64,000 bases of DNA, taken from positions 42,198-106,197 of the IMG/VR virus record IMGVR_UViG_3300035698_017294. One strand, written 5' to 3'. This document shows positions 1 through 64,000 of the stretch, piece by piece (positions within the stretch are counted from its first letter, which is position 1; every line of letters begins with the position of its first letter). This stretch comes from a virus. The position numbers and the translations under genes are program-made. A model generated the notes under the pieces. The model ran no database searches. It saw nothing but the letters and a program-made list of their open reading frames with translations, and was not told where the DNA came from.

Positions 1-41
1 CGTGAAGATCCTATCTTCATATTCAGGATGTTGGTTTCCAT
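1..41 (-). CDS. 5' end of an unidentified gene, cut by window edge
   Basis: An ATG at position 41 is preceded by a purine-rich AGAGGAAAAG ribosome-binding site that overlaps the end of the dUTPase gene, so translation probably continues out of the window. Only about 13 residues are visible (start METNILNMKIG), too few to identify a family. It would be the next gene of the same minus-strand operon. Confidence 0.35.
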   Translation of the reverse strand, partial: METNILNMKIGSS

Positions 42-44
42 GTA

Positions 45-506
45 TTACTTTTCCTCTGCGCTGTCTGAGCTTCCAAAACCTTTTTCGCCGCGCTCTGTAT
101 CATCAAGATTGTCTGCCCACTCGAAAGTAGCATCTATTCTATGATGTAAAACAAATTGAGCTATTTTGTCGCCCAGCTCTATATTTATTGGCTCTGGACC
201 GTGATTGGCCAGTACCACTTTAACTTCTCCTCGATAACCAGGATCAACGACGCCACCTTTGATAAAAACACTTTCCCTGGATGCAAACCCACTACGTTCG
301 TCGATTTTGATGTAGTAGTCTTCTGGAATGGCTACTGCTATACCTAGTGGCAGCACAGCTTTGGACCAGCCTGTAATACGCGTATACCCTACTGCTATTA
401 CATCGAAGCCTACGTCGGTCCGGTTTATCTTAACTGGCAGCTTGGCATTTTTATGTAATTTCTTAATCTTGATCGTTAAGTTTTCGAATTTCTGAGATTG
501 ACCCAC
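45..506 (-). CDS. dut: dUTPase (deoxyuridine 5'-triphosphate nucleotidohydrolase)
   Basis: Hydrolyses dUTP to dUMP and pyrophosphate, keeping uracil out of phage DNA and feeding dTMP synthesis by ThyX (17.7 kb). All trimeric dUTPase motifs are visible in order: DVGFDV near residue 31, RSGFA at 71-75, the GGVVDPGYRGEV motif with the catalytic Asp near 84-95, a GDKIAQ motif near 112, and the C-terminal RGEKGFGSS nucleotide-binding arm near 139. The length of 153 residues is normal for the family. The start lies inside the end of the next gene upstream, as is common in this operon. Confidence 0.95.
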   Translation of the reverse strand: MGQSQKFENLTIKIKKLHKNAKLPVKINRTDVGFDVIAVGYTRITGWSKAVLPLGIAVAIPEDYYIKIDERSGFASRESVFIKGGVVDPGYRGEVKVVLANHGPEPINIELGDKIAQFVLHHRIDATFEWADNLDDTERGEKGFGSSDSAEEK

Positions 507-759
507 TATATTTTTCCATTTCCTTTTGCGTTAGTAATTTTCCTACTGTCATTATACTCGATTCCCTTATTCGCATCTCGCCTGGCACTGGCACGGCCCG
601 CTCAAGAAATGGGGATGCGAGTTCCATCTTTTTTTTAGGTAAAGGTAGAAGAATGATTGTTTCGCCGTTGGGCGTAGAATCACCCATTAGTCCTATATAA
701 CTTATACCACAGTTTAAGTGAATTAGTACGGGCGTGTCCTTTTCGAACATTGTCATCAT
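463..759 (-). CDS. Hypothetical protein between dUTPase and RecU
   Basis: A protein of about 98 residues of unknown function. The ATG at 759 is preferred over an upstream in-frame GTG because it forms an ATGA overlap with the recU stop codon and has GGAG eight bases upstream. Its 3' end overlaps the dut start by 44 bases. It has a proline/lysine-rich centre (LPLPKKK) and a lysine- and glutamate-rich C-terminus. I recognise no motif; being held between two DNA-metabolism genes is the only clue. Confidence 0.7.
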   Translation of the reverse strand: MMTMFEKDTPVLIHLNCGISYIGLMGDSTPNGETIILLPLPKKKMELASPFLERAVPVPGEMRIRESSIMTVGKLLTQKEMEKYSGSISEIRKLNDQD

Positions 760-1232
760 GTTAACAACTCCATGTAATCTGTGAGTGGAACCAGCCACTC
801 GTCTTTGAATTCATCTGTCGGAATACTCTTACGCCCATCATCGTCGTATGCACTATTCCAGAACTTGCATATGAGCTCCATAGGGACCTTGTGAGCGTGC
901 GTTTCGTTTAAACTGTAAAAGTGTACCAAGAAGAATGCCGCGCCTCCTAGGGCGTCCCATAGGCGCAGAAATTCAACCTGATGCTGCTTAAGAAGAGCGA
1001 GAGGCAAAGAAGTTTTGTTCTGGGTCTCTTTAGCATCAAATGCTATCCCTTTACCGCCCTTCAACACGCCGATAAAATCGACTGTACTTAGCTGCGGAAT
1101 TAGACCCTGACTGGTTGGAACAATGGGCGTCTCAATCTTTTGTATGTTGGCAAGCTTCTTTTTACGGTAAGTTCGGTTACATCTTTGAACTGCTTTTTCC
1201 AGTGCCTTGCCGCGTGGTATCTTTTTAGTCAT
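756..1232 (-). CDS. recU: RecU-like Holliday junction resolvase
   Basis: Predicted to resolve four-way DNA junctions during phage recombination and before packaging. The 158-residue protein carries the RecU/PBP-related factor A pattern: an N-terminal RGKALEKAV and NRTYRKK segment, KIETPIVPT, the nuclease core with VDFIGV and FDAKET (Asp/Glu/Lys catalytic set), then TSLPLALLKQHQ. RecU is typical of Firmicutes and their phages, but phage copies are found more widely. It is followed by an unknown gene with an ATGA overlap and then dut. Confidence 0.85.
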   Translation of the reverse strand: MTKKIPRGKALEKAVQRCNRTYRKKKLANIQKIETPIVPTSQGLIPQLSTVDFIGVLKGGKGIAFDAKETQNKTSLPLALLKQHQVEFLRLWDALGGAAFFLVHFYSLNETHAHKVPMELICKFWNSAYDDDGRKSIPTDEFKDEWLVPLTDYMELLT

Positions 1233-1233
1233 T

Positions 1234-1836
1234 TTATCTTCTACCTATAATTCTAAGATACGGACATAGCCCGTCCTTGTGTGTATTCCTAGTTAGCTCT
1301 ATCACTTCAAGACCCAGTTTGTCGAAAATTGCTCGAAGCTTTCCCCCTGTGTATGCATTTCTGTGGAACTGTCCTTTACCATTCTGGTGTCCGAATAGAG
1401 TAGCAGTTAGGTAACCCCACCTACTGGTGAAGTCCTTTTTGTATTGCCCGAACCAATGCGCGTCATCACGAAATCCCACTTCATAAAAGTCTTGGAAATT
1501 CTCGTCAGCTTCTAACCATATCTTAATCTGTGCCTCGAAATCCGGAACAAAAATATTGACCGTACCACCCGGTGCTAGCAGTCTGCGGATTTCTAGGAAT
1601 AATTTCTTTTCTTCATCAAAAGATAAATGCTCTGCGACGGATTCGCACAATATTTCTGATGCGCAGGCATCTTTAAACGGTAGAGCAAATATGTCGTAAT
1701 TGAAAACTGGGATTGATGGGTAAGATGTAGGATCCAATCCGTTCTGGGGAAGAATATCACTCTTCGAATCCATATCAATATTAATCCAATCGTCACCCAG
1801 TATGTTTTTGCCACAACCTAAATGTAATTTCATCAT
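1234..1836 (-). CDS. SAM-dependent methyltransferase (class I, glycan-island type)
   Basis: The N-terminus MMKLHLGCGKN holds the glycine-rich SAM-binding loop of Rossmann-fold methyltransferases, with IDMDS as the acidic residue after strand 2 and a later SEILCESVAEHL segment typical of methyltransferases of the Methyltransf_11 group found in polysaccharide loci. The acceptor is unknown; a sugar or lipid-linked glycan is likely from the neighbours. An in-frame GTG at 1854 overlaps the upstream gene; the ATG at 1836 lies just after that gene's stop and about 13 bases after a GGTGAT sequence, so it is my choice of start. Confidence 0.75.
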   Translation of the reverse strand: MMKLHLGCGKNILGDDWINIDMDSKSDILPQNGLDPTSYPSIPVFNYDIFALPFKDACASEILCESVAEHLSFDEEKKLFLEIRRLLAPGGTVNIFVPDFEAQIKIWLEADENFQDFYEVGFRDDAHWFGQYKKDFTSRWGYLTATLFGHQNGKGQFHRNAYTGGKLRAIFDKLGLEVIELTRNTHKDGLCPYLRIIGRR

Positions 1837-1840
1837 GTTT

Positions 1841-2479
1841 TTAGCCGTTATCACCCTTTACAAACATTTTGTAATTTCTTTCCATCATTTGTCCATAACT
1901 AACTTCGTGCTTTTCAATATCACTTATACCTGTTGCTTGGATTGCGGCAATTGGGTACATAGCGTATACATCAAATTTACGGGCTTGTGTGACATACCAA
2001 TCGGTATATCGATCGATGGGCTGTTTAAAATTTTTTAAACCTTTAATCAAAAAATCGTACAGGGTAGACTTTATAGCATAAGCATGTAGTGCTTTTGCTG
2101 CTCTTGGAATTATTAAATTTGGGCTTGCCAAATTAGAATAATCGATAAGGTTACAACCGAAATATAGCATGTCCCAATCTTCTGGTAATTGTTCCATTGC
2201 TTTTGGTATTGTATCTTCCCACTCATTTGCTAGTTCGAAATCATCTTCGAATATTAAAACATTTTCGTAATTGTTTTCTTTTGCGTACTCATATATTTTA
2301 CAGTGACTGTCCTTACAACCAACGGTTGGCTGTGTAGGATTGTCAATGCCTTCGAACTTTATTACTCTGTCTGCGATTCCCAATTTTTCAAATTCTTTAC
2401 TTACAGCTTCCCATCGTTCGGTCCGCCGCTTTAAGTTAATGCAAAAAATTTGACCAAATAGGTCTAATGCGTTTTTCAT
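1841..2479 (-). CDS. Glycosyltransferase family 25-like protein
   Basis: It begins with the GT25 signature FCINLKRRTERW followed by a KLGI segment and, near residue 80, IFEDDFEL, the metal-binding acidic motif of LPS-biosynthesis GT25 enzymes. These transfer galactose or related sugars onto lipooligosaccharide. The protein has about 212 residues. The ATG at 2479 forms an ATGA overlap with gmd; an in-frame TTG at 2494 is less likely. It is the first transferase downstream of the GDP-sugar genes. Confidence 0.8.
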   Translation of the reverse strand: MKNALDLFGQIFCINLKRRTERWEAVSKEFEKLGIADRVIKFEGIDNPTQPTVGCKDSHCKIYEYAKENNYENVLIFEDDFELANEWEDTIPKAMEQLPEDWDMLYFGCNLIDYSNLASPNLIIPRAAKALHAYAIKSTLYDFLIKGLKNFKQPIDRYTDWYVTQARKFDVYAMYPIAAIQATGISDIEKHEVSYGQMMERNYKMFVKGDNG

Positions 2480-3447
2480 AATATTTTTATCCAATACTGA
2501 ATCATTTCGTCTAACATTGTCTCAAAGGTATAGACAGGCTTCCAACCTAATGTCGTTTTGGCCTTGCGCGAATCGCCCTTTAGTCGAGCAAGTTCTTCAG
2601 GGCGCAGGTACTTACTGTCGGTTTTTACATAGGTGCGATAGTCTAGCCCAAGCTTATCGAATACGTATTTGCATAGGTCTTGTACCGTGTGTGATACACC
2701 TGTAGCGCATACGAAGTCATTGGGCTGTTCTTGCTGAAGCATCATCCACATTGCTTTTACATAGTCTGAGGCGTGTCCCCAATCTCGAGCAGCGTCTAAA
2801 TTTCCCAATGTGAGATGATCTAGGTGCCCCAGTTTGATTTCAACGGCACCTTTTACTACTTTGTTAGTAACAAAGTTTATTCCCCTTCTTGGAGATTCGT
2901 GATTGAATAGTATACCATTGGATATGAACATGCCGTAAGCATTACGATAGTTTTTAGTTAAATGATAAGCATATAACTTAGCACAGCCATAAGGACTCAC
3001 AGGTGACATTGGAGTAGTTTCTCGTTGGAATCCATCTGAGTCTATATTGTTCCCGAACATTTCTGAGGAACTAGCTTGATATATTTTTGCATGACGTACA
3101 GCATGTCTAGAGGTTTCCAACAAGTTTAACGTACCAATAGCATTTACCTGGGAGGTGTAAATTGGCTCATCAAAACTTATTCGTACGTGTGATTGGGCAC
3201 CAAGATTGTAAACTTCATCTGGCGAGTATTTACTAAATATACGCTCCAATGAAGAAGTGTCAAGCAGGTCCCCATACTCAAGGGTTATCTGATTCTGTAG
3301 GTGGTCAATCCGGATTGATTGGCTTTCCGGAACGCTGTTTCGGCGTATCATTCCGACTACTCGATATCCTTTAGATATAAGAAACTCGGCTAAGTATGAG
3401 CCATCTTGACCGTTAATACCTGTTATTAGCGCAGTTTTTTTATCCAT
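2476..3447 (-). CDS. gmd: GDP-mannose 4,6-dehydratase
   Basis: Converts GDP-D-mannose to GDP-4-keto-6-deoxy-D-mannose, the branch point for GDP-fucose, GDP-perosamine and GDP-colitose. The protein has an N-terminal TGINGQDGSYL NADP-binding motif, the MIRRNS segment specific to Gmd rather than other SDR dehydratases, an SSSEMFG active-site strand, a YxxxK pair in PYGCAKLYAYH, and a conserved NHESPRRG sequence. The length of 323 residues is slightly short but complete. It overlaps the next biosynthetic gene, so the three GDP-sugar genes are translationally coupled. Confidence 0.95.
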   Translation of the reverse strand: MDKKTALITGINGQDGSYLAEFLISKGYRVVGMIRRNSVPESQSIRIDHLQNQITLEYGDLLDTSSLERIFSKYSPDEVYNLGAQSHVRISFDEPIYTSQVNAIGTLNLLETSRHAVRHAKIYQASSSEMFGNNIDSDGFQRETTPMSPVSPYGCAKLYAYHLTKNYRNAYGMFISNGILFNHESPRRGINFVTNKVVKGAVEIKLGHLDHLTLGNLDAARDWGHASDYVKAMWMMLQQEQPNDFVCATGVSHTVQDLCKYVFDKLGLDYRTYVKTDSKYLRPEELARLKGDSRKAKTTLGWKPVYTFETMLDEMIQYWIKIL

Positions 3448-4600
3448 TTATCACCTTATTAATAACTGAGCAGACTGTCCTAATGTTAGCTTCTGACATG
3501 CCTGGATGATTTGGTATGTAAAGTCCTTTATTGTGAACCAAGTCATTGGCTACAGGACATGTATCACGTGAACTATAGGCTCGTTGATATGCTGGCTGCA
3601 TTTCCATACTTCCGCATATAAGTGGCCTTGTTTCTATATCATTTTCGATTAGAGCTTTAGCGATTTCATCCCGCTTCGGATGTATTACAGGATAAGCAAA
3701 ACTGGAGACGGTTCCACATGGAACCCTTGGTTTCCAGAAATCATTCATCAAAGTTTCCTGATACAGTTCGAAACCATTATGCCTTGCTCTTACAATTCTA
3801 TCTAGCTTATCAAGTTGTCGAAGACCTATACGTGCTTGTAAATCAGTAGATCTTAAATTCATGCCAGAGAAATAGAATGTAAAGGATTGGTGGAAATCAG
3901 AGATACCATGACTGTTCTGAAGCGTATCACTAGTTTTTTCCGACAGATCTCTTGCCCACCCATGGCTTCTGATACTTAGCATAACTTCATACAACTCTTT
4001 ATCATTGGTGCAAACCATTCCACCTTCAATAGTGGAAATGTGGTGACCGAAATATGTAGAGAAGCTGGACATCTTTCCATATGATCCTAGTTTAGTGCCG
4101 TAGTAAGTTGAGCCTAGGGACTCGCATGCATCTTCGAGTAGGATCATATGACGATCCTCACAAATCCTTTTTATTGCTTCCATCTGCGGTTGCATGCCTA
4201 ATACCGATACTAGTAAAAGTGCTTTAACTTTTGGGTCTGCGGTTAATTCGCCAAAGTGTTTAAAATCTACCGATAATGTCTCTTTGTTGCAATCACAAAG
4301 TACCGGAACTAACCCAAGTTGCATTACGGGAAACAGGTCTGTTGCCCACGATACTGCGGGTACAATAACCTTGTCGCCTTTGACAAGTTGGCCTAATTCG
4401 AGAAGAGCTTGTATCATTATCAGATTGGCAGAGGATCCAGAGTTTACAAACACTGCATGTTCGCGTCCTATATACTGTGCCCATTTCTTTTCGAATTCTT
4501 TTGTAACTGGGCCCTGAGTTAGTCTGGGGTAGGTTTTTAACCATCGAACGAGATCATCTAAATCTAGTCCATCTATAGTATCATTTATTAGTTTTATCAT
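3440..4600 (-). CDS. colD: ColD-like GDP-4-keto-6-deoxymannose 3-dehydratase (PLP enzyme with His instead of Lys)
   Basis: A 386-residue fold-type I DegT/AHBA-type protein. In true aminotransferases of this family a lysine in an S-x-K-N/H-x-x-x-x-E-G-G motif binds PLP. Here the motif reads STYFGHHISTIEGG, with histidine at about residue 186 in the lysine position. This replacement is the known hallmark of ColD (His188 in E. coli) and of E1 3-dehydratases, which remove the C3 hydroxyl rather than leave an amino group. Flanked by gmd and an Fcl/ColC-like gene, it should make GDP-4-keto-3,6-dideoxymannose. GDP-perosamine synthase is the main alternative but should keep the lysine. Confidence 0.85.
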   Translation of the reverse strand: MIKLINDTIDGLDLDDLVRWLKTYPRLTQGPVTKEFEKKWAQYIGREHAVFVNSGSSANLIMIQALLELGQLVKGDKVIVPAVSWATDLFPVMQLGLVPVLCDCNKETLSVDFKHFGELTADPKVKALLLVSVLGMQPQMEAIKRICEDRHMILLEDACESLGSTYYGTKLGSYGKMSSFSTYFGHHISTIEGGMVCTNDKELYEVMLSIRSHGWARDLSEKTSDTLQNSHGISDFHQSFTFYFSGMNLRSTDLQARIGLRQLDKLDRIVRARHNGFELYQETLMNDFWKPRVPCGTVSSFAYPVIHPKRDEIAKALIENDIETRPLICGSMEMQPAYQRAYSSRDTCPVANDLVHNKGLYIPNHPGMSEANIRTVCSVINKVING

Positions 4601-5504
4601 TGTCCCACTTTTCTTTCATTTGATCGTAAGTGTGTTTAATCCCACTCTCAAGACTTGTTAAGAATATAGGGAAAGGAGTATTACAAAAAGTATGTAGTTT
4701 ACTATTGCTTATATCTTTACGATGTTGCCCACCGAGCATGCCATTAAACTTTATTTTCAGGTGAGGTTTTCCGCAAGCACGAATTGCTATATTGGCAATT
4801 TTCTTAATACTATAATTCTCTGATGAGCCTACGTTCATATTTTCATTTACGTCCTTAAGTATTACATACTTGATTACTTTCGCTAAATCTCCAGCATACA
4901 TGAATTGACGTAGTGGAGTACCATCTCCCCACAGTTCTATTTCGTCCTCAGCCTCATATATTTTACGAAGGAGGGATGCTACAAAGTGGCTGTTATGGGG
5001 TTCATACTTATCGTATATACCATACAAGTTTGATGGTATCAAGTAGCTATATTTTTTATTGTATTGCTGACGGTAAGCATCTATTTGTGCCGCCATAGCT
5101 CTTTTGGCCATTGCATACGCAAAGTTACTTTGGGGGGCTGGTCCCTGATACAGCATGTCTTCAGTCATTGGGTACTGTTTCACCTGTTCAGGATAAATAC
5201 AACTGCTCAACATGCCAATGAATCGATCTACTCCATAAGCATGTGCATGCTTAAGTATGAGAGTGTTCATTAAGATGTTATCTTCCAGGTACTTTGTCGG
5301 ATTAGATGTGTTATCCTGTATGCCCCCCACTTTGGCCGCTAAGTGTATTACAATTTTCGGTTGGTATAGATAGAACATTTCTTCAACATCCGGTTCAGAA
5401 GTCAAATCATATTCTGCTGAGGATAAATAATTAAAATCTGGCATCACTTCTTGGAGGTATTGACCTACTAAGCCATATCCTCCGGTTATTAAGGTTTTAG
5501 TCAT
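4581..5504 (-). CDS. colC: GDP-L-colitose/GDP-L-fucose synthase-like epimerase-reductase
   Basis: An extended SDR of about 307 residues that matches the Fcl (WcaG) family: GGYGLVGQYL NADP motif at the N-terminus, HLAAKVGGI, SSCIYPEQVKQYPMTE, YAMAKR with the YxxxK pair, SNLYGIYDKYEP and NSHFVASLLRK. Fcl and ColC catalyse C5 epimerisation (C3 as well in Fcl) followed by C4 reduction of GDP-4-ketohexoses. Next to a His-type 3-dehydratase the product is most likely GDP-L-colitose. The ATG at 5504 forms a TAATG overlap with the upstream gene; an ATG at 5510 is an alternative. Confidence 0.85.
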   Translation of the reverse strand: MTKTLITGGYGLVGQYLQEVMPDFNYLSSAEYDLTSEPDVEEMFYLYQPKIVIHLAAKVGGIQDNTSNPTKYLEDNILMNTLILKHAHAYGVDRFIGMLSSCIYPEQVKQYPMTEDMLYQGPAPQSNFAYAMAKRAMAAQIDAYRQQYNKKYSYLIPSNLYGIYDKYEPHNSHFVASLLRKIYEAEDEIELWGDGTPLRQFMYAGDLAKVIKYVILKDVNENMNVGSSENYSIKKIANIAIRACGKPHLKIKFNGMLGGQHRKDISNSKLHTFCNTPFPIFLTSLESGIKHTYDQMKEKWDNDKTNK

Positions 5505-6559
5505 TAGCATATTCTTTCTGTAGGCTGTTGTTTAGCAAACTCCAACGTCTTCGCCGATTCATGCTCTAATAAAATATAAAATATTTTACTAATATCAGCA
5601 GTCTTACCACTTAAAACTAAATCGACTAGGCTAATAGATTCAACGGAACTATAATATTTTTTCCTATCATCACATATAGATACCCCTATGACATGTTTCA
5701 AGTTCATTTTAATTGACATAGCCCATTCTGTACTTAGCAGGAATACGTCGTTAAGGGAGCATGCGTTTAACATGAAAGCACCATTTTCACCATTAAGTAA
5801 TAATCCATCACTTAAATAGAAAAGTGCTAAGACTTCATCCTGCGTTAAGGTATCATTTATTTCGTGATAATTGGTGTGCGCAGGAGATATGGTTTGTGGC
5901 GGAAACCCTATATTTACGATATTCATACCCGAATCTAAAATTTTAGTTATTATATTCGGTAAGTTTGGTATTATGTTAAGAGTATTCGTGTTAGGTTGCT
6001 TTTTTGAGAAGTTCCGTGTTATAATTATGTATGTTTTGTTGTCAAAGTATTTGTTATATTTTTCTTTAATCTTGAGAAAGGTTGGATAATAGGGTTTTAA
6101 GCTATTACCATCTTGAATATAATCTGAGATAAATCTAAAATCTCTACGATAGCAGGATGCGAGATCTTTGTCTCGCACAGAATACCATTCTCGAAATAAA
6201 ATGTAATCTCTTATGTTTCGCATAAGAAATTCATTATAAAAGATTACGTTTTCTGGATTTATGCTGCTATAGTTAGTGTTAACATGTGTGATGAATTTTT
6301 CCTTAGTATCAGTTACATTGCGATCCCCAAGGTAATCTAAAATATCTGGAAGGGCTCCCTTTTGACTTTTCATATAATCTGTCGAAAATACTAAAAGCTT
6401 ATCGGCTTCGGGAATTACACCTATTACATTCTCTGGTATTGCTACAATTACTTGTATAGGATCGGTGTAGGTTTGTCGCAGTTTATAGATAAAAACATTT
6501 AGTCTAAAAAAAGCATTAAACTCAAATATTGGGGCGTATATTATAAAAGTTTCCACCAC
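5504..6559 (-). CDS. Unidentified glycan-island protein, possibly a GT-B glycosyltransferase
   Basis: A 351-residue, very lysine- and asparagine-rich protein encoded by A+T-rich DNA. I do not recognise a family with certainty. The C-terminal half contains YIIITRNFSKK followed by NMIVNIGFPPQ-like and LFYLSDGLLLNGENGAFMLNA segments. This arrangement (strand, nucleotide-binding loop, then an E-x-G-A region) resembles the second domain of GT-B transferases such as GT9. It overlaps the HAD gene upstream and the colC-like gene downstream, so a role in glycan assembly is an inference from position. Confidence 0.55.
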   Translation of the reverse strand: MVETFIIYAPIFEFNAFFRLNVFIYKLRQTYTDPIQVIVAIPENVIGVIPEADKLLVFSTDYMKSQKGALPDILDYLGDRNVTDTKEKFITHVNTNYSSINPENVIFYNEFLMRNIRDYILFREWYSVRDKDLASCYRRDFRFISDYIQDGNSLKPYYPTFLKIKEKYNKYFDNKTYIIITRNFSKKQPNTNTLNIIPNLPNIITKILDSGMNIVNIGFPPQTISPAHTNYHEINDTLTQDEVLALFYLSDGLLLNGENGAFMLNACSLNDVFLLSTEWAMSIKMNLKHVIGVSICDDRKKYYSSVESISLVDLVLSGKTADISKIFYILLEHESAKTLEFAKQQPTERIC

Positions 6560-6852
6560 ACCTCCAAGTCTTCAATAGTAAATGCTTTGTCGTCTATAAA
6601 CAAATCGAATGCAGGTTTTCCAAATTTAAGCTCGTGATACTTTACTTTCCAACGCTTGAGTTGGGCTTTAGTAATTTTTGACCAATCTTTTTTAGATTGC
6701 GTTCCACGAGCTGTCCAGTATATAATACGATGGCCTTGATCAAATAACTTATTTATCATTTTTATTTTATCTGCACGAGGCATCGCAAGCGAGTAATCCA
6801 TGTGCGGCGATTCCGTACATATTGTGTTATCTATATCGACATAAATTATCAT
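6541..6852 (-). CDS. Small HAD-superfamily hydrolase
   Basis: A 103-residue capless HAD protein. The nucleophile motif is YVDIDNTIC (motif I DxDxT), motif II is YWTARG, and motif III/IV are given by GKPAFDLFIDDKA. Such minimal HADs occur in capsule and nonulosonate loci, where they may remove a phosphate from a sugar phosphate, as KdsC does for Kdo-8-phosphate. Its gene abuts the neuB-like gene (shared A at the junction), which supports a role as the partner phosphatase. Confidence 0.8.
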   Translation of the reverse strand: MIIYVDIDNTICTESPHMDYSLAMPRADKIKMINKLFDQGHRIIYWTARGTQSKKDWSKITKAQLKRWKVKYHELKFGKPAFDLFIDDKAFTIEDLEVWWKLL

Positions 6853-7700
6853 TATTTTCTTAATCTTTTTCTAGTTTTGATTTCGGCTTCGGTTACCTGT
6901 TTATCAGGACTCCCCAACATCTTTTCTATATCAGCACATCTTTTATATAGCATATCCATAGCTAATATTTCAAGACTAGCATGTTGATCGGTGCCCCAAA
7001 GTTTTTTAGATAGTGTAATATGCCTTTCAATTACTTTGGCGCCAAGTGATACCGCAAGAACGGTAGGTTCTAAATCTTCTTCGTGCCCTGAGTACCCTAT
7101 TGTACAACCATATCGTTGCCTTAGGGTATCTATCACACGCAAATTAATTTGATCGACAGGGGTCGGATATGCTGAATTACAATGCATAATCACTGGGTTA
7201 TGCGTTTTGGAAATAATTAAATTAACAGCTGAATCTATCTCTTCTAATGTTGACATTCCCGTCGAGATTAGAAGTGGTATATTAGTAGAGCACAAACGAC
7301 GAATTAATTCTAAATCAGTAACTAGTGCTGAAGGTATTTTAATGAAAGGTGGGTTAAATTGTGTAATGAACTCTAAACTTGGAATATCCCATACTGATGC
7401 TGTCCAGTCAATTGGTTTTTGTTTGCAATAGGAATTTATGTCAGAATAATTTTTTGCAGTTAGTTCAACTTTATATCTATAGTCTAAATACGATATTCGC
7501 CCCCAAGGAGTATCACGCATTATATTTTTTTGATGTTCTGGAACACATGTAGCTGGGTCACGTTTTTGAAATTTGGCACAATCCCAGTTACACGCAAAAA
7601 CTGCATCTAGCAATTTCTTAACAATGCTCATATCCCCGTTATGGTTAATTCCTATTTCGCCAACAAAGTAAGGTTTTTCTAGGGCGTTAAAATCTACCAT
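6852..7700 (-). CDS. neuB: NeuB-family nonulosonic acid synthase
   Basis: Condenses a six-carbon amino sugar with phosphoenolpyruvate to give a nine-carbon acid (sialic, legionaminic or pseudaminic type). The protein shows EIGINHNGD near residue 14, AKFQKRDP, IKIPSALVTD, LLISTGMS, IMHCNSAYPTP and GYSGHEED, all standard NeuB barrel motifs. It ends soon after the barrel, so the C-terminal SAF antifreeze-like domain of most NeuB proteins is missing (about 282 residues against 340-350). The ATG at 7700 has a GGGGGAT sequence upstream; the longer frame to 7763 starts with a rare codon. Confidence 0.85.
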   Translation of the reverse strand: MVDFNALEKPYFVGEIGINHNGDMSIVKKLLDAVFACNWDCAKFQKRDPATCVPEHQKNIMRDTPWGRISYLDYRYKVELTAKNYSDINSYCKQKPIDWTASVWDIPSLEFITQFNPPFIKIPSALVTDLELIRRLCSTNIPLLISTGMSTLEEIDSAVNLIISKTHNPVIMHCNSAYPTPVDQINLRVIDTLRQRYGCTIGYSGHEEDLEPTVLAVSLGAKVIERHITLSKKLWGTDQHASLEILAMDMLYKRCADIEKMLGSPDKQVTEAEIKTRKRLRK

Positions 7701-8374
7701 GCTGTCCATCCCCCATCTACTACTATATTTGATCCAGTCATATAGGAACAGTTTTTTGAGCACATGTAGTTTAAAAGTTCATTTAATTCGTTATTTGCCA
7801 TCATTCGCTTTAAAGGAGTATGTTCAGCATATTTATCTTTAAAATCCTTGCTTTGCTCAAATAGTACGCCCCCCGGGCTTACACAATTAACTAGGAATTG
7901 TGGAGAGAGGTGTGTAGCGAGATGTTTTGTAAGTTGTATAACTCCTGCCTTAGAAACACTATACCCGATATGTTTTTCGCCTGCTTCATATAGATCAGGC
8001 CTAGGTGAGACTAAACCATATGTAGAAGATACATTAACTATATGCCCAATTTTATTGTTAGCGGCGAAAGCTCTACAAACAGAAAATAGTGCTACTAGAT
8101 TTATGTCAAGGTAATCTTTAAAAGAGCTAAGAGAGATATCGAACAGAGTTTGGCATTTTCCGGAGTTATCGACGTGATCATTCAAAGCGAACATGTTTAT
8201 TAAATAGTTAGCTTTATTATGAGTGAAGAAATGATTAACTTCTTTTTCGTTTGTTAGGTCGTTACCCAGTTTAGTGTCACATCTAATAACTTGTGTTTCT
8301 TTTTGCTCCTCAAGAAATGCACTTATGCTTGATCCAATTAATCCTTCTGAGCCGGTAACTATTATAGTTCTCAT
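7694..8374 (-). CDS. PtmA-like short-chain dehydrogenase/reductase
   Basis: A classical SDR of 226 residues: TGSEGLIG nucleotide-binding motif at the N-terminus, NVSSTYGLVSP with the catalytic Ser, YSVSKAG with the YxxxK pair, NCVSPGGV and a C-terminal GSNIVVDGGWTAW. The IVNVSSTYG...PDLYE arrangement resembles flagellin-modification protein PtmA from nonulosonate pathways of Campylobacter-type loci. Overlaps with neuB on one side and an aminotransferase on the other point to a shared pathway. The substrate is not known. Confidence 0.85.
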   Translation of the reverse strand: MRTIIVTGSEGLIGSSISAFLEEQKETQVIRCDTKLGNDLTNEKEVNHFFTHNKANYLINMFALNDHVDNSGKCQTLFDISLSSFKDYLDINLVALFSVCRAFAANNKIGHIVNVSSTYGLVSPRPDLYEAGEKHIGYSVSKAGVIQLTKHLATHLSPQFLVNCVSPGGVLFEQSKDFKDKYAEHTPLKRMMANNELNELLNYMCSKNCSYMTGSNIVVDGGWTAW

Positions 8375-9564
8375 TTGAAAAGTTCTCTTATTGCTTTTTC
8401 CAATATTTCAGCCTGCTTATCGGCTTCTGACTTATTATAGTTTGTTTGGAAAACCATTAGATTTTTTTGGAGTGACTCTGCAATTGGGCATAGCCCAGGT
8501 TTGTATGAAATATTACCGTATATCTCAGGTAATCTTTTTCTAAACTCTCCTGTTTGCATTAATGGCTCCAGGTAAGGCACGCTCCAAGCACTGTAAAATG
8601 CTTCTCCACCCAGTTCTACAACTTTAGTTTGAAACTCTTTCCAACTTACTCCGTGTGTACTGCCGTTAAATCGGGCAGCAACTGACCAGTAGGAATGGAT
8701 TGCATTAGAAGAAATAGTTTGTAATCCAAATATACCTTGCCCAGTGTTAAGTGCACGGGAAATAATTTCGCCAGCGTAATACCTTTTTTGGACTAAATCT
8801 TCTAATTGCTCTAGTTGCCCCAGGGCCACAGCTGAACATAACTCTGATAATCTGTAATTCCAGCCTAGTGAATCATGTCTTTTGTATAAAGGATCCTTAA
8901 AAACTATTGGGTCAAGCTTGACTTTTCCTTCATCTGCTTTTAAAGCTTTAAAACCGTGGCCTCCTAATTTTCGCGCTTTAACTGCTAAGTCTGCATTATC
9001 GGTGATTAATATTCCCCCTTCCCCGCAGGACAGATGCTTTGAAGTTTCGAAACTGAAACTTGACATATCGCCGTGTTCCCCAACTATTTTATTATTATAA
9101 ACTCCTAAAAAGCATTCTGCATTATCCTCGATTACGGGAATACCATGCCGTTTTGATATTTCCATAATGGCTTTCATGTCGCAAGGTACTCCGTAGACAC
9201 TTACAGTCATAATGGCTTTAGTTTTTTTGGTTATTTTATTTTTTATACTTTCAGGATCTATAGTAAAAGTATAGGGAGACACATCAGCGTAGACTGGAAT
9301 AGCGTTAGCGTGTAAAGTGGCTGCTGTATTCATTATCACAGTAAGTGCTGGGGAGATAACCTCATCTCCCGCTCGAACACCCACAGCTTCTAAAGCTGCG
9401 TGTAGGGTTGATGTGCCAGAATTAAAGGCTATTCCGTATTTTTTGTTGAACTTATTAGCGAAAGCTTTTTCAAGCGTAGTAGTGAAATCACCTTGTGTAG
9501 CACTATGTTTATCCTCAAACAAAACCTGCGCAAGGTATTTTAGTTCGTTTCCATCATATTTCAT
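8371..9564 (-). CDS. DegT/DnrJ/EryC1-family sugar aminotransferase
   Basis: A 397-residue PLP enzyme that keeps the catalytic lysine: the motif reads FETSKHLSCGEGG, in clear contrast to the histidine-bearing paralogue at 3.4 kb. Other family features are FNSGTSTLHAAL, GDEVISPALT, VIEDNAEC and the C-terminal LGWNYRLSELCSAVALGQLE. It should aminate a keto-sugar for the NeuB-linked branch. The start forms an ATGA overlap with the SDR gene. Confidence 0.9.
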   Translation of the reverse strand: MKYDGNELKYLAQVLFEDKHSATQGDFTTTLEKAFANKFNKKYGIAFNSGTSTLHAALEAVGVRAGDEVISPALTVIMNTAATLHANAIPVYADVSPYTFTIDPESIKNKITKKTKAIMTVSVYGVPCDMKAIMEISKRHGIPVIEDNAECFLGVYNNKIVGEHGDMSSFSFETSKHLSCGEGGILITDNADLAVKARKLGGHGFKALKADEGKVKLDPIVFKDPLYKRHDSLGWNYRLSELCSAVALGQLEQLEDLVQKRYYAGEIISRALNTGQGIFGLQTISSNAIHSYWSVAARFNGSTHGVSWKEFQTKVVELGGEAFYSAWSVPYLEPLMQTGEFRKRLPEIYGNISYKPGLCPIAESLQKNLMVFQTNYNKSEADKQAEILEKAIRELFK

Positions 9565-10324
9565 GTTTTATCTTAAAGTTTGTTGTTTTTAATTGGTTTT
9601 GCCGCCACTCAGCATGTCTAAACATATTGGTGTTTTTCAAGTGCTTATTAGCATTTATGTACTCCAATATTTCTTTTAACGTGCATTCCTTTTGTAGTAC
9701 AAAACTGTGGCCTAGCCCTGTTATGAGATGTTTGAAAAAGTCTAAATCCTCTTTGTAATCTAAAGTTAATCGAATTGTGTTATCCTTATACCCATCAGGT
9801 ACGGATTTTAATTGGCTTATATCGATATTTGGTATTTTGGTAAAATAAGGTTCTATCATTTCAGTATCATCTGTATCTTTTATATCACAAACGTGTTGTA
9901 ACGCTTTGCGGCTTATCCCATAAGTAAACCCACCGCATACGATACTGGGGCTATAAATAAAATCGTTACCTAAATGCTCGTGTTGGGAAAATGCTAAATC
10001 TGCCAGATGTGGATCACACAATAAATCGTCTCCGTCAGCCGTTACGAAAAAGTTTATATTAAAAGCTTTGCATGCGCTATTCCAGCGAATAAGTTTATCA
10101 GTTTTACTTCCTCTAAAATATTGTATATCGTGCTTAATTGCTAATTCGCATAGTTTGTCGTCTTCGGAATTTTCTGTTGTACACAATATTATTTTGCCAG
10201 CCAAAAGACTATGCTTCATTCTCAGTATCACGTAGACGATTGTGGGAATTCCACATATAGTTAAAAGTGCCTTATTTGGTAATCGCTTTGAGCCTGTTCT
10301 GACTGTAATAAAAATTGCATTCAT
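9554..10324 (-). CDS. NeuA/SpsF-like cytidylyltransferase
   Basis: A 256-residue nucleotidyltransferase. The N-terminus FITVRTGSKRLPNKAL is the signature of the CMP-acylneuraminate/KdsB/SpsF group (activating loop xRxGSxRLPxK), and FVTADGDDLLCDP holds the metal-binding acidic residues. It probably activates the sugar acid made by the NeuB-like enzyme to a CMP-sugar. SpsF-type members have less certain substrates, so the exact donor is open. It overlaps the aminotransferase by 11 bases. Confidence 0.8.
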   Translation of the reverse strand: MNAIFITVRTGSKRLPNKALLTICGIPTIVYVILRMKHSLLAGKIILCTTENSEDDKLCELAIKHDIQYFRGSKTDKLIRWNSACKAFNINFFVTADGDDLLCDPHLADLAFSQHEHLGNDFIYSPSIVCGGFTYGISRKALQHVCDIKDTDDTEMIEPYFTKIPNIDISQLKSVPDGYKDNTIRLTLDYKEDLDFFKHLITGLGHSFVLQKECTLKEILEYINANKHLKNTNMFRHAEWRQNQLKTTNFKIKHEI

Positions 10325-11742
10325 ACTTGCCTAAATCCTCTAAAATCGCTATTATGTTCTAAATATAAAAGTCTCGATTGTTCCCTACTAATGTTCAATT
10401 TTTTAGAGTAGTAGTTATTAATTAAGATCTGATTTGCTTCGAATAGGGCTTTATGAAATCCATCGTCAGTTAAATTGGTAAAATTTATAGTTAGCAAATC
10501 TGAATTTAAATGTTTAGTTTCGTAGAAATCTTGTACTGGATTATCTTTAGATAATAATCCTTGGTCTACGGCGTAGTTAAATAAGGGAGTACCAGGATAA
10601 GGTGTGACAGGCCTAATAGTACGCAATTCGGCACAATTATCGTACTTTAATAGGAAGTCGACTCCCTTTCTCAAGGTATCACAGGTTTCTCCAAGATTCC
10701 CCCATATTATATTAAACCCGATGTGGATATTTTCTTTTTGTGTAGCTTCGATACCTTTTATTATGGTTGAAACTGTTAGTGATTTATTCATTAATTCTAA
10801 TGCATTATCATCCATAGATTCTATGCCGTAATTAATGTATATGCATCCTGCTTTTTTCATCAACGCTAAGATTTTACTATTCGCATAATTTAGTCTTCCG
10901 TTGCATTCCCAAGTAAACTTTCTATACTTTTCTTGGTATCTTATAAAACTCTCGCAAAGTGAAGTTATTCGTTTTTCCCCCAACATTAACAGTTCATCTG
11001 AAAATACAAAATAGTTGATATCATGTAAGTTTTGTAAGTAACTTATTTCGTGTATAATGCTTTCTGCACTTCTACTTCTATGCCCTTTATCCATTCTATA
11101 GCAAAAGTTACAACGAAATGGGCATCCTCGTCCAGATAGTATTGGCATAGAGAAGTCAGTAGCTTTAATCCAAGGCGTGCGTATTAATTTGTAATGGTTT
11201 ATGGGGAATGAATCGTAGGCAGGCATTGGTAATTTATCAATATTTTTAATCTGGTCTCTTGCTGAATTTATTCTTATCTCGTTATTTTCTTGATAAGCTA
11301 TGCCAGGAATATTGGTAAAATTTGTATTACTTTTAAAGGCTTGCACTACTTCTTTAATCGTTTCTTCTCCCTCCCCCATAACAACAAGGTCGGCATTAGT
11401 TTTATTTAAGAAATATTTGGGATCAGGTGAGGGCCCGTGTCCGCCCAATAGGAATAAAGCTGGTCTGTTTTTTGAGTGGTTAATAGCATTCGAGAGCCCG
11501 ATTAATTTTTTAAATTGCCAATAACCTGCTATAACCCCTATTCCTATTAAATCGAAAGGTTCTTCTGTATCCAGATAATTGGTTAAGGCACTATCGGGGC
11601 TATGATTTATATCTTGATGATAAAATGATAAATCACAGTCTTGTCGTAACACACTTGCTAGTGCTGCGATTCCTTGCGGAAACCAACTTATATGTGATTC
11701 ATTGTCGTAAATAACAAAAAGAAAACGTGGGTTATTTTTCAT
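10321..11742 (-). CDS. Cobalamin-binding-type radical SAM protein
   Basis: A 473-residue enzyme with an N-terminal Rossmann-like domain (residues 1-150, including LLGGHGPSPDP and MGEGEETI, typical of B12-binding radical SAM proteins) and a radical SAM core carrying the CxxxCxxC motif in GRGCPFRCNFC (Cys207, 211, 214). The B12-ligand motif DxHxxG is not obvious, so cobalamin binding is uncertain. Relatives methylate or rearrange unactivated carbons in antibiotics, lipids and sugars. In this island it may add a C-methyl group or otherwise modify a sugar. Confidence 0.85.
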   Translation of the reverse strand: MKNNPRFLFVIYDNESHISWFPQGIAALASVLRQDCDLSFYHQDINHSPDSALTNYLDTEEPFDLIGIGVIAGYWQFKKLIGLSNAINHSKNRPALFLLGGHGPSPDPKYFLNKTNADLVVMGEGEETIKEVVQAFKSNTNFTNIPGIAYQENNEIRINSARDQIKNIDKLPMPAYDSFPINHYKLIRTPWIKATDFSMPILSGRGCPFRCNFCYRMDKGHRSRSAESIIHEISYLQNLHDINYFVFSDELLMLGEKRITSLCESFIRYQEKYRKFTWECNGRLNYANSKILALMKKAGCIYINYGIESMDDNALELMNKSLTVSTIIKGIEATQKENIHIGFNIIWGNLGETCDTLRKGVDFLLKYDNCAELRTIRPVTPYPGTPLFNYAVDQGLLSKDNPVQDFYETKHLNSDLLTINFTNLTDDGFHKALFEANQILINNYYSKKLNISREQSRLLYLEHNSDFRGFRQV

Positions 11743-12529
11743 GTAAGCTACCTAACTCAAAACTACTATACCATGGGTCCTTTGTGGTATTTATTATTTG
11801 AATATTTAAGTTTTGTGCTGATCCTTGCAAAATGTCAAAGTCCTTTTTAACTCGCGGTCTGGCGTTATCCAATCCTCCTACGTCAGGTGATCCTTGTTTA
11901 TTAGTAATAATAGTTCCCGGTTTTAAAGCTTTTGCGTATAGGTCTCCACCTCGTGTGTAACTCATATCCATGCCTAAAAGGTAAATTGGATTACATCCCA
12001 TAATAATAGCTGCCGCTATCATATGTAGTGAAACTGAGTCACCGCTACTATAATGTTCTGGGTAATTTGATAATTTTTGGACTTGCTCTTGTATACATAA
12101 TTGGTTCTTGTCAATTCGACTACAACAGGATATTCCATTTTTATAGATTTGTCTAGAGCCGTGCGCTGGGCAAGGTTGAGTATTGAAATGTCTTTGATCA
12201 TATCCTAGAAAATCACAAGATAGGTTAGCGTCTATAAAGGAATAGGGAGTTAAATCTATATTGCGAGCATATAAGACGGTAGCGCCTACCTCATTCATTT
12301 TTCTGTGATGCACGGTTATCGACTCCGAACCGCTAGCTAATACCCAATAGTTTGGCTTTGTTTCTATATGCGTGAACCAATCGTTACATGAAAATTGAAG
12401 TGACGCAGGGTTTTCTTCCATGTAGGTATAAGCTTTCTCTAACTCGTTATTTAAACTGGGACCGTGGCCCATAATCAGAGCTGTTATATTTTTGTGCTTA
12501 TCTACTATATCGTTTAAGTGTAATTTCAT
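11732..12529 (-). CDS. DUF115/Maf-like transferase
   Basis: A 265-residue protein with ALIMGHGPSL near the N-terminus and GDSVSLHMIAAAIIMGCNPIYLLGMDMSYT in the second half (residues about 165-195), the two hallmarks of the DUF115/Maf family. Motility-associated factor proteins of this family transfer pseudaminic or legionaminic acid to flagellin. The protein is much shorter than cellular Maf (600 or more residues) and covers just the catalytic core. Pairing with NeuB- and NeuA-like genes makes nonulosonate transfer the best guess. Confidence 0.7.
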   Translation of the reverse strand: MKLHLNDIVDKHKNITALIMGHGPSLNNELEKAYTYMEENPASLQFSCNDWFTHIETKPNYWVLASGSESITVHHRKMNEVGATVLYARNIDLTPYSFIDANLSCDFLGYDQRHFNTQPCPAHGSRQIYKNGISCCSRIDKNQLCIQEQVQKLSNYPEHYSSGDSVSLHMIAAAIIMGCNPIYLLGMDMSYTRGGDLYAKALKPGTIITNKQGSPDVGGLDNARPRVKKDFDILQGSAQNLNIQIINTTKDPWYSSFELGSLHEK

Positions 12530-13359
12530 AGCACGCCTTTTAGTATGTTTTCATACATCCAATCCTCTGTAATTGCGTATTGCTGAAAGCTTTGAAAATT
12601 GGATTTTACAGCTTTGGCTCTTCTATCATAATCTTCATCTGCCAAAGAGGTCAATATTGATTCTAATTCTTTTAAATTAGTAAAATGTAATATACCTTCG
12701 GGGTCAAAGAAGTCTTTTATATTGGGGCATCCCCAATATATAGGTATGGTACCGACAGCAAAGCAATCTAGTAATTTTTCTGTAAAGTAATTTTCAGCTT
12801 TGCAGTTTTCTGTGACCACGGAGAATCGGTATTTTTTTAAACCTTCTTCTTTCCGGCTTAGTCGCACTCCGGTTCCTGTTCCATACAAATCTATAAGGTG
12901 TTTAAAGCGCAAAGCCGCAGCATGGCGAAATTGGTGTCCTAGAGTAGATTTTTTAGTGGAGTAAATCATAGAAACGCTTTTGGTTTTTTGATGAATTTGG
13001 TACTGTGTTTCCGGTATCCAGCAACCTCCGAATGGAATAAATTTGGTTTTATTGGGGAATTGTGCTAGTAGCTTACTATCGTGAGTCATTGTAAAATCTA
13101 ATAGATCTTTGTAGTTTTCAAAGCTTTCATAGCGCGCAGTAGCGTCCATTAATGTATTTTGTCGATTCTCAAGTAACCAGCCTATTTTTATTTTGGAGTT
13201 TACAGCCTTTATTAAATCTTGGCGAAGATTACGATCGGTAAAAATAGTAATACCATTCCAGTTAAGCTGATCCCGAATATATTCTATTTTGTTAGAATCT
13301 TTATCGTGTACTGATATTTTAAGATGTCGGAATTCATCATCGAATAAGTTTAATTTCAC
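12526..13359 (-). CDS. GT10-like (alpha-1,3-type) fucosyltransferase
   Basis: A 277-residue protein whose C-terminal half carries the GT10 core: KKYRFSVVTENC, then NYFTEKLLDCFAVGTIPIYWG and NIKDFF. This region binds GDP-fucose in bacterial and animal alpha-1,3-fucosyltransferases. GDP-L-colitose differs from GDP-L-fucose only at C3, so a colitosyl transfer is equally possible given the upstream pathway. ATGA overlaps link it to the genes on both sides. Confidence 0.85.
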   Translation of the reverse strand: MKLNLFDDEFRHLKISVHDKDSNKIEYIRDQLNWNGITIFTDRNLRQDLIKAVNSKIKIGWLLENRQNTLMDATARYESFENYKDLLDFTMTHDSKLLAQFPNKTKFIPFGGCWIPETQYQIHQKTKSVSMIYSTKKSTLGHQFRHAAALRFKHLIDLYGTGTGVRLSRKEEGLKKYRFSVVTENCKAENYFTEKLLDCFAVGTIPIYWGCPNIKDFFDPEGILHFTNLKELESILTSLADEDYDRRAKAVKSNFQSFQQYAITEDWMYENILKGVL

Positions 13360-14102
13360 ATTTTAATCCAATCTAACGGTAGCAAATCTGATAAATCATA
13401 GTTACACTTTTTAATACCAAGCCACAACTTAGGTGCTACTACCTGTTTATTTGGGTTCACTCCAAGCCATGCACTCCACCAACTAAAACTACTATTGGCA
13501 ATTATGTGATTATCGCATAATGACTGCACGGCCATATCCACATATTGATTATTACCTTCGATAAATATGGAACGACTGTCTGCTAAATTTTCTTTACACC
13601 AATTTATATCGTCTGATGTTATTATAAAATTACTATCTGGGAATTTATCTTTTGCTTGAGTATAATACTCTGTGCTACAAATTGGAAAACTTTCTGGTTT
13701 TGTTAAGTAGTCGCCTCTACGTACATGAAGGCTTGTATTGATACCAGCGGGTAAAAGTTTTTTTGCTTTATTTAAGATAAATGGTCTAAAAGTAAAATCT
13801 TTTCGTATTACATCTTCTATAGCTTTAAAGTATTTCTCTGATTGGAAATAGCCATATAGATCGCAGTTATCTGGGCAGTTAAAGAGATCGGACCAGTAAT
13901 GAAAATGAAGTTCTTGTACAATAGAAGCATCTGGCACTATCCCAGCTATAGCATCTAATAGAAAACATTTAAACAAATGGTGTCCGCTAAGCGGTAAGCA
14001 CATTTCATAATTATTCTTTAGTGCAACAGCTTTAAGTGCTGCGTACTGGAACATTTGGTTTCCTAAATGTCCGTACGAGCCTAATTTAGAAAAGGTAATC
14101 AT
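13356..14102 (-). CDS. GT11-like (alpha-1,2-type) fucosyltransferase
   Basis: A 248-residue member of GT11. The N-terminal LGSYGHLGNQMFQYAALK, the central LHVRRGDYL (the HxRRxD donor-binding motif) and the late IANSSFSWWSAWLG are diagnostic for alpha-1,2-fucosyltransferases. As with the neighbouring GT10 protein, the real donor may be GDP-colitose. It is translationally coupled to its neighbours. Confidence 0.9.
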   Translation of the reverse strand: MITFSKLGSYGHLGNQMFQYAALKAVALKNNYEMCLPLSGHHLFKCFLLDAIAGIVPDASIVQELHFHYWSDLFNCPDNCDLYGYFQSEKYFKAIEDVIRKDFTFRPFILNKAKKLLPAGINTSLHVRRGDYLTKPESFPICSTEYYTQAKDKFPDSNFIITSDDINWCKENLADSRSIFIEGNNQYVDMAVQSLCDNHIIANSSFSWWSAWLGVNPNKQVVAPKLWLGIKKCNYDLSDLLPLDWIKM

Positions 14103-14776
14103 TTAAAAATCTCCATTGCGCTTACTTCTTCCCCGATAAAGTTAACCGCTTTATCGTGGTATTGTGCTATAGCTTTGGCTCCAACATGCCCAATATGCTC
14201 TACTATAGAGGGTAAGGTACAAATTAAATTACCTCCATATTTTTTAACATCTGTAGTTAAAGCCCAATCCCACTCTTCTCCTATTTTAAAAGGATGCTTC
14301 TCAAAATAGTCCATAGCGATTAATAAATTAGCTCCGCCTATTGATGTTTTAGTACAATAATGTCCATGATCGTCTATTAAATCATGCTGGTTAGTTCGTG
14401 TATCAAAACCAGTAATAACTGGCTGTTGGGTTTCCTGGTATAATTTAACAAGAGCCGTTATCCAATCTTTTGAATACAGCATATCTGCGTCGGTAACTAA
14501 AAAGTATGGAACCTTTTCTACAAGCTTGCGTATTCTAATGTCTTGCGCTATGCGCATTACCTTGCACAATGGAATTCCTATATGCCTATGTACTTGATAG
14601 GTCCATTTATACTCTAAAGCTACACTTCGTAATTGCGCTTGTAAATTTTCGTTAGACCCGTCATCCATAATAATGACTTCGATATCTTCCGGGGTACTAG
14701 AATTAAAGAGGCTAGTTAAACTACGCAATGTAATGTCATCACGGTTATAAGTGCTTATATATAATGGTATTTTCAT
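14099..14776 (-). CDS. GT2-family glycosyltransferase
   Basis: A GT-A fold enzyme of 225 residues. It starts IPLYISTYNRDD, has IIMDDGSNEN as the nucleotide-binding motif, and FLVTDADML as the DxD metal motif. No membrane segment is evident, so it should act at the cytoplasmic face on soluble or lipid-linked acceptors. It overlaps both neighbours by 4 bases. Confidence 0.85.
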   Translation of the reverse strand: MKIPLYISTYNRDDITLRSLTSLFNSSTPEDIEVIIMDDGSNENLQAQLRSVALEYKWTYQVHRHIGIPLCKVMRIAQDIRIRKLVEKVPYFLVTDADMLYSKDWITALVKLYQETQQPVITGFDTRTNQHDLIDDHGHYCTKTSIGGANLLIAMDYFEKHPFKIGEEWDWALTTDVKKYGGNLICTLPSIVEHIGHVGAKAIAQYHDKAVNFIGEEVSAMEIFK

Positions 14777-15426
14777 TTATTAAAGGGCCTTTCGTATTTT
14801 TCATGCCCGGGCATTCCTCCCCACTTTCTAATGTAATACGTTTGACTACGTTGAAAATAAACTTGCAGTTCAGGCGTTTTTTCTAATGTTTGGGAAACTA
14901 ACTTAACTTCGGGTGATAACTCATCTACCAATAAGCACCATTTATCTGGAGCTCCAAGATTACATCGATACATAATATCATTGTCTTCATACCAAGCTGG
15001 CCAAATGATTTCGTCTGCATATTTTCCAGGTGCATATTCTAAGAATTCTGCTCCTTTTCGATTTAGCGCCCATGCAGCAAATCCGCTCGTAGCTCGCATA
15101 AACCAGTACGGAGTGGTCTTTAGATAATTTTTAATTATCTCTATTTGGCCCTGCCCATATCTTATGTCATCATTTAGTATTAGTAAAAAGTCTATTTCTT
15201 TTTCTTTGAAGCTTCGGTTAATTGCACGATTCCAGCTTTTTGCGACCCCTAGATTTTTTGGTTGCGTGTCAATGAATACTTTTGGGTGATCTACGTGTAT
15301 ACTTTGATTTCCGTTATCCACTATATGTATATACTCAAAATGCTCAGACTGTGGTAATAGCGTATCCAAGGATTGTTCTAGTAAATCTTTCCTGTTCAGA
15401 GTAGGTATTGTAATTGCTAATTTCAC
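14773..15426 (-). CDS. GT2-family glycosyltransferase (galactofuranosyl-type layout)
   Basis: A 217-residue GT-A protein with ITIPTLNRKDLL at the start, HIVDNGNQS, NLGVAKSWNRAI and LLILNDDIRYG, where NDD stands for the DxD motif. The NLGxxxxxNRAI spacing is common in rhamnosyl- and galactosyltransferases of O-antigen loci. It is the promoter-proximal gene of the glycan island and overlaps the actin-like gene upstream by 4 bases, so island expression may be coupled to it. Confidence 0.8.
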   Translation of the reverse strand: MKLAITIPTLNRKDLLEQSLDTLLPQSEHFEYIHIVDNGNQSIHVDHPKVFIDTQPKNLGVAKSWNRAINRSFKEKEIDFLLILNDDIRYGQGQIEIIKNYLKTTPYWFMRATSGFAAWALNRKGAEFLEYAPGKYADEIIWPAWYEDNDIMYRCNLGAPDKWCLLVDELSPEVKLVSQTLEKTPELQVYFQRSQTYYIRKWGGMPGHEKYERPFNK

Positions 15427-16430
15427 GTATCTTCCTCTATAACAGCCTCAGATAGCGCTCCAGCTGCTACGGCGTGTAGCGGGTCCGCGACTAACTCGAT
15501 ACTTTTAATGTTAATTGGGAAGTCCAGTTCATCGTAAATTCTTTTGAACACGTCAATAAATCCGTCTGCCATCGAAGTTCCACCACCACATACAATCTTT
15601 ACAGGTGTCTTAAAATGTGGCATACCTTCGCTTGTATTGAACAGGTGTGCTATATGAGTTAGGATATTTTTGATCGCATGGGTATAGTAGCTGCGTATAG
15701 CCAGTTGCTCTCTGCCAGCGTCCGATAAATTCTTAGTTAAAGAAAAGTCGGGGTCTTCCTTTATAGAAGTAATCTGTGGTATTGGGGTAGCTGTATCACG
15801 CGCTGCTTGTTGATCAATCCAGTCGCCTGATTTTGTAACACTAAAGTCTAGGGCAGCGACACCACGATACATCACAGTAACGTTAGCCATGCCGGCTCCC
15901 CAAGATATGGCTATCCCAGTGTAATCTTCGTCAGCCAAGGAACCATAGGCTAGGGCATGAGCTTCTTTAACTGTCTTTGGTGTATAGCCCAGGGATGCTA
16001 AAATAGCGTCAATTACATCTGTGTGATAATTTGTATGCGCGTCAGAATCAATAGGTTTGGAGGGTGTTACATAGATACAGGTTTCGTCCTCAATCTCAGG
16101 ATCGCCGAGAATGGCAGCTATTACAGCTTTAATAATTGGAAGAGCGTCTTTTTCAGACGGATTAAGTAACCCCAAAGCCATTGGACGCCGTAGCTCAATG
16201 TTGCCAAAAATATTAGCATAATCGTAAGCACCATTGCCAATAACGTATACATTGTCCCCAATGCGTACATAATTTATCCTCATTCGAACTAGTTCGTTTT
16301 TTCGTTGTTCCCACTTCCCCAAATAAACGAAAGCATTTCGTTCTGATGAAAACGTAGTTGTGTTCTTTTTACCTTTGGTTCGTCTAGCACCGACTATATT
16401 GCCGGTGCCAACATCAATTCCTACTGGCAT
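15423..16430 (-). CDS. Actin-fold ATPase (ParM/MreB-like)
   Basis: A 335-residue protein of the actin/Hsp70 ATPase fold. Phosphate 1 is GIDVGTGNIVGAR at residues 4-16, phosphate 2 is AISWGAGMANVTV, and the adenosine motif is IVCGGGTSMADGF. Phage-encoded actins can form filaments that move plasmid-like genomes or position virion assembly. The immediately upstream small membrane protein gene may encode its partner. An alternative is a non-polymerising MreB-like regulator. A GGAGGAGAAATAA sequence precedes the ATG. Confidence 0.8.
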   Translation of the reverse strand: MPVGIDVGTGNIVGARRTKGKKNTTTFSSERNAFVYLGKWEQRKNELVRMRINYVRIGDNVYVIGNGAYDYANIFGNIELRRPMALGLLNPSEKDALPIIKAVIAAILGDPEIEDETCIYVTPSKPIDSDAHTNYHTDVIDAILASLGYTPKTVKEAHALAYGSLADEDYTGIAISWGAGMANVTVMYRGVAALDFSVTKSGDWIDQQAARDTATPIPQITSIKEDPDFSLTKNLSDAGREQLAIRSYYTHAIKNILTHIAHLFNTSEGMPHFKTPVKIVCGGGTSMADGFIDVFKRIYDELDFPINIKSIELVADPLHAVAAGALSEAVIEEDT

Positions 16431-16703
16431 TTATTTCTCCTCCGTATCAACACTGATGCGGCTTTCTACTGTTTCTATATCTGGCACACCGTAGCCGCCG
16501 ACCAGGTCTCTTGAATCAATTGTTCGTACACCGTGTTTATCGCCCGGCTTCGTTGCCTTGTTGCTAACGTAACTGTTTTTGCGTGTACTAATTTCAATTA
16601 ATCCCGATAGTAGATTCTGCAGCATTCTTTCATTATTCCGCATCGTCCCCAATACCTGCCAAGCACAGTACGCTATAGCTATGAGAAGGATTTCAGTAAT
16701 CAT
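16431..16703 (-). CDS. Small membrane-anchored protein beside the actin-like gene
   Basis: A protein of 90 residues with one N-terminal hydrophobic helix (about residues 3-20, TEILLIAIAYCAWQVLGT) followed by a charged, Gly/Asp-rich cytoplasmic-like tail. No family is recognised. The gene touches the actin-like gene with no gap and overlaps the GT9-like gene by 11 bases, so a role as membrane anchor or adaptor for the filament protein is an inference. Confidence 0.7.
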   Translation of the reverse strand: MITEILLIAIAYCAWQVLGTMRNNERMLQNLLSGLIEISTRKNSYVSNKATKPGDKHGVRTIDSRDLVGGYGVPDIETVESRISVDTEEK

Positions 16704-17499
16704 TGATTACATCCTTTATTTTGTCCCACTTATTGTCGAAGTTATCGAAGCATGCGTGGAATGTGTTTTCTTTGTTTTGGCCCCAAGACCACTGATCAGA
16801 AATACCTGTATCAAACCCATGCCGCTTTTCAGTTTCTGCGTCGTATAGCAGAATTTGCGGCTTGTCCATATGCCAAGCAAGTGCATTGATAGCGCTATGT
16901 GAGCACACTACACCGCAAGCCCCTTCTATGAGAGATGCTGTTTCTGGCACCGTAAGCTTATCTATTAGATTGTGCACTCGAGGGTATTGGCAAAACTCTT
17001 GCTCTATGCGCTCGGCTTTATGCCCATCAATGCTTGTATAGTTTTTACCAACTATAACACAGTGATAATCTGTGGTGTCTAGTATGTGGTCAATTATTTT
17101 GGTGGTTATTGAAATAGGAATGTGTCGTTTTGTATCAGTGCCTGTAGTTGAAAAGACGACATACTTCTTGTTACCAAGAAATCCGAAATCCGTTGGGCCT
17201 GGCACATACCAAATAATAGGTCTGCGGAGGCTAGCGGGTAGATAGGAGAGCCGCTTCCACGGAATTCCTGCCTTGTCCCAAGCTGCTGCAATATCTTCTT
17301 GTTTTTGAAAGCCGACATTGACTACGGTAAGCTGGTCTCTTTTAGGATGCCATTCAAATATTTCTTTTGCCGATGGGTTGTGGCACATGAGGGCGACATA
17401 GACGTGCACATTAGGTTCTAAGTGGGCGAGGTTGCAGTATTGGGTACCACTATACATGTTATTGATCATGTCGCCTAGGCCGCCGCCCCAGGCTATCAT
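16693..17499 (-). CDS. GT9 (heptosyltransferase)-like protein
   Basis: The N-terminus IAWGGGLGDMINN matches the glycine-rich acceptor loop of GT9/ADP-heptose transferases, YVVFSTTGTD is the donor-domain strand, and the C-terminal VPETASLIEGACGVVCSHSAINALAWHMDKP is the GT9 sugar-nucleotide site. A consensus promoter at 17524-17551 places transcription start at about 17517, where an in-frame ATG would be leaderless, so the ATG at 17499 with GAGAG upstream is preferred (about 268 residues). Its sugar is unknown. Confidence 0.75.
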   Translation of the reverse strand: MIAWGGGLGDMINNMYSGTQYCNLAHLEPNVHVYVALMCHNPSAKEIFEWHPKRDQLTVVNVGFQKQEDIAAAWDKAGIPWKRLSYLPASLRRPIIWYVPGPTDFGFLGNKKYVVFSTTGTDTKRHIPISITTKIIDHILDTTDYHCVIVGKNYTSIDGHKAERIEQEFCQYPRVHNLIDKLTVPETASLIEGACGVVCSHSAINALAWHMDKPQILLYDAETEKRHGFDTGISDQWSWGQNKENTFHACFDNFDNKWDKIKDVINDY

Positions 17500-17523
17500 A
17501 TGTTCTCTCTTTTCCATAAACTT

Positions 17524-17551
17524 AGTATAGCGAATTACTCAACTTTGTCAA
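17524..17551 (-). promoter_or_regulatory. Sigma70-type promoter for the GT9-like/actin/glycan operon
   Basis: On the minus strand TTGACA (17551-17546) and TATACT (17529-17524) are separated by 16 bases. The -35 box is perfect and the -10 box has one mismatch. Transcription would start near 17517, just before the GT9-like gene, and could read the whole 17.5-1 kb block. Confidence 0.7.
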
Positions 17552-17732
17552 GTACTTTAACCTCGACAAGTTCAAAACTCGCTTCTCCTATCATTATGTT
17601 TTTTGGTAAGATAGACCTTAACCTCTTAGGGTTGGGATTCTCGCAAGTGTAGATATATTTATCCAACCAAGTTCGGGGATCGTTGTGGTCGAATTCAGGA
17701 CTAATGTTTCTGTATATTACTTCACACTTCAT
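17535..17732 (-). CDS. Hypothetical 65-residue protein
   Basis: A small, mixed-charge protein with a DPRTWLDKYIYTCENP segment; no family is recognised. It follows thyX with an ATGA overlap and ends just before the operon promoter at 17.54 kb. The -35 box of that promoter lies inside its 3' end. Confidence 0.6.
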   Translation of the reverse strand: MKCEVIYRNISPEFDHNDPRTWLDKYIYTCENPNPKRLRSILPKNIMIGEASFELVEVKVLDKVE

Positions 17733-18352
17733 TGGTCACTCCTCGTGAATAAACATTGTAGATCTTCTGGTATCACGTCATACATCATGTTAGCAAGGAG
17801 ATAAAAAGGGGTAAATACAGTAGGGACAAGTCGCAGATCAAAGAGATGTTGCAAGCTAACCATGTTGAACTGATATAGGCCCGTAGTGAGCCAGCTTTCG
17901 GGGAGCGCATGTTTTAATTCCTCAATTTTTTCTTTTTTACTTAACTTATCCATGAGTACTATACGTCTTACTTTACTAGCAAATTCGCTAGCTAGATCGT
18001 CAATAAATACTGATGGATAGAGATTTTGTTTCACGATATCTCGTACTTCAAAGAAAGGCCTCTTACCCTCTTCCAATAATCTACCAAATGTATATCTGGT
18101 GGACTTAACTGAAGGTGACACAGCAATTCTATGTCGCGATATCTCTTGTAATACATTTCGCGGAAAGTCGATTAACCTAAAAGTCAGATGCCACTTTTCT
18201 CCTACACTAGTATGATGATACTGGTGTACTACTTTTTTAATATACTCAATATCTACATTATCTGGATCTATTTTATATTCTAAATTGTAACACGTACGCG
18301 CTGACTCCTCTACCAGAGCCAGCCCAGAGTGTTCTCGTAATACAACTTTCAT
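17729..18352 (-). CDS. thyX: Flavin-dependent thymidylate synthase
   Basis: Makes dTMP from dUMP with FAD, NADPH and methylenetetrahydrofolate. The 207-residue protein contains the ThyX signature RHRIAVSPSVKSTRY (residues 73-87), an HHTSVGEKWHLTF N-terminal flavin/folate region and SLQHLFDLRL near the C-terminus. Between RHR and the conserved Ser before TRY there are eight residues, one more than the classical RHRx7S motif. It works with the dUTPase at the window start and the ribonucleotide reductase at 46-50 kb. Confidence 0.9.
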   Translation of the reverse strand: MKVVLREHSGLALVEESARTCYNLEYKIDPDNVDIEYIKKVVHQYHHTSVGEKWHLTFRLIDFPRNVLQEISRHRIAVSPSVKSTRYTFGRLLEEGKRPFFEVRDIVKQNLYPSVFIDDLASEFASKVRRIVLMDKLSKKEKIEELKHALPESWLTTGLYQFNMVSLQHLFDLRLVPTVFTPFYLLANMMYDVIPEDLQCLFTRSDQ

Positions 18353-18573
18353 TTAGCTTTTCCAACGTTTATGTTTCTAGGCTGAGGGCGATTTAGGTCA
18401 CGCTGTAGCACAAGTTTTAATCGTTGCCCTGTCTCACGAAAGGCGCGGAACTTATAAGGCTCCTGACCAGATTGAGTTTCGTTGTGACTACGCATACCGG
18501 CAATCAACTCATCAGTTTTCTTTAAGAAGGTTACAGCCAATGCACGCATGGCGTTGATTTTACTTAGCTCCAT
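18349..18573 (-). CDS. Hypothetical 74-residue basic protein
   Basis: A basic, arginine- and glutamine-rich small protein (KLVLQRDLNRPQPR near the C-terminus) with no recognised family. GGAG lies six bases before its ATG. It overlaps thyX by ATGA and the upstream gene by 14 bases, so the three are one transcription unit. Confidence 0.65.
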   Translation of the reverse strand: MELSKINAMRALAVTFLKKTDELIAGMRSHNETQSGQEPYKFRAFRETGQRLKLVLQRDLNRPQPRNINVGKAK

Positions 18574-18886
18574 TTACATCTCCGGTACCGTTAGGATTAG
18601 GATTGAACTGTATCACGTTGCCAGTACTGTTGGGATCAACATCTTGCGGGGCCAAGGTCTTAATAGTATCGTCCTCTGGTGGGGCATCCATCTTTTCTTT
18701 TACTTGTTCCATGAATTCAGCAAAACCCTCTTCCATCTTGGCCTTGACTTCTTTTTGCTTTTCTTCATCCCATTTGAACTCATCGGTAAGTACGGACATC
18801 ATAACGCCGACTTGGATTTGCAGCATACGAATATCCATTGTTAGATTGGACACCATAGCGGTAAGCTGCATGTTGTTAAACATCAT
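18560..18886 (-). CDS. Hypothetical coiled-coil-like protein
   Basis: A protein of 108 residues, methionine-rich at the N-terminus (MMFNNMQLTAMV), then a predicted helix rich in Glu and Lys (residues 36-66), then a disordered Asp/Asn/Pro/Gly-rich tail. AAAGGAAAAG precedes the ATG. No family is recognised. Confidence 0.65.
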   Translation of the reverse strand: MMFNNMQLTAMVSNLTMDIRMLQIQVGVMMSVLTDEFKWDEEKQKEVKAKMEEGFAEFMEQVKEKMDAPPEDDTIKTLAPQDVDPNSTGNVIQFNPNPNGTGDVNGAK

Positions 18887-18932
18887 ATTTTCTTTTCCTT
18901 TATCTATAATTTGGGTGTATAATAAGCTAAAA

Positions 18933-19007
18933 AGCAGCGGGAGGGATTCGAACCCATCGTCCCCGGCTTTGCAGGCCGGTGCATGAACCAGACTCTACCA
19001 CCGCTGC
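18933..19007 (-). tRNA. tRNA-Cys (GCA)
   Basis: A cloverleaf with a 7-bp acceptor stem GCAGCGG/CCGCTGC, anticodon stem CCGGC/GCCGG and loop CTGCAAA. The discriminator is U73, as usual for tRNA-Cys. No CCA is encoded. Confidence 0.9.
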
Positions 19008-19015
19008 ACTGTGGG

Positions 19016-19162
19016 TTAATCGTTTTTCTTTTCTTCTTTACTCGAATGCTTGTCGCACAAAGTAACATGGATTACGTCGGAATACTCTCCATAGCCGTCA
19101 CTTACTTTCACTTTACAACCACACTTAGCATCTCGACCATTTACAAATGTAAGTTTTTCCAT
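19016..19162 (-). CDS. Small cysteine-rich hypothetical protein
   Basis: A 48-residue ORF, missed by length filters, between two tRNA genes. An AGAAAGG sequence lies 11 bases before the ATG. The protein has Cys residues in AKCGCK and a later LCDKH, a possible four-ligand metal site. No family is recognised. Confidence 0.55.
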   Translation of the reverse strand: MEKLTFVNGRDAKCGCKVKVSDGYGEYSDVIHVTLCDKHSSKEEKKND

Positions 19163-19201
19163 GTGAACGAATACCTTTCTGTTCCCTATTTCATTTATAT
19201 A

Positions 19202-19464
19202 TCAATCTGGGTCAGGCCCAATATCTATTATGGGTATTTCAAATATTTGTGAATACTCTTGATCTGCATGTCTCCAGGATTTTTGGTTACCATCTTTATC
19301 ACATGGTACCTTGCAGGCTCGACTAATACAAAAATTGTGCTTGTCGGCAGTAATAAATTCGCCAAAGTGTCCAGAAACTCCTACCGGTAAATCGTCTGGA
19401 ATACTCTCTAATAGCTTTTTTAAATCTCTTACGGTAAAATATTTTGGATAGGTTTTTTTGGCAT
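19202..19464 (-). CDS. Hypothetical protein with a -1 frameshift at an A7 run
   Basis: A strong AAAGGAG site precedes ATG CCA AAA AAA, after which the zero frame stops within 12 codons. Moving back one base at the A7 run (19453-19459) opens a frame of over 80 residues starting MPKKTYPKYFTVRDL and ending EIPIIDIGPDPD. The run is in phase as an A AAA AAA slippery heptamer. Either ribosomal slippage is used or one base is missing from the run. The protein contains two Cys (FCIS, VPCD) and is of unknown function. Confidence 0.55.
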
Positions 19465-19483
19465 AATCTCTCCTTTAATTAAG

Positions 19484-19558
19484 GGCCCCCGACCGGATTT
19501 GAACCGGCAAAAATCCTGGGCCACGGCCAGGCGCTTTAACCTATTAAGCTTCGAGGGC
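19484..19558 (-). tRNA. tRNA-His-like (GTG)
   Basis: Acceptor GCCCTCG/CGGGGGC, anticodon stem CCTGG/CCAGG with loop CCGTGGC, and discriminator C73, as in tRNA-His. Two oddities: position 33 is C instead of the near-universal U, and position -1 is T instead of G. Confidence 0.75.
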
Positions 19559-19560
19559 AG

Positions 19561-19631
19561 TGGGAAATAAGGGTAACGATCCCCTGTTTAATGGATGTAA
19601 GCCATTTGTTCTACCTTTGAACTAATTTCCC
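19561..19631 (-). tRNA. tRNA-Val (TAC)
   Basis: Acceptor GGGAAAT/ATTTCCC, anticodon stem AATGG/CCATT with loop CTTACAT. The T loop (ATCGTTA) departs from the usual TTCRA pattern. Its 5' end overlaps the stop codon of the HNH gene by 10 bases. Confidence 0.8.
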
Positions 19632-20239
19632 TGGTAATAATTTTTCATATGAAAGTATCTAATCGAGTTGTGATTTAAAGACCCATAGTTTTCTGTGAGT
19701 GAGTGGCAGTTTGGGCAAATGTATTCTAAGTTTTCTTCCTTATTATTTAGGCAATTACCATCAATGTGGTTTATGTGTAAGGGGATCTTATGGGTTTTAG
19801 GGTTTATTTTAGACCAACCGCATTTTTCACATTTTCCATTACTACGTTTTCGCAGATAGGCGCGTATATGTTCTGAAATCCCAAACTTGCCTTTGATTCC
19901 AGTTACTGTACCTGCTTTCCATTTTTTGATATAAGTTTTGTACCTATATTCGAGATCACATGTTTGGCAACAATATTTTCGTTGGTTCCCAGTTAGTAGT
20001 TTATTGCAATTTAAACACTGGTGTAGCTTTACTGCTCGACATTCTGTGCATCTTGTTTTATGGTTGGCTCTTATATTAGCCTCGAATGTTTTGTTACAGG
20101 TTGGGCAGGTACTCGTCTTTGTGCGAATATCATTTTTCGGATTGAATTTGCGGCGAGAATTGTTATATTTAGCTGCGCATGCACTACAGCAAAACTTTTT
20201 ATTATATGTTGAACGTCCACAGCGTTTACATTTATTCAT
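19622..20239 (-). CDS. HNH endonuclease with zinc-ribbon repeats
   Basis: A 205-residue protein with at least three Cys-pair zinc ribbons in its first 120 residues (CKRCG, CPTCNK, CLNCNK and CCQTCD), then a C-terminal HNH domain: KCEKCGWSKINP, LHINHIDGNCLNN, ENLEYICPNCHSLTEN. Such free-standing HNH enzymes are mobile homing nucleases in phages. The ATG at 20239 follows a TAAGG site; a longer upstream frame reads through tRNA-like sequence and is rejected. Its location inside the tRNA cluster fits a homing element. Confidence 0.85.
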   Translation of the reverse strand: MNKCKRCGRSTYNKKFCCSACAAKYNNSRRKFNPKNDIRTKTSTCPTCNKTFEANIRANHKTRCTECRAVKLHQCLNCNKLLTGNQRKYCCQTCDLEYRYKTYIKKWKAGTVTGIKGKFGISEHIRAYLRKRSNGKCEKCGWSKINPKTHKIPLHINHIDGNCLNNKEENLEYICPNCHSLTENYGSLNHNSIRYFHMKNYYQGN

Positions 20240-20316
20240 TTCGAACCTTATTAACTTTATTATAAATATACGAAATATCCAAGTAAAGTCAATAGGTTCG
20301 AAATGAAATAATAAAG

Positions 20317-20392
20317 CATGACCCAAGGGCATTGAACCCTCCACATGACAGGTTTCACGCCTGCCATCGCCGACCCAGGAACATGGGGCCAT
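20317..20392 (-). tRNA. Degenerate tRNA-like element
   Basis: An acceptor-like stem ATGGCCC/GGGTCAT, a good T arm (GAGGG, loop TTCAATG, CCCTT) and an anticodon arm GCAGG/CCTGT with loop CGTGAAA are present. The D stem does not pair and position 33 would be G, so no anticodon can be assigned with confidence (TGA by position). It may be a decaying tRNA gene. Confidence 0.5.
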
Positions 20393-20398
20393 ATGAAA

Positions 20399-20477
20399 AA
20401 CCGTAGAGCCGTTATACGTACAATGAGGGCAGACCCGTAGGCCCACCCGTGGGGTTTGCGCCCACTACTCTACGGTT
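20399..20477 (-). ncRNA. Structured element closed by a 10-bp stem, non-tRNA
   Basis: A perfect inverted repeat AACCGTAGAG/CTCTACGGTT (20399-20408 and 20468-20477) encloses a GTGGG/CCCAC hairpin and a GGGC/GCCC hairpin on the minus strand. It has the size of a tRNA but no T arm or anticodon arm. It overlaps the stop codon of the gene ending at 20470. Function unknown. Confidence 0.4.
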
Positions 20478-20721
20478 TAATTCGATATTGTGTGTCACGG
20501 TACCTCTTCCAGTTGCGGAACGGTACGCGTACTCTTGAAAAGTTGCATCCCCACACAGAGCGGGTTTTAGAATCATAGTGAGATACATCTTTACAAACAA
20601 TGTCGCAAGCTTCTTGAAAACTATCTGCCAGCGCACAGCCTTCGTAGTGGGCACATGCCTCATTACCAGTTGCAATGTAACCTTCTGACCAAACTGCATA
20701 GTGTCTTTTTTCGTCACTCAT
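20470..20721 (-). CDS. Hypothetical 83-residue protein
   Basis: A small protein rich in aromatic residues and Cys (MSDEKRHYAVWSEGYIATG start; CAHYEGCAL and DIVCKDV further on). No family is recognised. It overlaps the metallophosphoesterase gene upstream with ATGA. A different frame across the same region is open but has no ribosome-binding site. Confidence 0.6.
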   Translation of the reverse strand: MSDEKRHYAVWSEGYIATGNEACAHYEGCALADSFQEACDIVCKDVSHYDSKTRSVWGCNFSRVRVPFRNWKRYRDTQYRIKP

Positions 20722-21233
20722 AATTTATCTCCGTTGTTGGGCCTTTCGGACATTATAACTGTTAACTCTTCAAGACTTATAGGACTGTAGTCGTTATTAT
20801 CGACTCCGACGTCCCACGATTTTCCAATCGGCGGTAAACTAGAATGGCTATGTCCGTAGATGTGCCACGAATTCCTATGTGATTGATTCCATACGCGCAT
20901 GGCATAGTGACACATCGTAAGTCTCACTCGGCTATCAAGTTGAATTTCAACCAGTGGTGATACAAATTTAAACAGGTGTTTAACGTTTAGTGCAGGTTTA
21001 TCATGGTTCCCTGAAATAAGAACTATGTCACCGTTCAATTGGTGAATAAATGGGGCAGCCGGACTAAAAGAAAAGTCACCGAGGTGGTATACTAAATCCC
21101 CATGCTTAACTTTCTTATTCCAGTTTTCGACTAGAGATTTGTTCATGTGGTGTGCGTTATCAAAGGGTCGCTGGCAAAATTTAATAATATTGGCATGACC
21201 GAAGTGTGTATCGGCTGTGAAAAATAGATTCAT
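20718..21233 (-). CDS. Calcineurin-like metallophosphoesterase
   Basis: A 171-residue protein with the metallophosphoesterase motifs FTADTHFGHANI (DxH), HLGDFSF (GD), ISGNHDK (GNHD), and WHIYGHSHS (GHxH). Small phage members of this family act on phosphodiesters or cyclic nucleotides, but the substrate cannot be read from the sequence. The ATG at 21233 gives an ATGA overlap with the receiver-domain gene; an upstream in-frame start is rejected. Confidence 0.85.
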   Translation of the reverse strand: MNLFFTADTHFGHANIIKFCQRPFDNAHHMNKSLVENWNKKVKHGDLVYHLGDFSFSPAAPFIHQLNGDIVLISGNHDKPALNVKHLFKFVSPLVEIQLDSRVRLTMCHYAMRVWNQSHRNSWHIYGHSHSSLPPIGKSWDVGVDNNDYSPISLEELTVIMSERPNNGDKL

Positions 21234-21613
21234 TTTGCTATTACACATTTCTGCCAAGCGAATGGGAAGTCGGTTACTCTGGCCGCACCGAGGTTATCAG
21301 CTAGAATTTCTAACATCCATTGCCGTCCTTTTGGGTTTATGCTATGTAGGACCACAACACCGGGGAATATAATTGGGCCTAACTCTTCTGCTATATACCT
21401 AGCTACATCACTACCAGTTCCTGCGGCTCCCGCTTCTAGCATTTCTTGCCCGCCCAGATCGTGATCTAAAAAGACGACATCAAATTTTGGGTTTAGTTTT
21501 AATAGTTCAATTGCTCTATCTGCTGTACGTACGAAGTGGATATTCTCTGGAAAGTAATTATCTACGAATTGAGCTATTCTTTCTGCGTTGTCTTCTAAAA
21601 TTAATATTCTCAT
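21230..21613 (-). CDS. Receiver-fold protein, cREC (cyclic-phosphate-processing receiver) type
   Basis: A 127-residue single-domain protein: ILILEDNAER at the N-terminus, VVFLDHDLGG with the Asp pair, a GTGSDVARYI helix, and VVLHSINPKGRQWM near the C-terminus. The LDHDLGG and HSxNPxGR motifs match the cREC family, which genomic studies tie to RNA repair rather than to phosphorelay. The neighbouring phosphoesterase and the RNA ligase at 24 kb fit that idea. Confidence 0.75.
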   Translation of the reverse strand: MRILILEDNAERIAQFVDNYFPENIHFVRTADRAIELLKLNPKFDVVFLDHDLGGQEMLEAGAAGTGSDVARYIAEELGPIIFPGVVVLHSINPKGRQWMLEILADNLGAARVTDFPFAWQKCVIAK

Positions 21614-21640
21614 TTTTCCCCTTTTAACTTAAATAAAAAA

Positions 21641-21712
21641 AGCACCCGGAGAGACTCGAACTCTCGTCACCTGGGTGGAAGCCAGGGTCCTTAACCGCTA
21701 GGATACGGGTGC
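21641..21712 (-). tRNA. tRNA-Gly (TCC)
   Basis: Acceptor GCACCCG/CGGGTGC, anticodon stem CCTGG/CCAGG with loop CTTCCAC, T arm GAGAG/CTCTC with loop TTCGAGT, discriminator U73. Confidence 0.92.
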
Positions 21713-21721
21713 ATTAGCTGT

Positions 21722-22333
21722 TTAATAATCAGTTACTATCCAGTAAGTGCCGTCGCTAAAATCAAATGTAGCTTCGTGACACTCATCGAGATTCATATTG
21801 TCTGTAAGTATCTCCAGCGAGTCACGCTTTATCAGGCGGAATCTAGAGGTATGTTGGTCGCTTTTAATTTTATCTCGTGCTCGCATTAGGGCTAAGCCTA
21901 ATCTGTTTTGTCCGCGCCATTTAGACTCGTCAAGGCGTCGGCCATCGCCAATACCTAATCCAATTCCCCACCGCTTATCTGATGGACTGCACTCTACTAG
22001 GACACTATCCCCAGTACGCATCAGTTCGCTGCATGCGTTTGGGTTGCCGCGGAATTTGGATAGCACTGAGTAATACATTATATCATCGGCTATCTTATCC
22101 CAAGCGGTGTCGGAATAACTTGCTATTGTGCGTCCAAAGGCTTTCGCTTCCGCAGGTGTTTTGGCTTTTAAAATGGCTTCGGCTGTAGCCGTGTCCCAAA
22201 AAGACAGGGCCTTGTACCACATAAAACAATGCTCACTCGTTAGAAACATTGTATTGGTGTGAAAGAACGGTGCGCGGTGAAAGTTACTGAAAGGTGATAT
22301 AGAATTATAAAAAAACGTGTACTTTGGTTCCAT
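21722..22333 (-). CDS. NADAR-family protein (YbiA-like N-glycosidase)
   Basis: A 203-residue protein matching NADAR: SPFSNFHRAPF, FLTSEHCFMWYKAL, DTATAEAILKAKTPAEAKAFGR, a LVECSPSDKRWGIGLG motif and a C-terminal NRLGLALMRAR. Family members cleave N-glycosidic bonds of riboflavin intermediates, and some reverse ADP-ribosylation of nucleic acids, so an anti-defence role is possible. AAGGAG seven bases before the ATG at 22333 fixes the start. A further 50 residues after the domain are of unknown role. Confidence 0.85.
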   Translation of the reverse strand: MEPKYTFFYNSISPFSNFHRAPFFHTNTMFLTSEHCFMWYKALSFWDTATAEAILKAKTPAEAKAFGRTIASYSDTAWDKIADDIMYYSVLSKFRGNPNACSELMRTGDSVLVECSPSDKRWGIGLGIGDGRRLDESKWRGQNRLGLALMRARDKIKSDQHTSRFRLIKRDSLEILTDNMNLDECHEATFDFSDGTYWIVTDY

Positions 22334-22365
22334 GGCATGACTCCTTAAGATTAGCAAATACGTAA

Positions 22366-22439
22366 CGGGACTGGCGGGATTCGAACCCGCGATCACCAAC
22401 GTGACAGGCTGGCGTCCTAGACCGCTAGACTACAGCCCC
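22366..22439 (-). tRNA. tRNA-Asp (GTC)
   Basis: Acceptor GGGGCTG/CAGTCCC, anticodon stem CCAGC/GTTGG with loop CTGTCAC, T arm GCGGG/CCCGC, discriminator G73 as expected for Asp. Confidence 0.92.
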
Positions 22440-22442
22440 AAG

Positions 22443-22516
22443 TGGGGCAAGGAGGACTTGAACCTCCGACCTTTCGGTTATCAGCCGAATGCTCTAACCT
22501 ACTGAGCTACTGCTCC
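22443..22516 (-). tRNA. tRNA-Ile (GAT)
   Basis: Anticodon stem TTCGG/CCGAA with loop CTGATAA and T arm GGAGG/CCTCC. The acceptor GGAGCAG/TTGCCCC has an A3-C70 mismatch. Its 5' 18 bases overlap the stop codon region of the next gene upstream. Confidence 0.88.
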
Positions 22517-23140
22517 TTTTTTTGCTTTTTTAATCTTATCGTGTTCTTTGTGAATGAGTTTAAGAATGAACTTCACATCCGCTAGCATACGCCTAATGAT
22601 TGGCATAGCACCAATTACGGCATCTAAATTAATCTTTAGGGTTGTAGAACAGTCCGCTATAAATATCATGTTTCTGTTATGATCGTAAACAATCGTACCA
22701 GAGCCATCCCGGTGGTCTATATTCAAGAAAGACGAAAATGATTTTCCAGCGATTACATGTTCAAAGGCCTTTTGTATTCTATCCATTTTGTGATACGTAC
22801 GAGCTAGTCTATCGCCATCGTCAGGCTTATTTGTTGTAAAGAAAGGTACATCAAGACTAATACTTTCCTTTTCGCCAATTGCAAATCCGCCCTTTGGCGC
22901 GTCGATATTGAACATATAAAAGTTCAATGCACCATCGCCTTTGAGCCACGGGTTTTTAGTCCACCTACTCTCACCGGTATCTGTATAACCGTGTGTATGG
23001 GTGTGGCTCGTAAGCGTTATTTCTGATTCCATCATTAAGATCATGGTTTGTGGACCTGTTGTTTGGTCCTTGGATGTAACCATACCATGTGCCCTGCGCA
23101 CTCTATACGTTTTTCTTTTTTTATCAGGATCCTTCATCAT
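22499..23140 (-). CDS. Hypothetical 213-residue protein
   Basis: No family is recognised. The N-terminus is very basic (KKRKTYRVRRAHG), followed by a Thr/His-rich stretch (TLTSHTHTHGYTDTG) and a globular-looking second half with a long C-terminal helix rich in Lys. The stop codon lies within tRNA-Ile. It overlaps the HD-domain gene upstream by 17 bases. Confidence 0.65.
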   Translation of the reverse strand: MMKDPDKKRKTYRVRRAHGMVTSKDQTTGPQTMILMMESEITLTSHTHTHGYTDTGESRWTKNPWLKGDGALNFYMFNIDAPKGGFAIGEKESISLDVPFFTTNKPDDGDRLARTYHKMDRIQKAFEHVIAGKSFSSFLNIDHRDGSGTIVYDHNRNMIFIADCSTTLKINLDAVIGAMPIIRRMLADVKFILKLIHKEHDKIKKAKKGAVAQ

Positions 23141-23582
23141 CGTCCTTTAGTAATATCGCCCTTGCAATTTCGTACTTAGTTCTTAATCGTTTCTGCATAC
23201 TCGGTGGCAGTTTTTTCATTCTGTATTCTGATGTATTATCCACTATATCTGCATATAGTTTCACATCAAATGCTATGAAGTTTGATTTTACCCTATGCAT
23301 ATAATTAGCATACGGTTCGTCTTTACGCTTTGTTATAGCTACAACGCTGTCTATAATAAATTTTGGCATGCCTATATTCATAAGATCTGCTGCGGTAGCA
23401 TCTGTTTCCTCTAGAACATCATGTAGTACCCCTACTACCATGTGATCAAGTCCGTAGTCAACCATCATGGCCATTACGCGCATTACGTGTGATACGTAAA
23501 GAAAGCCGGACTTATCTGGAGTGGTGCCGTGCTTCTCAAATGCAAAGTTAATAGCTGTAATTAGTAAAGAAATGTCGACCAT
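23124..23582 (-). CDS. SpoT/MESH1-like HD-domain hydrolase
   Basis: A compact 152-residue HD protein with the (p)ppGpp hydrolase layout: H32 in YVSHVMRV, the HD pair in GVLHDVLEETDAT (residues 51-63), VAITKRKDEPYANYMHRV, and a late Asp in ADIVDN (about 115). It lacks synthetase and regulatory domains, like MESH1. It may lower ppGpp or related alarmones during infection. A TCTTATACCA promoter-like element lies about 57 bases upstream. Confidence 0.85.
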   Translation of the reverse strand: MVDISLLITAINFAFEKHGTTPDKSGFLYVSHVMRVMAMMVDYGLDHMVVGVLHDVLEETDATAADLMNIGMPKFIIDSVVAITKRKDEPYANYMHRVKSNFIAFDVKLYADIVDNTSEYRMKKLPPSMQKRLRTKYEIARAILLKDDDEGS

Positions 23583-23638
23583 ATTAACCTCCTTAGTGCG
23601 TTAAACAAAAGATTATAACGCCATGTATAATCTACTTA

Positions 23639-23648
23639 TCTTATACCA
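23639..23648 (-). promoter_or_regulatory. Extended -10 promoter motif (TGGTATAAGA), copy 1
   Basis: On the minus strand the sequence reads TGGTATAAGA, an extended -10 element (TGn before TATAAG). The same 10-mer occurs upstream of three other minus-strand units (38594, 44991, 59609). No -35 box is visible. It would drive the HD gene at 23582. Confidence 0.5.
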
Positions 23649-23666
23649 TAGAATATGAAAAAAGAA

Positions 23667-23738
23667 AGCCAGCGACAGGAATCGAACCCGCAGAAGAGCC
23701 TTACAAGGGCTCGGCTTTACCTACTGAGCTACACTGGC
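23667..23738 (-). tRNA. tRNA-Thr (TGT)
   Basis: Acceptor GCCAGTG/CGCTGGC, anticodon stem GAGCC/GGCTC with loop CTTGTAA; T loop TTCGATT. Confidence 0.9.
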
Positions 23739-23743
23739 GTGTG

Positions 23744-24037
23744 TCACAAGGTCATTAAGAACTCGTGCGATCGTTCTATTTGTGATTCAACGCAGCCTTT
23801 TATGTATTCAGGATCTAGTACGAAATCCCTGCCAGGCCCACCGTAATACGTTACGTTCATGGTAAAATTTCTAGTCTGGGCAGAAAAGTTATGCATTAGC
23901 ACTCGTTTCAGCTTTATCTTTCTATGCCTAACCACATCTGTAATTTCAGCGACCTGATAAATGTTGGCGGCATTTCCAGCAGTCGTAAAATCTCCTACTT
24001 CTATAGTTTTCTGTATCCAACCCTTTTGCATATTCAC
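23744..24037 (-). CDS. Hypothetical 97-residue protein
   Basis: A small protein of unknown family with a probable beta-rich core (KIKLKRVLMHNF, NFTMNVTYYGG). The frame opens with GTG at 24037, well spaced from AAAGGA, and has an ATG two codons later; either could be used. Confidence 0.6.
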   Translation of the reverse strand: MNMQKGWIQKTIEVGDFTTAGNAANIYQVAEITDVVRHRKIKLKRVLMHNFSAQTRNFTMNVTYYGGPGRDFVLDPEYIKGCVESQIERSHEFLMTL

Positions 24038-24077
24038 TCTTTATCCTTTTTATCGTTATCGGCCCAGTCTGTCTTAA

Positions 24078-24149
24078 TACCCCCACAGGGATTCGAACCC
24101 CAGTTTCTCGGTTCGTAGCCACGCGTCCTATCCGTTAGACGATGAGGGC
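24078..24149 (-). tRNA. tRNA-Arg (ACG)
   Basis: Acceptor GCCCTCA/TGGGGGT and loop CTACGAA giving anticodon ACG. The anticodon stem CGTGG/CCGAG has one G-A mismatch. With A34, wobble deamination to inosine by host TadA would be needed to read all CGN codons. Confidence 0.85.
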
Positions 24150-24169
24150 GGGAAGGCATTTGCATGCCT

Positions 24170-25321
24170 TTAGTCTTTATTCTCTGCCTTTTCTTTTTTA
24201 TCCCACCACATTAAGTATTTTGATGACTTCGCTTTAAATCCTACGGACTGGTCTAACTCGGATCTCCATACAAATCCCTCGCGCATAACGTTTGGGTTAA
24301 GGTAAGACATGGTATTACTTTCAACGTTTTTACCATCTGCCTCATCGAGGACTTCTTCTACGGTATCGTATAGCTTGCAGCCGGTATGAAACAATGGAAC
24401 CATTTCGAATCCATTTTCAATGCAGTACCAGTCGAGGTCTTCGTAGTTTAGGTACGCGCCGGTAGTTAAATTTTTAACCGAGTAAACATATAACTTTATA
24501 GCGGGCAGTTCGTAGATGTTCTTTTGGATTCCTGGGCCTACTAATTCGCCCTGTACTGCTATTGCTGGGTATTTTTTTGAATTGGCTTTTAACTTTTCCT
24601 CAATACGATTCTCTAAAGCATATCTCCACCACGTAGAACCGTCAGGTTTTGGACGTTGGAAGTTGTGCGAGTATACACGGAACTTCGGCCTTTTACCTTT
24701 TGCGCGGTACTCATAAGTAGCTGCTTGTCCCTCAAGTTTTTCTGTCTTGTAGAATCGGTGATCGGGGTAACACTTCTGAATGTGAGCAAATGCTGCCTGA
24801 ACATTAGTCTCGTCTGATTTGCTAATGTCTTCGGGATACAGGTTCTTCCTATTAGGATTACCCTTCATCCAGAAGTATAGTTTACGAAACCACTCTTTCT
24901 TAAGCATGTACTTTAACCATGCTGGCCGTTTTTGCGGCTTTAGCATTTCAGCCAAATATTCGGGATCGTACTTGCGTACTTCTAGTGTGTCAGTTACATC
25001 CACACCTTCTTTTACTTTTACCTTTTTAGGTAAAATAGGGGTTGAGAATACAATGCCCTGACTGAACACTCCTGCCATTTTCATGTTACGGATACGGAAT
25101 CCGTTCCATTTTGGGGAGAAGCAGTTGCTACGTAAAAATTCAAATTCTTGTTTGATTGGTAGCAGTGTATCATATTCACAGTAGACTGCAAGATCGCCTA
25201 CTTGAAATTCCCCTTTTCCGACAATTACCTTCCACCCAAGGATAGATGCTAGCTCTATTCTATCCTTATTGGCGATTGGTTCCAATGCCGTTATCTTCTG
25301 TATCGTAGCTAATTTTCGCAT
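24170..25321 (-). CDS. Rnl5/DraRnl-like RNA ligase
   Basis: A 383-residue nucleotidyltransferase with the KxDG-type motif I written as EKLEGQA (Lys195). An N-terminal domain of about 110 residues starts MRKLATIQKITALEPI and has VGDLAVYCEYDTLLP, the OB-like module of Deinococcus DraRnl-type RNA ligases, which seal nicks with a 3'-OH RNA strand. Further motifs are VQGELVGPG (motif IIIa region), REGFVWRS (motif IV) and GFKAKSSKYL (motif V). It would act with Pnkp and Rnl1 at 38-40 kb. The gene overlaps the HD gene at TAATG. Confidence 0.85.
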   Translation of the reverse strand: MRKLATIQKITALEPIANKDRIELASILGWKVIVGKGEFQVGDLAVYCEYDTLLPIKQEFEFLRSNCFSPKWNGFRIRNMKMAGVFSQGIVFSTPILPKKVKVKEGVDVTDTLEVRKYDPEYLAEMLKPQKRPAWLKYMLKKEWFRKLYFWMKGNPNRKNLYPEDISKSDETNVQAAFAHIQKCYPDHRFYKTEKLEGQAATYEYRAKGKRPKFRVYSHNFQRPKPDGSTWWRYALENRIEEKLKANSKKYPAIAVQGELVGPGIQKNIYELPAIKLYVYSVKNLTTGAYLNYEDLDWYCIENGFEMVPLFHTGCKLYDTVEEVLDEADGKNVESNTMSYLNPNVMREGFVWRSELDQSVGFKAKSSKYLMWWDKKEKAENKD

Positions 25322-26013
25322 TAGTCTGTTTTCGTCTCTTTCCCTGATTCGTATGGTACTCGTTTGTGATACGAGGAATCTAGCTCTTGCTTTAATACCC
25401 TACGTATTACGCGAAGCTGTCCAACTCTAAGCTGATCAAGCTGCTCATCGTCGGTTAGTTGTTTTAGCTTATCCTCAATAAGTGCTTCTCGTTCAGCGGG
25501 CTTATTGAATTTACCAGATAAAAATAAACTACGAGCCGTAGCATCTATAGAATCTGCGATCATTAAGATGCATGCTTCCACGGAGGCTGGCTTGCCGGTT
25601 TTATATCTAAACCCTTCCGGGTTCTTTTTATCTGATTTTTCAAAGAATGCTGTGAGCATAGTGTCGCCGTGATGCTGTATCGCAATTTGGATTATCTCCA
25701 GTGGAAATCCATTCTGCACAAGCACTAATGCGGTATCGCTAACATGCCTCGTAATTAAATGATATGATTGAGCTGGCGATAGATCATCGTGTATATTGTG
25801 CTCATCTTGATTTTCCCCGAAGTTTAGCGGGTGTAGCTTTTTACCAGCATCATGATACAATGACGCTATTTCTACTACCACTACCCTGTCTTCAGGTAAT
25901 ATTTCTTTAGCAATTGCTACTGCTATATCAGCCACTTGCACACTATGCTTAGCCGTTCCTGGCGCCGCTAGTTTGATTTCCTCAAACAGCGGGTGGTCTA
26001 AATATTGCTTCAT
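25321..26013 (-). CDS. PgpH-like HD phosphodiesterase (possible cyclic dinucleotide hydrolase)
   Basis: A 230-residue soluble HD protein that closely follows the cytoplasmic HD domain of the c-di-AMP phosphodiesterase PgpH: GTAKHSVQVADI (His23), SLYHDAGKK (HD at 54-55), NIHDDLSPAQSYHLITRHVSD, IQHHGDTML (His114-115), and MIADSIDATARSL. PgpH itself has a 7-helix membrane part that is missing here. A free c-di-AMP (or other cyclic oligonucleotide) phosphodiesterase could blunt signalling-based defences. AAGGAG lies four bases before the ATG. Confidence 0.8.
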   Translation of the reverse strand: MKQYLDHPLFEEIKLAAPGTAKHSVQVADIAVAIAKEILPEDRVVVVEIASLYHDAGKKLHPLNFGENQDEHNIHDDLSPAQSYHLITRHVSDTALVLVQNGFPLEIIQIAIQHHGDTMLTAFFEKSDKKNPEGFRYKTGKPASVEACILMIADSIDATARSLFLSGKFNKPAEREALIEDKLKQLTDDEQLDQLRVGQLRVIRRVLKQELDSSYHKRVPYESGKETKTD

Positions 26014-26075
26014 TGGTCTCCTTGATACATGATTTGTTTACATTCCTACTTGTGGTTCGATTGGTCGTCCGAGAT
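26014..26075. other. Short leader between structured RNA and HD gene
   Basis: Non-coding sequence with the ribosome-binding site of the HD gene; nothing else seen. Confidence 0.4.
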
Positions 26076-26163
26076 AAGACCCCCGGGGTTTGCCCGCATG
26101 CGTTTGTGTAACTTTTTCATGGAAAATTTTCACACTGGAGGGTGGGTAAGTCCCGGGGGTCTT
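26076..26163 (-). ncRNA. Long-stem structured element, copy 1
   Basis: A perfect 12-bp stem AAGACCCCCGGG/CCCGGGGGTCTT (26076-26087 and 26152-26163) encloses 64 bases. On the minus strand the 5' side is followed by ACTTACCCACCC, a motif shared with copy 2 at 26320. No open frame with a ribosome-binding site is present. Possibly a cis-regulatory leader of the HD/RNA-ligase pair or an independent RNA. Confidence 0.5.
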
Positions 26164-26263
26164 GACGGTCTTTTGTTATCTATAAAAGTCTGGGCAAGGC
26201 GATGCGTCTTGCATTGTTTGAATTCTAGGAATGTGGTTTGATGTTAATAATTCTACTTGTGTG

Positions 26264-26278
26264 GCGCGGTGATCGCGC
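26264..26278. other. Small GC hairpin in the intergenic region
   Basis: GCGCG, loop GTGAT, CGCGC. It lies between the two long-stem elements and may belong to the same RNA; no U-tract, so not a terminator. Confidence 0.35.
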
Positions 26279-26319
26279 AACTCAGGGTAACCCCGACAGC
26301 CTCTCGCGCAGCGATAGGA

Positions 26320-26405
26320 AGCCCTAACACGTTTTACCTGGCTCTTAGAGACTTACCTGCGTCTGCCGATAAAGAGCTAAGGGGTGGGTATAACGTGTTA
26401 GGGCT
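26320..26405 (-). ncRNA. Long-stem structured element, copy 2
   Basis: A perfect 14-bp stem AGCCCTAACACGTT/AACGTGTTAGGGCT (26320-26333 and 26392-26405) encloses nested stems GCTCTT/AAGAGC and AGAC/GTCT. On the minus strand the 5' side is followed by ATACCCACCCC, matching copy 1. The nested design suggests a folded RNA rather than a protein site. The rest of 26164-26563 shows no gene. Confidence 0.55.
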
Positions 26406-26563
26406 GGGGTCCCGAATCTGCAAAGTTCCCTTTACTGTATATGGCGTATCACCATATTATAAAACTGAATGCTAGAATTATATATACTTCTCTATTGGAT
26501 ACCCATCACTGCGAACGTGGCTAGCATTGCAAGCAGTGTCTACATAACGGCAAGAAAAATAAA

Positions 26564-26637
26564 TGACCCAGGCGGGACTTGAACCCGCAACCTTCGACGT
26601 GAAAGGCCGATGTCTTAACCAATTCGACGACTGGGCC
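26564..26637 (-). tRNA. tRNA-Glu (TTC)
   Basis: Acceptor GGCCCAG/CTGGGTC, anticodon stem TCGGC/GTCGA with loop CTTTCAC, T arm GCGGG/CCCGC. Confidence 0.9.
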
Positions 26638-26647
26638 ACGGAATGGA

Positions 26648-26992
26648 CTATTCCGTAGGTTTTGGATCACAAGCTGGATCGCCTTCAGGACCATTGGGGC
26701 CGTTGGCTTCCTCTTCGGTGACTTCTTCTGGAACCACAGGCTCCTTTACCGTTTCGGGGACATGTATAGCATGGCGTTCCATGATCAGGCGCAGCTGGCT
26801 AGCCATGTGCTCGGATTCAGCGATAGCCGCTTCGTTGTTTTCTTTGATTGTTTCTTGCGCATGAATTTTGGTATTAGCGGTTTTTATGTTACCGCGACAA
26901 TCCATACTGGCGTTCCCGAGTTTCTGTACCATTGTGGCAAATATGCCTTTTTGTGCTGCAATGACCTTGATAGGATTTGAGCCTAAGCTCAT
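26648..26992 (-). CDS. Hypothetical 114-residue protein
   Basis: AAAGGAG precedes the ATG at 26992; a longer frame into the split tRNA-Leu exon is rejected. The protein has a helical, Ala- and Lys-rich first part (SNPIKVIAAQKGIFATMVQKLG), a predicted coiled segment (residues 30-70) and an acidic Pro/Glu/Gly-rich tail. No family is recognised. Confidence 0.65.
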   Translation of the reverse strand: MSLGSNPIKVIAAQKGIFATMVQKLGNASMDCRGNIKTANTKIHAQETIKENNEAAIAESEHMASQLRLIMERHAIHVPETVKEPVVPEEVTEEEANGPNGPEGDPACDPKPTE

Positions 26993-27086
26993 GATTACTC
27001 CTTTACTTAAACGTTTTGGTATATCTAATTTAATTAATACGAGTGGAGGGAATCGAACCCACACGGGATTTCTCCCACTAGATCCT

Positions 27087-27888
27087 CTTACCACACTTGC
27101 TTTCACAAGCCAGCTATTAAGCTGTTGTAGTCTGGACTATATCATCATCTTCAGCATTACCTGCTAAGAGCCCGGCGTATAGTCTCTGAGGGGTCATTAC
27201 AGACTTCCCTGCGGATTGCCAATTGTTTCATTCTACACATTGTTACTTGACAAATCAGTCCAAATTTGGTAGACTTGTAGTAGTGCAGACTTTACGGGTT
27301 TCCCGCATATAGCCAGGTTCCATCTAATTATTTCTAACCAGAGGCTCAGATTCATGAAAAATATATCAAAAGATGTTTTGTCAGAAATGTATTTAACGCA
27401 GAAACTTAATCCATACGAAATAAGTAATATACTAGACTGCGATCATAAAACAGTTCGTAGATACCTAAAATTACATAAGATACAACTACGTACTGCGTCT
27501 GAGTATAATTACTTACCTCGAGTTTCGCATACTAATCCCACTAAAATAGAGTATATGCAGCCTAAATCAATAGCGGCGCATATTGCCTATTTATGCGAAG
27601 GTTGGCACACTAATAAAACTAATGGGCTTTATTTCTGTAATACAGATCCAAATTTAAATGATCTCATGTTGTGGTGCCTCAAAGAGATATACAATGCTAA
27701 AACTATTAGATTGCGCATAATGGCAAAGTCTTTAGAGTCGGCAAAGCATTTATTAACATTCTATCCTAATACACCAGTAAGTGTAGAGTTAGATAGAAAG
27801 ACACCAATACTTAGAATTGTCTCGGGCGGGAAAACATTTGCTCGGGACTTCATTAAAAACGCTTATGATATAATTGATTCACTTGGTT
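27087..27888 (-). mobile_element. Group I intron in tRNA-Leu, 802 bases
   Basis: On the minus strand the catalytic core elements occur in order near the 3' end: a P-like GGCAATCCGCAGGGAAG, an R-like CCTCAGAGACTATACG, and an S-like ATATAGTCC, with the P7 pairing GACTAT/ATAGTC. The intron ends in G (27087), and the upstream exon ends in T, as group I splicing requires. The internal guide sequence was not resolved by eye. The 5' half is filled by an antisense ORF. Confidence 0.85.
27247..27275 (+). promoter_or_regulatory. Plus-strand promoter inside the intron
   Basis: TTGACA (27247-27252), 17 bases, TAGACT (27270-27275). It lies 80 bases upstream of the antisense ORF, the only plus-strand gene in the first 59 kb, and explains how that gene can be expressed. 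Confidence 0.55.
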
Positions 27889-27890
27889 AA
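27354..27890 (+). CDS. Intron-borne helix-turn-helix protein, probable homing endonuclease
   Basis: A 178-residue protein coded opposite to the intron RNA. The N-terminal third is a helix-turn-helix (SEMYLTQKLNPYEISNILDCDHKTVRRYLKLHKI). The rest (AAHIAYLCEGWHTNKTNGLYFCNTDPNLNDLMLWCL...) resembles a single degenerate LAGLIDADG repeat of the kind seen in small endonucleases that act as dimers. Catalytic acidity is not certain (CEGWH). Its stop codon ends two bases into the 5' exon, so the ORF fills the intron up to the splice site. Confidence 0.65.
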   Translation: MKNISKDVLSEMYLTQKLNPYEISNILDCDHKTVRRYLKLHKIQLRTASEYNYLPRVSHTNPTKIEYMQPKSIAAHIAYLCEGWHTNKTNGLYFCNTDPNLNDLMLWCLKEIYNAKTIRLRIMAKSLESAKHLLTFYPNTPVSVELDRKTPILRIVSGGKTFARDFIKNAYDIIDSLG

Positions 27891-27932
27891 GTCTAGCGCG
27901 TATACCTAGTTTCGCCACACTCGCTAAAAGCG

Positions 27933-28013
27933 TACAGTTAGAGGGACTCGAACCCCCAAGGTATCACAGTACCACAACTCTCACTGCGCGTCTACCATTT
28001 TCGCCATAACTGT
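27933..28013 (-). tRNA. tRNA-Leu-like, anticodon probably GAG
   Basis: Acceptor ACAGTTA/TAACTGT, a Leu-type D arm (TGGCG...GTAGACGCG), a variable arm hairpin GGTA/TACC and a T arm with loop TTCGAGT. The anticodon arm is irregular: CGCA/TGTG closes an 8-base loop containing T-GAG-A. GAG is the best reading, but function is uncertain. Confidence 0.6.
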
Positions 28014-28028
28014 ACTTTAATTTCGTAA

Positions 28029-28096
28029 GGTAGACCAAAGAGGTTTCGAACCTCAAATTGTCCGGACACTGCGCTCACCCAATGCGCTGGTCTACC
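28029..28096 (-). tRNA. tRNA-like element with collapsed anticodon arm
   Basis: A 9-bp acceptor-like stem GGTAGACCA/TGGTCTACC, a good D arm (GCGC, loop ATTGGGTGA, GCGC) and T arm (GAGG, TTCGAAA, CCTC) are present. Between them only 15 bases remain, forming TGTCC/GGACA with no loop. It cannot decode as it stands; either a decayed gene or a structural mimic. Confidence 0.5.
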
Positions 28097-28814
28097 TCTG
28101 CAGTTTAATTCTTTTAACTTCGTTATACAATGTAATTATTTGTGAACCATCTTCCTGGCTTTCAAACTCTTGATAACGGTGGAAGTGCCCTGTATACCAT
28201 CTTTTAAATTTTACTCTATCTGAAATTTCTGTTAAGTATTTACTAACTGGGTCATCAATTTTATTAGAGTATCTAAAAATATCAATCAAGCCGGTAGGTA
28301 ATGTATGTGTAATAATAACATCAACTTGGTTATCATGCTTTTCCAGGTTTGACAACCCATATTCCATTTCAGCTGCAGATGGTATTTCTTGCGGCCACCA
28401 GGATACTCCTTCGGTTCTATAGACCTTATCAATCGATACTGCACCCCCAAATGTAAAGAACTTAAGTTCCCCAATGTTATAGATTTCTCCTCTACGGAGA
28501 TGGAACACTGAATCATTAACTTTTCCTACTACACTGTCAAACATTTTGACTTGCTCTAGCTGGTAAAGCAGTTCGTGGTTCTCATGGTTGCCATCTATAA
28601 ATAGAGTAGTCCAGGGTTTTTCGTGGAGCCAATTTAGCCAATAGGCGGTACGTTTATTTGGTATAGCATTCCACACAAATCCAAAATCACCTGCAATGAT
28701 AACATAGTCACTCTTGGTCAACTCTTTTCCTTCAGGAAACGATATTGAACTAAAACGACTCATTTCCCCAGTTGCGTCCCCGTGCGTATCGCCTGTTACA
28801 AATATTCTACTCAT
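28092..28814 (-). CDS. Calcineurin-like metallophosphoesterase
   Basis: A 240-residue protein with FVTGDTHGD, IIAGDFGFVW, FIDGNHENHE, IITHTLP and WYTGHFHRYQ, the full metal-ligand set. It differs from the shorter paralogue at 20.7 kb. The ATG at 28814 gives the canonical N-terminus SRIFVTGDTHG; an upstream in-frame start is less likely. Possible substrates include cyclic phosphates, Ap4A or RNA ends. Confidence 0.88.
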   Translation of the reverse strand: MSRIFVTGDTHGDATGEMSRFSSISFPEGKELTKSDYVIIAGDFGFVWNAIPNKRTAYWLNWLHEKPWTTLFIDGNHENHELLYQLEQVKMFDSVVGKVNDSVFHLRRGEIYNIGELKFFTFGGAVSIDKVYRTEGVSWWPQEIPSAAEMEYGLSNLEKHDNQVDVIITHTLPTGLIDIFRYSNKIDDPVSKYLTEISDRVKFKRWYTGHFHRYQEFESQEDGSQIITLYNEVKRIKLQR

Positions 28815-29534
28815 GTGTTCTTTTTCTTCTCCTAGGTTTCTTGGTTCCAGGTGCCATACGGAAACTAGTCTTGTAATCAAAGCCTTTCCCCGTGATTAAA
28901 TGCTTATCCGAAATCTGTAATGTCTCTGGTGGTGGGTTTTGTAACACGTTGTCCATGAACATACCTAGTTCCTGATATATAGTAAATGGGTCCATTTGCT
29001 TTATGAACTCATATTCGTATAACGGTGGATTGATTTCCATAGCTGGGTTTTCATCCCGATGATAGTGTCTCCACTCATACCATTTTTTATTAGTTATGTT
29101 CATATGGATAACTATGATTGGGCTATTGTATTCTGCGAATATATTTCGATCTATTTCTTTGCCCGAATTAGAAAAGAATATATCCAATTTTTTTCCCAGT
29201 TCTTAGCATTCTTTTTATATTTCCCATGATTTTTTGCTAGAAATCTCATAGTCGAATCAGCGTTATAGAAGTAGTAGTAGATAGTTTTATGGTGTGTATT
29301 AACAAGGTAGTACACCACTGGATAGATTTTACCAGCTACTAAAATAAAATGTCTGCCGCCCTGTTCTGCTATATCCTCTGGTAACCAAGATTCATTTAGA
29401 TGAGAAAATATGGGAAACAAATGCTTTGGGAATTTTTCCATTTGTTGGCGTTTACGAAAAAGCACTAACTCGTCATCAAAATGTGACGAAGCTAGCGAAT
29501 CATAGTAATCTTTGTAATCAGATATAATCTTCAT
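28807..29534 (-). CDS. Hypothetical protein in two frames joined at an A7 run
   Basis: The first frame (29534-29151) starts MKIISDYKDYYDSL; the second (29187-28807) has no ATG or GTG start, only TTG. At A7 (29188-29194) a -1 shift joins them as WEKKLDIFFSNSGKEI, restoring one protein of about 240 residues. It has HHKTIYYYFYNAD and a C-terminal GKGFDYKTSFR and basic KKPRRRKR tail. Proteins starting IISDYKDYYD are common in large phages but have no known function. This is either programmed slippage, a lost base or a real break. Confidence 0.6.
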
Positions 29535-29601
29535 CTATACTCCTCGTACTTTATCAATTCTACTTTTCACCACGATGCCGAGATGCTAAACTGGCGTTAC
29601 C

Positions 29602-29650
29602 ACTTAAATTCTAAGATATTTATTTTTTCTTAATATTTTAGAATTTAAGT
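29602..29650. repeat. Long A+T-rich hairpin
   Basis: ACTTAAATTCTAA (29602-29614) pairs perfectly with TTAGAATTTAAGT (29638-29650). A second hairpin TAAGTGG/CCACTTA follows at 29692-29712, repeating the CCACTTAAAT sequence. No gene is present between 29535 and 29734. Confidence 0.5.
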
Positions 29651-29734
29651 ATAAACGCAGTTTGGTCTATATGTGCAATATACATATAACATAAGTGGCG
29701 AATCACCACTTAAATATTTGAATCTAGAATTGAG

Positions 29735-29816
29735 TGGGGCTACCCGGACTCGAACTGGGACGGGGTTAACCCAGCGAATTTTAAGTTCGCCGTGTCTGCC
29801 ATTCCACCATAGCCCC
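29735..29816 (-). tRNA. tRNA-Leu (TAA)
   Basis: Acceptor GGGGCTA/TAGCCCC, anticodon stem GCGAA/TTCGC with loop CTTAAAA, and a long variable arm GGGTTAACCCC as expected for Leu. Confidence 0.9.
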
Positions 29817-29822
29817 TGGTGA

Positions 29823-30002
29823 TTAGTATCGTTTCTTTTTAGCGAATAACGCTTTTTCTTCAGCGGCCATTTGTGTGTAAAGTGGGGCACTGTGTGCTGC
29901 CCAAAACGCAGAACTACTTTCGTGCCCACCCATAGCGTTACGGCCCCCGGTTACATGTTTCTGAATTAAATGCTTACGCTGTAATACAGATCGTCTACTC
30001 AT
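29823..30002 (-). CDS. Hypothetical 59-residue basic protein
   Basis: A small ORF between tRNA-Leu and tRNA-Ser, with GGGGGA before the ATG. It starts MSRRSVLQRKHLIQKHV and ends EEKALFAKKKRY, with an Ala/Ser-rich centre. No family is recognised. Confidence 0.6.
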   Translation of the reverse strand: MSRRSVLQRKHLIQKHVTGGRNAMGGHESSSAFWAAHSAPLYTQMAAEEKALFAKKKRY

Positions 30003-30036
30003 GATGTTCCCCCTTTCATGTTAATATAAATGCAAG

Positions 30037-30127
30037 GGGAGGGCCAGGGACTCGAACCCTGAAGGCCAGTTACTCACCAACCGTACTGGTTTTCAAGACC
30101 AGCTCCTCATCCAGCCGGATGCCCTCC
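30037..30127 (-). tRNA. tRNA-Ser (TGA)
   Basis: Acceptor GGAGGGC/GCCCTCC, anticodon stem CTGGT/ACCAG with loop CTTGAAA, and a long variable arm, as in Ser tRNAs. Confidence 0.9.
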
Positions 30128-30129
30128 GT

Positions 30130-30528
30130 TTAACAAATCTGTCCGAATAGTTTATACTTTGCCAGGTGATTGTTTAGCTCTTCTTCGGTCGGTAGAATTT
30201 TAAATGATTTCAATCCTTTGTGTATTTCTTCTACTATCTTTTCTGAGTCTTCTTTAGTATGCGGTTCGCCCCATGCACTCCAATCGCCATCATCAACACA
30301 ACCTATATGCACAACTGCATGCCAAGTATTGGTATCATAATGCCAGCTCACTCTAATTGATAGTGAAAGGAATCCACGAGCATAGTCGTATATACCTTCA
30401 AAGTCACCAGTTGCTACTATTCCTAGATACTCGTGTTCTTTTATTTTTCTTACACCAAGTGAATTATGCAAATCGCTGATAGCCTTAAATGGATTTTTTA
30501 AATCATATTCTACTGTTACTTTCATCAT
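30130..30528 (-). CDS. Hypothetical 132-residue protein
   Basis: A soluble protein with a likely alternating beta/alpha core (KVTVEYDLKNPFKAI, WHAVVHIGCVDDGDWSAWGEP) and a helical C-terminus. No family is recognised. It lies between tRNA-Ser and tRNA-Gln. Confidence 0.65.
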   Translation of the reverse strand: MMKVTVEYDLKNPFKAISDLHNSLGVRKIKEHEYLGIVATGDFEGIYDYARGFLSLSIRVSWHYDTNTWHAVVHIGCVDDGDWSAWGEPHTKEDSEKIVEEIHKGLKSFKILPTEEELNNHLAKYKLFGQIC

Positions 30529-30543
30529 CCCTCCCTAAATTAA

Positions 30544-30615
30544 CAGGCACGGAGGGATTCGAACCCCCGTTGCCGAGATCAAAACCCGGTGTCCTAACCG
30601 TTGAACGACGCGCCT
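30544..30615 (-). tRNA. tRNA-Gln (TTG)
   Basis: Acceptor AGGCGCG/CGTGCCT, anticodon stem CCGGG/CTCGG with loop TTTTGAT, discriminator G73. The first pair is A-T rather than the usual weak U-A. Confidence 0.88.
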
Positions 30616-30626
30616 AAAACTAAATA

Positions 30627-30668
30627 CTCCCGCCAGGGTTCGAACCTGAAACCGGCGGCTTAGAAGGC
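30627..30668 (-). tRNA. 3' half of a tRNA-Arg (TCT) remnant
   Basis: A loop CTTCTAA (anticodon TCT), 3' anticodon strand GCCGC, T arm TCAGG/CCTGG with loop TTCGAAC, and acceptor CGGGAGT-A are present. The matching 5' half (ACTCCCG and GGCGGC) is not found; the site is instead joined to a GGCGCATGCGCC palindrome at the end of the VWA gene. Looks like a truncated gene. Confidence 0.55.
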
Positions 30669-30683
30669 GCGCATGCGCCTTAT

Positions 30684-31325
30684 TTATTTATCTTCTTTAA
30701 GATCAGCATTCATATCTATTGCACCGCCACCACGATAACTGGCAACGGCATTCGATGCGGTCATATATAAGTCACCTACACTAGAGCCCTTCGTTGCTCC
30801 TCGTGCGGTTTCGGCGCTAAAGTTCATAGCTCCAAGGTGCGCCATATTATAGTGAGCGAAGTTTTCTGCAGATACTCCCATATAAATGAATTCCCAATTA
30901 TACTTTTCTTTTTGATGGGCAATCATTTGTGTTAGCCGCTCGGCTGTAATTTCTTTGCTGACATTCTCCTCGCCATCCGTAGTAATCATAACGAGTACTT
31001 TTCCAGGTCGCTTGCTTTTCGGCAATCCAGATAGGCGTGCTCCTACAGTATTTATAGCCCGGCCAACCGCATCTCTAAGGGCAGTACAGCCTCTTGGGTA
31101 ATATATGTCTGCAGTAAGCTGTGGCACGTCATTAATGTTCACACCATTGTGTATCACATTATATTCGCTATCGAATATCACTAGGGTTAAATTTGCTTCA
31201 CCCGGTTCACTGCGCTGCCGTTTCACAAATTCGTTAAAACCTGTAAGTGATTCGGCAATAGGTGTTCCACTCATTGATGCACTGCGGTCTAAAACGCATA
31301 CAATCTCTGTTAAATTCTGATTCAC
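30684..31325 (-). CDS. VWA-domain protein (TerY/TerF-like)
   Basis: A 213-residue von Willebrand A domain with a complete MIDAS: DRSASMSG (residues 13-20), the Thr of RGCTALRDAV, and TTDGEEN. The compact single-domain layout resembles TerY-type proteins encoded beside TerD homologues, and the next gene upstream has a TerD-like C-terminus. It may act as a metal-dependent adaptor for that protein. Confidence 0.85.
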   Translation of the reverse strand: MNQNLTEIVCVLDRSASMSGTPIAESLTGFNEFVKRQRSEPGEANLTLVIFDSEYNVIHNGVNINDVPQLTADIYYPRGCTALRDAVGRAINTVGARLSGLPKSKRPGKVLVMITTDGEENVSKEITAERLTQMIAHQKEKYNWEFIYMGVSAENFAHYNMAHLGAMNFSAETARGATKGSSVGDLYMTASNAVASYRGGGAIDMNADLKEDK

Positions 31326-31421
31326 TCTATATCGTCCTTCTCTTCTTGTGGAATAGTTCCACTATCTACTTTGATTAAATTATTTGGCGTGAGCCATGAC
31401 TTCTTTATCACATTTTTCCTT

Positions 31422-31444
31422 AAAAAGGGGCGGCTACCCGCCCC
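31422..31444 (-). terminator. Rho-independent terminator after the TerD-like gene
   Basis: On the minus strand a GGGGCGG/CCGCCCC hairpin with a short loop is followed by TTTTT. It lies 9 bases past the stop codon of the 31.45 kb gene. Confidence 0.8.
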
Positions 31445-31452
31445 ATGAAATC

Positions 31453-33714
31453 TTACTTCGGAACCAATTCGTGGAGATTGGACAGGCTGTAAACCTTGGT
31501 ACCATCGGGAAGGCCCCCAGGAACATCGATTCCAACATATACGTATGGCCCGTACGTGTCTTTTAACTTATCCATATTAGGGGTAGCCCAAGACACGGTA
31601 TTGGCACTCTTGCGCCTCATCAAACGAGTCATTACTCCCACTGTAATGTAAGAGCGCTTTGCAACAGCACGAAGGAGCATTGAGGTACTTGCCTTGTTGC
31701 CCTCGATCGTATTATAGTTGGCGTGACCCTTCAGGAAGAAATGCATCCACTTAGCGTACCACTTATCGCCAGTGCCCTTCATGAACATCACTGGCGACGA
31801 GATTTCACCTACGCCCCTCATGTCAGAGCGATAGCGTACGGTACTGGGCTCGAATGGCTTCCCTTTCCCGAATTCAGTGCGCATCATAAATCCGAACATC
31901 GATTCCTTGGCGTCTGCAAAGCTTTCACCTGAGTAGAGATTTACTTGTGGCACGATGTAGCGGCACTCAGGTGGCACGTTATCCAGCTTGATGTCGATAA
32001 ACTCAGTAGCGCCGTTTGGAGCCCTTACTAAATCACCGCTGTAATAAGCGAAGCCACCTTGCCGGAGGCTGGTCCAGGAGACGTGGCAGAGCATTTTAAA
32101 GTTCTCGTCCAACATGATAGCGCCGAGATCGTAATCCGTGCGCTGGTGGTTCTGATGCCAGTGAGTGAAGAAGCGAAGTATGTTAAGCTCCGGATCTTCG
32201 GAAAGTTCAGTTACAGATCCAACCGGCATAATGTTGAAACCAGTGCCCTTGCCCTTCTCGGTGAGCGGGAGTGCTAGCCCTTCAACATGCCTGTCAACAA
32301 TCAGCGTCCCAATATTTGGTAACCGCGTCACAATCTCATCGGCAATCAAATTAGAGCACTTGTCCACATCATCAGAGCGTAACCATGGGCGAGTTTCCCA
32401 CGTGATCCAAGTTTTACCCTTGGTGTTTGTAAACATGCGGTTGTTGGCTTGTGATTGTGGCATACCGTCGTCCACACGATTGATAAGGTGCTCGCCTAGC
32501 GACAACATAACACGGGCCGATACCTTTGGAAGGACTGCCTCTATGTTGTGCAACACAAGCTTTTGATTGAGCGGGTGCTGATCCGATTTAACCAAAAGAT
32601 TGTCTACGCTGCGCATGAAGTTACCAGGGTTCATTTTTAAGAGACGTGTCGCCTTTGCAACATCCGGTGGAGATGCATTCAAGGCTTCCTGTATCTCACC
32701 CGCAGTGGTTTTTACTGCCATAGCACCATAAGCCACGGCAAAGACGTCCTGTGCGCCGGACCACGCAGTGTAGGACATATCAAATGGATGAATTCTTTCA
32801 CCAAGTCGTTTCCACTCCTCTCTGAATCGCATCACGTCGTGAAGTTTACCTGGATGAAGCTGGACTACCCTGTCGAGGGCCATCATGAGCAGACGGCGTA
32901 CACGGCGAGAAAGTGATACAAACTTAGTTGGCGTTGCAAGTGTTACATCACCATCAGAAAGTGCACAAGCCAGTCGTAATACATCAGTAACGGTATCCAC
33001 TAGTATACCCATACTGGGGGCTATTGGTATGAGTTTCTCAATGTGTGCTACACGCACGGCATTTACCAATGCCTTATTTTCCCTTATTGGGAAGTCTGGT
33101 TGTATAATATCGTTAATGCACACCTCTGCTAGCCCTACCAGCATGTCTCGGCCTTCATCACTCAGCGGAACTGTACTGTCGCCAAGCTCCGTGTACAACT
33201 TCCATGATTCGCGTTGCAGCGTCTCACCAAGATGTAATACAGTGATTCGGCCCTTTGCGTGGGAAAGGAGGTCTTCGTGAGCATTCAGCATATCCTCATA
33301 GGTATGCTGGTACCTCCCGTACTTTGGAAGATCTAAAAGATTGATGGTCTGGTGGTTAACCAGAACACTAATCGGATCCACCGCGCCAGTACAGAATGCA
33401 TCTACGAGGCAATCATGCCAGTGCTCTTCTGTTGTAGGAATATTGTGTGGGAAATCAATGAAGTAGGGATTGTGCTTAACGTTGTCACCGATAAGCTCCT
33501 TGACAGCCGGTATGAGACTCTCACATATTGTCTGTACTTCGGATACGGGACATGAGGTAAGTGCCCTAATTAGGTCTGCTGAAAGCTTGAATCCGGACTT
33601 CATTAAAGCCTCATCAAGATTTAGAACAAGCATGTTCACCCTGCACCCCTCTGTGCCAGCATGATCAACTGGTACACGCAAGGTATGCGTTATAATAGTA
33701 TGCATCAGATTCAT
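31453..33714 (-). CDS. Large protein with TerD-like C-terminal domain
   Basis: A protein of about 753 residues. The first 500 residues match nothing I know. The last 230 or so resemble the TerD/stress-response beta-sandwich: DYDLGAIMLDENFKML, LRQGGFAYYSGDLVRAP, FIDIKLDNVPPECRYIVPQVNLYSGE. TerD domains bind calcium and belong to membrane-associated stress and antiphage networks that also use VWA proteins. AAAGGAG eight bases upstream fixes the ATG at 33714 rather than 33732. Its DNA looks more G+C-rich than nearby genes. Confidence 0.7.
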   Translation of the reverse strand: MNLMHTIITHTLRVPVDHAGTEGCRVNMLVLNLDEALMKSGFKLSADLIRALTSCPVSEVQTICESLIPAVKELIGDNVKHNPYFIDFPHNIPTTEEHWHDCLVDAFCTGAVDPISVLVNHQTINLLDLPKYGRYQHTYEDMLNAHEDLLSHAKGRITVLHLGETLQRESWKLYTELGDSTVPLSDEGRDMLVGLAEVCINDIIQPDFPIRENKALVNAVRVAHIEKLIPIAPSMGILVDTVTDVLRLACALSDGDVTLATPTKFVSLSRRVRRLLMMALDRVVQLHPGKLHDVMRFREEWKRLGERIHPFDMSYTAWSGAQDVFAVAYGAMAVKTTAGEIQEALNASPPDVAKATRLLKMNPGNFMRSVDNLLVKSDQHPLNQKLVLHNIEAVLPKVSARVMLSLGEHLINRVDDGMPQSQANNRMFTNTKGKTWITWETRPWLRSDDVDKCSNLIADEIVTRLPNIGTLIVDRHVEGLALPLTEKGKGTGFNIMPVGSVTELSEDPELNILRFFTHWHQNHQRTDYDLGAIMLDENFKMLCHVSWTSLRQGGFAYYSGDLVRAPNGATEFIDIKLDNVPPECRYIVPQVNLYSGESFADAKESMFGFMMRTEFGKGKPFEPSTVRYRSDMRGVGEISSPVMFMKGTGDKWYAKWMHFFLKGHANYNTIEGNKASTSMLLRAVAKRSYITVGVMTRLMRRKSANTVSWATPNMDKLKDTYGPYVYVGIDVPGGLPDGTKVYSLSNLHELVPK

Positions 33715-33766
33715 ATAACTGTCTCCTTTCATAGAGGGTAGCTTTATCTTTCTTTATATCTAACGG

Positions 33767-33852
33767 GGGGGGGCGAGGGATTCGAACCCCCACAGACGTT
33801 TAAGCCCGCCTCCTTAGCAGGGAGGTGCAATAACCAATTATGCGAGCCCTCC
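33767..33852 (-). tRNA. tRNA-Ser (GCT)
   Basis: Anticodon stem CCTCC/GGAGG with loop CTGCTAA and a long variable arm. The acceptor GGAGGGC/GCCCCCC has one A-C mismatch. A run of nine G follows on the plus strand at its 3' end. Confidence 0.88.
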
Positions 33853-33866
33853 CTCGTTATTTTTAA

Positions 33867-33942
33867 TAGGCCCACCAGGATTCGAACCTGGGACCCTCGC
33901 CTTAAAAGGGCGATGCTCTAAAACCAGCTGGGCTATAGGCTC
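33867..33942 (-). tRNA. tRNA-Lys (TTT)
   Basis: Anticodon stem TCGCC/GGCGA with loop CTTTTAA, T arm CCAGG/CCTGG. The acceptor GAGCCTA/TGGGCCT has an A-C mismatch at the second pair and the D stem has one mismatch. Confidence 0.82.
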
Positions 33943-33947
33943 GGTAT

Positions 33948-34187
33948 TTATAAACCGTTATATTCGTCTATCCATTTTATTTTTTTATTTTCCATCTCAG
34001 CAACACACTTAGCTATTGAAGCTATTGAATCGCCTAGAAACTCTTGCCACTTTGTATTCGGGTTTATTATACATGAGTTACAACTGCTATCTAGCTCAAT
34101 TGTATCACCAGAATAATCTACCCCAAAACAATCTAAGAGCTCTTTAGCGCGTACTAGTTCCTCGTCTGTCATTCTTCTTAATAGCAT
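33948..34187 (-). CDS. Hypothetical 79-residue protein
   Basis: AGAGGAAAT precedes the ATG. A leucine-rich N-terminal helix (DEELVRAKELLDCFG) is followed by SSCNSCIINP, a possible metal site, and a helical C-terminus. No family is recognised. Confidence 0.6.
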   Translation of the reverse strand: MLLRRMTDEELVRAKELLDCFGVDYSGDTIELDSSCNSCIINPNTKWQEFLGDSIASIAKCVAEMENKKIKWIDEYNGL

Positions 34188-34204
34188 ATTTCCTCTAATC
34201 TGCA

Positions 34205-34280
34205 GTGGGCGGAGGGGGACTCGAACCTAATATGTATGTTGCTTAGCAGTAGATACATACCCTAACTAAACTAAAGCTTA
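34205..34280 (-). tRNA. Degenerate tRNA-like element (Ser GCT-like loop)
   Basis: A T loop TTCGAGT followed by CCCCC and a loop CTGCTAA like that of tRNA-Ser(GCT) are seen. The anticodon region is instead held in a GTATGT/ACATAC hairpin with a long loop, the T stem is unpaired on one side, and no 5' acceptor strand is found. Probably a decayed gene. Confidence 0.4.
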
Positions 34281-34292
34281 AAGCTACGTATC

Positions 34293-34682
34293 TTATTCCA
34301 CAATTTTTTGTTTTAATTCATCAAATGTTTGATGATGATAGCTCCGTTTGTGTGTGGATGGATCCACATGTACGAACACTATTTTATCAATTGAACAGAT
34401 GACAGTGTGATCTGTTTTATTGCGTACTTCGCAACAAACAGTATATGAAGTCTCGCCTACGTCGATAAGGTCGATACCAATCTCAATAAGGTCACCCTTA
34501 CGTGCGGGTTTCTGAAAGTTCACTTCGGATATGAGTTTTGTGACAATGCTTTTCTTGCCTGTCTTATACATAACCCATGCAGCCGCTTCTTCATCCACCC
34601 ATGCTAGTAATTGTCCACCGAATAAAGTATCATGGCTGTTTAAGTCTTGATACCTAATCAAATGGCTTGTAGTAAATTCCAT
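34293..34682 (-). CDS. Hotdog-fold acyl-CoA thioesterase
   Basis: A 129-residue YciA/BFIT-type hotdog protein: an N-terminal RYQDLNSHDTLFGGQLLAWVDEEAA (catalytic Asn/Asp and the hotdog helix), then NFQKPARKGDLIEIG and YTVCCEVRN. Such enzymes hydrolyse acyl-CoA thioesters in the cytoplasm. It is unusual cargo for a phage and its role is unknown; it could alter lipid or acyl-carrier pools. It overlaps the DNA ligase gene by one base. Confidence 0.85.
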   Translation of the reverse strand: MEFTTSHLIRYQDLNSHDTLFGGQLLAWVDEEAAAWVMYKTGKKSIVTKLISEVNFQKPARKGDLIEIGIDLIDVGETSYTVCCEVRNKTDHTVICSIDKIVFVHVDPSTHKRSYHHQTFDELKQKIVE

Positions 34683-35977
34683 TACATCCCCCTCGTTTTG
34701 CCGTGCACATGTTTTACTGTTGGAAAGCGTAACGAATATTGCTTCGTTTTCTGGTCTCGAGTTTCTTCAAAATACTGGACTGTAATTAGGTTGCCAATTA
34801 TAGCACCGGGGTTGTAGTGGTATTCTTGCCTCTGTTCCAAAGACCATCCAGACCCCACGCCAACCTCATTGTCGCGATACATTATAATTGCTTTAGTCAT
34901 TGTAGTTATTGTGTCTTCTAGTCCGGTTATTTTATTAATGATGCGGAACGGCCCAGACTTGATTCTGGTTACTGTAAACTCTGCATCGTGGAACTTTTTA
35001 AGCTTTAACAGGTTTTGCGTACGCTTACCTTCGTACGGCACATCTTTGCGAAGCATTGCACCTTCCCAGCCCTTTTTATTAGCGGCCGCAAAGAAGTCTT
35101 CAAGGTCTTCAACGCTGTGAACTATACGCTGGTTTAATGGTTTTAGGATCGTATTTTTGCGACCAATTGCTTCATATCGTAAGATGCGCTTTGTTAAGTC
35201 GGGGGATTTCTTTTTACCCTCAAACTCGTCAAGTGTTAGCATATCAAAAATCATGTATCTGGGATTTTGTATCACATGCTTTTTCTTGCGTATCTGCTTC
35301 ATTACGCTAGCAAAGTCTTCATTGCCGTGATCATCTATGATACATATTTCGCCATCAAAAACAGTATTACGTAGATCTAGTTTTTTAATTTCTTCAATAA
35401 CCAGCCCGAGTGTTTCTATGGGCTTGCCTGTTCTAGTCCACGCTTTAATATTTCCATCAGCCCCAACTATGATAATGCAGCGCACACCATCAAGCTTCCG
35501 TGATATATACCAGCTAGTTTCATATTTGCCGAACGTTACTCTGTGTATAAACTCTTTGTACTTCTCGGCTAGCGCAACCTTAAACTCCTTTATAGAGCCG
35601 GGCCAGACTTGGTTAATTTGTTTCACACCCAATCGGACCTTTAGGTTTTTATCCAACATCATGTGGACGATGTCTGCATATACTGGATACTCAGCTATAA
35701 AATGGTTAATATAGTTATGTGCCTCGTGCCCTGTTATTTTGCGGGAAGCTAAATCATCAAGCAGTGAGAATATATCCAAATGTATTTCACAGTCATCTTC
35801 CATATACGCTGCCTTCGTTAATGCTGCAGATGTTATCCCGTATGTCATATCAGGATCGTGTGCGTATATAAAATACTTTTTCAAATCTTCGTAACTTGCC
35901 AAGATGATTTTCTTAGCTGTCATCGAATTAGTTGTGTTTAGTTCATCTAAACATTCTTGTAATCTCTTTAAACTCAT
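34682..35977 (-). CDS. lig: ATP-dependent DNA ligase
   Basis: A 431-residue ligase. Motif I is SRKLDGVRC (Lys161), motif III region is VFDGEICI, motif IIIa YMIFDML, motif IV EGAMLRK and motif V LLKLKKF, followed by an OB-fold with GSGWSLEQR and VQYFEETRD. The N-terminal 150 residues are helical, as in T4/T7-like ligases of medium size. It seals nicks in replication and recombination. Confidence 0.92.
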   Translation of the reverse strand: MSLKRLQECLDELNTTNSMTAKKIILASYEDLKKYFIYAHDPDMTYGITSAALTKAAYMEDDCEIHLDIFSLLDDLASRKITGHEAHNYINHFIAEYPVYADIVHMMLDKNLKVRLGVKQINQVWPGSIKEFKVALAEKYKEFIHRVTFGKYETSWYISRKLDGVRCIIIVGADGNIKAWTRTGKPIETLGLVIEEIKKLDLRNTVFDGEICIIDDHGNEDFASVMKQIRKKKHVIQNPRYMIFDMLTLDEFEGKKKSPDLTKRILRYEAIGRKNTILKPLNQRIVHSVEDLEDFFAAANKKGWEGAMLRKDVPYEGKRTQNLLKLKKFHDAEFTVTRIKSGPFRIINKITGLEDTITTMTKAIIMYRDNEVGVGSGWSLEQRQEYHYNPGAIIGNLITVQYFEETRDQKTKQYSLRFPTVKHVHGKTRGM

Positions 35978-36002
35978 ATTTTCCTCTATGTAAATTGTGT
36001 AA

Positions 36003-36075
36003 CGGGCCCGGGAGGAGTCGAACCTCCGACACCGCGGTTAACAGCCGCGTGCTCTGACCACTGAGCTACAGGCCC
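36003..36075 (-). tRNA. tRNA-Asn (GTT)
   Basis: Acceptor GGGCCTG/CGGGCCC, anticodon stem CGCGG/CCGCG with loop CTGTTAA, T arm GGAGG/CCTCC, discriminator G73. Confidence 0.93.
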
Positions 36076-36090
36076 TTTATAAATTGTAAA

Positions 36091-36152
36091 TAAAAAAAAG
36101 CACACAGCTAATTCCGCCTACTCGTAAGAATAAGCCGAATTAGCCGTATACA
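36091..36152 (-). terminator. Probable terminator between tRNA-fMet and tRNA-Asn
   Basis: On the minus strand a long hairpin GGCTAATTCGGC/GGCGGAATTAGC is followed by GTGTGC and a T8 run. Outer bases AAATTGTA/TACAATTT also pair. It may end part of the RNA-rich transcript or serve as a processing signal. Confidence 0.55.
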
Positions 36153-36186
36153 ATTTTATGCTTTGTCTATGTCAAAGATCTTTCTA

Positions 36187-36260
36187 TGGCGGGGACGGGA
36201 TTTGAACCCGTGACCTTAAGGGTATGAGCCTTACGAGCTGCCAGACTGCTCCACCCCGCT
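36187..36260 (-). tRNA. tRNA-Met (CAT), initiator-like
   Basis: Loop CTCATAC in stem TAAGG/CCTTA. Initiator features are an unpaired first position (A1-C72) and an A11-U24 pair in the D stem GAGC/GCTC; but the three G-C pairs at the base of the anticodon stem, needed for strong initiator activity, are not there. Confidence 0.85.
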
Positions 36261-36810
36261 GTGTACTAGCTTTACTTCTTGCGACTGGTCGTTAGTAATA
36301 TCGCATTGGCCGGTTTTCCGCCTTTGCACTAATACCTGCGCAGCTTGGAAAGCGGAGCGGGTGATCGTGGTTGGCGGAAAAAAGGCCTGGAGGCGATTAT
36401 TACCGGCGATCAATATCGCGTCTTCAATAATCGTCCGAGACGTTACGTCCCAGAATGTGATAGCCTAAAGCTAGTTAGTTTTACTTTTTGGCGGTACCCC
36501 TCTACAACGATAGGTTGTCGATAGATTGTTCCCGAGCGAATGCGAGGGAAAATCTGGCGATAAGAGGTGGTTCGCCAACTTTGGACTTGTTGGGGATCCG
36601 GATCCCCGATCGGGGAGCCCCGCACGCGTCGGGGCGCCTGCGGTCCGGAGAGCCGGAGACCTGGAAAGCCCATTTTGGAACAAAACGTGTTCCCGCGAGA
36701 CGTTACGTCTCACAGCATTACGAATCACCGTGGGCTGCACTAGCCTGAACTCGGCTACTACAGATTACGCTGATTTTGACCGTAACACATATCTAAATCT
36801 AAAACTAAAG
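36261..36810 (-). ncRNA. Structured intergenic region with GC-rich palindromes
   Basis: No convincing gene. Visible structure: TTTTCCGCC/GGCGGAAAA and CGATTATT/AATAATCG inverted repeats; two copies of GAGACGTTACGTC (36437 and 36697, the second a near-perfect palindrome GAGACGTTACGTCTC); and a dense palindromic block at 36592-36634 (GGGGATCCGGATCCCC, CCCCGATCGGGG, CCCCGCACGCGTCGGGG). A minus-strand AAAGTAAAACTAACTA resembles a segment of the adjacent tmRNA. Probably part of a large folded RNA. Confidence 0.45.
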
Positions 36811-37133
36811 TGGAGGCGAAGGGAGTTGAACCCTTGTCCACACGATAACGAAACATGCTGTTTCTTACAGGCTTAGTTAGTTTTTACACTTTTATTTGTT
36901 AATCCGGGGCGGTTCTGAAACTAACTTAGTAGTCCCCGGCGTTGGCCATTTGTTTAGCCGTGGTCTAGCGGCTTTCCGATCCGGCGCCGATTCCCTAACA
37001 TCGGAGTCTTAGGGTCGACGGCTACTTAGTTAACCTAAGCGGCTAGTGGTAAATATTCGTCAATTACATTGAAAGGAGTATCATGCCTGTAGCATATATC
37101 GATAGAATCGCATGTCGAAACCAATGCGCCCCC
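36811..37133 (-). ncRNA. ssrA: tmRNA (transfer-messenger RNA), one-piece
   Basis: Rescues stalled ribosomes and tags their products. The 5' end GGGGGCG pairs with 3' CGCCTCC; GGTTTCGACATG matches the canonical tmRNA 5' domain, and GGACAAGGGTTCAACTCCC matches the T arm region. Between them an open frame ends DEYLPLAA then TAG (37061-37035), the expected ...LAA degradation tag. Pairings such as CCGGGG/CCCCGG fit the pseudoknots. About 323 bases, close to the bacterial size. No CCA is encoded. Confidence 0.9.
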
Positions 37134-37149
37134 ATAAAATAATACAATT
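37134..37149. other. Short A+T-rich linker before the tmRNA 5' end
   Basis: It separates unit A from the tmRNA; no promoter is obvious, so the tmRNA is probably processed from a longer transcript. Confidence 0.35.
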
Positions 37150-37322
37150 TACAACTGCTGTGCTGTTACGCCAAAGACGGTGGGAAAGCGCTCCCAATGC
37201 CGCGGGCTCCCACGCCTTTTTCTCGGGAGTACCATTTAAGTTACCGCTCCTCTGGTTCGTTGCAGATGCAGGCCATCGGTGTCACTCTTTAAAGGGTGGC
37301 TGCTTCTAAGCCTACCTCGCCG
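37150..37322 (-). ncRNA. RNA unit A, resembling the 23S rRNA GTPase-associated centre
   Basis: On the minus strand GTAGGCTTAGAAGCAGCCA (37315-37297) followed by TTTAAAGAGTG (37293-37283) matches, from memory, the helix 43/44 sequence of bacterial 23S rRNA that binds L11 and elongation factors. Short flanking GGT/ACC and GGC/GCC pairs could form the closing helix 42. The unit then carries CCTGCATCTGCAACGAACC and ends GCACAGCAGTTGTA, both shared with unit B. Confidence 0.6.
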
Positions 37323-37363
37323 CTGTAAGGTGTATTCATATGTTGTTGTGTAAATTTATGTGA

Positions 37364-37540
37364 TACAACTGCTGTGCCGAGTTTAAGTCGACTAAAGACC
37401 GCTATCCAGCTGTGATAGCTACGGACGGTTCCTCCTTCACAGGGAGGAAAAAATTATCCGCGACAATAGGTCGTTGCAAATGCAGGCTACTGCCATCAAC
37501 ATTAAAGGCTCGCGTAATTGCGTCAACACCTGGCCGTTGT
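37364..37540 (-). ncRNA. RNA unit B, paralogue of unit A
   Basis: On the minus strand it starts with GGCCAGGTGTTGACGC, then CCTTTAATG, GCCTGCATTTGCAACGACC and ends GCACAGCAGTTGTA. The order and the two conserved blocks match unit A. Its start also resembles the 5' strand of 23S helix 42 (GCCAGGATGTTGGC). It includes a CCTCC/GGAGG hairpin. No protein-coding capacity seen. Confidence 0.5.
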
Positions 37541-37561
37541 ATAGATAAATTAAAAAGAAGC

Positions 37562-37637
37562 GGAAAGCACATGAAGTAGTTGGTACATCATAAGTGTACT
37601 GCACATTGTGCAGTTAGAAGGAACTTCATGTATGGCC
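37562..37637 (-). repeat. Covarying hairpin element, copy R1
   Basis: Stem ACATGAAGT/ACTTCATGT (37569-37577 and 37623-37631), with a conserved AGAAGGAAC just before the 3' strand and an inner hairpin CTGCACA/TGTGCAG. The flanks GGAAAGC and ATGGCC are shared with R3. Confidence 0.65.
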
Positions 37638-37642
37638 ACTAA

Positions 37643-37714
37643 TGCGCCGCCCCGGACTTGAACCAGGAACCGACCTCCCCACGGAGGGTGCTCTATCTAT
37701 TGAGCTAACAGCGC
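37643..37714 (-). tRNA. tRNA with uncertain anticodon (GTG by position)
   Basis: Acceptor GCGCTGT/GCGGCGC, D arm GCTC/GAGC, T arm CCTGG/CCGGG with loop TTCAAGT. The anticodon arm reads ACCCT, loop CCGTGGG, GAGGT, with one mismatch and C33, similar to the loop of the tRNA-His-like gene at 19.5 kb. The discriminator is A, not the C of tRNA-His. Confidence 0.6.
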
Positions 37715-37722
37715 GAAATATA

Positions 37723-37797
37723 CGGAAGGCGTTCGAAGTAAGGTTTTTAAGGATTCGCCCGCCGGGCGAATAAGTAGAAGGAACTTCGAACATAGCC
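37723..37797 (-). repeat. Covarying hairpin element, copy R2
   Basis: Stem GTTCGAAGT/ACTTCGAAC (37731-37739 and 37783-37791), conserved AGAAGGAAC, and an inner hairpin ATTCGCCC/GGGCGAAT. The stem differs from R1 and R3 but stays fully paired. Confidence 0.65.
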
Positions 37798-37815
37798 GTA
37801 ATAAAAACAAAAACA

Positions 37816-37916
37816 GGAAAGCAGTTAAAGTAGGTTATATAGCGGGTCTCCAACGCCTCGATAGACGCCGAGCGCCCCGCTGGGCTTTATAAGTAGAAGG
37901 AACTTTAACTATGGCC
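37816..37916 (-). repeat. Covarying hairpin element, copy R3
   Basis: Stem AGTTAAAGT/ACTTTAACT (37823-37831 and 37902-37910), conserved AGAAGGAAC, and inner pairs AGCGGG/CCCGCT. Longest of the three copies. Confidence 0.65.
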
Positions 37917-37921
37917 TGTAG

Positions 37922-38018
37922 TGGGGCACCCAGGACTCGAACCTGGAACCAACAGAGTCCGCAGCGTCATACAGCGCCGCTTACAGTCAGCTGCCCTAGC
38001 CAATTGAGCTAGCGCCCC
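37922..38018 (-). tRNA. tRNA-Tyr-like (GTA), oversized
   Basis: Acceptor GGGGCGC/GTGCCCC, D arm GCTC/GGGC, T arm with loop TTCGAGT, and loop ACTGTAAG containing GTA after T33. At 97 bases it is about 12 longer than usual; the anticodon stem pairs poorly and the variable region holds repeated CAGCG sequences. Function uncertain. Confidence 0.6.
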
Positions 38019-38023
38019 TAAAC

Positions 38024-38051
38024 AAAAAAAGCGACTCATAACATGGTCGCT
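38024..38051 (-). terminator. Rho-independent terminator
   Basis: On the minus strand AGCGAC, a 10-base loop, GTCGCT, then TTTTTTT. It ends the short transcript from the promoter at 38181-38209. Confidence 0.8.
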
Positions 38052-38174
38052 TTAAGATTTCAAATATTGCCATGTTTTATATATCTACTTGAAACCTGCA
38101 TTTCTCCCTAGGACGGATTGGTCTTCCGGGCGAATGGCTGGTTTATATGTAAATAATACATGGAGTGTTTTCAT
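38052..38174 (-). ncRNA. Predicted small RNA between a strong promoter and a terminator
   Basis: Transcription from the promoter at 38181-38209 would begin near 38174 and stop at 38024, giving about 150 bases. The only ATG frame (29 codons) would be leaderless and has no ribosome-binding site, so a non-coding RNA is favoured. Confidence 0.5.
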
Positions 38175-38180
38175 GTCATT

Positions 38181-38209
38181 AGTATACTAAATTTAGATCT
38201 GCTTGTCAA
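38181..38209 (-). promoter_or_regulatory. Consensus sigma70 promoter
   Basis: On the minus strand TTGACA (38209-38204), 17 bases, TATACT (38186-38181). Near-perfect match to the bacterial housekeeping promoter. Confidence 0.78.
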
Positions 38210-38211
38210 GT

Positions 38212-38588
38212 AAAAAACCGGCGAGGCTGGCAAGAGTGGATAGACCACCCCTGCCGATCGGGTATCAACCGCATGCACTCGCCCCTTATAGCTTACCAAA
38301 CTATCTGTAAAACTGGACTCACAGAACCGCCGATGCAAATAAACGAACCAGTTCCGGTCCGCATTCCACCGATAAGCCCGTGCAGACTCGCGGTATTATT
38401 GTTTCACAGGTGCACGCTCTGTGAATTTTTAGTCCGCATAAAGGCCTTAATTTATAACCGATAACACCCTCGCATTTGGGGTGCCTCTCGGTACGATCCC
38501 GTAGCCCAGATTACAGTATAGTTGGCCCACAAACGCGTCGTGAAAAATGTATTAACACGACGGCAAGGGCAGGTAAACCGTATACGAT
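38212..38588 (-). ncRNA. Predicted structured RNA of about 375 bases with its own terminator
   Basis: It runs from the promoter motif at 38594 to a hairpin GGCAGGGGTGG/CCACTCTTGCC with T6 (38212-38217) nearby, enclosed by GGCGAG/CTCGCC. Internal hairpins include CGTCGTG/CACGACG and TCACAG/CTGTGA. No reading frame with a ribosome-binding site is present. I could not match it to a known RNA family. Confidence 0.5.
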
Positions 38589-38593
38589 AGTTT

Positions 38594-38603
38594 TCTTATA
38601 CCA
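38594..38603 (-). promoter_or_regulatory. Extended -10 promoter motif (TGGTATAAGA), copy 2
   Basis: The identical 10-mer as at 23639, 44991 and 59609, placed directly upstream of the structured RNA. The -35 region is an A tract, which may act as an UP-like element. Confidence 0.5.
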
Positions 38604-38672
38604 GCTTTTTTTTTATTTTTTTTACTTTAACACCCTGGCATAGCCCTATGAATAAAGTTCTCATGTATCACC

Positions 38673-39560
38673 TTAAAAATTACCGTAGTTAACCTGTAAG
38701 CAAGTTAATCCGAGTTCCTTTCGCCACATATCTACAACTTGATCACGATCGTCCAGTACGAAGTCAACGTAATACTTGCCCTTCACATGTGCATCATATA
38801 GCTCACGCTTTACAAGGCTGTCCTTGCGATCGTCGCCAGGGTGCCGCATGAAAAGATCGGTATACTTAACTTTGTTATCAAACAACCATTCACGGGTGAG
38901 TGTCTCACATGATCCGTCGCGCCCAGATAAAAGTATCACGTGGCGAGTCGGATCTGCCATAATAAGGTCGTAAATAGGCTGACTAAGCGTGTCTAGCTTA
39001 ACCTTCTGGAATTCAAATGGCCCGCGATTACCGCGATGCAGCGCAAGAGTTCCATCAAGATCACAAATAATCGCACGTGGTAGAGCAAGATCCTGTACCA
39101 CCAAGTCAAGTTCAACATCTGGTTCTTTGATAAAGCTATCGTGGAAATCACGTATCACCTTTTCACCGACAGAGTTAGGGCAAACTAGGTCTCGGCGGAT
39201 GCACTCTTCTATAGGTACACTAAGGAAGTCCGTGTTGAGTTGTGCTACAACTGGATTTTTGCAACCCTCTTCCTTGTTGATCTCCTGCGCAATCTGCTGC
39301 ATGCGAGTCCAGTGCTTTGGGTGTAGATTTGTATCGTCTACAATAACACTGAAGCCCCCCTTTACTATTTGCTTTACCATCCAGTCGCGTGTTTTTAACA
39401 CAAGCTTTTCATTGTAAGGCGTCCACTTACCACCTAGCATCATACGCAGGTCGTCTTTGTTGACACGCTTGATCTGGCCAGGATGATCATTTACTTGTTG
39501 CTTCGCCCATGTCGACTTTCCCGACGCTGGAAGTCCCTTGACTACTATTATTTTCCTCAA
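38673..39560 (-). CDS. pseT: Polynucleotide kinase/3'-phosphatase (T4 Pnkp type)
   Basis: A 295-residue two-domain RNA-end-healing enzyme. The kinase has a P-loop GLPASGKST (residues 9-17) and DDTNLHP; the HAD phosphatase starts at about residue 165 with ICDLDGTLALHRG and later LLSGRDG and FVLDDRDQVV. It adds 5'-phosphates and removes 3' or 2',3'-cyclic phosphates left by anticodon nucleases. Its gene overlaps the Rnl1-like ligase gene by 74 bases, so the pair is coupled. Confidence 0.95.
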   Translation of the reverse strand: MRKIIVVKGLPASGKSTWAKQQVNDHPGQIKRVNKDDLRMMLGGKWTPYNEKLVLKTRDWMVKQIVKGGFSVIVDDTNLHPKHWTRMQQIAQEINKEEGCKNPVVAQLNTDFLSVPIEECIRRDLVCPNSVGEKVIRDFHDSFIKEPDVELDLVVQDLALPRAIICDLDGTLALHRGNRGPFEFQKVKLDTLSQPIYDLIMADPTRHVILLSGRDGSCETLTREWLFDNKVKYTDLFMRHPGDDRKDSLVKRELYDAHVKGKYYVDFVLDDRDQVVDMWRKELGLTCLQVNYGNF

Positions 39561-40611
39561 ACTTGATCCCCCTTTTTATTATTTTCCATATATACTCACC
39601 GGCTTTATCAAATCGCCTATCCCAAATATGGAACAGTAGGGCTGGATGCCGCTCCCGCTGAAAGCACTTAGCTACATACTTGCGCTCAGTATCAGGTGAA
39701 AGTTGCATCTTTTTAAGCGTGTTTAAGCCGCTGCGGATTAGATCGTCGTGCTTTTGATAAAACTTTGCGCATGTTTCGTCAATCCAATCCCAATGCTCTT
39801 CACCAGCGCCCTGGCGCAGGCTTTCAATCGGTTCACCTTTTATTATATAATCCAGCACAGTTTTCCCAGTCAGAGACATGCGTATACGTTGAAGCCGTTT
39901 GTACTCCTCGAACTTGACCTTCATTCTAAAGTCTTCTTTTGGGTAATACAAAACAAAGCCTTCTTTGTTCGTAAGATTAAGCTTTTGCGCACCAGCAAAG
40001 TCACGTGTTGCAATTGTATCAGCTGGGTATCGGTGCGGTGTGGGAAATCCTGGATTGTGATACGCTGTTTCTCCAAGCCTGTTGTCTATTGTTGCTACCA
40101 ATATAAGTTCTCTACGATCGCCGTAATTTATAACTAAACGATCTTCGGCGCGGTCGTCCGGATAGATGATTTCGAATTGATATGTCAACCCGTCTTTATA
40201 CTCTAAGCCACTATACTTTTCATTGAGGATTTTATTGGCTTGTATTGCCTGCTTGGAATCGAACGATCCACGTGTCGCTATGCCGCGGTAGTCACCATAG
40301 GCATACATAATGCCAGCATAGCCGTCCAGCTTATCGTATATTTCGAACTCGCTAATCGGTATTTCGCCGTCTTCTAGCTCATCAAAGTTAAAAAACTTGT
40401 ACAGCGGGCGAGAAATAACTTTCCAGTCATCATCAACAATCAATCCTCTGCACATCCTTACCGACAAGGGCCAGTACCAATCAAACATGGCCTTCTTGGT
40501 ATAGTTAAGTATCGATAATGGAATGGCTGGATCTGGATGATGCTGTAATCTTACGTACCCAGCATCCATCATATACTCAATATCTTTGCGCAGAGCGCCA
40601 TCGATAATCAT
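39487..40611 (-). CDS. rnlA: T4 Rnl1-like RNA ligase (tRNA repair)
   Basis: A 374-residue ATP-dependent RNA ligase. Motif I is IYDKLDGYAG (Lys94); RCMCRGLIV-like upstream sequence MCRGLIVDDDWKVISRPLYKFFNF is typical of Rnl1; motif III TYQFEIIYP, motif IV EGFVLYY and motif V MKVKFEEYKRL follow, then a C-terminal helical domain. With Pnkp it forms the classical phage tRNA-repair pair. Confidence 0.93.
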   Translation of the reverse strand: MIIDGALRKDIEYMMDAGYVRLQHHPDPAIPLSILNYTKKAMFDWYWPLSVRMCRGLIVDDDWKVISRPLYKFFNFDELEDGEIPISEFEIYDKLDGYAGIMYAYGDYRGIATRGSFDSKQAIQANKILNEKYSGLEYKDGLTYQFEIIYPDDRAEDRLVINYGDRRELILVATIDNRLGETAYHNPGFPTPHRYPADTIATRDFAGAQKLNLTNKEGFVLYYPKEDFRMKVKFEEYKRLQRIRMSLTGKTVLDYIIKGEPIESLRQGAGEEHWDWIDETCAKFYQKHDDLIRSGLNTLKKMQLSPDTERKYVAKCFQRERHPALLFHIWDRRFDKAGEYIWKIIKRGIKFEENNSSQGTSSVGKVDMGEATSK

Positions 40612-40630
40612 AATCTCTCCTTTGTTGTGA

Positions 40631-40648
40631 AAGGGAGATTGCTCTCCC
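40631..40648. terminator. Perfect hairpin AAGGGAGA/TCTCCCTT
   Basis: An inverted repeat (loop TTGC) directly upstream of the ligase gene, with only weak flanking T residues. It may be a weak terminator of the upstream unit or an RNA processing site. A 28-codon GTG frame (40654-40740) lies beside it but lacks a ribosome-binding site. Confidence 0.4.
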
Positions 40649-40730
40649 TTGTTCTATTCAAGCGCTGGTAGCATTCCCGTACGGCGACGAATTTCCTCGA
40701 ATGTGTGCTCTTTTACAATAGCACCTATGA

Positions 40731-41267
40731 TTACTCCCACATTAGTGGCTGGATCAGTTCTTGGTTCCATAGTCTTGCCCCCAAAATTATGTTGTTAGCA
40801 TGTTCTTCAATCGTTGTAGCTATCTTAGTTTCTATATCCGGCAAGGCCAGTTCCAGTTGTTTGCGCACATCGCATTCTCTTTTATATCCAGGCTCAATTC
40901 CTACACAAATGTACTCTTCTGCCCCCTCGAGATACATAGTAGCCACATTACGGCCTAGCTCGTACATGCAGATTGGTTGATCAGATGGGGCGTTGCAGAA
41001 CCACATGCTGAATATGTTACACATATCAAGCGCGTTAAATTCCCAAGTTATCTGCTGTTCTGCTGCATCAGGATTACCTATTGGAAAATTAGCTCGCCTT
41101 GGATTATATACGGTTAGGGGTGTTCCACCCTCAAGATTCCTAAGCCGCCCAATAACATCTGTCTGCCATTCTGGGCAGTTGGTTATTCCACCGGCTAAGA
41201 ATACTGACACGCTGTTTTGTATTAAGTTTAAATCATCTAAGCTATCTGGAGCTGTTATTACATTCAT
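40731..41267 (-). CDS. Nucleoside 2-deoxyribosyltransferase-like protein
   Basis: A 178-residue protein with VSVFLAGGITNCPEWQ near the N-terminus (substrate loop), a WEFNALDMCNIFSMWF segment and MYELGRNVATM with the catalytic Glu, the pattern of the Nuc_deoxyri_tr family. It may exchange bases on deoxynucleosides for salvage, or hydrolyse a nucleotide. It overlaps the small HAD gene upstream. Confidence 0.8.
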   Translation of the reverse strand: MNVITAPDSLDDLNLIQNSVSVFLAGGITNCPEWQTDVIGRLRNLEGGTPLTVYNPRRANFPIGNPDAAEQQITWEFNALDMCNIFSMWFCNAPSDQPICMYELGRNVATMYLEGAEEYICVGIEPGYKRECDVRKQLELALPDIETKIATTIEEHANNIILGARLWNQELIQPLMWE

Positions 41268-41673
41268 CTTCTTGTCCCTTTAAAAGTAAAAATACCGTCT
41301 CCGCTTTATCAACGAAGGCTTCATATTCAGGGCTGTCATCTATAATCAACCCCACTTTGAATTCTTTGCAGAGCTCGCCTTTGCTGCTCCACCACTCTTT
41401 GGCGTGTGTTTCCCAACCGCCTTTTTTATCTTTCCACAATTCTATCCCCTTGTGGCGCAGATAGTCAACTATAGAAATAACGTGCTGGTAATGAATTCCT
41501 CGCTCATACCCCAGCTTGGTAAGTTCGGCTACTACCTCTTCTCTAGACGGCCCAGACATTATAGATATCTTCATCCCTTGTGCTACAAGCATAGACGTGA
41601 TTATTTTAAAAACGTGCGGTGCCTCCGTTAGTACGCCGTGCAAATCAAACGCTATATGATCGAGGTCATCCAT
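41242..41673 (-). CDS. Small HAD-like hydrolase
   Basis: A 143-residue protein with AFDLHGVLTE (motif I DxxGVL), ISIMSGPSREEV (motif II), and LIIDDSPEYE (motif IV). It has no cap domain. Substrate unknown; in this setting a nucleic-acid-end or nucleotide phosphatase is possible. Confidence 0.75.
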   Translation of the reverse strand: MDDLDHIAFDLHGVLTEAPHVFKIITSMLVAQGMKISIMSGPSREEVVAELTKLGYERGIHYQHVISIVDYLRHKGIELWKDKKGGWETHAKEWWSSKGELCKEFKVGLIIDDSPEYEAFVDKAETVFLLLKGQEDECNNSSR

Positions 41674-42616
41674 GGTGATCCCTTATAAGGTTTATAACTA
41701 ACTCATTTACTTCGTGATACGCTGGCTTTTCTCGCACCCTCGGACATATTGAGAGGGTCTTGATTAAGTCTTCTAACTCTGTTGCTCGCTCCATTACTTC
41801 TTCAATGGTGCGCTTGCCTTGCTTTATCTCTAGTATTTCTTCTTTGTATGGCAACGGAAATCTTAGATAACCGTATGTGAGTAATTCAAACGCTTGCTTT
41901 AGCAGCCTAATCAAATGTGATGCAAACTTTGTGTCATAGCCGTGTTTTGCTACTAATTCTTTGCGATTAGAAAACTTAGAGTACCGACGGTGCAGCATGG
42001 TGAGTGCCCTCTGAACAGTAATGTTCTTTGCCATGTTCTGGTCGCCGATCTGGTAAAACGCGCCCCGCCGGTCTAGGCCAGCTTCGGTTAAAATCTCTGT
42101 TGGTAGTTCTATCAATATTTGTTTTTTATCTTCTACTGATTCCAGCTCATCGATACCGCGTTCTAACTCTCTATAATTCCCCGAACGTATCACCATCTTA
42201 TGTTTCTGTGATGATGCATATCCTATATACTTTTGAACCAGCCCTTTGTGCGGAAAGAGGTGTCTATAATTAATAAACTCCTCTATGAACCAAGGCTCTT
42301 GGTGTAGGATACTTTCTTCGGGAGCATACAGAAGTTCTAATACGTTAGGGTTATTCTGAAGAGCTAGTTTAGCAAACTTGCGGATGTCATAGTATGTAAC
42401 ATCAACTGCGTCTTTTGTGTTACGCCCGTCGGCAGCTTTATCTACTATACTATCATCAACTACATCTGCTCTATGCAAGCCGAACAACATTTCACTGTTG
42501 GGAATAAAAATACCGACGCGGTCTTCGTCGGACTCTGGCGTGTCGGTGCCGTATAAATGACTACCGCTTCTTATTAGGAAACAGCAGTTGTCTTTAGCTA
42601 ATTGTTGTGTGTTCAT
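41666..42616 (-). CDS. RlaP-like nucleotidyltransferase (RNA repair associated)
   Basis: A protein of about 316 residues. The N-terminal pol-beta-fold signature GSHLYGTDTPESDEDRVGIFI (G-S, then D-x-D) and VDVTYYDIRKFAKLALQNNPNVLELLY match the predicted nucleotidyltransferase family linked to RNA ligases (RlaP). It may add nucleotides to damaged RNA ends. It lies in the same minus-strand block as Pnkp and Rnl1. The ATG at 42616 gives an ATGA overlap with the upstream gene. Confidence 0.8.
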   Translation of the reverse strand: MNTQQLAKDNCCFLIRSGSHLYGTDTPESDEDRVGIFIPNSEMLFGLHRADVVDDSIVDKAADGRNTKDAVDVTYYDIRKFAKLALQNNPNVLELLYAPEESILHQEPWFIEEFINYRHLFPHKGLVQKYIGYASSQKHKMVIRSGNYRELERGIDELESVEDKKQILIELPTEILTEAGLDRRGAFYQIGDQNMAKNITVQRALTMLHRRYSKFSNRKELVAKHGYDTKFASHLIRLLKQAFELLTYGYLRFPLPYKEEILEIKQGKRTIEEVMERATELEDLIKTLSICPRVREKPAYHEVNELVINLIRDHHG

Positions 42617-42945
42617 AATCCCATTACTATCCATATCCAAATAATGTGCAACAGTTGGTCGTACATGATATATCCCATTGGGTATAACTCAGACCCCGGA
42701 GTCGCGTAGCGTTTAAAGCCGAACCGTTTTAAGAACCACCCTATCACATGGGTACGATCTAATACGAAATGTTGTATAGCGATCAATAAAAATTTCCACC
42801 ACACCATTCCTGGGACGAGCAGAAAGAATAACATGTAAATGACGATGTGAATTACGCATGCTTTTGTGTCCTTCTTTTTATTCAACGCTAAACTATCCGG
42901 CTGGAGCATCCAGTCTCCGATAAAATGTGCCATTAGCCAGTGCAT
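42613..42945 (-). CDS. DUF3307-like small membrane protein
   Basis: A 110-residue protein with the DUF3307 pattern: HWLMAHFIGDWMLQPDSLALNKKK, then two or three hydrophobic helices (CVIHIVIYMLFFLLVPG; FLLIAIQHFVLDRTHV; LLHIIWIWIVMGL). The function of this phage- and bacterium-borne family is unknown. Confidence 0.8.
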   Translation of the reverse strand: MHWLMAHFIGDWMLQPDSLALNKKKDTKACVIHIVIYMLFFLLVPGMVWWKFLLIAIQHFVLDRTHVIGWFLKRFGFKRYATPGSELYPMGYIMYDQLLHIIWIWIVMGL

Positions 42946-42970
42946 AGTTTGTCCTTAGTAATTTGTAAAT

Positions 42971-42998
42971 AAAAAAAAGCCCACCATAGTGGCGGGCT
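42971..42998 (-). terminator. Rho-independent terminator of the SPFH operon
   Basis: On the minus strand GCCCGCC/GGTGGGC with a short loop, followed by T8. It lies about 35 bases after the SPFH gene. Confidence 0.88.
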
Positions 42999-43031
42999 TA
43001 TGTCATGAAGTCAGTCGAAAAGAAGAGGAAT

Positions 43032-44342
43032 CTAAGGTTTCGCGGTAAGCGATTTGGATCCAGGATCCACATTTACATCTAGCCCGTTGAGGGCCTTGAT
43101 GACATTGATGTCCAACAGCTCTTTGATCTGAGCGTCGTATCCTGCCATTCCAGCGCTTCCGCCTTTACCCTTGGAACCGCCGCCGTAATCGATGTAATTT
43201 TGCGGAACAGCTCGTTTTGCTACGGCAGCAGCATTCGCAGCGTTCATAGCTTCCAGGGTTTTCATTTTTAACTCAAACCCACCATCGGCCATGAAGACGG
43301 AACGACGATAGTTCGCATCGGCTTTGGCTTCCAGATCTTTGGCTTTCTTGTAGTTTGAGGCTTCTTCGACGCGAATCTTGGATACGGTAAGCTTCTTAGC
43401 GGCTTCGATATTCGCCGTAAGTGAATCCGTACGGGCTTGTTCAATCACCGGGGCTAGGGTAGTCATCATTGCATATTTTGCCGTGGTGACATTCTTTAGC
43501 CCCTCAAATTCTGCTTCGGTAGCCCTTGCCTTAGCAAGCGAAGCCTGCGCGTTGGCAGTTTGGATGCTGGCGTTGATGTCTTTCTGCCGATCCTGCTGCT
43601 TTTGCACGCGGCTATCATATTCAAATTTAACAATATTGAACAAACCGTAGTCCATCCCAATGCCAAATTTTTCCCATAGCCCACCTTCGGAATTTGCGCG
43701 CAGTGGTGTGATACCATCAGCTTCATACAGAATGCGCGCGCACTTGCGCACCGTTTGCTTATGATTGCCGGATGTACTATCAACTACGATCTTTTCCAAT
43801 GTTCTGCATCGGTAATCGCCATGCAGCATCTGGTCATATACGTATTGATAAAACTTCTCGCGGCCGTTGCCCTGCCAGGTTTCCTGTGCTTCGAATATCG
43901 GGCCCGTTTTCTTTACGGCGTTAACAAATGCCGGCTGAATTAACTGTTTTGAAATTTCATCTGGGGTTCGGAAGTTGTGCTTGAATCGCAAGTCCTCACG
44001 AAGTGCATCAGTTGTAGGCATGTTGATACGGCAGGATCCCAGTAGGCCCGCAGTAGTAGCATCGTTGAACCGTGCTGTGATTGTGTCAGCCTCGGATTGC
44101 AGGAAATCGTGAGTGTAATTGAACTCAAATTTATCCGTGATGTCCATCATGTTGAAGTACGCGCCCGGGATGGATTCGACCTGCTGTTTACCAGTGTACA
44201 CCTGCTGTGTAACATGGTACCAACCACCCTCTACGGTATTGTAGCTTTTGACGCCTGCAACTACCGCGATAAACGCGACTAAGGCGAGGGCCCCAAGAAA
44301 GATCTTCTTTGATAAACCCATTGATTTCTTTTCGTTTTCCAT
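43032..44342 (-). CDS. SPFH/band-7 (prohibitin/stomatin-like) membrane protein
   Basis: A 436-residue protein with one N-terminal membrane helix (about residues 14-32, FLGALALVAFIAVVAGV), an SPFH domain, and a long coiled coil rich in Ala, Glu and Lys (residues about 250-370, with QKDINASIQTANAQASLAKARATEAE). The tail is Gly/Ser-rich. Phage SPFH proteins may organise membrane microdomains or control host proteases. The next gene upstream encodes another single-helix protein, likely its partner. Confidence 0.85.
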   Translation of the reverse strand: MENEKKSMGLSKKIFLGALALVAFIAVVAGVKSYNTVEGGWYHVTQQVYTGKQQVESIPGAYFNMMDITDKFEFNYTHDFLQSEADTITARFNDATTAGLLGSCRINMPTTDALREDLRFKHNFRTPDEISKQLIQPAFVNAVKKTGPIFEAQETWQGNGREKFYQYVYDQMLHGDYRCRTLEKIVVDSTSGNHKQTVRKCARILYEADGITPLRANSEGGLWEKFGIGMDYGLFNIVKFEYDSRVQKQQDRQKDINASIQTANAQASLAKARATEAEFEGLKNVTTAKYAMMTTLAPVIEQARTDSLTANIEAAKKLTVSKIRVEEASNYKKAKDLEAKADANYRRSVFMADGGFELKMKTLEAMNAANAAAVAKRAVPQNYIDYGGGSKGKGGSAGMAGYDAQIKELLDINVIKALNGLDVNVDPGSKSLTAKP

Positions 44343-44344
44343 TT

Positions 44345-44632
44345 CTACCCCTTTTCGTTGTTTTCCTCATCCTTCGACGGATGTTCGATGTTCCCGATAG
44401 CTGCGCTACTAGCTTCGATTGTTTGCTCAACCTTATCAATTTCCGTGGTCAGCCCCAGGTTCTCGGCGACGTCATTTAATACTTCTTTTTTCGCCTCCAA
44501 AACCTTACGCTTATCTTTGACAACAGCGTTTTTCGTTTTACGCTTGCGATATTTGTCCCACTTGTCCCACGCTGCAACAGCGCCAAACACAATTATCAAA
44601 ACCGCAAGAATCCGCAGTACGGTAAAAATCAA
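44345..44632 (-). CDS. Single-pass membrane protein beside the SPFH gene
   Basis: A 95-residue protein with an N-terminal membrane helix (residues 2-21), a strongly basic stretch (KYRKRKTKNAVVKDKRK) and an acidic helical tail. No family is recognised. Tight spacing to the SPFH gene suggests a shared complex. Confidence 0.65.
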   Translation of the reverse strand: MIFTVLRILAVLIIVFGAVAAWDKWDKYRKRKTKNAVVKDKRKVLEAKKEVLNDVAENLGLTTEIDKVEQTIEASSAAIGNIEHPSKDEENNEKG

Positions 44633-44865
44633 TTCAATCTCCCATCACTGGTTAATCGTGTATTTCCCATTTCTTCAATTAATTCACCCTTCATCATAGA
44701 CCCGGGATTTAGCCATTCAAAATCGCCAAATACCTTTCTCGCGGCTTCCGTTACCGCCGTGTCACGGAATACCACTTCGCCGCAGTGTGGGCAAACGTGG
44801 TTCTCCCCAACATCTGATAGCGTCATGATGCTGCAGCATTTCGGGCAGGTTTTCCTCTTTGTCAT
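44629..44865 (-). CDS. Small zinc-ribbon protein
   Basis: A 78-residue protein with CPKCC and CPHCGE pairs (residues 8-12 and 25-30), a classical zinc ribbon. The rest is helical. It may bind nucleic acid or a host protein. The gene overlaps the membrane protein gene by 4 bases. Confidence 0.75.
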   Translation of the reverse strand: MTKRKTCPKCCSIMTLSDVGENHVCPHCGEVVFRDTAVTEAARKVFGDFEWLNPGSMMKGELIEEMGNTRLTSDGRLN

Positions 44866-44891
44866 AGCTGGTTCTCCTGTTGTTTGTAAAA

Positions 44892-44965
44892 TGGACCCAC
44901 CTGGACTCGAACCAGGGACCCGCGCTTTATGAGAGCGCCGCTCTAACCAGCTGAGCTATGAGTCC
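44892..44965 (-). tRNA. tRNA-Met (CAT) or tRNA-Ile2
   Basis: Acceptor GGACTCA/TGGGTCC, anticodon stem GCGCT/AGCGC with loop CTCATAA. A fully paired acceptor marks it as elongator Met or, if C34 becomes lysidine, Ile2. Confidence 0.9.
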
Positions 44966-44990
44966 TAAATGTAATCGTTAAACTTAGATA

Positions 44991-45000
44991 TCTTATACCA
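44991..45000 (-). promoter_or_regulatory. Extended -10 promoter motif (TGGTATAAGA), copy 3
   Basis: The same 10-mer as the other three copies, 26 bases upstream of tRNA-Met and the zinc-ribbon/SPFH operon. Confidence 0.5.
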
Positions 45001-45002
45001 TT

Positions 45003-45221
45003 TTATTTGATATTTTCATCTTCTTTGGTGATGTAAGTAATTAATTGCTCAAACATATTTGTAAACCCGCCAACTATATTTTGGGGTACTATACCCGCAG
45101 ACACCAGTTCATTAATTTCAGCTAGCTCTTTGATATATTCAGCTGCATCCAAATGGCCTTCAATTTCTTCATGATCGTCTTCTTCCGACGGGTCGTATTC
45201 TGCATATTTATCTTTTTCCAT
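45003..45221 (-). CDS. Small acidic hypothetical protein
   Basis: A 72-residue protein with a very acidic N-terminus (YDPSEEDDHEEIEGHLD) and a helical C-terminal half. No family is recognised. It is the last gene of the 46-45 kb small-protein group. Confidence 0.6.
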   Translation of the reverse strand: MEKDKYAEYDPSEEDDHEEIEGHLDAAEYIKELAEINELVSAGIVPQNIVGGFTNMFEQLITYITKEDENIK

Positions 45222-45224
45222 ACG

Positions 45225-45515
45225 TTACCCCATGTACTTTTCTATTAATATAATCGTGAGCTCGGTGCCAGTTGTATTCCAATTTACACGTGTGAGAATA
45301 TTATATTCACAAAGCAGGTTTCTAAGATTTTGTATCACGGCTAGTTCGTGGTAATCTGCTACACCATGTAACCCCTCCTCGGTGGGTAATCCGCCTACCC
45401 GGAATACATTGTCCTTAATTTTTACTACTCGCCCTATCTCGCTAAGCTCACTCATCACTAAATCTTCAAACGAGACATACCCTTCAATATAATCCCCGTA
45501 TTCGTTTATAACCAT
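45225..45515 (-). CDS. Hypothetical protein, paralogue of the upstream gene product
   Basis: A 96-residue protein starting MVINEYGDYIEGYVSFEDLVMSEL. The upstream 104-residue product has SEYGNYTEHYIPPEDVVLFYL at the same place, so the two are tandem paralogues. Function unknown. Confidence 0.62.
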   Translation of the reverse strand: MVINEYGDYIEGYVSFEDLVMSELSEIGRVVKIKDNVFRVGGLPTEEGLHGVADYHELAVIQNLRNLLCEYNILTRVNWNTTGTELTIILIEKYMG

Positions 45516-45820
45516 GGCAGTGGCTCCATATCATAAAATCCATGAATGATTAATTCGGTAGGCCTATCATATTCATACCCTGAGTAAGCAAATCCTATTT
45601 GTATTCTGTACCCTTTGAGTAGCGTATCTTCAAATTCATCAAATATTTTCCGTTGCTTTTTTGTAAATCCAGCCTGTATCTCGGTTAAAGGTATGATAAA
45701 TTCTTTATTTTTCCCTCCAGCATATCTATAATCGCCCAGTAAGCCTAAATAAAAAAGCACCACATCCTCAGGTGGGATGTAGTGCTCGGTGTAATTTCCG
45801 TATTCGCTTTCGTGTGTCAT
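45506..45820 (-). CDS. Hypothetical protein, tandem paralogue
   Basis: A 104-residue protein. Its first 30 codons include a hairpin followed by T6 on the minus strand (45751-45785), so a terminator-like structure lies inside the reading frame. Similarity to the downstream paralogue across those codons argues that they are truly coding. Confidence 0.62.
   Translation of the reverse strand: MTHESEYGNYTEHYIPPEDVVLFYLGLLGDYRYAGGKNKEFIIPLTEIQAGFTKKQRKIFDEFEDTLLKGYRIQIGFAYSGYEYDRPTELIIHGFYDMEPLPWL
45751..45785 (-). terminator. Terminator-like hairpin inside a coding start
   Basis: Minus strand: GCACTACATCC/GGATGTGGTGC, 7-base loop, then TTTTTT. It could end transcripts of the gene at 45817-46014 or attenuate the operon, even though it lies in the next gene. 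Confidence 0.55.
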
Positions 45821-46014
45821 GTCATTAATCTATCCGCTATCGTTATCCAGTCCATTTCACCGGACTCTGCTAAGTGTGGAATCGTCTCTTTAATGAAATC
45901 CTCTAACTCTATTGCAAGTATCGTAGTATCTCCGTCGGCAGATATTCGCATGTCGTCCATACAGTCATAGTAGTTAGTGGTCAGCTCGTCGTATACAACC
46001 TGTTCTAAATCCAT
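45817..46014 (-). CDS. Small acidic hypothetical protein
   Basis: A 65-residue acidic protein (MDLEQVVYDELTTNYYDCMDD) with ATGA coupling to the next gene. No family is recognised. It follows the ribonucleotide reductase gene by 12 bases. Confidence 0.62.
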   Translation of the reverse strand: MDLEQVVYDELTTNYYDCMDDMRISADGDTTILAIELEDFIKETIPHLAESGEMDWITIADRLMT

Positions 46015-46026
46015 TATAAGGCTCCT

Positions 46027-49000
46027 TTAGCATAATGAGAGTCCACATTGTGGGCACATTGTGCAACCTTCTTGCATTATCATTTGTGATCCACAGGACT
46101 CACATATTTTATTGGTTTGTGTACCATTCGGGATGTAGGATTTGAGTAGTTTGTTAAGTATAAAAATAAATGAACCTAGCGGCACTTCTGCCGTGTCTAC
46201 TGCATCCGTTATTTCCGTTATCGATACGTTGTGTCGCAATAGCAGCCCCAACATCCGACATATACGTTCTATGTTCGATTGGTGGTAGCTCTTTGTTTCC
46301 AGCTCTTTAATGTAGGGTTTTAGGAACTTACGTTTATGTGCTACCTTCCTTAGCAAGTCTAGCGTCTCCTTTGTAACAACTGTTTTTTCCGTGGAGTTAG
46401 TATGCGTGAATACAGCTATTGGCTTTTCTTTGTTAGACGTCGGAAATGCTAGTATCACGTACCATTTCTTATTTTCTGATTTAATTAAGTGACCTCGTGC
46501 ATGGAATGTCTCTGGAAACTTTACATTATACAGAATCTCCAGCTCTTCGTGCTCCTTCTTGGATAAAGTTTCCATAACAGTTGTCATGGTTCCCGCTCTG
46601 TATGTCGTAAGTCCCTTAATGCCTTTATCGTATGCTTTCATGTAGAAGTCGGAGAAATCATCAAAAGTAAAGCTAGCAGGAATGTTAACGGTTTTAGACA
46701 TACCAAGATGCAGGTATTTGTATATAACCTCCATAACCGACAAGTGCTCATCAATGCTTAGGTCTTCTGCGCCAGCATAAACTCCTTCATCGTTTAATTC
46801 CATCATACGACCAATTTCTACATTGTCAAGAACCCATTCCCACCCATAATCACGAATCGATTCTGCTTTGGTCATCCCACGATTTTTATCTATTTCATAA
46901 TTAACGCTGCCATATCGACAGGTTAGCACCTCTTCATCACCGCGTAGTTCCAGTTTAAAATCATCTGTTTCAAACCACTCGCCTTTTTTGGCGTCGGGGA
47001 ATTTTAAGTCGTCATATAGTAAGCCAGCAATATCCCCGTCGGTTACCGTGACCCATCTTGTATATTCTTTGCAGAACACAGGCTCTCCGCCTCCAGACAT
47101 TAGCCGCGCTAGTATGCCAGTATTTCCAGTAGGTGCCAATGTAGTAAGGTGTGAATTCCGTAGCCCGTGCTTTTTCATACCCCCTTCTAGGGCTGCTTTA
47201 GTTGCTGCAGGTAGAGGTAATGCTTTCCAGTAGTCTGTATTTATGTATTCATCATAATCAAAGTGCTCAAATTGGCCCTTTTCCTTAGCCAATAATACTG
47301 AGGCCGCGTACGAGTGATAAGTTATCCATTCGTATATTTCTTCTAACAGTTCCAGGAATTTAGGAGAGCCGTATCGTAAGCCCGCCATGAAGCCCAAAGA
47401 TCCCAGACCCATAACGCCAAGGCCTATACGTCGGAACGCCAGAGAGGCCGTTTCTAGCTCTTTCAGGGGATATGTAGTTATGTCCAGTATATTGTCTAAG
47501 AATCGTACCATTATGGGTATATCGCGGGCCAGCTTTGCGAAATCAAAAATACTTGATTTTGAGTCCCAGTAAGCCGGTAAATTGATGGAGCCAAGATCGC
47601 ATACTCCTGTAGCCATAGGCACCTCACCACACTGTAAACTATTTATATAATGCGTGAACTTTTTTTCAACTCCTTCAACTTTACATGCAGTAAAAAAGTT
47701 ATGAAAGTCATCTACGGTTCCATTATAAACATCTTCTTTGCCAACATGTGTGACTGAAACCACTCTGTGATTGAAATTAACAGCAGCTTCTTGTAAAGCC
47801 CTATAAGTTGGGAATGGGGAAGTCTTTCCAAACCTAATTGGTACTTTATTTTCTTTGCACAGTTCTTCGAATTCCACTTTCATAGGATTTTTTTTTAATT
47901 TAAATTTAAGGTCGGTATAAAGCTTTAGTTGCGCTTGCCTCGCATTTTGTTTATACTTTTCCTTTTCTATGCGTTGGCCACATGTAGCGGAGCAAACGCC
48001 CTGTTCGCGTCTAGTATAAGTTACATTGAAAGAACTGCCACACAATTCGCATTTTTTATTTATCCTAACTTGATTCCTTTCATCAAAATAAGCATCATAC
48101 CCAGAGGCAAGCGCCTCCTTATAAGTAAGTAATGCCTTTTGACCGACTTCATCAAAAGATTCAAAACCGGCGTCAAGTGCAGCCCATTTGGCTAATCCAT
48201 CTATAGCGCCTAGATGATTTACTCGCCAATCGGAAAATTTTTGTGGCAATCCATGTTCTTTTGCATAGGCCCACCATTCGCGACTACCAAAACGACGACC
48301 TTCTTGTTTTGTGAGTATTACAGCATGTTTTTTCAAGTCCTCGTTAGTGTATCCAGAATAACGTCCATTGCCTGACCCGGAAACCGACTCAGACATATTA
48401 TCATGGTATCTTTGTTTCTCTTCGTCACTGGCATTTTTATACCAACGGTTCATTGGATTCTTTTCACCGCGCATATCTTCGCCGTGCAACTTATCATGCG
48501 CTTGTTTGGTCATCATTTCTAAATTAGCCGGCCTATTATTTTGGGCATTTCGGTCCTTATGGTGGATTACATGCGCAGCTGGAATACTCTCTAAATTATT
48601 ATGAAATTGGCAGATGAACCTATGCTCTGCACAATGAGTTTTTTTATCTCCGTTCTGAAGCCAAATGTATTCTTGAGAATTAGAATTTGCTCCTGGAAAA
48701 ATTCCTTTAATGGTTTTAAAAGATTTCGTTACAATACTTAAACTATCTCCAGGAATCAATTTAGCAGCTTCGCGGTAATCGCCGGAAGTCAATTTAAATT
48801 TGTGATTTTTTGTAACACGTGTTTTACTGCCATCATCTAATAGTACTTCGTAGATATCCTCATGCCCCGTAAATCTAGGATGTCGCATATATCTAATTGC
48901 AATTCTATCTTTATCATCATAGCAGAATACTGGAACGTCTTTGCCGTCGTCTACGAGAGTTTTTATTGGTACATTTCCACGACCGTCTGCTGTATATACC

Positions 49001-49947
49001 AGAGTATCCCCAGTGATACATGGGTTAGTTTGGAAAACCTTTTCCGCGTAACTCATCGGATTCATTTTGTTTACTATATCTAAAAATAAAATGCCCGGTT
49101 CATTGCGAGTGTATGAAGCTGTCATTAGCATATCATACAGTTCCTTGGCCTTTATAGTTTCGTATACGATAACTGGATAACCTTTAGCATGCCATAATTC
49201 TAGGTCCCCGTTCCATTCTTCCTCATACTGCTCATACGTAGTATCCGGATAAACCAGATCCCAGTCTTTATCATCTTTTACACATTGCATGAAGCCATCT
49301 GTGACACCTACAGACATGTTGAACTTTGTTAGAAAGTCCTTTTTCAGTTTCGCATTTATAAAGTCCTTGATGTCGGGATGCCATATACTCAGCACGAACA
49401 TCATGGCACCTTTGCGTAGTTTCTTTTTAAGGTCGGTGCGCTCTGCGTCACGATCTAATTTCGCTTCGCCGCCACCACGTGTGATGACTGCGGACACCTT
49501 ATCCCATATCTCTGCAAAGGCAACTGGGCCAGGAGTTGTGGATTTAATGCCCTCAATAACAGTACCAGAAGGCCGCAGATAAGACAGGTTAGTTCCGTAA
49601 CCAGCTTCACTCTTTAGTATGTGGGCTGCCATCTTAATCTGATTGAAGATATTTTCCAAGCTGTCTACATCTTTTATCCCATTGTCGGCTGGATGCATTG
49701 TAGTACAGTTAATAAGTGTTGTGTTCTTGTAGGTTGTGCCGGCATTTGCAATTATGCGGCCACCGGGGATAAATGGTTTTAGTGTTGGTGATAATATATT
49801 TAAAAACGAGTTATATGCTTGTTCTTTTTGCTCAGGAAGTTCTGCTGTTGCCGCAGCGTGTGCTACACGTTCCCAAGTCTGTTCTTCTGATTCACCGTTG
49901 AATCTATAATTAGTGTCCCACAGTTCGTGCGGCAAATTACTTGTCAT
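46027..49947 (-). CDS. nrdJ: Ribonucleotide reductase large chain, probably class II, with an intein
   Basis: The precursor has 1306 residues; removing the intein leaves about 843. Extein motifs include GGRIIANAGT, TLINCTTM, GYGTNLSYLRPSG, NEPGILFLDIVNKMNP, the split FQTNP/CGEVPM, GVCDLGSINLPAY, LAPTGNTGILA, and a C-terminal zinc-ribbon-like CESCGSQ...CTMCPQCG typical of B12-dependent NrdJ. No small subunit gene is seen in the window, which also favours class II. It supplies dNTPs for phage replication. Confidence 0.88.
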   Translation of the reverse strand: MTSNLPHELWDTNYRFNGESEEQTWERVAHAAATAELPEQKEQAYNSFLNILSPTLKPFIPGGRIIANAGTTYKNTTLINCTTMHPADNGIKDVDSLENIFNQIKMAAHILKSEAGYGTNLSYLRPSGTVIEGIKSTTPGPVAFAEIWDKVSAVITRGGGEAKLDRDAERTDLKKKLRKGAMMFVLSIWHPDIKDFINAKLKKDFLTKFNMSVGVTDGFMQCVKDDKDWDLVYPDTTYEQYEEEWNGDLELWHAKGYPVIVYETIKAKELYDMLMTASYTRNEPGILFLDIVNKMNPMSYAEKVFQTNPCITGDTLVYTADGRGNVPIKTLVDDGKDVPVFCYDDKDRIAIRYMRHPRFTGHEDIYEVLLDDGSKTRVTKNHKFKLTSGDYREAAKLIPGDSLSIVTKSFKTIKGIFPGANSNSQEYIWLQNGDKKTHCAEHRFICQFHNNLESIPAAHVIHHKDRNAQNNRPANLEMMTKQAHDKLHGEDMRGEKNPMNRWYKNASDEEKQRYHDNMSESVSGSGNGRYSGYTNEDLKKHAVILTKQEGRRFGSREWWAYAKEHGLPQKFSDWRVNHLGAIDGLAKWAALDAGFESFDEVGQKALLTYKEALASGYDAYFDERNQVRINKKCELCGSSFNVTYTRREQGVCSATCGQRIEKEKYKQNARQAQLKLYTDLKFKLKKNPMKVEFEELCKENKVPIRFGKTSPFPTYRALQEAAVNFNHRVVSVTHVGKEDVYNGTVDDFHNFFTACKVEGVEKKFTHYINSLQCGEVPMATGVCDLGSINLPAYWDSKSSIFDFAKLARDIPIMVRFLDNILDITTYPLKELETASLAFRRIGLGVMGLGSLGFMAGLRYGSPKFLELLEEIYEWITYHSYAASVLLAKEKGQFEHFDYDEYINTDYWKALPLPAATKAALEGGMKKHGLRNSHLTTLAPTGNTGILARLMSGGGEPVFCKEYTRWVTVTDGDIAGLLYDDLKFPDAKKGEWFETDDFKLELRGDEEVLTCRYGSVNYEIDKNRGMTKAESIRDYGWEWVLDNVEIGRMMELNDEGVYAGAEDLSIDEHLSVMEVIYKYLHLGMSKTVNIPASFTFDDFSDFYMKAYDKGIKGLTTYRAGTMTTVMETLSKKEHEELEILYNVKFPETFHARGHLIKSENKKWYVILAFPTSNKEKPIAVFTHTNSTEKTVVTKETLDLLRKVAHKRKFLKPYIKELETKSYHQSNIERICRMLGLLLRHNVSITEITDAVDTAEVPLGSFIFILNKLLKSYIPNGTQTNKICESCGSQMIMQEGCTMCPQCGLSLC
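47632..49020 (-). mobile_element. HNH-containing intein in the ribonucleotide reductase
   Basis: Residues 310-772 of the precursor. Block A is CITGDTLVYTADG, block B has TKNHKFKL, block F is VYNGTVDDFHNFFTA, and the end is YINSLQ before Cys+1 of CGEVPM. The last residue is Gln, not Asn, a rarer but known type. A homing endonuclease of the HNH type sits in the middle (HVIHHKDRNAQNNRPANLEMM), followed by a CELCG/CSATCG zinc pair. Confidence 0.85.
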
Positions 49948-50237
49948 CTAGTCTCCTGTTTGATTGCGGCGCGTAAGGCATTCAGTGGTGTGTCACCTTC
50001 TCCGCTAAAAGACTTTTCTTTGGAGTATGATAGTGACGGAATACACGCGAAAAAAAGCCCAGTGTCGGGCTTCTGTGTTATAGTAATTTGGTTAAGTAGT
50101 ATTTGCAATTCGCCGTCGTGTAACACATCATTATCTATGTATGCCAACGGCCGATCAAATTTATATTCATCAATAAAAAAAGGGAGGCACCCGTAAGTGC
50201 CCCCGTTCTGCAATTTATTGAAAGGATGGATCTTCAA
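49944..50237 (-). CDS. Hypothetical protein with uncertain start
   Basis: The frame ends with an ATGA overlap onto nrdJ. Its first 25 codons run through the terminator at 50177-50208, so the ATG at 50237 may not be real; no other ATG follows in frame. The later part (GLFFACIPSLSYSKEKSFSGEGDTPLNALRAAIKQ) has the flavour of a HicB-like or small regulatory fold, but I cannot assign it. Confidence 0.5.
   Translation of the reverse strand: MKIHPFNKLQNGGTYGCLPFFIDEYKFDRPLAYIDNDVLHDGELQILLNQITITQKPDTGLFFACIPSLSYSKEKSFSGEGDTPLNALRAAIKQETR
50177..50208 (-). terminator. Rho-independent terminator after the DUF669-like gene
   Basis: Minus strand: GGGGGCACTTACGGGTGCCTCCC then T7. It lies directly behind the 50215 stop codon and would separate the recombination genes from nrdJ. 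Confidence 0.75.
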
Positions 50238-50670
50238 GTGGACTCACAGGTGTTGTTGGAAAATCGATATCTATATCGAAACTAATGCCGTCCATATCTT
50301 CAATGCCTTTGTAATCTGATACCTGGTTACGTTCCCCAGAAATCCCTACAAATACACTGAACTCTGCTCCCATCAGCGGATCAGCGATATCTTTTGCTTC
50401 CATTCCATCTCCTAATAGATCTTTTTTATCCATGGCCTCATAAACCATAATTACTTTCCATAGGGTCTTGGGGGTAAGTACTAGGTTATCAAAAACCTTA
50501 CGACCGTGGAATGGTCCTTCATTTCCTACTTGATAGGTGATGGAGATCATTTCATTATCGTTAGTGGATGTTCTAAGTTCTGTCTTTATTACCTTCACCG
50601 CATAACGGTCTTCGGGTAACGGTTCAAACTTACCGGTCTTCTTCTTTTCGGCTTCGAAATCATAACTCAT
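50215..50670 (-). CDS. DUF669-like single-strand-binding associated protein
   Basis: A 151-residue acidic protein with GKFEPLPEDRYAVKVIKTELRTS, ISITYQVGNEGPFHGRKVFDNLVL and the acidic C-terminus DIDIDFPTTPVSPLEDPSF. DUF669 proteins accompany Sak4-type recombinases in phages and behave like OB-fold DNA-binding proteins. The acidic tail is like that of SSBs. ATGA couples it to the Sak4-like gene. Confidence 0.75.
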   Translation of the reverse strand: MSYDFEAEKKKTGKFEPLPEDRYAVKVIKTELRTSTNDNEMISITYQVGNEGPFHGRKVFDNLVLTPKTLWKVIMVYEAMDKKDLLGDGMEAKDIADPLMGAEFSVFVGISGERNQVSDYKGIEDMDGISFDIDIDFPTTPVSPLEDPSFQ

Positions 50671-51623
50671 GCATCGTCCTCTTCTTTATCAGTGATCATT
50701 TGATTTAAATCGACAATTAGCAGTTCAGCTTCGTCGTCTTTAAGATCTAATACAGAGGATACCGCATAATCTTCATTCAACTTGGAGGTCAGTAACTGGT
50801 CATCGCCTAATAGTGTTTTTAAGTTTTGAATCTTTACAATGTTCTCGCCGGTTATTCCGGCAGTTAGCTTGTCTTTGCCATTAAGCTTAGTTACAAAGTC
50901 ACGATTCCCTGACTGCGCAAGCGCTCTTTGGCCAGCTGCGGTATCAACGTCACGATAAATAACGTCTTTACCAAAATATGTTTCCAATGCTTCGAACGAG
51001 TAATCAAAATCGTCGGGCAGTTTATTTGTTCTGTCTTTGATCACATGTGCGGTGATACGGCCATCACGGTGCTTGGTAAGCTCTATAACTGTATCAAAGA
51101 TGAACGGCCAGTCCTTTGGACATTCTGGCTTAGTTCCAATAACTTTCATGAAATCGCCGCTACTAGTATCGGAACTGTATTCAACTTTATCGCGTGCTGT
51201 TACAACAACATTTAAATCCACATCCAGTAGCTTGGTAGAGATACTTTTCGTGTCGGCTTTAATTGCCTTATAATCTAACGGCTGTAAGGTGTAAGTTGAA
51301 TCACCCTTTTTAACCCGCAGGCGCTTCAAATGTGTTTCCTGCAAGAAATCCCAATACATGGATGCTGAATCTAATACAATGGTTTTGAAATCTTGTGGAT
51401 CATTTACAATCTCTTCAACAGCTTTGTGCACTTTTCTAATGTCGGTTGTAACTGATGACTCGAAGTCAAATTCCTCCGTATAGTGGATGGTCCCTTTCTC
51501 CATGTCAATTACAGCAGGCTTAGGCATTTGTAATGCAGACCTAGTTTTCCAGGTGCCGGTTCCTCCATAAATCAGGAGCTTTAATTTTCGGTTGGTTGTT
51601 GGTGGTTTAGAAAATAAACTCAT
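50667..51623 (-). CDS. Sak4-like RecA-fold recombinase
   Basis: A 318-residue ATPase. Walker A is LIYGGTGTWKTRS (a variant GxxGTxKT), Walker B is TIVLDSASMYWDFL, with NVVVTARDKVEY as a sensor strand. This is the AAA_24/Sak4 single-strand annealing group. It should act with the DUF669-like protein and the nucleases nearby. Confidence 0.85.
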   Translation of the reverse strand: MSLFSKPPTTNRKLKLLIYGGTGTWKTRSALQMPKPAVIDMEKGTIHYTEEFDFESSVTTDIRKVHKAVEEIVNDPQDFKTIVLDSASMYWDFLQETHLKRLRVKKGDSTYTLQPLDYKAIKADTKSISTKLLDVDLNVVVTARDKVEYSSDTSSGDFMKVIGTKPECPKDWPFIFDTVIELTKHRDGRITAHVIKDRTNKLPDDFDYSFEALETYFGKDVIYRDVDTAAGQRALAQSGNRDFVTKLNGKDKLTAGITGENIVKIQNLKTLLGDDQLLTSKLNEDYAVSSVLDLKDDEAELLIVDLNQMITDKEEDDA

Positions 51624-51642
51624 TAACCCTTAGTCCTTTATC

Positions 51643-52296
51643 TTAGCTTTTAAATGTCTCTAAGCGTTGCGCTACCTTATACGTCGTTATGACATCTTTA
51701 AGGCAATATTTGCCTATCTCATCTATTTTCCCATCTAGCCATGCATCGTATACCCCGTCTGCACGCACTTCGCCCGCCTTTGGGGATTCTAGTCCCAAAG
51801 AGACTGCCGCTATTTCTAAAGAAGTTGCTTTTCTAAACTCCCAATCGCAGAGAAGCATTTGAACATCGTAGTGGGGATCTGTTCTATATCGCGCAGTGTT
51901 CATAAAGCGATAGTTGGTTTGTTTGATCCGGTTTATTAGTGATCTTATTATAATGAAAGGTACATCAAACCGCAAGCCATTATATGAGATAAATTCGCCC
52001 TTAAAGCGTTCGCCATTTATGAATTTCCAAAAGTTGGTTAATATATCTGCTTCAGTACCCTTCATGAATACAATCTGCTCGTTTGTTAACGGGCGATAGC
52101 ATCCTATGCACACCACTTGGCCAAACCACGGGTCCGTGGAAGCAATCCGCGTCCTTAGGCCCTCTTCTGTTTCGTTATCACGCATATTCTTCTTAAATAT
52201 CTCTAATCTATCTTCCAGCTTTGCTTTATGTATGACAGACATATTTTGGTCCGGTATAGTCTCGATATCGAATGCTATAGGATCGTTAAATGCCAT
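51643..52296 (-). CDS. DnaQ/PolB-like 3'-5' exonuclease
   Basis: A 217-residue exonuclease. Exo I is AFDIETIPD, Exo II FISYNGLRFDVPFI, and Exo III YCLKDVITTYKV (YxxxD). It lacks a polymerase domain and resembles the stand-alone PolB-like exonucleases of phages. It may proofread or process recombination ends. Confidence 0.88.
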   Translation of the reverse strand: MAFNDPIAFDIETIPDQNMSVIHKAKLEDRLEIFKKNMRDNETEEGLRTRIASTDPWFGQVVCIGCYRPLTNEQIVFMKGTEADILTNFWKFINGERFKGEFISYNGLRFDVPFIIIRSLINRIKQTNYRFMNTARYRTDPHYDVQMLLCDWEFRKATSLEIAAVSLGLESPKAGEVRADGVYDAWLDGKIDEIGKYCLKDVITTYKVAQRLETFKS

Positions 52297-52643
52297 TAAA
52301 TCTCCTTTGATTGTTTAACTGTTGTGTTGATAAGATGTACTACCTTATCAATTTTCCTTAGGGCTTTTAAATTTTTACATTCCCTAATTTCTACTTCTTT
52401 GTTAATTCGTAACAGTACTTCAATCAACAAATCTAAGTCTTCTTTGATGTATCCGCACTCGACCAGTAAAAGCGGTATTCCGTTGTTTACAGATTCGCTA
52501 TAGTCAATTAGTATCCCCATTGTTGGGACTATGTAGCTCTTGATACCTCTAGATGATTTATAATTTTGCTGCTGCACTGGAGGTACCAGTTTGCCGTTTG
52601 TAATAGTCCAAACCTTTTTTCCATATGTTCTGTGAACTAACAC
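52296..52643 (-). CDS. Hypothetical 115-residue protein
   Basis: A basic protein with a predicted beta-rich N-terminus and a helical C-terminus (VEIRECKNLKALRKIDKVV). No family is recognised. It shares a base with the exonuclease gene start. Confidence 0.62.
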   Translation of the reverse strand: MLVHRTYGKKVWTITNGKLVPPVQQQNYKSSRGIKSYIVPTMGILIDYSESVNNGIPLLLVECGYIKEDLDLLIEVLLRINKEVEIRECKNLKALRKIDKVVHLINTTVKQSKEI

Positions 52644-52645
52644 AA

Positions 52646-53449
52646 CTACTCCAATTTTATAGGGTCTTCTAACGGCGCCACTAGTGCCCGTTCAGCAAAC
52701 CCCTTACTTACTGTTTTCTCAAGTTCAGCCTTTACCAATTCTGGTGAATTGGTCCTCCGGCTGAGATGCCCTATAACGACGTTTTTCAATCCGTCCGGGC
52801 CTATCTTGTTTATTGCTTCTGCCATCTGTGTATTGCTCAAATGGCCCACAGAGCTGCGTATACGATCTTTTAGAAGCTCGTCATAGTCTAAGTACTCGCT
52901 AAGCGACAACTCGTCGTAATCGGCCTCTATGAATAATGTGTCAACGGATTCCATTTTACTGTACATTAGGCGTGATACCATTCCAGTATCTGTTAAGTAG
53001 CCTATCTTATGTCCCGTCGGTTCGTGTACAATTAAGAACCCAACAGAAAATGCACTATCGTGTTTTGTGCTGAAAGGTGTCACTTTGAAGTTATCTACTT
53101 CGAATTCTACGCCCGGCTCTATGTACTCAATGTACCCCTCATAGTCTGCGTCAAGCGTTTTCTTAGGTATACGCTCAAAGTACTTCGCTCTCTTTTCCAT
53201 AGAGATTTGGTGCACCCACACCTTTGATTTGTGTTTCGACCATATAGGCCCAATACCCTTAATGTGGTCACCATGCTCATGTGTAATTAGAATATGGCTA
53301 ATCTTGTGGCCTTTCGGCAACTTATCCAATAGCTTCGCGTTTAAAAGCTTAACACCTATTCCAGCGTCTATTAAAATTGCTGATTTATCATCATATATTA
53401 CTGTGCAGTTTGCTTCCGACGATGACAGCATTGGCCAGAGACCTAGCAT
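52646..53449 (-). CDS. Metallo-beta-lactamase-fold nuclease or hydrolase (YycJ/WalJ-like)
   Basis: A 267-residue MBL protein: SSSEANCTVI at the N-terminus, LIDAGIGV, the metal motif LITHEHGDHIKG, STKHD, GYLTDTG, FIEADYD and NVVIGHLS. The single-domain design resembles YycJ, a 5'-3' exonuclease linked to DNA repair. A role in phage DNA processing is likely. Confidence 0.85.
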   Translation of the reverse strand: MLGLWPMLSSSEANCTVIYDDKSAILIDAGIGVKLLNAKLLDKLPKGHKISHILITHEHGDHIKGIGPIWSKHKSKVWVHQISMEKRAKYFERIPKKTLDADYEGYIEYIEPGVEFEVDNFKVTPFSTKHDSAFSVGFLIVHEPTGHKIGYLTDTGMVSRLMYSKMESVDTLFIEADYDELSLSEYLDYDELLKDRIRSSVGHLSNTQMAEAINKIGPDGLKNVVIGHLSRRTNSPELVKAELEKTVSKGFAERALVAPLEDPIKLE

Positions 53450-53640
53450 ATTCTCTTAACCATTGTTTGTAATTCAGTCATGGTTATCTTCCTCTTTCTG
53501 TATTCCCTAGAACTGATATAGGCATATTCTTCGCCCTTATAATCCTCCTCTGGGTCACACGTGATACCAATGGACTCTATGTATACATAGGTCCCGTTTA
53601 CTAGTTCCAACTTAGTTGATATTTTAAGATTACTAATCAT
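53443..53640 (-). CDS. Hypothetical 65-residue protein
   Basis: A small, probably beta-rich protein (TKLELVNGTYVYIESIGITCDPEED) with a basic patch REYRKRK. It overlaps both neighbours (8 and 7 bases). No family is recognised. Confidence 0.62.
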   Translation of the reverse strand: MISNLKISTKLELVNGTYVYIESIGITCDPEEDYKGEEYAYISSREYRKRKITMTELQTMVKRIC

Positions 53641-56302
53641 CTAATAAGATCCTTACAACTCTAACTGACTTACCATTTAATTTTCGTGAAAACGAGTCTT
53701 TGTCTAAAACTCTTCCTTCCTGATGCAGCTCACTGAATATTGCTTTGCGGCTATGCCCGAAGGTTCGCCCGACCTTCTGCAGGTATTCACATACTGCAGA
53801 ATATGCTAAGTTAACTGCCATATACACTTCTTTGCCGTTATAGTAACCAACAGTTGGAATGAACCTTCGTGTTTCATCTGATACGCTGGAGGATGCTTGT
53901 ATTTTTAGCTTATTAGAAGCTAGCATTTCATGCAGCGTTTCCCAGAATATGTTGGAGGCAAGTTCCTCTTTAGCGGCTTGTAGGTTTAAACGCATTTCGT
54001 TTTCAATACGTTCGCAGAAACCCTTGATATGCTTCAGCGGATCATCCCATATAAAGTGCGCTATAAAGTAGTAGCTGGTCATCAACATAGCAAAATTTCT
54101 AGCTATACGTATTGAGTTAGGCTCGCCACGTATTAGTTCATTGAACTGTACCGTATAGTCTGCCATAACCTTGGCAAACTCTGCTGGGTCTTTACCAAGC
54201 ACCCATTGAATGTAGCGCGGCGTAAACCCACGATACTTTGCCTGCATTGCATTGCAAACTTGTCCCTTGACCAGATCGGTATCATTTTTTGATCTGTATC
54301 TGATTGTTATCATTCGGGCTAGGTTTGAGGCTTCGCCTTCAATATCATGTTCAGCTGTTATGGCCAAGTAACCGCGAATGTAGTACGATTCCTGAAATGA
54401 TGAATCCGACTTTAATCGCGAGCGAGCAGAGTCGTCGGCGTAACCTTGTAGAATGGCTATGGCCTTAGCCCAGTCATTCTTTGAGAAGTTAGCCTTCTTA
54501 AAATCATCGACATGGAAAAATGCATCCTTAAATCTGAACCCCATTTTCTGTAGCGAGTATGGGGTACTTAGCCACGATGGCACGGTTTTGAAATTACCAT
54601 AGAACATCATCATTTTATTAAGTAGCCAAGATTTACCTTTACCGGTAGTTCCCTGTAGATAGAAAATGAAACGCGACTTGTCTTCTTTTGTTAGGAATGA
54701 TCCGATAACCGGAAGCATTGCATGGGCGAACGTCGCCTCCGCGATAAAGTCATCTTCAGGGGTTGTCAGTAATGTATCACGTATATGTGTTTTTACTTCT
54801 TCAAATTCATCGTCTTCCAGCTTTATAAAGTCCAACTGCGATGCCTTGTCTTCGCCCGTTAGGTCGATTTTTATTTCACTGTTCTCTGTGATACCATCTA
54901 CATTTACAATATACGACGGCGTGTAATACGCTGTTAGTTCTGTATTGTATCCGAAGTTTTTACTTATCTCCAATTTACGCGGCTCACTAAATGCAGCGAA
55001 GGCCATTGTAAGTTCGCGGAAGTGTGTAAATGATAAATCATCGATTCCACCCGCTGTATAAAGGGCTTCACGGAATCTTGACTCTGTTGCAAGCTGTGCT
55101 GGATCAACATCGAATGGGAATGATTGCCCATCACGTTTATGTATCACACCTTTGAAATGTCGATACTTCTTAATTCCATCATCGATTTCTAGATCTTCCA
55201 TAATGTCATAAATGAAAGTAGATAATGACTGATCACCGTTAGGGCGCCTGAGGTAGTAACAATTGTGATCCACGAACATATCTACCAGAGGTCCAGTTGG
55301 TGACTGTTGCTGGGGTTCATCATCTCCGCGCGTTCTGTAATAAAATGCTATTGGAGATTTACTTTTACCTATTATTCCACATTGGCCTGGACATATCTTC
55401 TCGAACTTCGTTTCCTGCAATGTAGCACACAAGATCGGCTTAAAGCCCTTTTTAATTGCGCGCTCAATATAGTACTTAACCTTTCTGGGATCGTAATCAG
55501 AGCACTTAGATAAGAACTCCTTTTCAAAATATTCTGGACCACCATCTATACTAATGAAAAGCATCATTAGAGCTACGCGTTCCTGATCTGTTAGATGGTG
55601 AGATGCCTCAACCTTTTCTTTTAGATTACGAATGGCAGCGCAGTTCTTTTGCATTGCTTCCAGAGGATTGGCAGAGTTTAACACCTGTGCGTGGTTAGCA
55701 AACTTGATATTTTTGAAGCTAAAGTCGGGGTCTGTGAAATATGATTGTTTTTGGGTTTTTTGGTGTAATGCATACGGACCTTTGACCAAATTCCCAGATG
55801 CAGCACTCTCTTGTTTTGGAAACAGCTCTAAGTGAATTCCAGGATTTACTGGCCTTACTTTAGTAAACATGTTGTCCAACGAGTGCTTCACCATACGAGC
55901 ATCCATTGGTACTTCAAAGAATACCCAAACGTGATACCCTTTGAATCCGGACCACTCCACATAGTGTGGCAGGTTAAACTTACTAAGGACTTCTGAGACT
56001 TCTTTCACTTGTTTGTCAAGAACAGGTTTCCAGTCGTTAACGTCAAAGTCCGGTTTACCCCATTCGGACTTATTAACGTCGATATCTACTACGGCCCATT
56101 TAACCGTCCACTTCCCAGGTGGATCCTCCTTGAGTTGATAAAAGCCGAATGTGGCTTTACCCGCTAAGTGATCCTCGATATCCTGGAGACTGATTGGACG
56201 CTCAAATGCCGTATACTGTCCGTCACTTCTTTGAATTGCATAGCGAGCTTCGGTATGCACAAAAAGCTTTTTGTATTCTTCGGCTGTTAATGGGATGTCC
56301 AA
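53633..56302 (-). CDS. AEP-type primase-helicase
   Basis: An 889-residue fusion. The first 200 residues are an archaeo-eukaryotic primase-like domain: VKWAVVDIDVN (catalytic Asp73 and Asp75), VEWSGFKGYHVWVFFEVP (His124) and HLELFPKQ. A Cys-rich patch (CATL...CPGQCG) near 292-309 follows. The C-terminal part is a P-loop helicase with LQGTTGKGKSWL (551-558) and FFHVDDFKK as Walker B. It should prime and unwind phage DNA; the polymerase lies outside the window. Confidence 0.85.
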   Translation of the reverse strand: MDIPLTAEEYKKLFVHTEARYAIQRSDGQYTAFERPISLQDIEDHLAGKATFGFYQLKEDPPGKWTVKWAVVDIDVNKSEWGKPDFDVNDWKPVLDKQVKEVSEVLSKFNLPHYVEWSGFKGYHVWVFFEVPMDARMVKHSLDNMFTKVRPVNPGIHLELFPKQESAASGNLVKGPYALHQKTQKQSYFTDPDFSFKNIKFANHAQVLNSANPLEAMQKNCAAIRNLKEKVEASHHLTDQERVALMMLFISIDGGPEYFEKEFLSKCSDYDPRKVKYYIERAIKKGFKPILCATLQETKFEKICPGQCGIIGKSKSPIAFYYRTRGDDEPQQQSPTGPLVDMFVDHNCYYLRRPNGDQSLSTFIYDIMEDLEIDDGIKKYRHFKGVIHKRDGQSFPFDVDPAQLATESRFREALYTAGGIDDLSFTHFRELTMAFAAFSEPRKLEISKNFGYNTELTAYYTPSYIVNVDGITENSEIKIDLTGEDKASQLDFIKLEDDEFEEVKTHIRDTLLTTPEDDFIAEATFAHAMLPVIGSFLTKEDKSRFIFYLQGTTGKGKSWLLNKMMMFYGNFKTVPSWLSTPYSLQKMGFRFKDAFFHVDDFKKANFSKNDWAKAIAILQGYADDSARSRLKSDSSFQESYYIRGYLAITAEHDIEGEASNLARMITIRYRSKNDTDLVKGQVCNAMQAKYRGFTPRYIQWVLGKDPAEFAKVMADYTVQFNELIRGEPNSIRIARNFAMLMTSYYFIAHFIWDDPLKHIKGFCERIENEMRLNLQAAKEELASNIFWETLHEMLASNKLKIQASSSVSDETRRFIPTVGYYNGKEVYMAVNLAYSAVCEYLQKVGRTFGHSRKAIFSELHQEGRVLDKDSFSRKLNGKSVRVVRILLDD

Positions 56303-56310
56303 TTAGCCCC

Positions 56311-56724
56311 CTATTCGATTCGTAATTCTTTCCATACAACCTTGCCGGCTTTTATCAGATTTCGTATATGTTGTTGGCCTTGCGTAAGTCTAGATTTACC
56401 AGACTTAATCTCGACAAAGGCCACTTCATTATCAGCGAATACAATATAGTCTATTGGGTTGCCTAAGAAATGCGCTTGCTTAGGATTATATGGAAACGTG
56501 TCTAAAAATGGAGCCAAGGTTTCTGCTATCTGCCCGGTTCTTATTTCTGATGATTTTTTTTGTCCTAGTAATTTTTTTGAATCGACCCTAGCATTGCTAA
56601 GTTCATCAAGTTTTATGTTTAGCTCGCCTTGCATCCTGCGCAACTGTTGTCTATGCGAGGCCAAGCCGTAAGACACAGCTCCTAGTGCCGCTACTAGTAT
56701 GGCAATAATAATTAATAGTATCAT
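56311..56724 (-). CDS. Membrane-anchored Holliday-junction-resolvase-like nuclease
   Basis: A 137-residue protein: an N-terminal membrane helix (residues 2-20), a coiled segment, then FPYNPKQAHFLGNPIDYIVF, VAFVEIKSGKSRL (the ExK nuclease core) and a C-terminal GKVVWKELRIE. This is the Endonuc_Holl (PF10107-type) pattern. Anchoring may place it at the cell membrane during packaging or DNA entry. Confidence 0.85.
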   Translation of the reverse strand: MILLIIIAILVAALGAVSYGLASHRQQLRRMQGELNIKLDELSNARVDSKKLLGQKKSSEIRTGQIAETLAPFLDTFPYNPKQAHFLGNPIDYIVFADNEVAFVEIKSGKSRLTQGQQHIRNLIKAGKVVWKELRIE

Positions 56725-57122
56725 GTCTCCCTCGCGGTTGGTGGAATGTTGGCTTTATTGGTGTACGCCAGTATGCGTAATTTAGGTTGGTACCTGTGCA
56801 GGCTGCAGCAGGAGTATGCCATTGTTGGGGGTAAAGTTGTTATATCAATTTCGCGTTTAGCTTTTACTGTTTTAGCGTTATGATCAGCAAATACTACACA
56901 CTTACCACCTATATTTGCGTATGAGGGCCTAAAGAAGAACGCACAAGTTCCACATACGCGCTTAAGTAGGTGGTTTGGTAAGGGAGACTCCCCATTGTCT
57001 GTTGTAACCCCCTCTGAATAGTGCTCATATATATGGCTTTTTGTCTCTTCCTCTACAGCTTCGCTGCCAAGGTCATCTATGAACTCTTCAAAGTTATCAT
57101 ATTTTCCTCCAGGCGCACTCAT
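56721..57122 (-). CDS. Cysteine-rich hypothetical protein
   Basis: A 133-residue protein with an acidic N-terminal half, then CGTCAFFFRP, GGKCVVF, and YSCCSLHRYQP, a pattern like small iron-sulphur or zinc proteins with four Cys. Function unknown. It is coupled by ATGA to genes on both sides. Confidence 0.65.
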   Translation of the reverse strand: MSAPGGKYDNFEEFIDDLGSEAVEEETKSHIYEHYSEGVTTDNGESPLPNHLLKRVCGTCAFFFRPSYANIGGKCVVFADHNAKTVKAKREIDITTLPPTMAYSCCSLHRYQPKLRILAYTNKANIPPTARET

Positions 57123-57553
57123 CGTCTTCGCCTACGATCATAGATTGTGATACCGTTAAGATGATCCACTTCATGCTGTAACACCAATGCCTCACGCTGG
57201 TCTCTTATGGTTCGTTCTCCATCTATTTCGTCTATGATTCGTATTCGCCTATATCGTCTAGTCGCGTATGCTTGCTCAAGGGATAGGCATGCCTCTTGTG
57301 GCACGATGTAGCTGTTGGACCGGCGGAGGATTCGTGGATTTACAATAGCATATGATTTTCCAGGCAATCGAATTATGGCCACTTTAAATGGCAAACCTAT
57401 TTGAGGGGCGGCCAGGCCTAACGCCTTTCCATCCAGTTTCAGATCGGCCCAAGTTTCTTCTAATGCCGTAATAATTTCTTGATATCTGCCTACTTCTACT
57501 TCCTTGATGTCCGATAGAAATAGATCGAATGGCAAAGTTCTGCTTTCTGTCAT
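57119..57553 (-). CDS. def: Peptide deformylase
   Basis: Removes the formyl group from N-terminal Met of new proteins. The 144-residue protein has all three motifs: GLAAPQIG (46-53), EACLS (87-91, metal Cys89; cellular enzymes have EGCLS) and QHEVDH (126-131). Phage copies are short like this one. It fits with the phage tRNAs and tmRNA as control of translation. Confidence 0.93.
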   Translation of the reverse strand: MTESRTLPFDLFLSDIKEVEVGRYQEIITALEETWADLKLDGKALGLAAPQIGLPFKVAIIRLPGKSYAIVNPRILRRSNSYIVPQEACLSLEQAYATRRYRRIRIIDEIDGERTIRDQREALVLQHEVDHLNGITIYDRRRRR

Positions 57554-59010
57554 GTGTCGCCCCTTAATCCTTTTATTATTTTTTTCCTTCTAAACGACTG
57601 TGCCTTTAGGATCTGTATTTTCCTATCTACAATATCGACAATTATAGGCTTCTTATCCAGGTTTTTGCACGTACGCATGAAGCGTCCGGCACTTTGCCGA
57701 ATCTTGATAGTAGACTTGATGGGGGAACAAAAAAAGCCAACCTCTAGCGTGGGTACATCCAATCCCGTTGAGAACAATCCGTAGGTTGATATTATAACCC
57801 TAAGCTCGCCAGAACGCAAGCGCTTCATGACCTTTCTTCGATGAACTTTGGAAGCTTTTGACTTTAACACGTCTACCCTAACGGCTCCAAGCTTTTCTGC
57901 TAATCTGATCCTAGTGGCCTTTGGAATTGGTGCTATAAGAATATCGGAATTGGGTATCTGCTCATGTAAAAGCAAGCACTGTGAGATTCGTGCGCACAAC
58001 ATAGCAATTTGCTGCGTTGGGTACTCCGCAACTGCGTCTATAATGATCTGATTACGATCTTCGTCTTCTGATAGATCAGTTATCATTTCCTGATACTCAG
58101 TCGTGCTAGTTAATGGGAAGTAAAAATCGGATTTCTTTTCTGTGTATTCGGGGTATACCAAAACATCGTCCAGCTCATTCGTTGGAACTTCATGAATTTT
58201 TGGACCAGTTGCCCAGTGAATAAGCGGAGTCATACCATCGTCGCGCTCCAATGTTGCGCTAAATCCGAATTTATACATTAGTTCCAGACGCGACATTACA
58301 CTATAATAGGTAGATGCTGCAATGATGTGTACTTCGTCTACAATAACTTGCCCGAAGAATGCGTTACAAGCTTCCATTACATTTGGCCTAAACTGATGAA
58401 CAGTTTGAAATGTTGCCACAGTAATTGGACGAAATTCGCATTTGCCATCCCCCATAAATCCTATGTGCTTCTCATCAATGTCGGTAAACTCCTTTAATTG
58501 TTCCATAAACTGATTTGCCAGTTCTATCCTATTAACAAGAACTAAAGTGGGAACCTTTCGTTCAGTAATCATCTTAACCATGACGATTGTTTTACCGCTA
58601 CCGGTCATAGCCTGAACCACTCCGATTGTTCGATCCCTTACAGCGTCCACAGCGTCTTGCTGATAGCCGCGTAGGGTTCCTACAAACTTGCAGTCCTTTA
58701 TGGCTTCAGTAGCTATACCCATTCCCTTTTTTCGCGCATCGACGAAATCTATGTTCAGCTTTTGTTCTTTTACTTTTTCCAATAAAGTCGATGTGTAACC
58801 AACTGGTAAGCATATCTCCCCCTTCTTGGTCCATGTGGCGTATACGAGGCTCTTAGGGGTATTATAGCTCGATAGCTGTAGTTTTAGCTTATTTAAGTAT
58901 TCTGGGTTCTCTATGGTAAGCTCGCGGACCACGTCAGCTACCAATCGCTTTTCCCCCGTGTTGGCTGGATCCCAGCTCAGCTGTGTTGTGTTTTTTACAA
59001 TTGCTAGCAT
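57550..59010 (-). CDS. SF2 DNA helicase (UvsW/XPB-like)
   Basis: A 486-residue helicase. Motif Q/0 is LRGYQQDAV, motif I AMTGSGKT (134-141), Ia LVNRIELANQF, II VDEVHI, III FSATLERDD, V STGLDVP, VI QSAGRFMR. The DNA-binding N-terminal domain of about 100 residues recalls UvsW/RAD25. It may drive branch migration and fork rescue. Confidence 0.9.
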   Translation of the reverse strand: MLAIVKNTTQLSWDPANTGEKRLVADVVRELTIENPEYLNKLKLQLSSYNTPKSLVYATWTKKGEICLPVGYTSTLLEKVKEQKLNIDFVDARKKGMGIATEAIKDCKFVGTLRGYQQDAVDAVRDRTIGVVQAMTGSGKTIVMVKMITERKVPTLVLVNRIELANQFMEQLKEFTDIDEKHIGFMGDGKCEFRPITVATFQTVHQFRPNVMEACNAFFGQVIVDEVHIIAASTYYSVMSRLELMYKFGFSATLERDDGMTPLIHWATGPKIHEVPTNELDDVLVYPEYTEKKSDFYFPLTSTTEYQEMITDLSEDEDRNQIIIDAVAEYPTQQIAMLCARISQCLLLHEQIPNSDILIAPIPKATRIRLAEKLGAVRVDVLKSKASKVHRRKVMKRLRSGELRVIISTYGLFSTGLDVPTLEVGFFCSPIKSTIKIRQSAGRFMRTCKNLDKKPIIVDIVDRKIQILKAQSFRRKKIIKGLRGDT

Positions 59011-59564
59011 TAACGTCCTTTAATCTTGTTGTAAGTCCCTGCTATTATAGGGTTATAGTGTATTTCGTATGGCTCATCGAGTCCACACGGCAGATTATGT
59101 GCAATGCACAACCCCGGTATAGCGACAAACCTTGTTTTATTTGAAACATCTATAACTAAGTTATTCTTCACGTAATCTGAAACAATAACGTGATTACCGA
59201 TGTTGTATATTTTATTAAATAAATTAAAAATAGTACTAACGCGATTTTTTGCCATTATATCGAATGGAGGTAAATAAATAGCTACAGTTCCAGTAGCCAT
59301 ATTGCGTGCCAAATCTGCGTAATCGCCCAGCTCTAGGCCTCCTGGATGCTTTATAGCTAAAAAATCGAAGGGCTTGAAGTTTATTATCTTTCTCTTCCAA
59401 TCTGCTATCTTGCTGTCTGTCTGGCCACGATCGGAAGTACCGGCATTGACCAAAATTAATTCATAGTCTATATCATCTACATCTGATTGATTAGCGATAC
59501 TTTCCATGCTTTGATCTAATTGATTGTAAAAATTAGATCCGATCATAATAATGCTAATATCCAT
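59010..59564 (-). CDS. GT2-like glycosyltransferase (divergent)
   Basis: A protein of about 184 residues: ISIIMIGSNFYNQLDQSMESIANQ at the N-terminus, ELILVNAGTSDRG, GLELGDYADLARNMATGTVAIYLPP. The fold follows GT-A enzymes, but the DxD is replaced by PPFD, so activity is uncertain. AGGAG six bases before the ATG at 59564 fixes the start. It is far from the main glycan island. Confidence 0.7.
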   Translation of the reverse strand: MDISIIMIGSNFYNQLDQSMESIANQSDVDDIDYELILVNAGTSDRGQTDSKIADWKRKIINFKPFDFLAIKHPGGLELGDYADLARNMATGTVAIYLPPFDIMAKNRVSTIFNLFNKIYNIGNHVIVSDYVKNNLVIDVSNKTRFVAIPGLCIAHNLPCGLDEPYEIHYNPIIAGTYNKIKGR

Positions 59565-59608
59565 ATATCTCCTAACTAAATTTTGGGATATATACATCCC
59601 GATACAAA

Positions 59609-59618
59609 TCTTATACCA
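59609..59618 (-). promoter_or_regulatory. Extended -10 promoter motif (TGGTATAAGA), copy 4
   Basis: Minus-strand copy of the shared 10-mer, 45 bases upstream of the GT2-like gene. It starts the long minus-strand block. Confidence 0.5.
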
Positions 59619-59624
59619 CATATA

Positions 59625-59653
59625 TTGACAGAAATTTTTTCACGGTGTATAAT
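59625..59653 (+). promoter_or_regulatory. Perfect sigma70 promoter for the tail genes
   Basis: TTGACA (59625-59630), 17 bases, TATAAT (59648-59653): an exact consensus. It lies back to back with the minus-strand motif at 59609, making a divergent promoter region at the strand switch. Confidence 0.85.
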
Positions 59654-59688
59654 TTAGTAAGGTAAAATCAAAAAAAAATGAGAAAGCT

Positions 59689-60147
59689 ATGAAACCGAAA
59701 GAAACCACAGAAAAGAATACACAGCTAGAAGAAACCACATCGCGCGAACCGAGGATCGACCTGAATCTTGATGATGAGAAAATACAGCAACATCTTGAAG
59801 AACTGGTATTTAAGTTCGATACCGAATATACGTTTGATCTGTACGATAAGGTGCCTGTTACATTTGCAGCGCTCAACAGTAGCGCGCAGATGGAAGTTGA
59901 AGCAGAAATGAAGGATGTTAAGGGTACACATTCAGAAGTGTATCATATTTACCAAAAGAAAATACTTAGCCGCGTTTTGCGTAAATACAAGGAGGATGCT
60001 TTTAGTGCTAAAGAGTATGAACTGGCTTGGGACTTCATTGGTGGGTGGTCTAGTGTAGTACTTGACCTAGTTGTAGCACACCAGCAAGCTTTTGAAAAAG
60101 CATTGTTGGAGGCCACCAAGACAAGGTACTTTAAAAATTTATCCTAA
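59689..60147 (+). CDS. Tail assembly chaperone, short form (gpG type)
   Basis: A 152-residue acidic, largely helical protein (KPKETTEKNTQLEETT start; a DLNLDDEKIQQHLEELVFKFD segment). It is the unshifted product and should bind the tape measure protein before tail polymerisation. No sequence family is recognised; the call rests on position and the slippery site. Confidence 0.75.
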   Translation: MKPKETTEKNTQLEETTSREPRIDLNLDDEKIQQHLEELVFKFDTEYTFDLYDKVPVTFAALNSSAQMEVEAEMKDVKGTHSEVYHIYQKKILSRVLRKYKEDAFSAKEYELAWDFIGGWSSVVLDLVVAHQQAFEKALLEATKTRYFKNLS

Positions 60148-60470
60148 GCCCTGTTAATCGAATGCGTGCAGAGATGCTGATTAATGGGGCCGATGTAGCG
60201 CGTATTATGAATACACCTACAGAGAGTGCTTTGCTTTATGCTTTTGTTCATAAGGAAAAGAAACACTATCTGGAAACTGAGCTGATGTATCGTGCTACAC
60301 TTGTAGGTGAAGGGGACGAAGACGCCAAGAATTCCTTTAACAAGCTACTTAGCCAGTATTGGGATATTTTGGATCCAGCTAGACAGACCGATAGGGTTGA
60401 GTTTGCTGACAAAATGGCTGACTTCGACAAGGTCTTTAAAGACAGAACCATCGTTATAAAAGAACAGTAG
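59689..60470 (+). CDS. Tail assembly chaperone, long form (gpG-T type) by -1 frameshift
   Basis: Two frames (59689-60147 and 60162-60470) lie just before the tape-measure-like gene. The first ends with AAA AAT TTA TCC TAA, which contains the slippery heptamer A AAT TTA at 60135-60141. A -1 shift there leads in frame into the second ORF, giving a fusion of about 260 residues. This layout is the hallmark of tail assembly chaperones in long-tailed phages. Confidence 0.8.
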
Positions 60471-60474
60471 ACAT

Positions 60475-63400
60475 ATGAGAAATTCGCCCTTCGGCTTTTA
60501 TGATAACGAATACATACAATCTGCCATGTCTAAGGAGACACAGCCGCAGATGAACGCGCACCTGAACGACAAGGTGCCACATCATGTGTTTTATGCGGAA
60601 ACCTTTGGTTCCCCATCGGCCAACAGGCAGGCCCCAAACTACTATGACGGCGTCACAGAAGATAACGTACGATACCCAGAGATTTATTCCAGTACCGCAG
60701 CAATGGGCAATGCATTCGGTGCCGCGTTTGGTATGACTGCTGGTATAACTGGAGCGGTGCTGGGGGCTGGATCACCTATACCTGGCGGGTCTTTTATTGG
60801 TATGCTAGCCGGAGATTACATAGGCCGTGGTGTTGGTAATTTTGTAGGTGACACGATTGGTGCTGCGTACCAAAAAGACCTCAATGCTGCAAATTTTGTT
60901 TTCAACTCAACTAAAGGTGCAGCCGGCGGTGGGCTAAGTTGGGGCGAATCTATGTCTGCTTCGTCGCATCTACGTGACTGGTCTAATAGTAGCTTTGAAA
61001 CAAATCGCATGATCGGCGGTAAAGAGGGACTAAGCGAACTTATGTCGGATCTTACCGGTGCTGGCGCATTCAACGACATAACATCGGGAGATGACTACAC
61101 CAGGAAAGTAAAGTCCGAAATTGGTGCCCTAAAAGAGCTGCAGCAGAGACTAAAAGCATCTAAAGAAGAAATACTTGGATTCATGTCCGAGTCATACTCA
61201 ATGGGTATAGACGCTAGTAGTTTAACTGGTGGAGCGCTAGGGCGTAGCTCACTGGAACAAGGCGCCGCCCTAGGTTTCGAAGCGACACAAATAGCACAAG
61301 CTGGAATTGGTGCTGGTGGAATAGCTACGGGGTATGGACTATCAGCAGGCAGTGCTTTTAGCGCTGGTGTTACATCGCTATTTCACAGCCAAGCGCTGTA
61401 CAATACCCTTGGAGTCGCTGATAGAAAACTTGTAGACGCCAGTGGCGGAGTTGGCGGAATGGCCCAAGATAACATCCAACAAGGCTACGGCTTTATGCAG
61501 ACTGGTGCAGGCCAAGCTACTATGGCTGCTATGGTCATGGGTGGAACATCCGCGGGTGAACTCAGTAACATGAGCATGGGTAACATAATTGGGGCAGGTG
61601 CAGACGTTTTCACGAATGTTGAAACACGTGATAGGTTCACTGGCATGCAGCGTGATATCATAGGACAAATGGATCCTATGGTAATGCGCCAAACTGAAAT
61701 ATTAACCCACTTAAAAAGCGCTCAGTTATTCTACCGTCTTGGCGACAGTCCGGTCGACGAATATCTATTTAAAGGTTATTTGCAAAAGCAGCACGGGTAC
61801 ACAGCCGCCTCCGCAGATCGAGAATCTATGCAAGCCAACATGAGTTATTATGACTTTATGGCCTCTGCAGCAGAGGACGGAAGATATTCTCCATCCGATG
61901 CCAGAGCTAGGAAAAGCGGATTAGGGTCTATGCTGGGGGACGCCTCCGATGATGTAGGGCGCTTCTTTCATGGTATCACATCTCCCGTTGCAAAGGGTAT
62001 TCACGATGTTTGGTCTGATGCTGGAGAAGCAGTTCTTGGCGGGCTATCTGCCGGGGTGGCCGCAGTAGATGATGTATGGGAACGAAATATACGCTTTCGT
62101 AGGCCGACAACTATAAGCCAATCTGCCTTAGATAGTTTAGGAGCGAATGAGGCTGCGGCTAATAGCAGAAAGAGCCGGGGGTGGTACGATACTTGGACAA
62201 GTGATACGGAAATTGTCGACGAGGATGCTGCGGCTCTGCGCTATCGTCGTGATACAGTTGCAATGTTTGGTGATACAGATGGAAGTAGTCTTGACGACAT
62301 AAAAGGCGTTTTGGGCGCAGACCAGTATTCAAAAATATCAGCGGAATTACGTAATACAGCACATCAGACAGCTGCTAGAGCCTTTCGTAGCGCCGTTCAA
62401 ATGGCTGGCGGGCTAGAAAATCGCAATCTGGTTGGCGATCTTGCCCAAGGACTAGGCTTAGGCAAAACTAGCAGCTACATGCAGTGGTATGGTGAAGCAG
62501 ATACTGATGATATTTTACGCAATGCCAGTTCCGGCGAAACTGGGGGTCTAGCCGGAGTTACTCCAAATACAAACCTTAAATGGGCTAGAGGCCTATCTGG
62601 GCCAGACGCTGTTACAGTTGGAACAGAATATAACTTACACAAGTCATTTTTGTCTTCACTTACTGGTGATCAGGAGACCAATTTAATGGGGCTTGGTTTA
62701 GATTATAAGGGACAACAGTGGATGCGTGGGGCTATCAATGCTGGAGAATTCAGAGCCAGCCACTTGGATACCCCAGAAAGTGCGCGATCCAGACTTACGC
62801 AATTCGATGAATTGGGCTATGGGTTTACATCAGAAGCCACAATGCCTACGCTGGAGCAATTTAACATAATCGCTAAAGCAGATATGACTGGCGATTTTAC
62901 AAACGATGTACAAGATTTATCAGCCGATCTTGGAGGTATAGCGCCTAATCGCACTGTGGCACTTTTGCGCGGTGGGGCTGGTAATAGTGACACAGCCTCT
63001 AGCCTTTTGAGAGAAGGTAAGAGATTTGATAAAAATAGATATGCCGGCGACCTATCTAATTTTTCCGGATCAATAGAATCACTTAAGGCGCGTCGCACGG
63101 AGATAGACAAAGATCTATCTTCTGGCATGTATCAGATACTACGTTCTACCAACGTTACTCCGGAATTTGGATCGTATAGCTTTAGATCGTATAGCAAAGT
63201 TAAGGCGTCAGCAAAAGCACTAGAGATGATTGATGTGGCTGCTAACGCTTACGGCGTTGATCCTGAGGATCTTGGGGGTATTCCATCTATAGATTGGGAC
63301 GGAAAGGTATGGTCTGCTCTAAGAGATCAGAAGTTTACGATCGGAGATTTCAATAGCGAAGCTTTTGTTGGCTTGCGAGGTAACATAGACACGTATCGAT

Positions 63401-64000
63401 CTTCATCTAGAGCAACAGAGCTTAGAGACGAGATAGGAGACAATGAAGATGCGCAAGTAAACCTTAGCGCATTTAACAATCTGCGCAAGACAGTAATGAG
63501 TAGAGACGCGCGAGCTGTTACTAAGAAGTCGTTTGCAGAAGCTAAGGAAGACGCCAACAGCGATGTTATGCGTATAGTAAAAAAATCCAAACTAGGCACG
63601 GCAGCATTAGATTTCCTTGAATCTCCTAATGTTGGTACTGGAAGACTTCTTGGACAGGCAATGTCATCTGCAACCGAAATGACGGGTAATGACATTGAGA
63701 TGCAAAGAGACTTAGGCGAATTTATGAATCAGGGGCTATTTAAGGATGGTCCGCTGGGTGCCTTCTTTCGTGAGGGATACCGCGGGTCGGTTCTAAACCG
63801 AAATAACCCAGGGGCTGGGTTTATAGGCGCCGGCAAGTCATTTGCGTCGTTAGAGCAAAAACATTATGAGCAAACCATCAGCCGTAACTCAGGCAACGAG
63901 TCTAGTCTAGCAGGTTTAATGACTACTACATCTAACATGTTTGCCAAGATGGAAAACCTAGGTGACCAATTTGAAGACATCGGCGAAGACTTCTTTAAGG
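60475..64000 (+). CDS. Tape-measure-like tail protein, C-terminus beyond window
   Basis: An open frame of over 1175 codons starting MRNSPFGFYDNEY and running off the end. It has Gly/Ala-rich amphipathic stretches (AFGAAFGMTAGITGAVLGAG, GIGAGGIATGYGLSAGSAF), KELQQRLKASKEE-type helices and many small polar repeats. Length, composition and position after the chaperone suggest the tape measure, which sets tail length and is ejected with DNA. A large internal virion protein is the alternative. Confidence 0.75.
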   Translation, partial: MRNSPFGFYDNEYIQSAMSKETQPQMNAHLNDKVPHHVFYAETFGSPSANRQAPNYYDGVTEDNVRYPEIYSSTAAMGNAFGAAFGMTAGITGAVLGAGSPIPGGSFIGMLAGDYIGRGVGNFVGDTIGAAYQKDLNAANFVFNSTKGAAGGGLSWGESMSASSHLRDWSNSSFETNRMIGGKEGLSELMSDLTGAGAFNDITSGDDYTRKVKSEIGALKELQQRLKASKEEILGFMSESYSMGIDASSLTGGALGRSSLEQGAALGFEATQIAQAGIGAGGIATGYGLSAGSAFSAGVTSLFHSQALYNTLGVADRKLVDASGGVGGMAQDNIQQGYGFMQTGAGQATMAAMVMGGTSAGELSNMSMGNIIGAGADVFTNVETRDRFTGMQRDIIGQMDPMVMRQTEILTHLKSAQLFYRLGDSPVDEYLFKGYLQKQHGYTAASADRESMQANMSYYDFMASAAEDGRYSPSDARARKSGLGSMLGDASDDVGRFFHGITSPVAKGIHDVWSDAGEAVLGGLSAGVAAVDDVWERNIRFRRPTTISQSALDSLGANEAAANSRKSRGWYDTWTSDTEIVDEDAAALRYRRDTVAMFGDTDGSSLDDIKGVLGADQYSKISAELRNTAHQTAARAFRSAVQMAGGLENRNLVGDLAQGLGLGKTSSYMQWYGEADTDDILRNASSGETGGLAGVTPNTNLKWARGLSGPDAVTVGTEYNLHKSFLSSLTGDQETNLMGLGLDYKGQQWMRGAINAGEFRASHLDTPESARSRLTQFDELGYGFTSEATMPTLEQFNIIAKADMTGDFTNDVQDLSADLGGIAPNRTVALLRGGAGNSDTASSLLREGKRFDKNRYAGDLSNFSGSIESLKARRTEIDKDLSSGMYQILRSTNVTPEFGSYSFRSYSKVKASAKALEMIDVAANAYGVDPEDLGGIPSIDWDGKVWSALRDQKFTIGDFNSEAFVGLRGNIDTYRSSSRATELRDEIGDNEDAQVNLSAFNNLRKTVMSRDARAVTKKSFAEAKEDANSDVMRIVKKSKLGTAALDFLESPNVGTGRLLGQAMSSATEMTGNDIEMQRDLGEFMNQGLFKDGPLGAFFREGYRGSVLNRNNPGAGFIGAGKSFASLEQKHYEQTISRNSGNESSLAGLMTTTSNMFAKMENLGDQFEDIGEDFFK

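What the first reader, a model, noticed from the sequence alone, without database searches (positions are those of the whole stretch)
36811..37133. Phage-encoded tmRNA with tag ending DEYLPLAA
All tmRNA landmarks are present: paired ends, GGTTTCGACATG, the tag frame ending in LAA, and the T-arm sequence. Phage tmRNAs are uncommon. A phage version could mark proteins for a different fate or keep ribosomes free during mRNA decay.
Basis: partly seen in the sequence, partly recalled or inferred. Interest (0 to 1): 0.75.

Follow-up and report, generated by a model that had tools for sequence, protein, structure and literature searches.

The report
Phage tmRNA beside ribosomal-RNA mimic
This bacterial virus carries its own copy of the RNA that frees stuck ribosomes, which is known from a few percent of such viruses, and right beside it an undescribed RNA that copies a working part of the ribosome and turns up in many other viruses.

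Summary
Confirmed: ARAGORN and Rfam both call a one-piece tmRNA at 36808/36810-37133, minus strand, tag DEYLPLAA. It keeps the G3.U acceptor pair, T-arm, PK2, PK4 and the frame-setting bases. A relative at ~60% nucleotide identity keeps it in the same place with tag DKSYALAA. Phage tmRNAs are known (2.3% of isolates, PMC9004378), so this is a new variant of a known kind: 8-residue tag starting with Asp, PK1 region cut to 19 nt, the shortest of 75 compared. No SmpB in the record; RNA-repair genes flank the array.

The surprise lies 15 nt upstream: a ~180-nt RNA ('E1', 37149-37328) copies the L11-binding GTPase-associated centre of 23S rRNA around a foreign insert. At least 120 IMG/VR stretches hold its 3' motif, and isolates such as pf16, GAP32 and XacN1 carry it, often butting onto tRNAs. 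Covariation is strong. Rfam offers only a fragment of LSU rRNA. My literature searches found no description. Its function (L11 decoy?) is inferred.

The parts
36808..37133 (-). one-piece tmRNA (ssrA) gene of the phage
   Evidence: ARAGORN; Rfam RF00023 88.3 bits, E 6e-33; fold z -4.1
37035..37061 (-). tag reading frame GAC GAA TAT TTA CCA CTA GCC GCT TAG = DEYLPLAA*, preceded by UAAUU
   Evidence: ARAGORN coding part 73-99; sequence
37149..37328 (-). E1-A: RNA with the H42-H44 GTPase-associated centre of 23S rRNA split by an insert of about 113 nt; ends 15 nt before the tmRNA
   Evidence: family evidence
37363..37542 (-). E1-B: diverged, probably degenerate second copy (same 3' strand GCACAGCAGTTGTA, closing helix ATACAAC/GTTGTAT, H43 loop lost)
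   Evidence: by eye, low confidence
38181..38209 (-). sigma-70-like promoter TTGACA-17-TATACT upstream of the array (11 of 12 matches)
   Evidence: 7 sites found, 4.3 expected by chance; this is the best one; function inferred
37643..37714 (-). tRNA-His (gtg), upstream in the array
   Evidence: not among the gathering-score hits
36187..36260 (-). tRNA-Met (cat), downstream in the array
36003..36075 (-). tRNA-Asn (gtt)
38673..39560 (-). polynucleotide kinase-phosphatase (PNKP), RNA repair
   Evidence: PHROG 505 E 5e-84; Pfam HAD_PNKP
39487..40611 (-). T4 Rnl1-like RNA ligase
   Evidence: PHROG 562 E 4e-47; Pfam RNA_lig_T4_1
41666..42640 (-). RlaP-like RNA-repair nucleotidyltransferase
   Evidence: PHROG 388; Pfam RlaP
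24170..25321 (-). second RNA ligase
   Evidence: PHROG 968; Pfam RNA_ligase and PHA02142 OB-fold
34682..35977 (-). ATP-dependent DNA ligase; anchors the synteny with L034/L035

Best explanation
36808-37133 (minus strand) is a working tmRNA gene of a tailed phage. It would be transcribed as part of a tRNA/tmRNA/small-RNA array and trimmed like the tRNAs around it. Its CCA end is not encoded, so CCA would be added afterwards. Host alanyl-tRNA synthetase would charge it through the G3.U pair, and host SmpB and EF-Tu would carry it into ribosomes stalled on broken messages. Translation then switches to the internal frame, adds A-DEYLPLAA to the unfinished protein, stops at UAG and frees the ribosome; the LAA end sends the protein to Clp proteases. 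The phage probably gains ribosomes while tRNAs and mRNAs are being cut in the infected cell, because RNA-repair genes flank the same array. Shown here: gene identity, structural landmarks, conservation in a distant relative, context. Inferred: expression, charging, partners, benefit. A second, separate RNA, E1, ends 15 nt upstream. It carries a copy of the L11-binding GTPase-associated centre of 23S rRNA and most likely acts by binding host uL11 or another factor that recognises that site (function inferred, less certain than the tmRNA).
For: ARAGORN and Rfam agree. In a relative at about 60% nucleotide identity (two contigs, L034/L035, identical over the fetched stretch) the tmRNA lies at the corresponding place between PNKP and DNA ligase with tag DKSYALAA, 96.3 bits. 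PK2 (CCCUAA/UUAGGG with UCCGAU/AUCGGA) and PK4 (CCGGGG/CCCCGG with AGUUAGUUU/AAACUAACU) can form in the window copy. UAAUU and UAAAU precede the resume codon in the two phages; the -1 triplets AUU and AAU each score 90 in the E. coli KanR assay (PMC2481249, passage seen). PNKP, Rnl1-like, RlaP-like and a second RNA ligase lie in the same region. Virion and replication genes make it a phage. For E1.
Against: No expression, charging or tagging data. No SmpB in the record, which may be incomplete. PK1 looks lost: only 19 nt remain and no crossing 4+4-bp stems were found, but the same test found them in only 37 of 65 bacterial controls, so it is weak. A 5-bp hairpin UCAAU/AUUGA could hide the resume codon. 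PK3 was only partly identified by eye. The host is unknown, so dependence on host SmpB, AlaRS and Clp is assumed. E1-A alone does not fold better than its shuffles (z +0.57); its evidence is comparative.
Confidence: 0.85

Rival explanations
1. The RNA is a decoy or poison: its tRNA-like half is charged and binds SmpB, but with PK1 gone it resumes poorly and mainly blocks host trans-translation.
For: PK1 region is 19 nt, shortest of 75; resume offset 73 against at least 80 in all 77 unique bacterial tags. Phage DS6A carries little more than the tRNA-like domain, and such a molecule inhibits tmRNA (PMC4131195 and PMC11915505, passages seen).
Against: A complete tag frame with LAA end, stop, helix 5, PK2 and PK4 is kept. 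In E. coli PK1 can be replaced by a hairpin or single strand with tagging kept (PMC3968760, PMC4236655, passages seen). The relative has an 8-bp hairpin there.
Confidence: 0.12
2. The tmRNA sequence is an integration-site relic picked up by a temperate phage that uses host ssrA as attB.
For: Some phages integrate at ssrA (PMC3203893, passage seen).
Against: The gene is complete, not a 3' fragment; it is conserved in place in a relative at about 60% identity and lies inside an array of phage tRNAs. No integrase appeared among the proteins scanned, though not every ORF was scanned.
Confidence: 0.03
3. E1 is a relic of a captured rRNA gene without function.
For: It resembles 23S rRNA over only 30-43 nt, and E1-B looks degenerate.
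Against: Helix H42 differs in nearly every phage yet stays paired: 94.7% of cells paired over the whole structure, covariation score 0.542 against 0.132 in shuffles, 0 of 500 as high; own halves pair at 6.54 of 8 positions against at most 4.42 in 1000 swaps in an independently found set.
Confidence: 0.03
4. E1 does not bind uL11 but is bait for a host defence factor or toxin that attacks ribosomes at the GTPase-associated centre.
For: E1 lies in tRNA arrays (22 of 42 within 100 nt of a tRNA or tmRNA), here next to RNA-repair genes. The residues equivalent to A1067 and A1095 (numbering recalled) are kept (column 23 A in 40 of 40, column 57 A in 37 of 40); column 23 lay inside the search pattern, so its invariance is by construction, and column 57 lay in the motif by which the 3' half was chosen.
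Against: I know of no defence factor with that target (recall). The same bases are those needed for the L11-binding fold (recall).
Confidence: 0.25

Closest known systems
One-piece phage tmRNAs (mycobacteriophages Bxz1, Cali, Wildcat; Bacillus phage G), PMC4131195 (passages seen)
   Same: Full ssrA gene in a phage genome
   Different: Here an 8-aa tag starting with Asp, PK1 region reduced to 19 nt, RNA-repair genes and the E1 RNA beside it
Two-piece tmRNA of phage Melnitz (PMC9004378, passages seen)
   Same: Phage-borne ssrA, proposed to keep the hijacked machinery working
   Different: Melnitz is permuted and has a glutamine riboswitch; this one is one-piece, and Rfam shows no riboswitch in the window
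tmRNA and SmpB in huge phages (PMC7162821, passages seen)
   Same: Large phage with many translation genes
   Different: No SmpB found in this record
GTPase-associated centre (H42-H44) of bacterial 23S rRNA
   Same: E1 keeps H43, the H44 loop GCGUAA and an H42 helix; the L034 copy hits Rfam LSU_rRNA_bacteria positions 1096-1145, E 4e-4
   Different: Stand-alone RNA, insert of 48-339 nt between the two halves, U1101 replaced by A in 38 of 40
GOLLD and ROOL ornate RNAs near phage tRNA islands (PMC12286853, passages seen)
   Same: Non-coding phage RNAs in tRNA arrays, function unknown
   Different: No Rfam match of E1 loci to either; E1 contains an rRNA domain
T4 stable RNAs rnaC and rnaD in the tRNA cluster
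   Same: Stable RNAs in a phage tRNA cluster; role unknown as far as I recall
   Different: No GAC motif within 5 substitutions in the T4 stretch

Membership tests
tmRNA (RF00023) | Covariance model score above the gathering score | tested here: met
   88.3 bits against 47, full length
tmRNA (RF00023) | tRNA-like domain: acceptor stem with G3.U, GGUUUCGAC D-region, T-arm | tested here: met
   Sequence and Rfam alignment
tmRNA (RF00023) | Internal tag frame with hydrophobic end and stop codon in helix 5 | tested here: met
   DEYLPLAA*, ARAGORN; CUUAG-GUUAA-CUAAG around the UAG
tmRNA (RF00023) | Resume codon Ala, sometimes Gly (usual, not defining; PMC3968760) | tested here: not met
   GAC (Asp). 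Asp also in 9 of 18 unique phage and 3 of 77 unique bacterial tags in my samples, so it does not exclude membership
tmRNA (RF00023) | Pseudoknot PK1 upstream of the tag (usual) | tested here: inconclusive
   19 nt left, no 4+4-bp pseudoknot; 8-bp hairpin in the relative; but the test is insensitive: positive in 37 of 65 bacterial and 7 of 10 phage segments
tmRNA (RF00023) | Pseudoknots PK2 and PK4 | tested here: met
   Crossing stems of PK2 and PK4 found
tmRNA (RF00023) | Pseudoknot PK3 | tested here: inconclusive
   Only one stem (AGCCG/CGGCU) seen by eye in the sequence
tmRNA (RF00023) | SmpB partner | tested here: inconclusive
   No SmpB in the phage record nor in 20 other phage records; host unknown
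tmRNA (RF00023) | Charging with alanine and tagging in vivo | not testable with these tools
   Needs an experiment
Bacterial LSU rRNA (for E1) | GTPase-associated centre H42-H44 with covarying helices | tested here: met
Bacterial LSU rRNA (for E1) | Being part of a full 23S rRNA gene | tested here: not met
   67 of 67 loci show no more than 46 nt of 23S similarity within 2500 nt either side, as far as the stretches held reach
GOLLD / ROOL (for E1) | Match to the Rfam models | tested here: not met
   Only tRNA-type models and one tmRNA reached the gathering score in 13 E1 loci

The most novel reading that the evidence does not exclude
Many tailed phages encode a stand-alone RNA, E1, that carries a working copy of the L11-binding GTPase-associated centre of 23S rRNA with a foreign domain inserted in it, made and processed with the phage tRNAs (here directly before the tmRNA). 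It acts on host translation by binding uL11, the stalk base or a host factor that recognises this site. That would be a class of viral rRNA mimic not described before as far as my searches show. The existence of the class is far better supported than its function.
Probability: 0.6. Interest if true: 0.9.

Novelty: new variant of a known kind. Interest (0 to 1): 0.75.

Why it matters
For the tmRNA: it is a natural test of how little of tmRNA is needed (PK1 reduced, Asp resume codon) and it puts ribosome rescue and RNA repair in one phage region. For its neighbour: if phages widely carry a copy of the ribosome's GTPase-associated centre, they have a direct handle on uL11, translation factors or the stringent response. 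It would then be possible to test what some of the stable RNAs in phage tRNA arrays are for. Isolates carry E1 (pf16, CBB, GAP32, XacN1), so tests are feasible. The label 'new variant' is for the tmRNA; E1 by itself would be a candidate for categorically new.

Tried and rejected
Host identification failed. The nearest named phage DNA ligases are below 60% identity (best listed about 30%, Bacillus phages), there was no near DNA match for window 36000-44000, and the best phage match to the tmRNA itself was 36 nt of an annotated ssrA in uncultured phage cr52_1, E 0.09. Asp-first tags as a phage hallmark: 9 of 18 unique phage tags against 3 of 77 bacterial, but the phage set was fetched by homology and by a DNA pattern and holds several near-identical 24-aa tags, so I do not claim it. 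The H-type pseudoknot enumerator is too insensitive to prove loss of PK1. tmRNA and E1 are not generally coupled: tmRNA in 6 of 43 E1 records, one of them a weak 54.8-bit match. E1 as an L11 leader was rejected because no uL11 gene was found in any of the 29 phage records scanned (control 14 of 14). T4 rnaC/rnaD as E1: no motif. E1 in bacterial chromosomes: 0 of 296 genomes of one phylum hold the 3' motif; other phyla were not searched. E1-A single-sequence folding is not significant (z 0.57). PADLOC gave only weak Cas3-like matches for 25321-26013. Literature searches that touched E1 found nothing on a phage mimic of the GTPase-associated centre; the library lacks most subscription papers.

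Full report
Observation. ARAGORN finds a tmRNA at 36810-37133 on the minus strand with tag DEYLPLAA. Rfam RF00023 matches 36808-37133 over its full length with 88.3 bits, E 6e-33. The RNA folds better than all 100 shuffles, z -4.1. The window lies in an IMG/VR virus record of 106,197 bases. That record has a large terminase, tail sheath, DNA polymerase, sigma factor, ribonucleotide reductase with an HNH-bearing intein, primase and helicase. It is a tailed phage.

Anatomy of the tmRNA. The acceptor stem GGGGGCG/CGCCUCC keeps the G3.U pair (its role as the alanine identity element is recalled). The CCA end is not encoded (A-CUU). PK2 and PK4 stems are present, and the stop codon lies in helix 5. 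The resume codon is GAC, preceded by UAAUU; the relative has GAU preceded by UAAAU. The -1 triplets AUU and AAU each score 90 in the E. coli KanR assay (PMC2481249, passage seen). The review PMC3968760 (passages seen) says the resume codon is mostly Ala, sometimes Gly, that tags run from 8 to 35 residues, and that LAA is what ClpX reads.

Reduced PK1. The tag starts at nt 73 of the gene. In 77 unique bacterial tags the start lies at nt 80 or later, and in the relative at nt 81. The bacterial set is biased: 12 loci came from a DNA pattern and the rest are mostly the best-scoring 30 of about 40 genomes in each of three phyla; 96 of 103 held loci gave a tmRNA, 95 of them one-piece. Between helix 2 and the frame-setting bases only 19 nt remain, against 26-48 in 65 bacterial tmRNAs (12 of 77 bacterial and 8 of 18 phage ones were skipped because the script could not place the segment or it was too long). 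The relative has an 8-bp hairpin at that place. E. coli tmRNA still tags when PK1 is replaced by a hairpin or a single strand (PMC3968760, PMC4236655, passages seen), so loss need not mean loss of function.

Conservation and context. A scan with the phage's DNA ligase found two contigs, identical over the fetched stretch, at 53% protein identity. Both hold a tmRNA with tag DKSYALAA between PNKP and DNA ligase. Aligned blocks of DNA are about 60% identical, so the gene and its place have been kept over long divergence. The array carries about 20 tRNAs. Upstream lie PNKP, a T4 Rnl1-like RNA ligase and an RlaP-like nucleotidyltransferase; a second RNA ligase lies at 24170-25321. In T4 such enzymes mend tRNAs cut by host nucleases (recalled). 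SmpB was not found in this record nor in 20 other phage records.

How known is it. The tmRNA database of 2025 holds 79 unique phage sequences (PMC11915505, results section read). A survey found tmRNA in 402 of 18,146 phage genomes, given there as 2.3% (PMC9004378, passages). Huge phages carry tmRNA and SmpB (PMC7162821, passages). So this tmRNA is a new variant of a known kind.

The neighbour, E1. Directly upstream, 37149-37328, lies a 180-nt non-coding stretch (coordinates). It contains GGUAGGCUUAGAAGCAGCCACCCUUUAAAGAGUG, then about 113 nt, then CUUUGGCGUAACAGCACAG, closed by UUACAGC/GUUGUAA. The core pattern occurs once in the window and in 0 of 100 shuffles. The relative has a copy at about L034:12208-12400; the blast block is 71% identical over 180 nt. 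That copy matches annotated bacterial 23S rRNA at 93-95% over about 40 nt and Rfam LSU_rRNA_bacteria positions 1096-1145, E 4e-4. This is the GTPase-associated centre, where uL11, thiostrepton and translation GTPases bind (recalled).

E1 is widespread and is not host rRNA. A pattern scan of IMG/VR found 67 stretches. I examined 67 loci: the window, L034 and 65 of those stretches (two were contigs already held). None has more than 46 nt of 23S similarity within 2500 nt on either side. In 66 of 67 the second half lies within 900 nt. With at most 2 substitutions in the second half 64 remained, and 42 after removing near-duplicates. The closest tRNA or tmRNA is within 100 nt in 22 of 42; 33 of 42 have any in the fetched stretch. 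On 40 of the 42 (two with a one-base deletion left out), the structure is paired in 94.7% of cells, with 11 pairs changed on both sides and a covariation score of 0.542 against 0.132; 0 of 500 shuffles reach any of these values. The invariant loop bases were in the search pattern, and the 3' half was chosen for its likeness to the consensus, so their constancy is by construction. H42 columns 3-10 with 67-74 and pair 14-36 were not.

Independent test. Of 62 newly fetched loci, 51 carry the 5' half (at most 3 substitutions) within 900 nt upstream, against 0 of 62 shuffled upstream stretches. The two halves of 48 unique loci pair at 6.54 of 8 positions, against a mean of 3.70 and a maximum of 4.42 in 1000 swaps. 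Eleven of the 62 lacked the 5' half; 4 hits lay within 300 nt of a stretch end. In 296 bacterial genomes of one phylum the 3' motif was absent.

Isolates. Both halves with pairing closing strands are in pf16 (between tRNA-Asn and tRNA-Pro), XacN1 and GAP32, and in CBB (L185). DNA matches to one half or more also lie in Serratia phage BF, several Erwinia phages, XbC2, Astolliot, Milchi, UNO-G1W1, Aeromonas phage 4_4572 and Acinetobacter phage ME3. They are annotated as nothing or as hypothetical proteins. Some other hits in that collection are true 23S rRNA in short records, and I do not count them. By sequence, in XacN1 E1 is followed at once by a hairpin with a T-run, like a terminator, so it can be an RNA of its own.

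Mechanism of E1. The conserved bases are those of the L11-binding fold (recalled), H42 is kept only as a helix, and no uL11 gene was found in 29 phage records, the window's and L034/L035's among them. The best guess is that E1 binds host uL11 or the stalk base, either to change ribosomes or the RelA response, or as bait for a factor that attacks this site. The class is well supported; the function is inferred. E1 and tmRNA are not generally coupled (6 of 43 records), so their tandem here is one arrangement among many. Four literature searches that touched it found no description.

Verdict. The finding is real and its tmRNA is an unusual member of a known kind. The larger result is its neighbour.

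Noticed in passing
window 37149-37328 and 37363-37542 (minus); L034 about 12208-12400; pf16, CBB, GAP32, XacN1: E1, a phage RNA that mimics the 23S rRNA GTPase-associated centre, with a variable insert; widespread, often in phage tRNA arrays, no Rfam family of its own.
   Followed up: yes
window about 37905-37815, 37790-37735, 37631-37568 (minus): Three copies of a small structured motif between tRNAs (AAGTTCCTTCTA plus hairpin) whose closing stems differ but stay complementary (GTTAAAGT/ACTTTAAC, GTTCGAAGT/ACTTCGAAC, CATGAAGT/ACTTCATG); not seen in the relative's fetched stretch.
   Followed up: partly
window about 27926-27036 (minus): A tRNA-Leu gene, probably anticodon UAG (read by eye), split in the anticodon loop by a group I intron (Rfam 27114-27368); a 178-aa ORF with no Pfam match lies inside on the opposite strand (27354-27890, +).
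   Followed up: partly
window 36260-36800 (minus): About 540 nt of non-coding, GC-rich sequence after the tmRNA with two GAGACGTAACGTCTC-like hairpins; the relative has a similar hairpin after its tmRNA (L036 about 1920-1960).
   Followed up: no
window 38230-38640 and 38010-38210 (minus): Between PNKP and the array: a long structured-looking stretch, then a promoter-like site and a short reading frame or RNA (GGGAGAAAT...) with a terminator-like end, similar in layout to the relative (L036 670-1160).
   Followed up: no
L056, L059, L061, L064, L065, L067, L070, L074, L076 (also L060, L062, L077): A group of phage tmRNAs shares a long conserved tag, (D/A)VELSTMTFEDAMAFVGADYALAA and variants; a 23-24-residue tag kept almost unchanged suggests selection on the peptide itself.
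   Followed up: no
window 46027-49947 (minus): Ribonucleotide reductase large subunit with an intein that carries an HNH endonuclease.
   Followed up: no
window about 30621-30690 and 34204-34300 (minus): tRNA 3'-half remnants (T-arm and acceptor strand only), signs of turnover in the tRNA array.
   Followed up: no

What the first reader, a model, noticed from the sequence alone, without database searches (positions are those of the whole stretch)
37150..37322. Possible mimic of the 23S rRNA GTPase-associated centre
The minus strand contains GTAGGCTTAGAAGCAGCCA and, four bases later, TTTAAAGAGTG. From memory these equal the helix 43/44 sequence of bacterial 23S rRNA (E. coli about 1059-1095), the site bound by L11, EF-G and thiostrepton. 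Short flanking pairs could form the closing helix. The rest of helix 44 is missing. An RNA like this could bind L11, trap elongation factors or toxins, or protect ribosomes. It sits directly upstream of the tmRNA.
Basis: partly seen in the sequence, partly recalled or inferred. Interest (0 to 1): 0.9.

Follow-up and report, generated by a model that had tools for sequence, protein, structure and literature searches.

The report
Phage RNA copies ribosomal L11-binding site
Many large bacteriophages, and at least two plasmids, carry a small RNA that rebuilds the ribosome's GTPase-associated centre (the site bound by ribosomal protein L11) outside the ribosome, usually inside their tRNA gene arrays, so these viruses may use decoy ribosomal RNA to take over host translation.

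Summary
The window (part of a 106-kb phage contig) encodes a ~180-nt RNA just upstream of the phage tmRNA. It contains both halves of the 58-nt GTPase-associated centre (GAC, helices 43/44) of 23S rRNA. The half called missing lies ~108 nt downstream, behind an inserted domain that turns helix 44 into a three-way junction. I found 147 distinct relatives, in IMG/VR contigs, cultured phages (pf16, UNO-G1W1, GAP32, CBB, XacN1, Milchi and others) and two plasmids. Mutual information over 119 non-redundant members recovers the GAC helices plus the tertiary pair 1082-1086, with no structure assumed. A covariance model built only from these RNAs detects genuine host 23S GAC. Rfam 15 has no match, and I found no report in the open literature held here. 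Where a tRNA lies within 1 kb it is on the same strand in 88 of 88 cases. Sarcin-ricin and 530-loop sequences are nearly absent from the same viral contigs, but a second, smaller set copies the L1 stalk. Best explanation: a stable RNA decoy for ribosomal protein uL11, possibly muting RelA or redirecting translation. The fold is shown; expression, L11 binding and effect are inferred.

The parts
37149..37328 (-). GAC-mimic RNA (whole element, ~180 nt)
   Evidence: Covariance-model hit over all 177 model positions, 103.7 bits (window is a training sequence); alignment A2
37319..37328 (-). P1 closing helix, 5' strand (UUACAGCGGC)
   Evidence: Pairs with 37158-37149; P1 columns are among the strongest covarying pairs in the family
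37293..37317 (-). Helix 43 equivalent (23S 1057-1081) with the A1067 loop
   Evidence: Sequence identity to 23S; 1058-1080 pairs in 116/119 with three main pair types
37288..37292 (-). Tertiary pair 1082-1086 (U-A here) and loop
   Evidence: U-A 64, C-G 32, A-U 11 of 119 members
37284..37287 (-). Helix 44, 5' strand (1087-1090, GAGU)
   Evidence: G1087-C1102 and U1090-A1101 kept in nearly all members
37176..37283 (-). Insert domain (108 nt) interrupting helix 44, with its own closing helix
   Evidence: Insert-closing pairs covary (helix 5); family length range
37173..37175 (-). Near-invariant UUU linker after the insert
   Evidence: 143-144 of 147 members per position
37159..37171 (-). Helix 44 tip and 3' strand (23S 1091-1103, GCGUAACAGCACA), the half reported missing
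37149..37158 (-). P1 closing helix, 3' strand (GCAGUUGUAA)
37363..37542 (-). Diverged tandem paralogue: own closing helix AUACAAC/GUUGUAU, shares GCACAGCAGUUGUA and CCUGCAUYUGCAACGA, GAC loops lost
   Evidence: Direct repeats; fold z -2.1; not found by the GAC model
36810..37133 (-). Phage tmRNA 15-16 nt downstream of the mimic (tag DEYLPLAA)
   Evidence: ARAGORN and Rfam RF00023

Best explanation
The element encodes a stable, structured RNA that folds its ends into the ribosomal GTPase-associated centre outside the ribosome. It is probably transcribed with the phage's tRNA/tmRNA genes and cut out by the same processing. It most likely works as a decoy that binds host ribosomal protein uL11: the GAC fold captures newly made or exchanging L11, leaving part of the ribosomes without it. 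That would blunt L11-dependent responses, above all RelA/ppGpp signalling when uncharged tRNA accumulates during infection, or bias translation toward phage needs. The variable domain inserted in helix 44 is the phage-specific part and may stabilise the RNA or bind a second partner. Shown: the conserved GAC fold, the insert, the tRNA-array setting, the spread among mobile elements. Inferred: expression, L11 binding, effect on translation.
For: Structure: APC-corrected mutual information over 119 non-redundant members; the top 14 column pairs are all GAC/P1 pairs, including tertiary 1082-1086, and all 14 exceed the highest value in column-shuffled alignments. 38-sequence count: 88.1% of cells paired vs 66.7% shuffled, covariation 0.542 vs 0.143, 0/500 shuffles; slid controls 0.10-0.17. 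Fold-critical bases are invariant or nearly so (U1060, G1063, G1071, C1072, C1092, G1093, A1098, G1099; A1088 97%), while A1067 is 25% non-A in the set retrieved by the 3' half: selection is on the fold rather than on the tip base used by thiostrepton and EF-G. Reciprocal test: the model finds real 23S. Specificity: at least 119 viral stretches for GAC and 109 for its 3' half, against 1 for the sarcin-ricin loop and 2 for the 530 loop. A second set copies the uL1 stalk; uL1 and uL11 share one operon (PMC10931766). Setting: nearest tRNA/tmRNA within 1 kb is same-strand in 88/88; 54/139 lie within 20 nt of one vs 19% for random positions in the same loci. Thiostrepton acts at L11/GAC and lowers RelA-dependent ppGpp (PMC9998046).
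Against: No expression or binding data. The insert enters helix 44 between 1090 and 1091, and I could not test whether L11 still docks. No conserved protein partner or gene order, so nothing points to RelA specifically. A decoy must be abundant to compete with thousands of ribosomes. Part of the 5'-half conservation reflects how members were retrieved (exact motif), which is why each half was judged in the set retrieved by the other.
Confidence: 0.5

Rival explanations
1. Anti-defence bait: the RNA is a sacrificial copy of the GAC for a host toxin or nuclease that attacks this site on ribosomes, alongside phage tRNAs and tRNA-repair enzymes.
For: Embedded in tRNA arrays; this window's pooled family scan includes polynucleotide kinase, RNA ligase and RlaP RNA-repair families, and the gene pair 1.3-3.3 kb upstream (38673-40611) looks like kinase/phosphatase plus RNA ligase from its motifs.
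Against: No GAC-cutting defence enzyme is known to me. The exposed tip bases (1067, 1068, 1070, 1096, 1097) vary most while the buried fold is fixed, the reverse of what a sequence-specific nuclease would select.
Confidence: 0.15
2. Factor trap or off-ribosome GTPase centre: the RNA, through L11 and possibly phage L12-like proteins, recruits EF-G, EF-Tu, RelA or a release factor.
For: 4 of 40 carrier records encode proteins over the L12 C-terminal-domain cut-off; huge phages are known to encode L7/L12 (PMC7162821).
Against: No control set of phages lacking the RNA was scanned, so enrichment is unknown. A1067 is not conserved in a quarter of members of the 3'-anchored set. None of 40 encodes L11 over the cut-off.
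Confidence: 0.12
3. tRNA-handling RNA: GAC and L1 stalk both lie where tRNAs pass on the ribosome, so the copies may hold or chaperone phage tRNAs.
For: Both rRNA parts copied by phages are stalks; the L1 stalk grips the tRNA elbow (PMC4810234); the RNAs sit among phage tRNA genes.
Against: GAC contacts tRNA only transiently during delivery (own knowledge); about 30% of members lie in fetched loci with no tRNA.
Confidence: 0.1
4. Thiopeptide-antibiotic sponge.
For: GAC is the thiostrepton site (PMC9998046).
Against: A1067 is G, C or U in 21 of 84 members of the 3'-anchored set, and changes there are known to give thiostrepton resistance (own knowledge); thiopeptide exposure is not expected across so many hosts.
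Confidence: 0.03
5. Fragment of a real 23S gene (contamination or decaying capture) without function.
For: L027 and L193 keep some helix-42 sequence, which suggests an origin by capture.
Against: Only the GAC is kept; members carry a foreign insert; pairs are maintained by compensatory change; other universal rRNA motifs are nearly absent from viral contigs.
Confidence: 0.02

Closest known systems
GTPase-associated centre (58-nt L11-binding domain, helices 43/44) of 23S rRNA
   Same: Same helices, same invariant fold bases, same tertiary pair 1082-1086
   Different: Free-standing RNA with its own covarying closing helix, a ~40-350-nt domain inserted in helix 44, U1090-A1101 in place of E. coli A1090-U1101
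ROOL and GOLLD phage RNAs
   Same: Structured phage RNAs encoded near tRNA islands (PMC12286853)
   Different: No Rfam match; much smaller; core is a copy of rRNA
OLE RNA (hypothesised to sequester ribosomal protein RpsU)
   Same: Idea of an RNA holding a ribosomal protein through an rRNA-like pocket (PMC12286853)
   Different: No Rfam match to it here; not a GAC copy; not tied to phage tRNA arrays
Ribosomal-protein autoregulatory mRNA sites (e.g. uL1 on rplK-rplA)
   Same: Molecular mimicry of an rRNA binding site (PMC10931766)
   Different: Not in front of ribosomal-protein genes; among phage tRNA genes
Phage-encoded ribosomal proteins, tRNAs and tmRNA
   Same: Phage translation takeover set (PMC7162821)
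   Different: Here the copied part is rRNA

Membership tests
23S GAC fold | Helix 43 and closing pairs | tested here: met
23S GAC fold | Tertiary base pair 1082-1086 kept by covariation | tested here: met
   107/119 standard pairs in three types
23S GAC fold | Invariant tertiary-core bases U1060/A1088, G1071, C1072, 1091-1100, 1092-1099 | tested here: met
23S GAC fold | Contiguous 58-nt domain | tested here: not met
   Insert between 1090 and 1091
23S GAC fold | Binds ribosomal protein uL11 | not testable with these tools
   Needs a binding assay
Genuine 23S rRNA gene or fragment | Flanked by the rest of 23S | tested here: not met
   Of the phage/viral loci with the motif checked, only L123 is embedded in 23S
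Any Rfam 15 family (ROOL, GOLLD, OLE, ribosomal leaders) | Match at gathering score | tested here: not met
   Only tRNA, tmRNA and a group I intron matched
Ribosomal-protein mRNA leader | Lies before a ribosomal-protein gene | tested here: not met
   No shared downstream gene; no L11 gene over cut-off in 40 records

The most novel reading that the evidence does not exclude
Phages and some plasmids carry a set of free-standing rRNA-domain copies (GAC and L1 stalk) that act in trans as decoys for stalk ribosomal proteins, a form of viral takeover of the ribosome by rRNA mimicry.
Probability: 0.5. Interest if true: 0.96.

Novelty: categorically new. Interest (0 to 1): 0.93.

Why it matters
Phages are known to supply tRNAs, tmRNA and a few ribosomal proteins; a widespread viral copy of a functional ribosomal RNA centre would add a new level of translation takeover. 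It gives a directly testable link between phage tRNA arrays and the L11/RelA stress sensor. Carriers include phages cultured on Pseudomonas putida and P. fluorescens (pf16, UNO-G1W1), so it can be tested now.

Tried and rejected
Minimum-energy folding of the window RNA alone gave no signal (z 0.21) and does not show the GAC; the evidence comes from covariation. No conserved neighbouring protein; the most frequent neighbours look like homing endonucleases. No L11 gene over cut-off in 40 carrier records. No common sequence runs through the inserts; one hairpin module, CACCCC-GNRA-like-GGUAAGG, recurs in 25 of 147, and a consensus for the window's own insert subgroup is weak. A 25/27 match to the 16S 530 loop in L004 is on the opposite strand from its tRNAs and was judged probably chance. 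In 295 genomes of the order of G001 the model's listed hits are all 68 nt long, i.e. insert-less like ordinary 23S (the list was cut). Six of 12 exact 3'-half hits in GTDB genomes lack the 5' half, of the order expected by chance. Literature searches found no description; preprints and most subscription papers are not in the library.

Full report
Observation. On the minus strand the window holds GGTAGGCTTAGAAGCAGCCACCCTTTAAAGAGTG at about 37315-37282, which matches 23S rRNA records at 90% over 41 nt, E 2e-5 in 2.3 Gb. The window is part of a 106,197-base virus record with about 20 tRNAs and a tmRNA.

It is a family. Checked against E. coli 23S, only one locus (L123, a Paenibacillus phage record) sits in real 23S. 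Most of the others continue, after roughly 40-350 nt, with TTTGGCGTAAYAGCACA, the 3' half of helix 44; a few are chance matches in coding sequence. Scanning for that 3' half alone gave 109 viral stretches, and 97 of 109 matches have the 5' half within 450 nt upstream. In 257 Gb of bacterial and archaeal genomes the same pattern gave 12 hits, six with the 5' half. Cultured carriers include Pseudomonas phages pf16, UNO-G1W1, Milchi and Astolliot, Cronobacter GAP32, Pectobacterium CBB, Serratia BF, several Erwinia jumbo phages, Xanthomonas XacN1, XbC2 and XaC1, Acinetobacter ME3 and Aeromonas 4_4572. Two plasmids carry it, Aromatoleum aromaticum EbN1 plasmid 1 and a 909-kb Pseudomonas sp. FeN3W plasmid, the latter between tRNA genes. 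Carrier contigs reach 518 kb. Most of 20 whole records examined have one copy, some two or three.

Structure. 147 distinct members were extracted. Mutual information with average-product correction over 119 non-redundant members, with no structure supplied, ranked 14 pairs on top, all of them GAC or closing-helix pairs: P1 pairs 1 to 8, 1055-1104, 1057-1081, 1058-1080, 1062-1076, 1064-1074, and the tertiary pair 1082-1086 as U-A, C-G or A-U. A 38-sequence alignment gave 88.1% of cells paired against 66.7% in shuffles, 253 cells changed on both sides against 88, and slid structures far lower. The insert has its own covarying closing helix at the junction, so helix 44 is a three-way junction. 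A near-invariant UUU precedes G1091. Buried fold bases are fixed while loop-tip bases vary: A1067 is A in 63 of 84 members retrieved by the 3' half.

Reciprocal test. A covariance model built only from the 38 phage-type RNAs (R1) finds genuine 23S GAC at 50-63 bits in all six control loci that contain it (the seventh control, a 16S locus, gave no match), and in 142 of 295 genomes of one order; the listed hits are 68 nt long, without insert.

Specificity. In the same viral contigs the sarcin-ricin sequence occurs once and the 16S 530 loop twice, so rRNA contamination is negligible and the GAC is specifically copied. BLAST of E. coli rRNA against the carrier loci found one further domain, 23S 2111-2181, the L1 stalk, in L192 and L143. 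A pattern scan found 16 viral stretches; three are in real 23S (L263, L268, L275), and the others examined have different flanks, several with their own closing helix. uL1 and uL11 are encoded in one operon, and uL1 regulates it by rRNA mimicry (PMC10931766).

Setting. Of 139 elements, 88 have a tRNA or tmRNA within 1 kb, all on the same strand; 54 lie within 20 nt, against 19% of random positions in the same loci. In UNO-G1W1 the RNA lies inside a 21-tRNA array. No protein neighbour is conserved. Rfam 15 has no match.

Mechanism. The selection pattern (fold fixed, tip relaxed), the parallel copying of the L1 stalk, and the lack of a protein partner point to capture of host ribosomal protein uL11. 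Thiostrepton, which binds at L11/GAC, lowers RelA-dependent ppGpp (PMC9998046); an L11 decoy could do likewise during infection, when a phage with many tRNAs risks uncharged tRNA. This last step is inference. I put the existence of a conserved GAC-fold RNA at about 0.97, L11 binding at about 0.65, and a decoy role at about 0.5.

Known or new. The GAC fold is known; a free-standing, mobile-element-encoded copy of it with an inserted domain is not in Rfam 15 and was not found in the papers held. It works like a ribosomal-protein binding site by its conserved fold; it is not a 23S rRNA gene, because the flanks and contiguity of 23S were tested and are absent. ROOL and GOLLD share the setting near tRNA islands, OLE shares the proposed idea of holding a ribosomal protein (PMC12286853).

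Limits. No transcript or binding data; retrieval used exact motifs, so family size is a lower bound and per-half conservation must be read from the opposite-half set; the library lacks preprints and most subscription papers.

Noticed in passing
L192:388-458, L143:1641-1711, L264, L266, L265, L267, L273, L274: Copies of the 23S L1 stalk (uL1-binding domain) outside 23S genes in phage contigs, several with their own closing helix; some in tRNA arrays, and L143 and L192 also carry the GAC copy.
   Followed up: partly
37363-37542 (-): Diverged tandem paralogue of the GAC RNA that has lost the GAC loops.
   Followed up: partly
L259, L260, L261, L262: Proteins with the L12 C-terminal motif in four carrier phages; no control set scanned.
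   Followed up: partly
38673-40611 (-): Gene pair that looks like polynucleotide kinase/phosphatase plus RNA ligase, upstream of the RNA; the pooled family scan of the window also lists RlaP.
   Followed up: no
27114-27368 (-): Group I intron next to an ORF on the other strand (27354-27890).
   Followed up: no
46030-49947 (-): Ribonucleotide reductase large subunit interrupted by an intein with HNH endonuclease.
   Followed up: no
L231:3000-3290: GAC RNA in a tRNA array on a 909-kb Pseudomonas plasmid.
   Followed up: partly
25 of 147 inserts, e.g. L009, L159, L125: Recurrent hairpin module CACCCC-GNRA-like loop-GGUAAGG inside the insert.
   Followed up: partly
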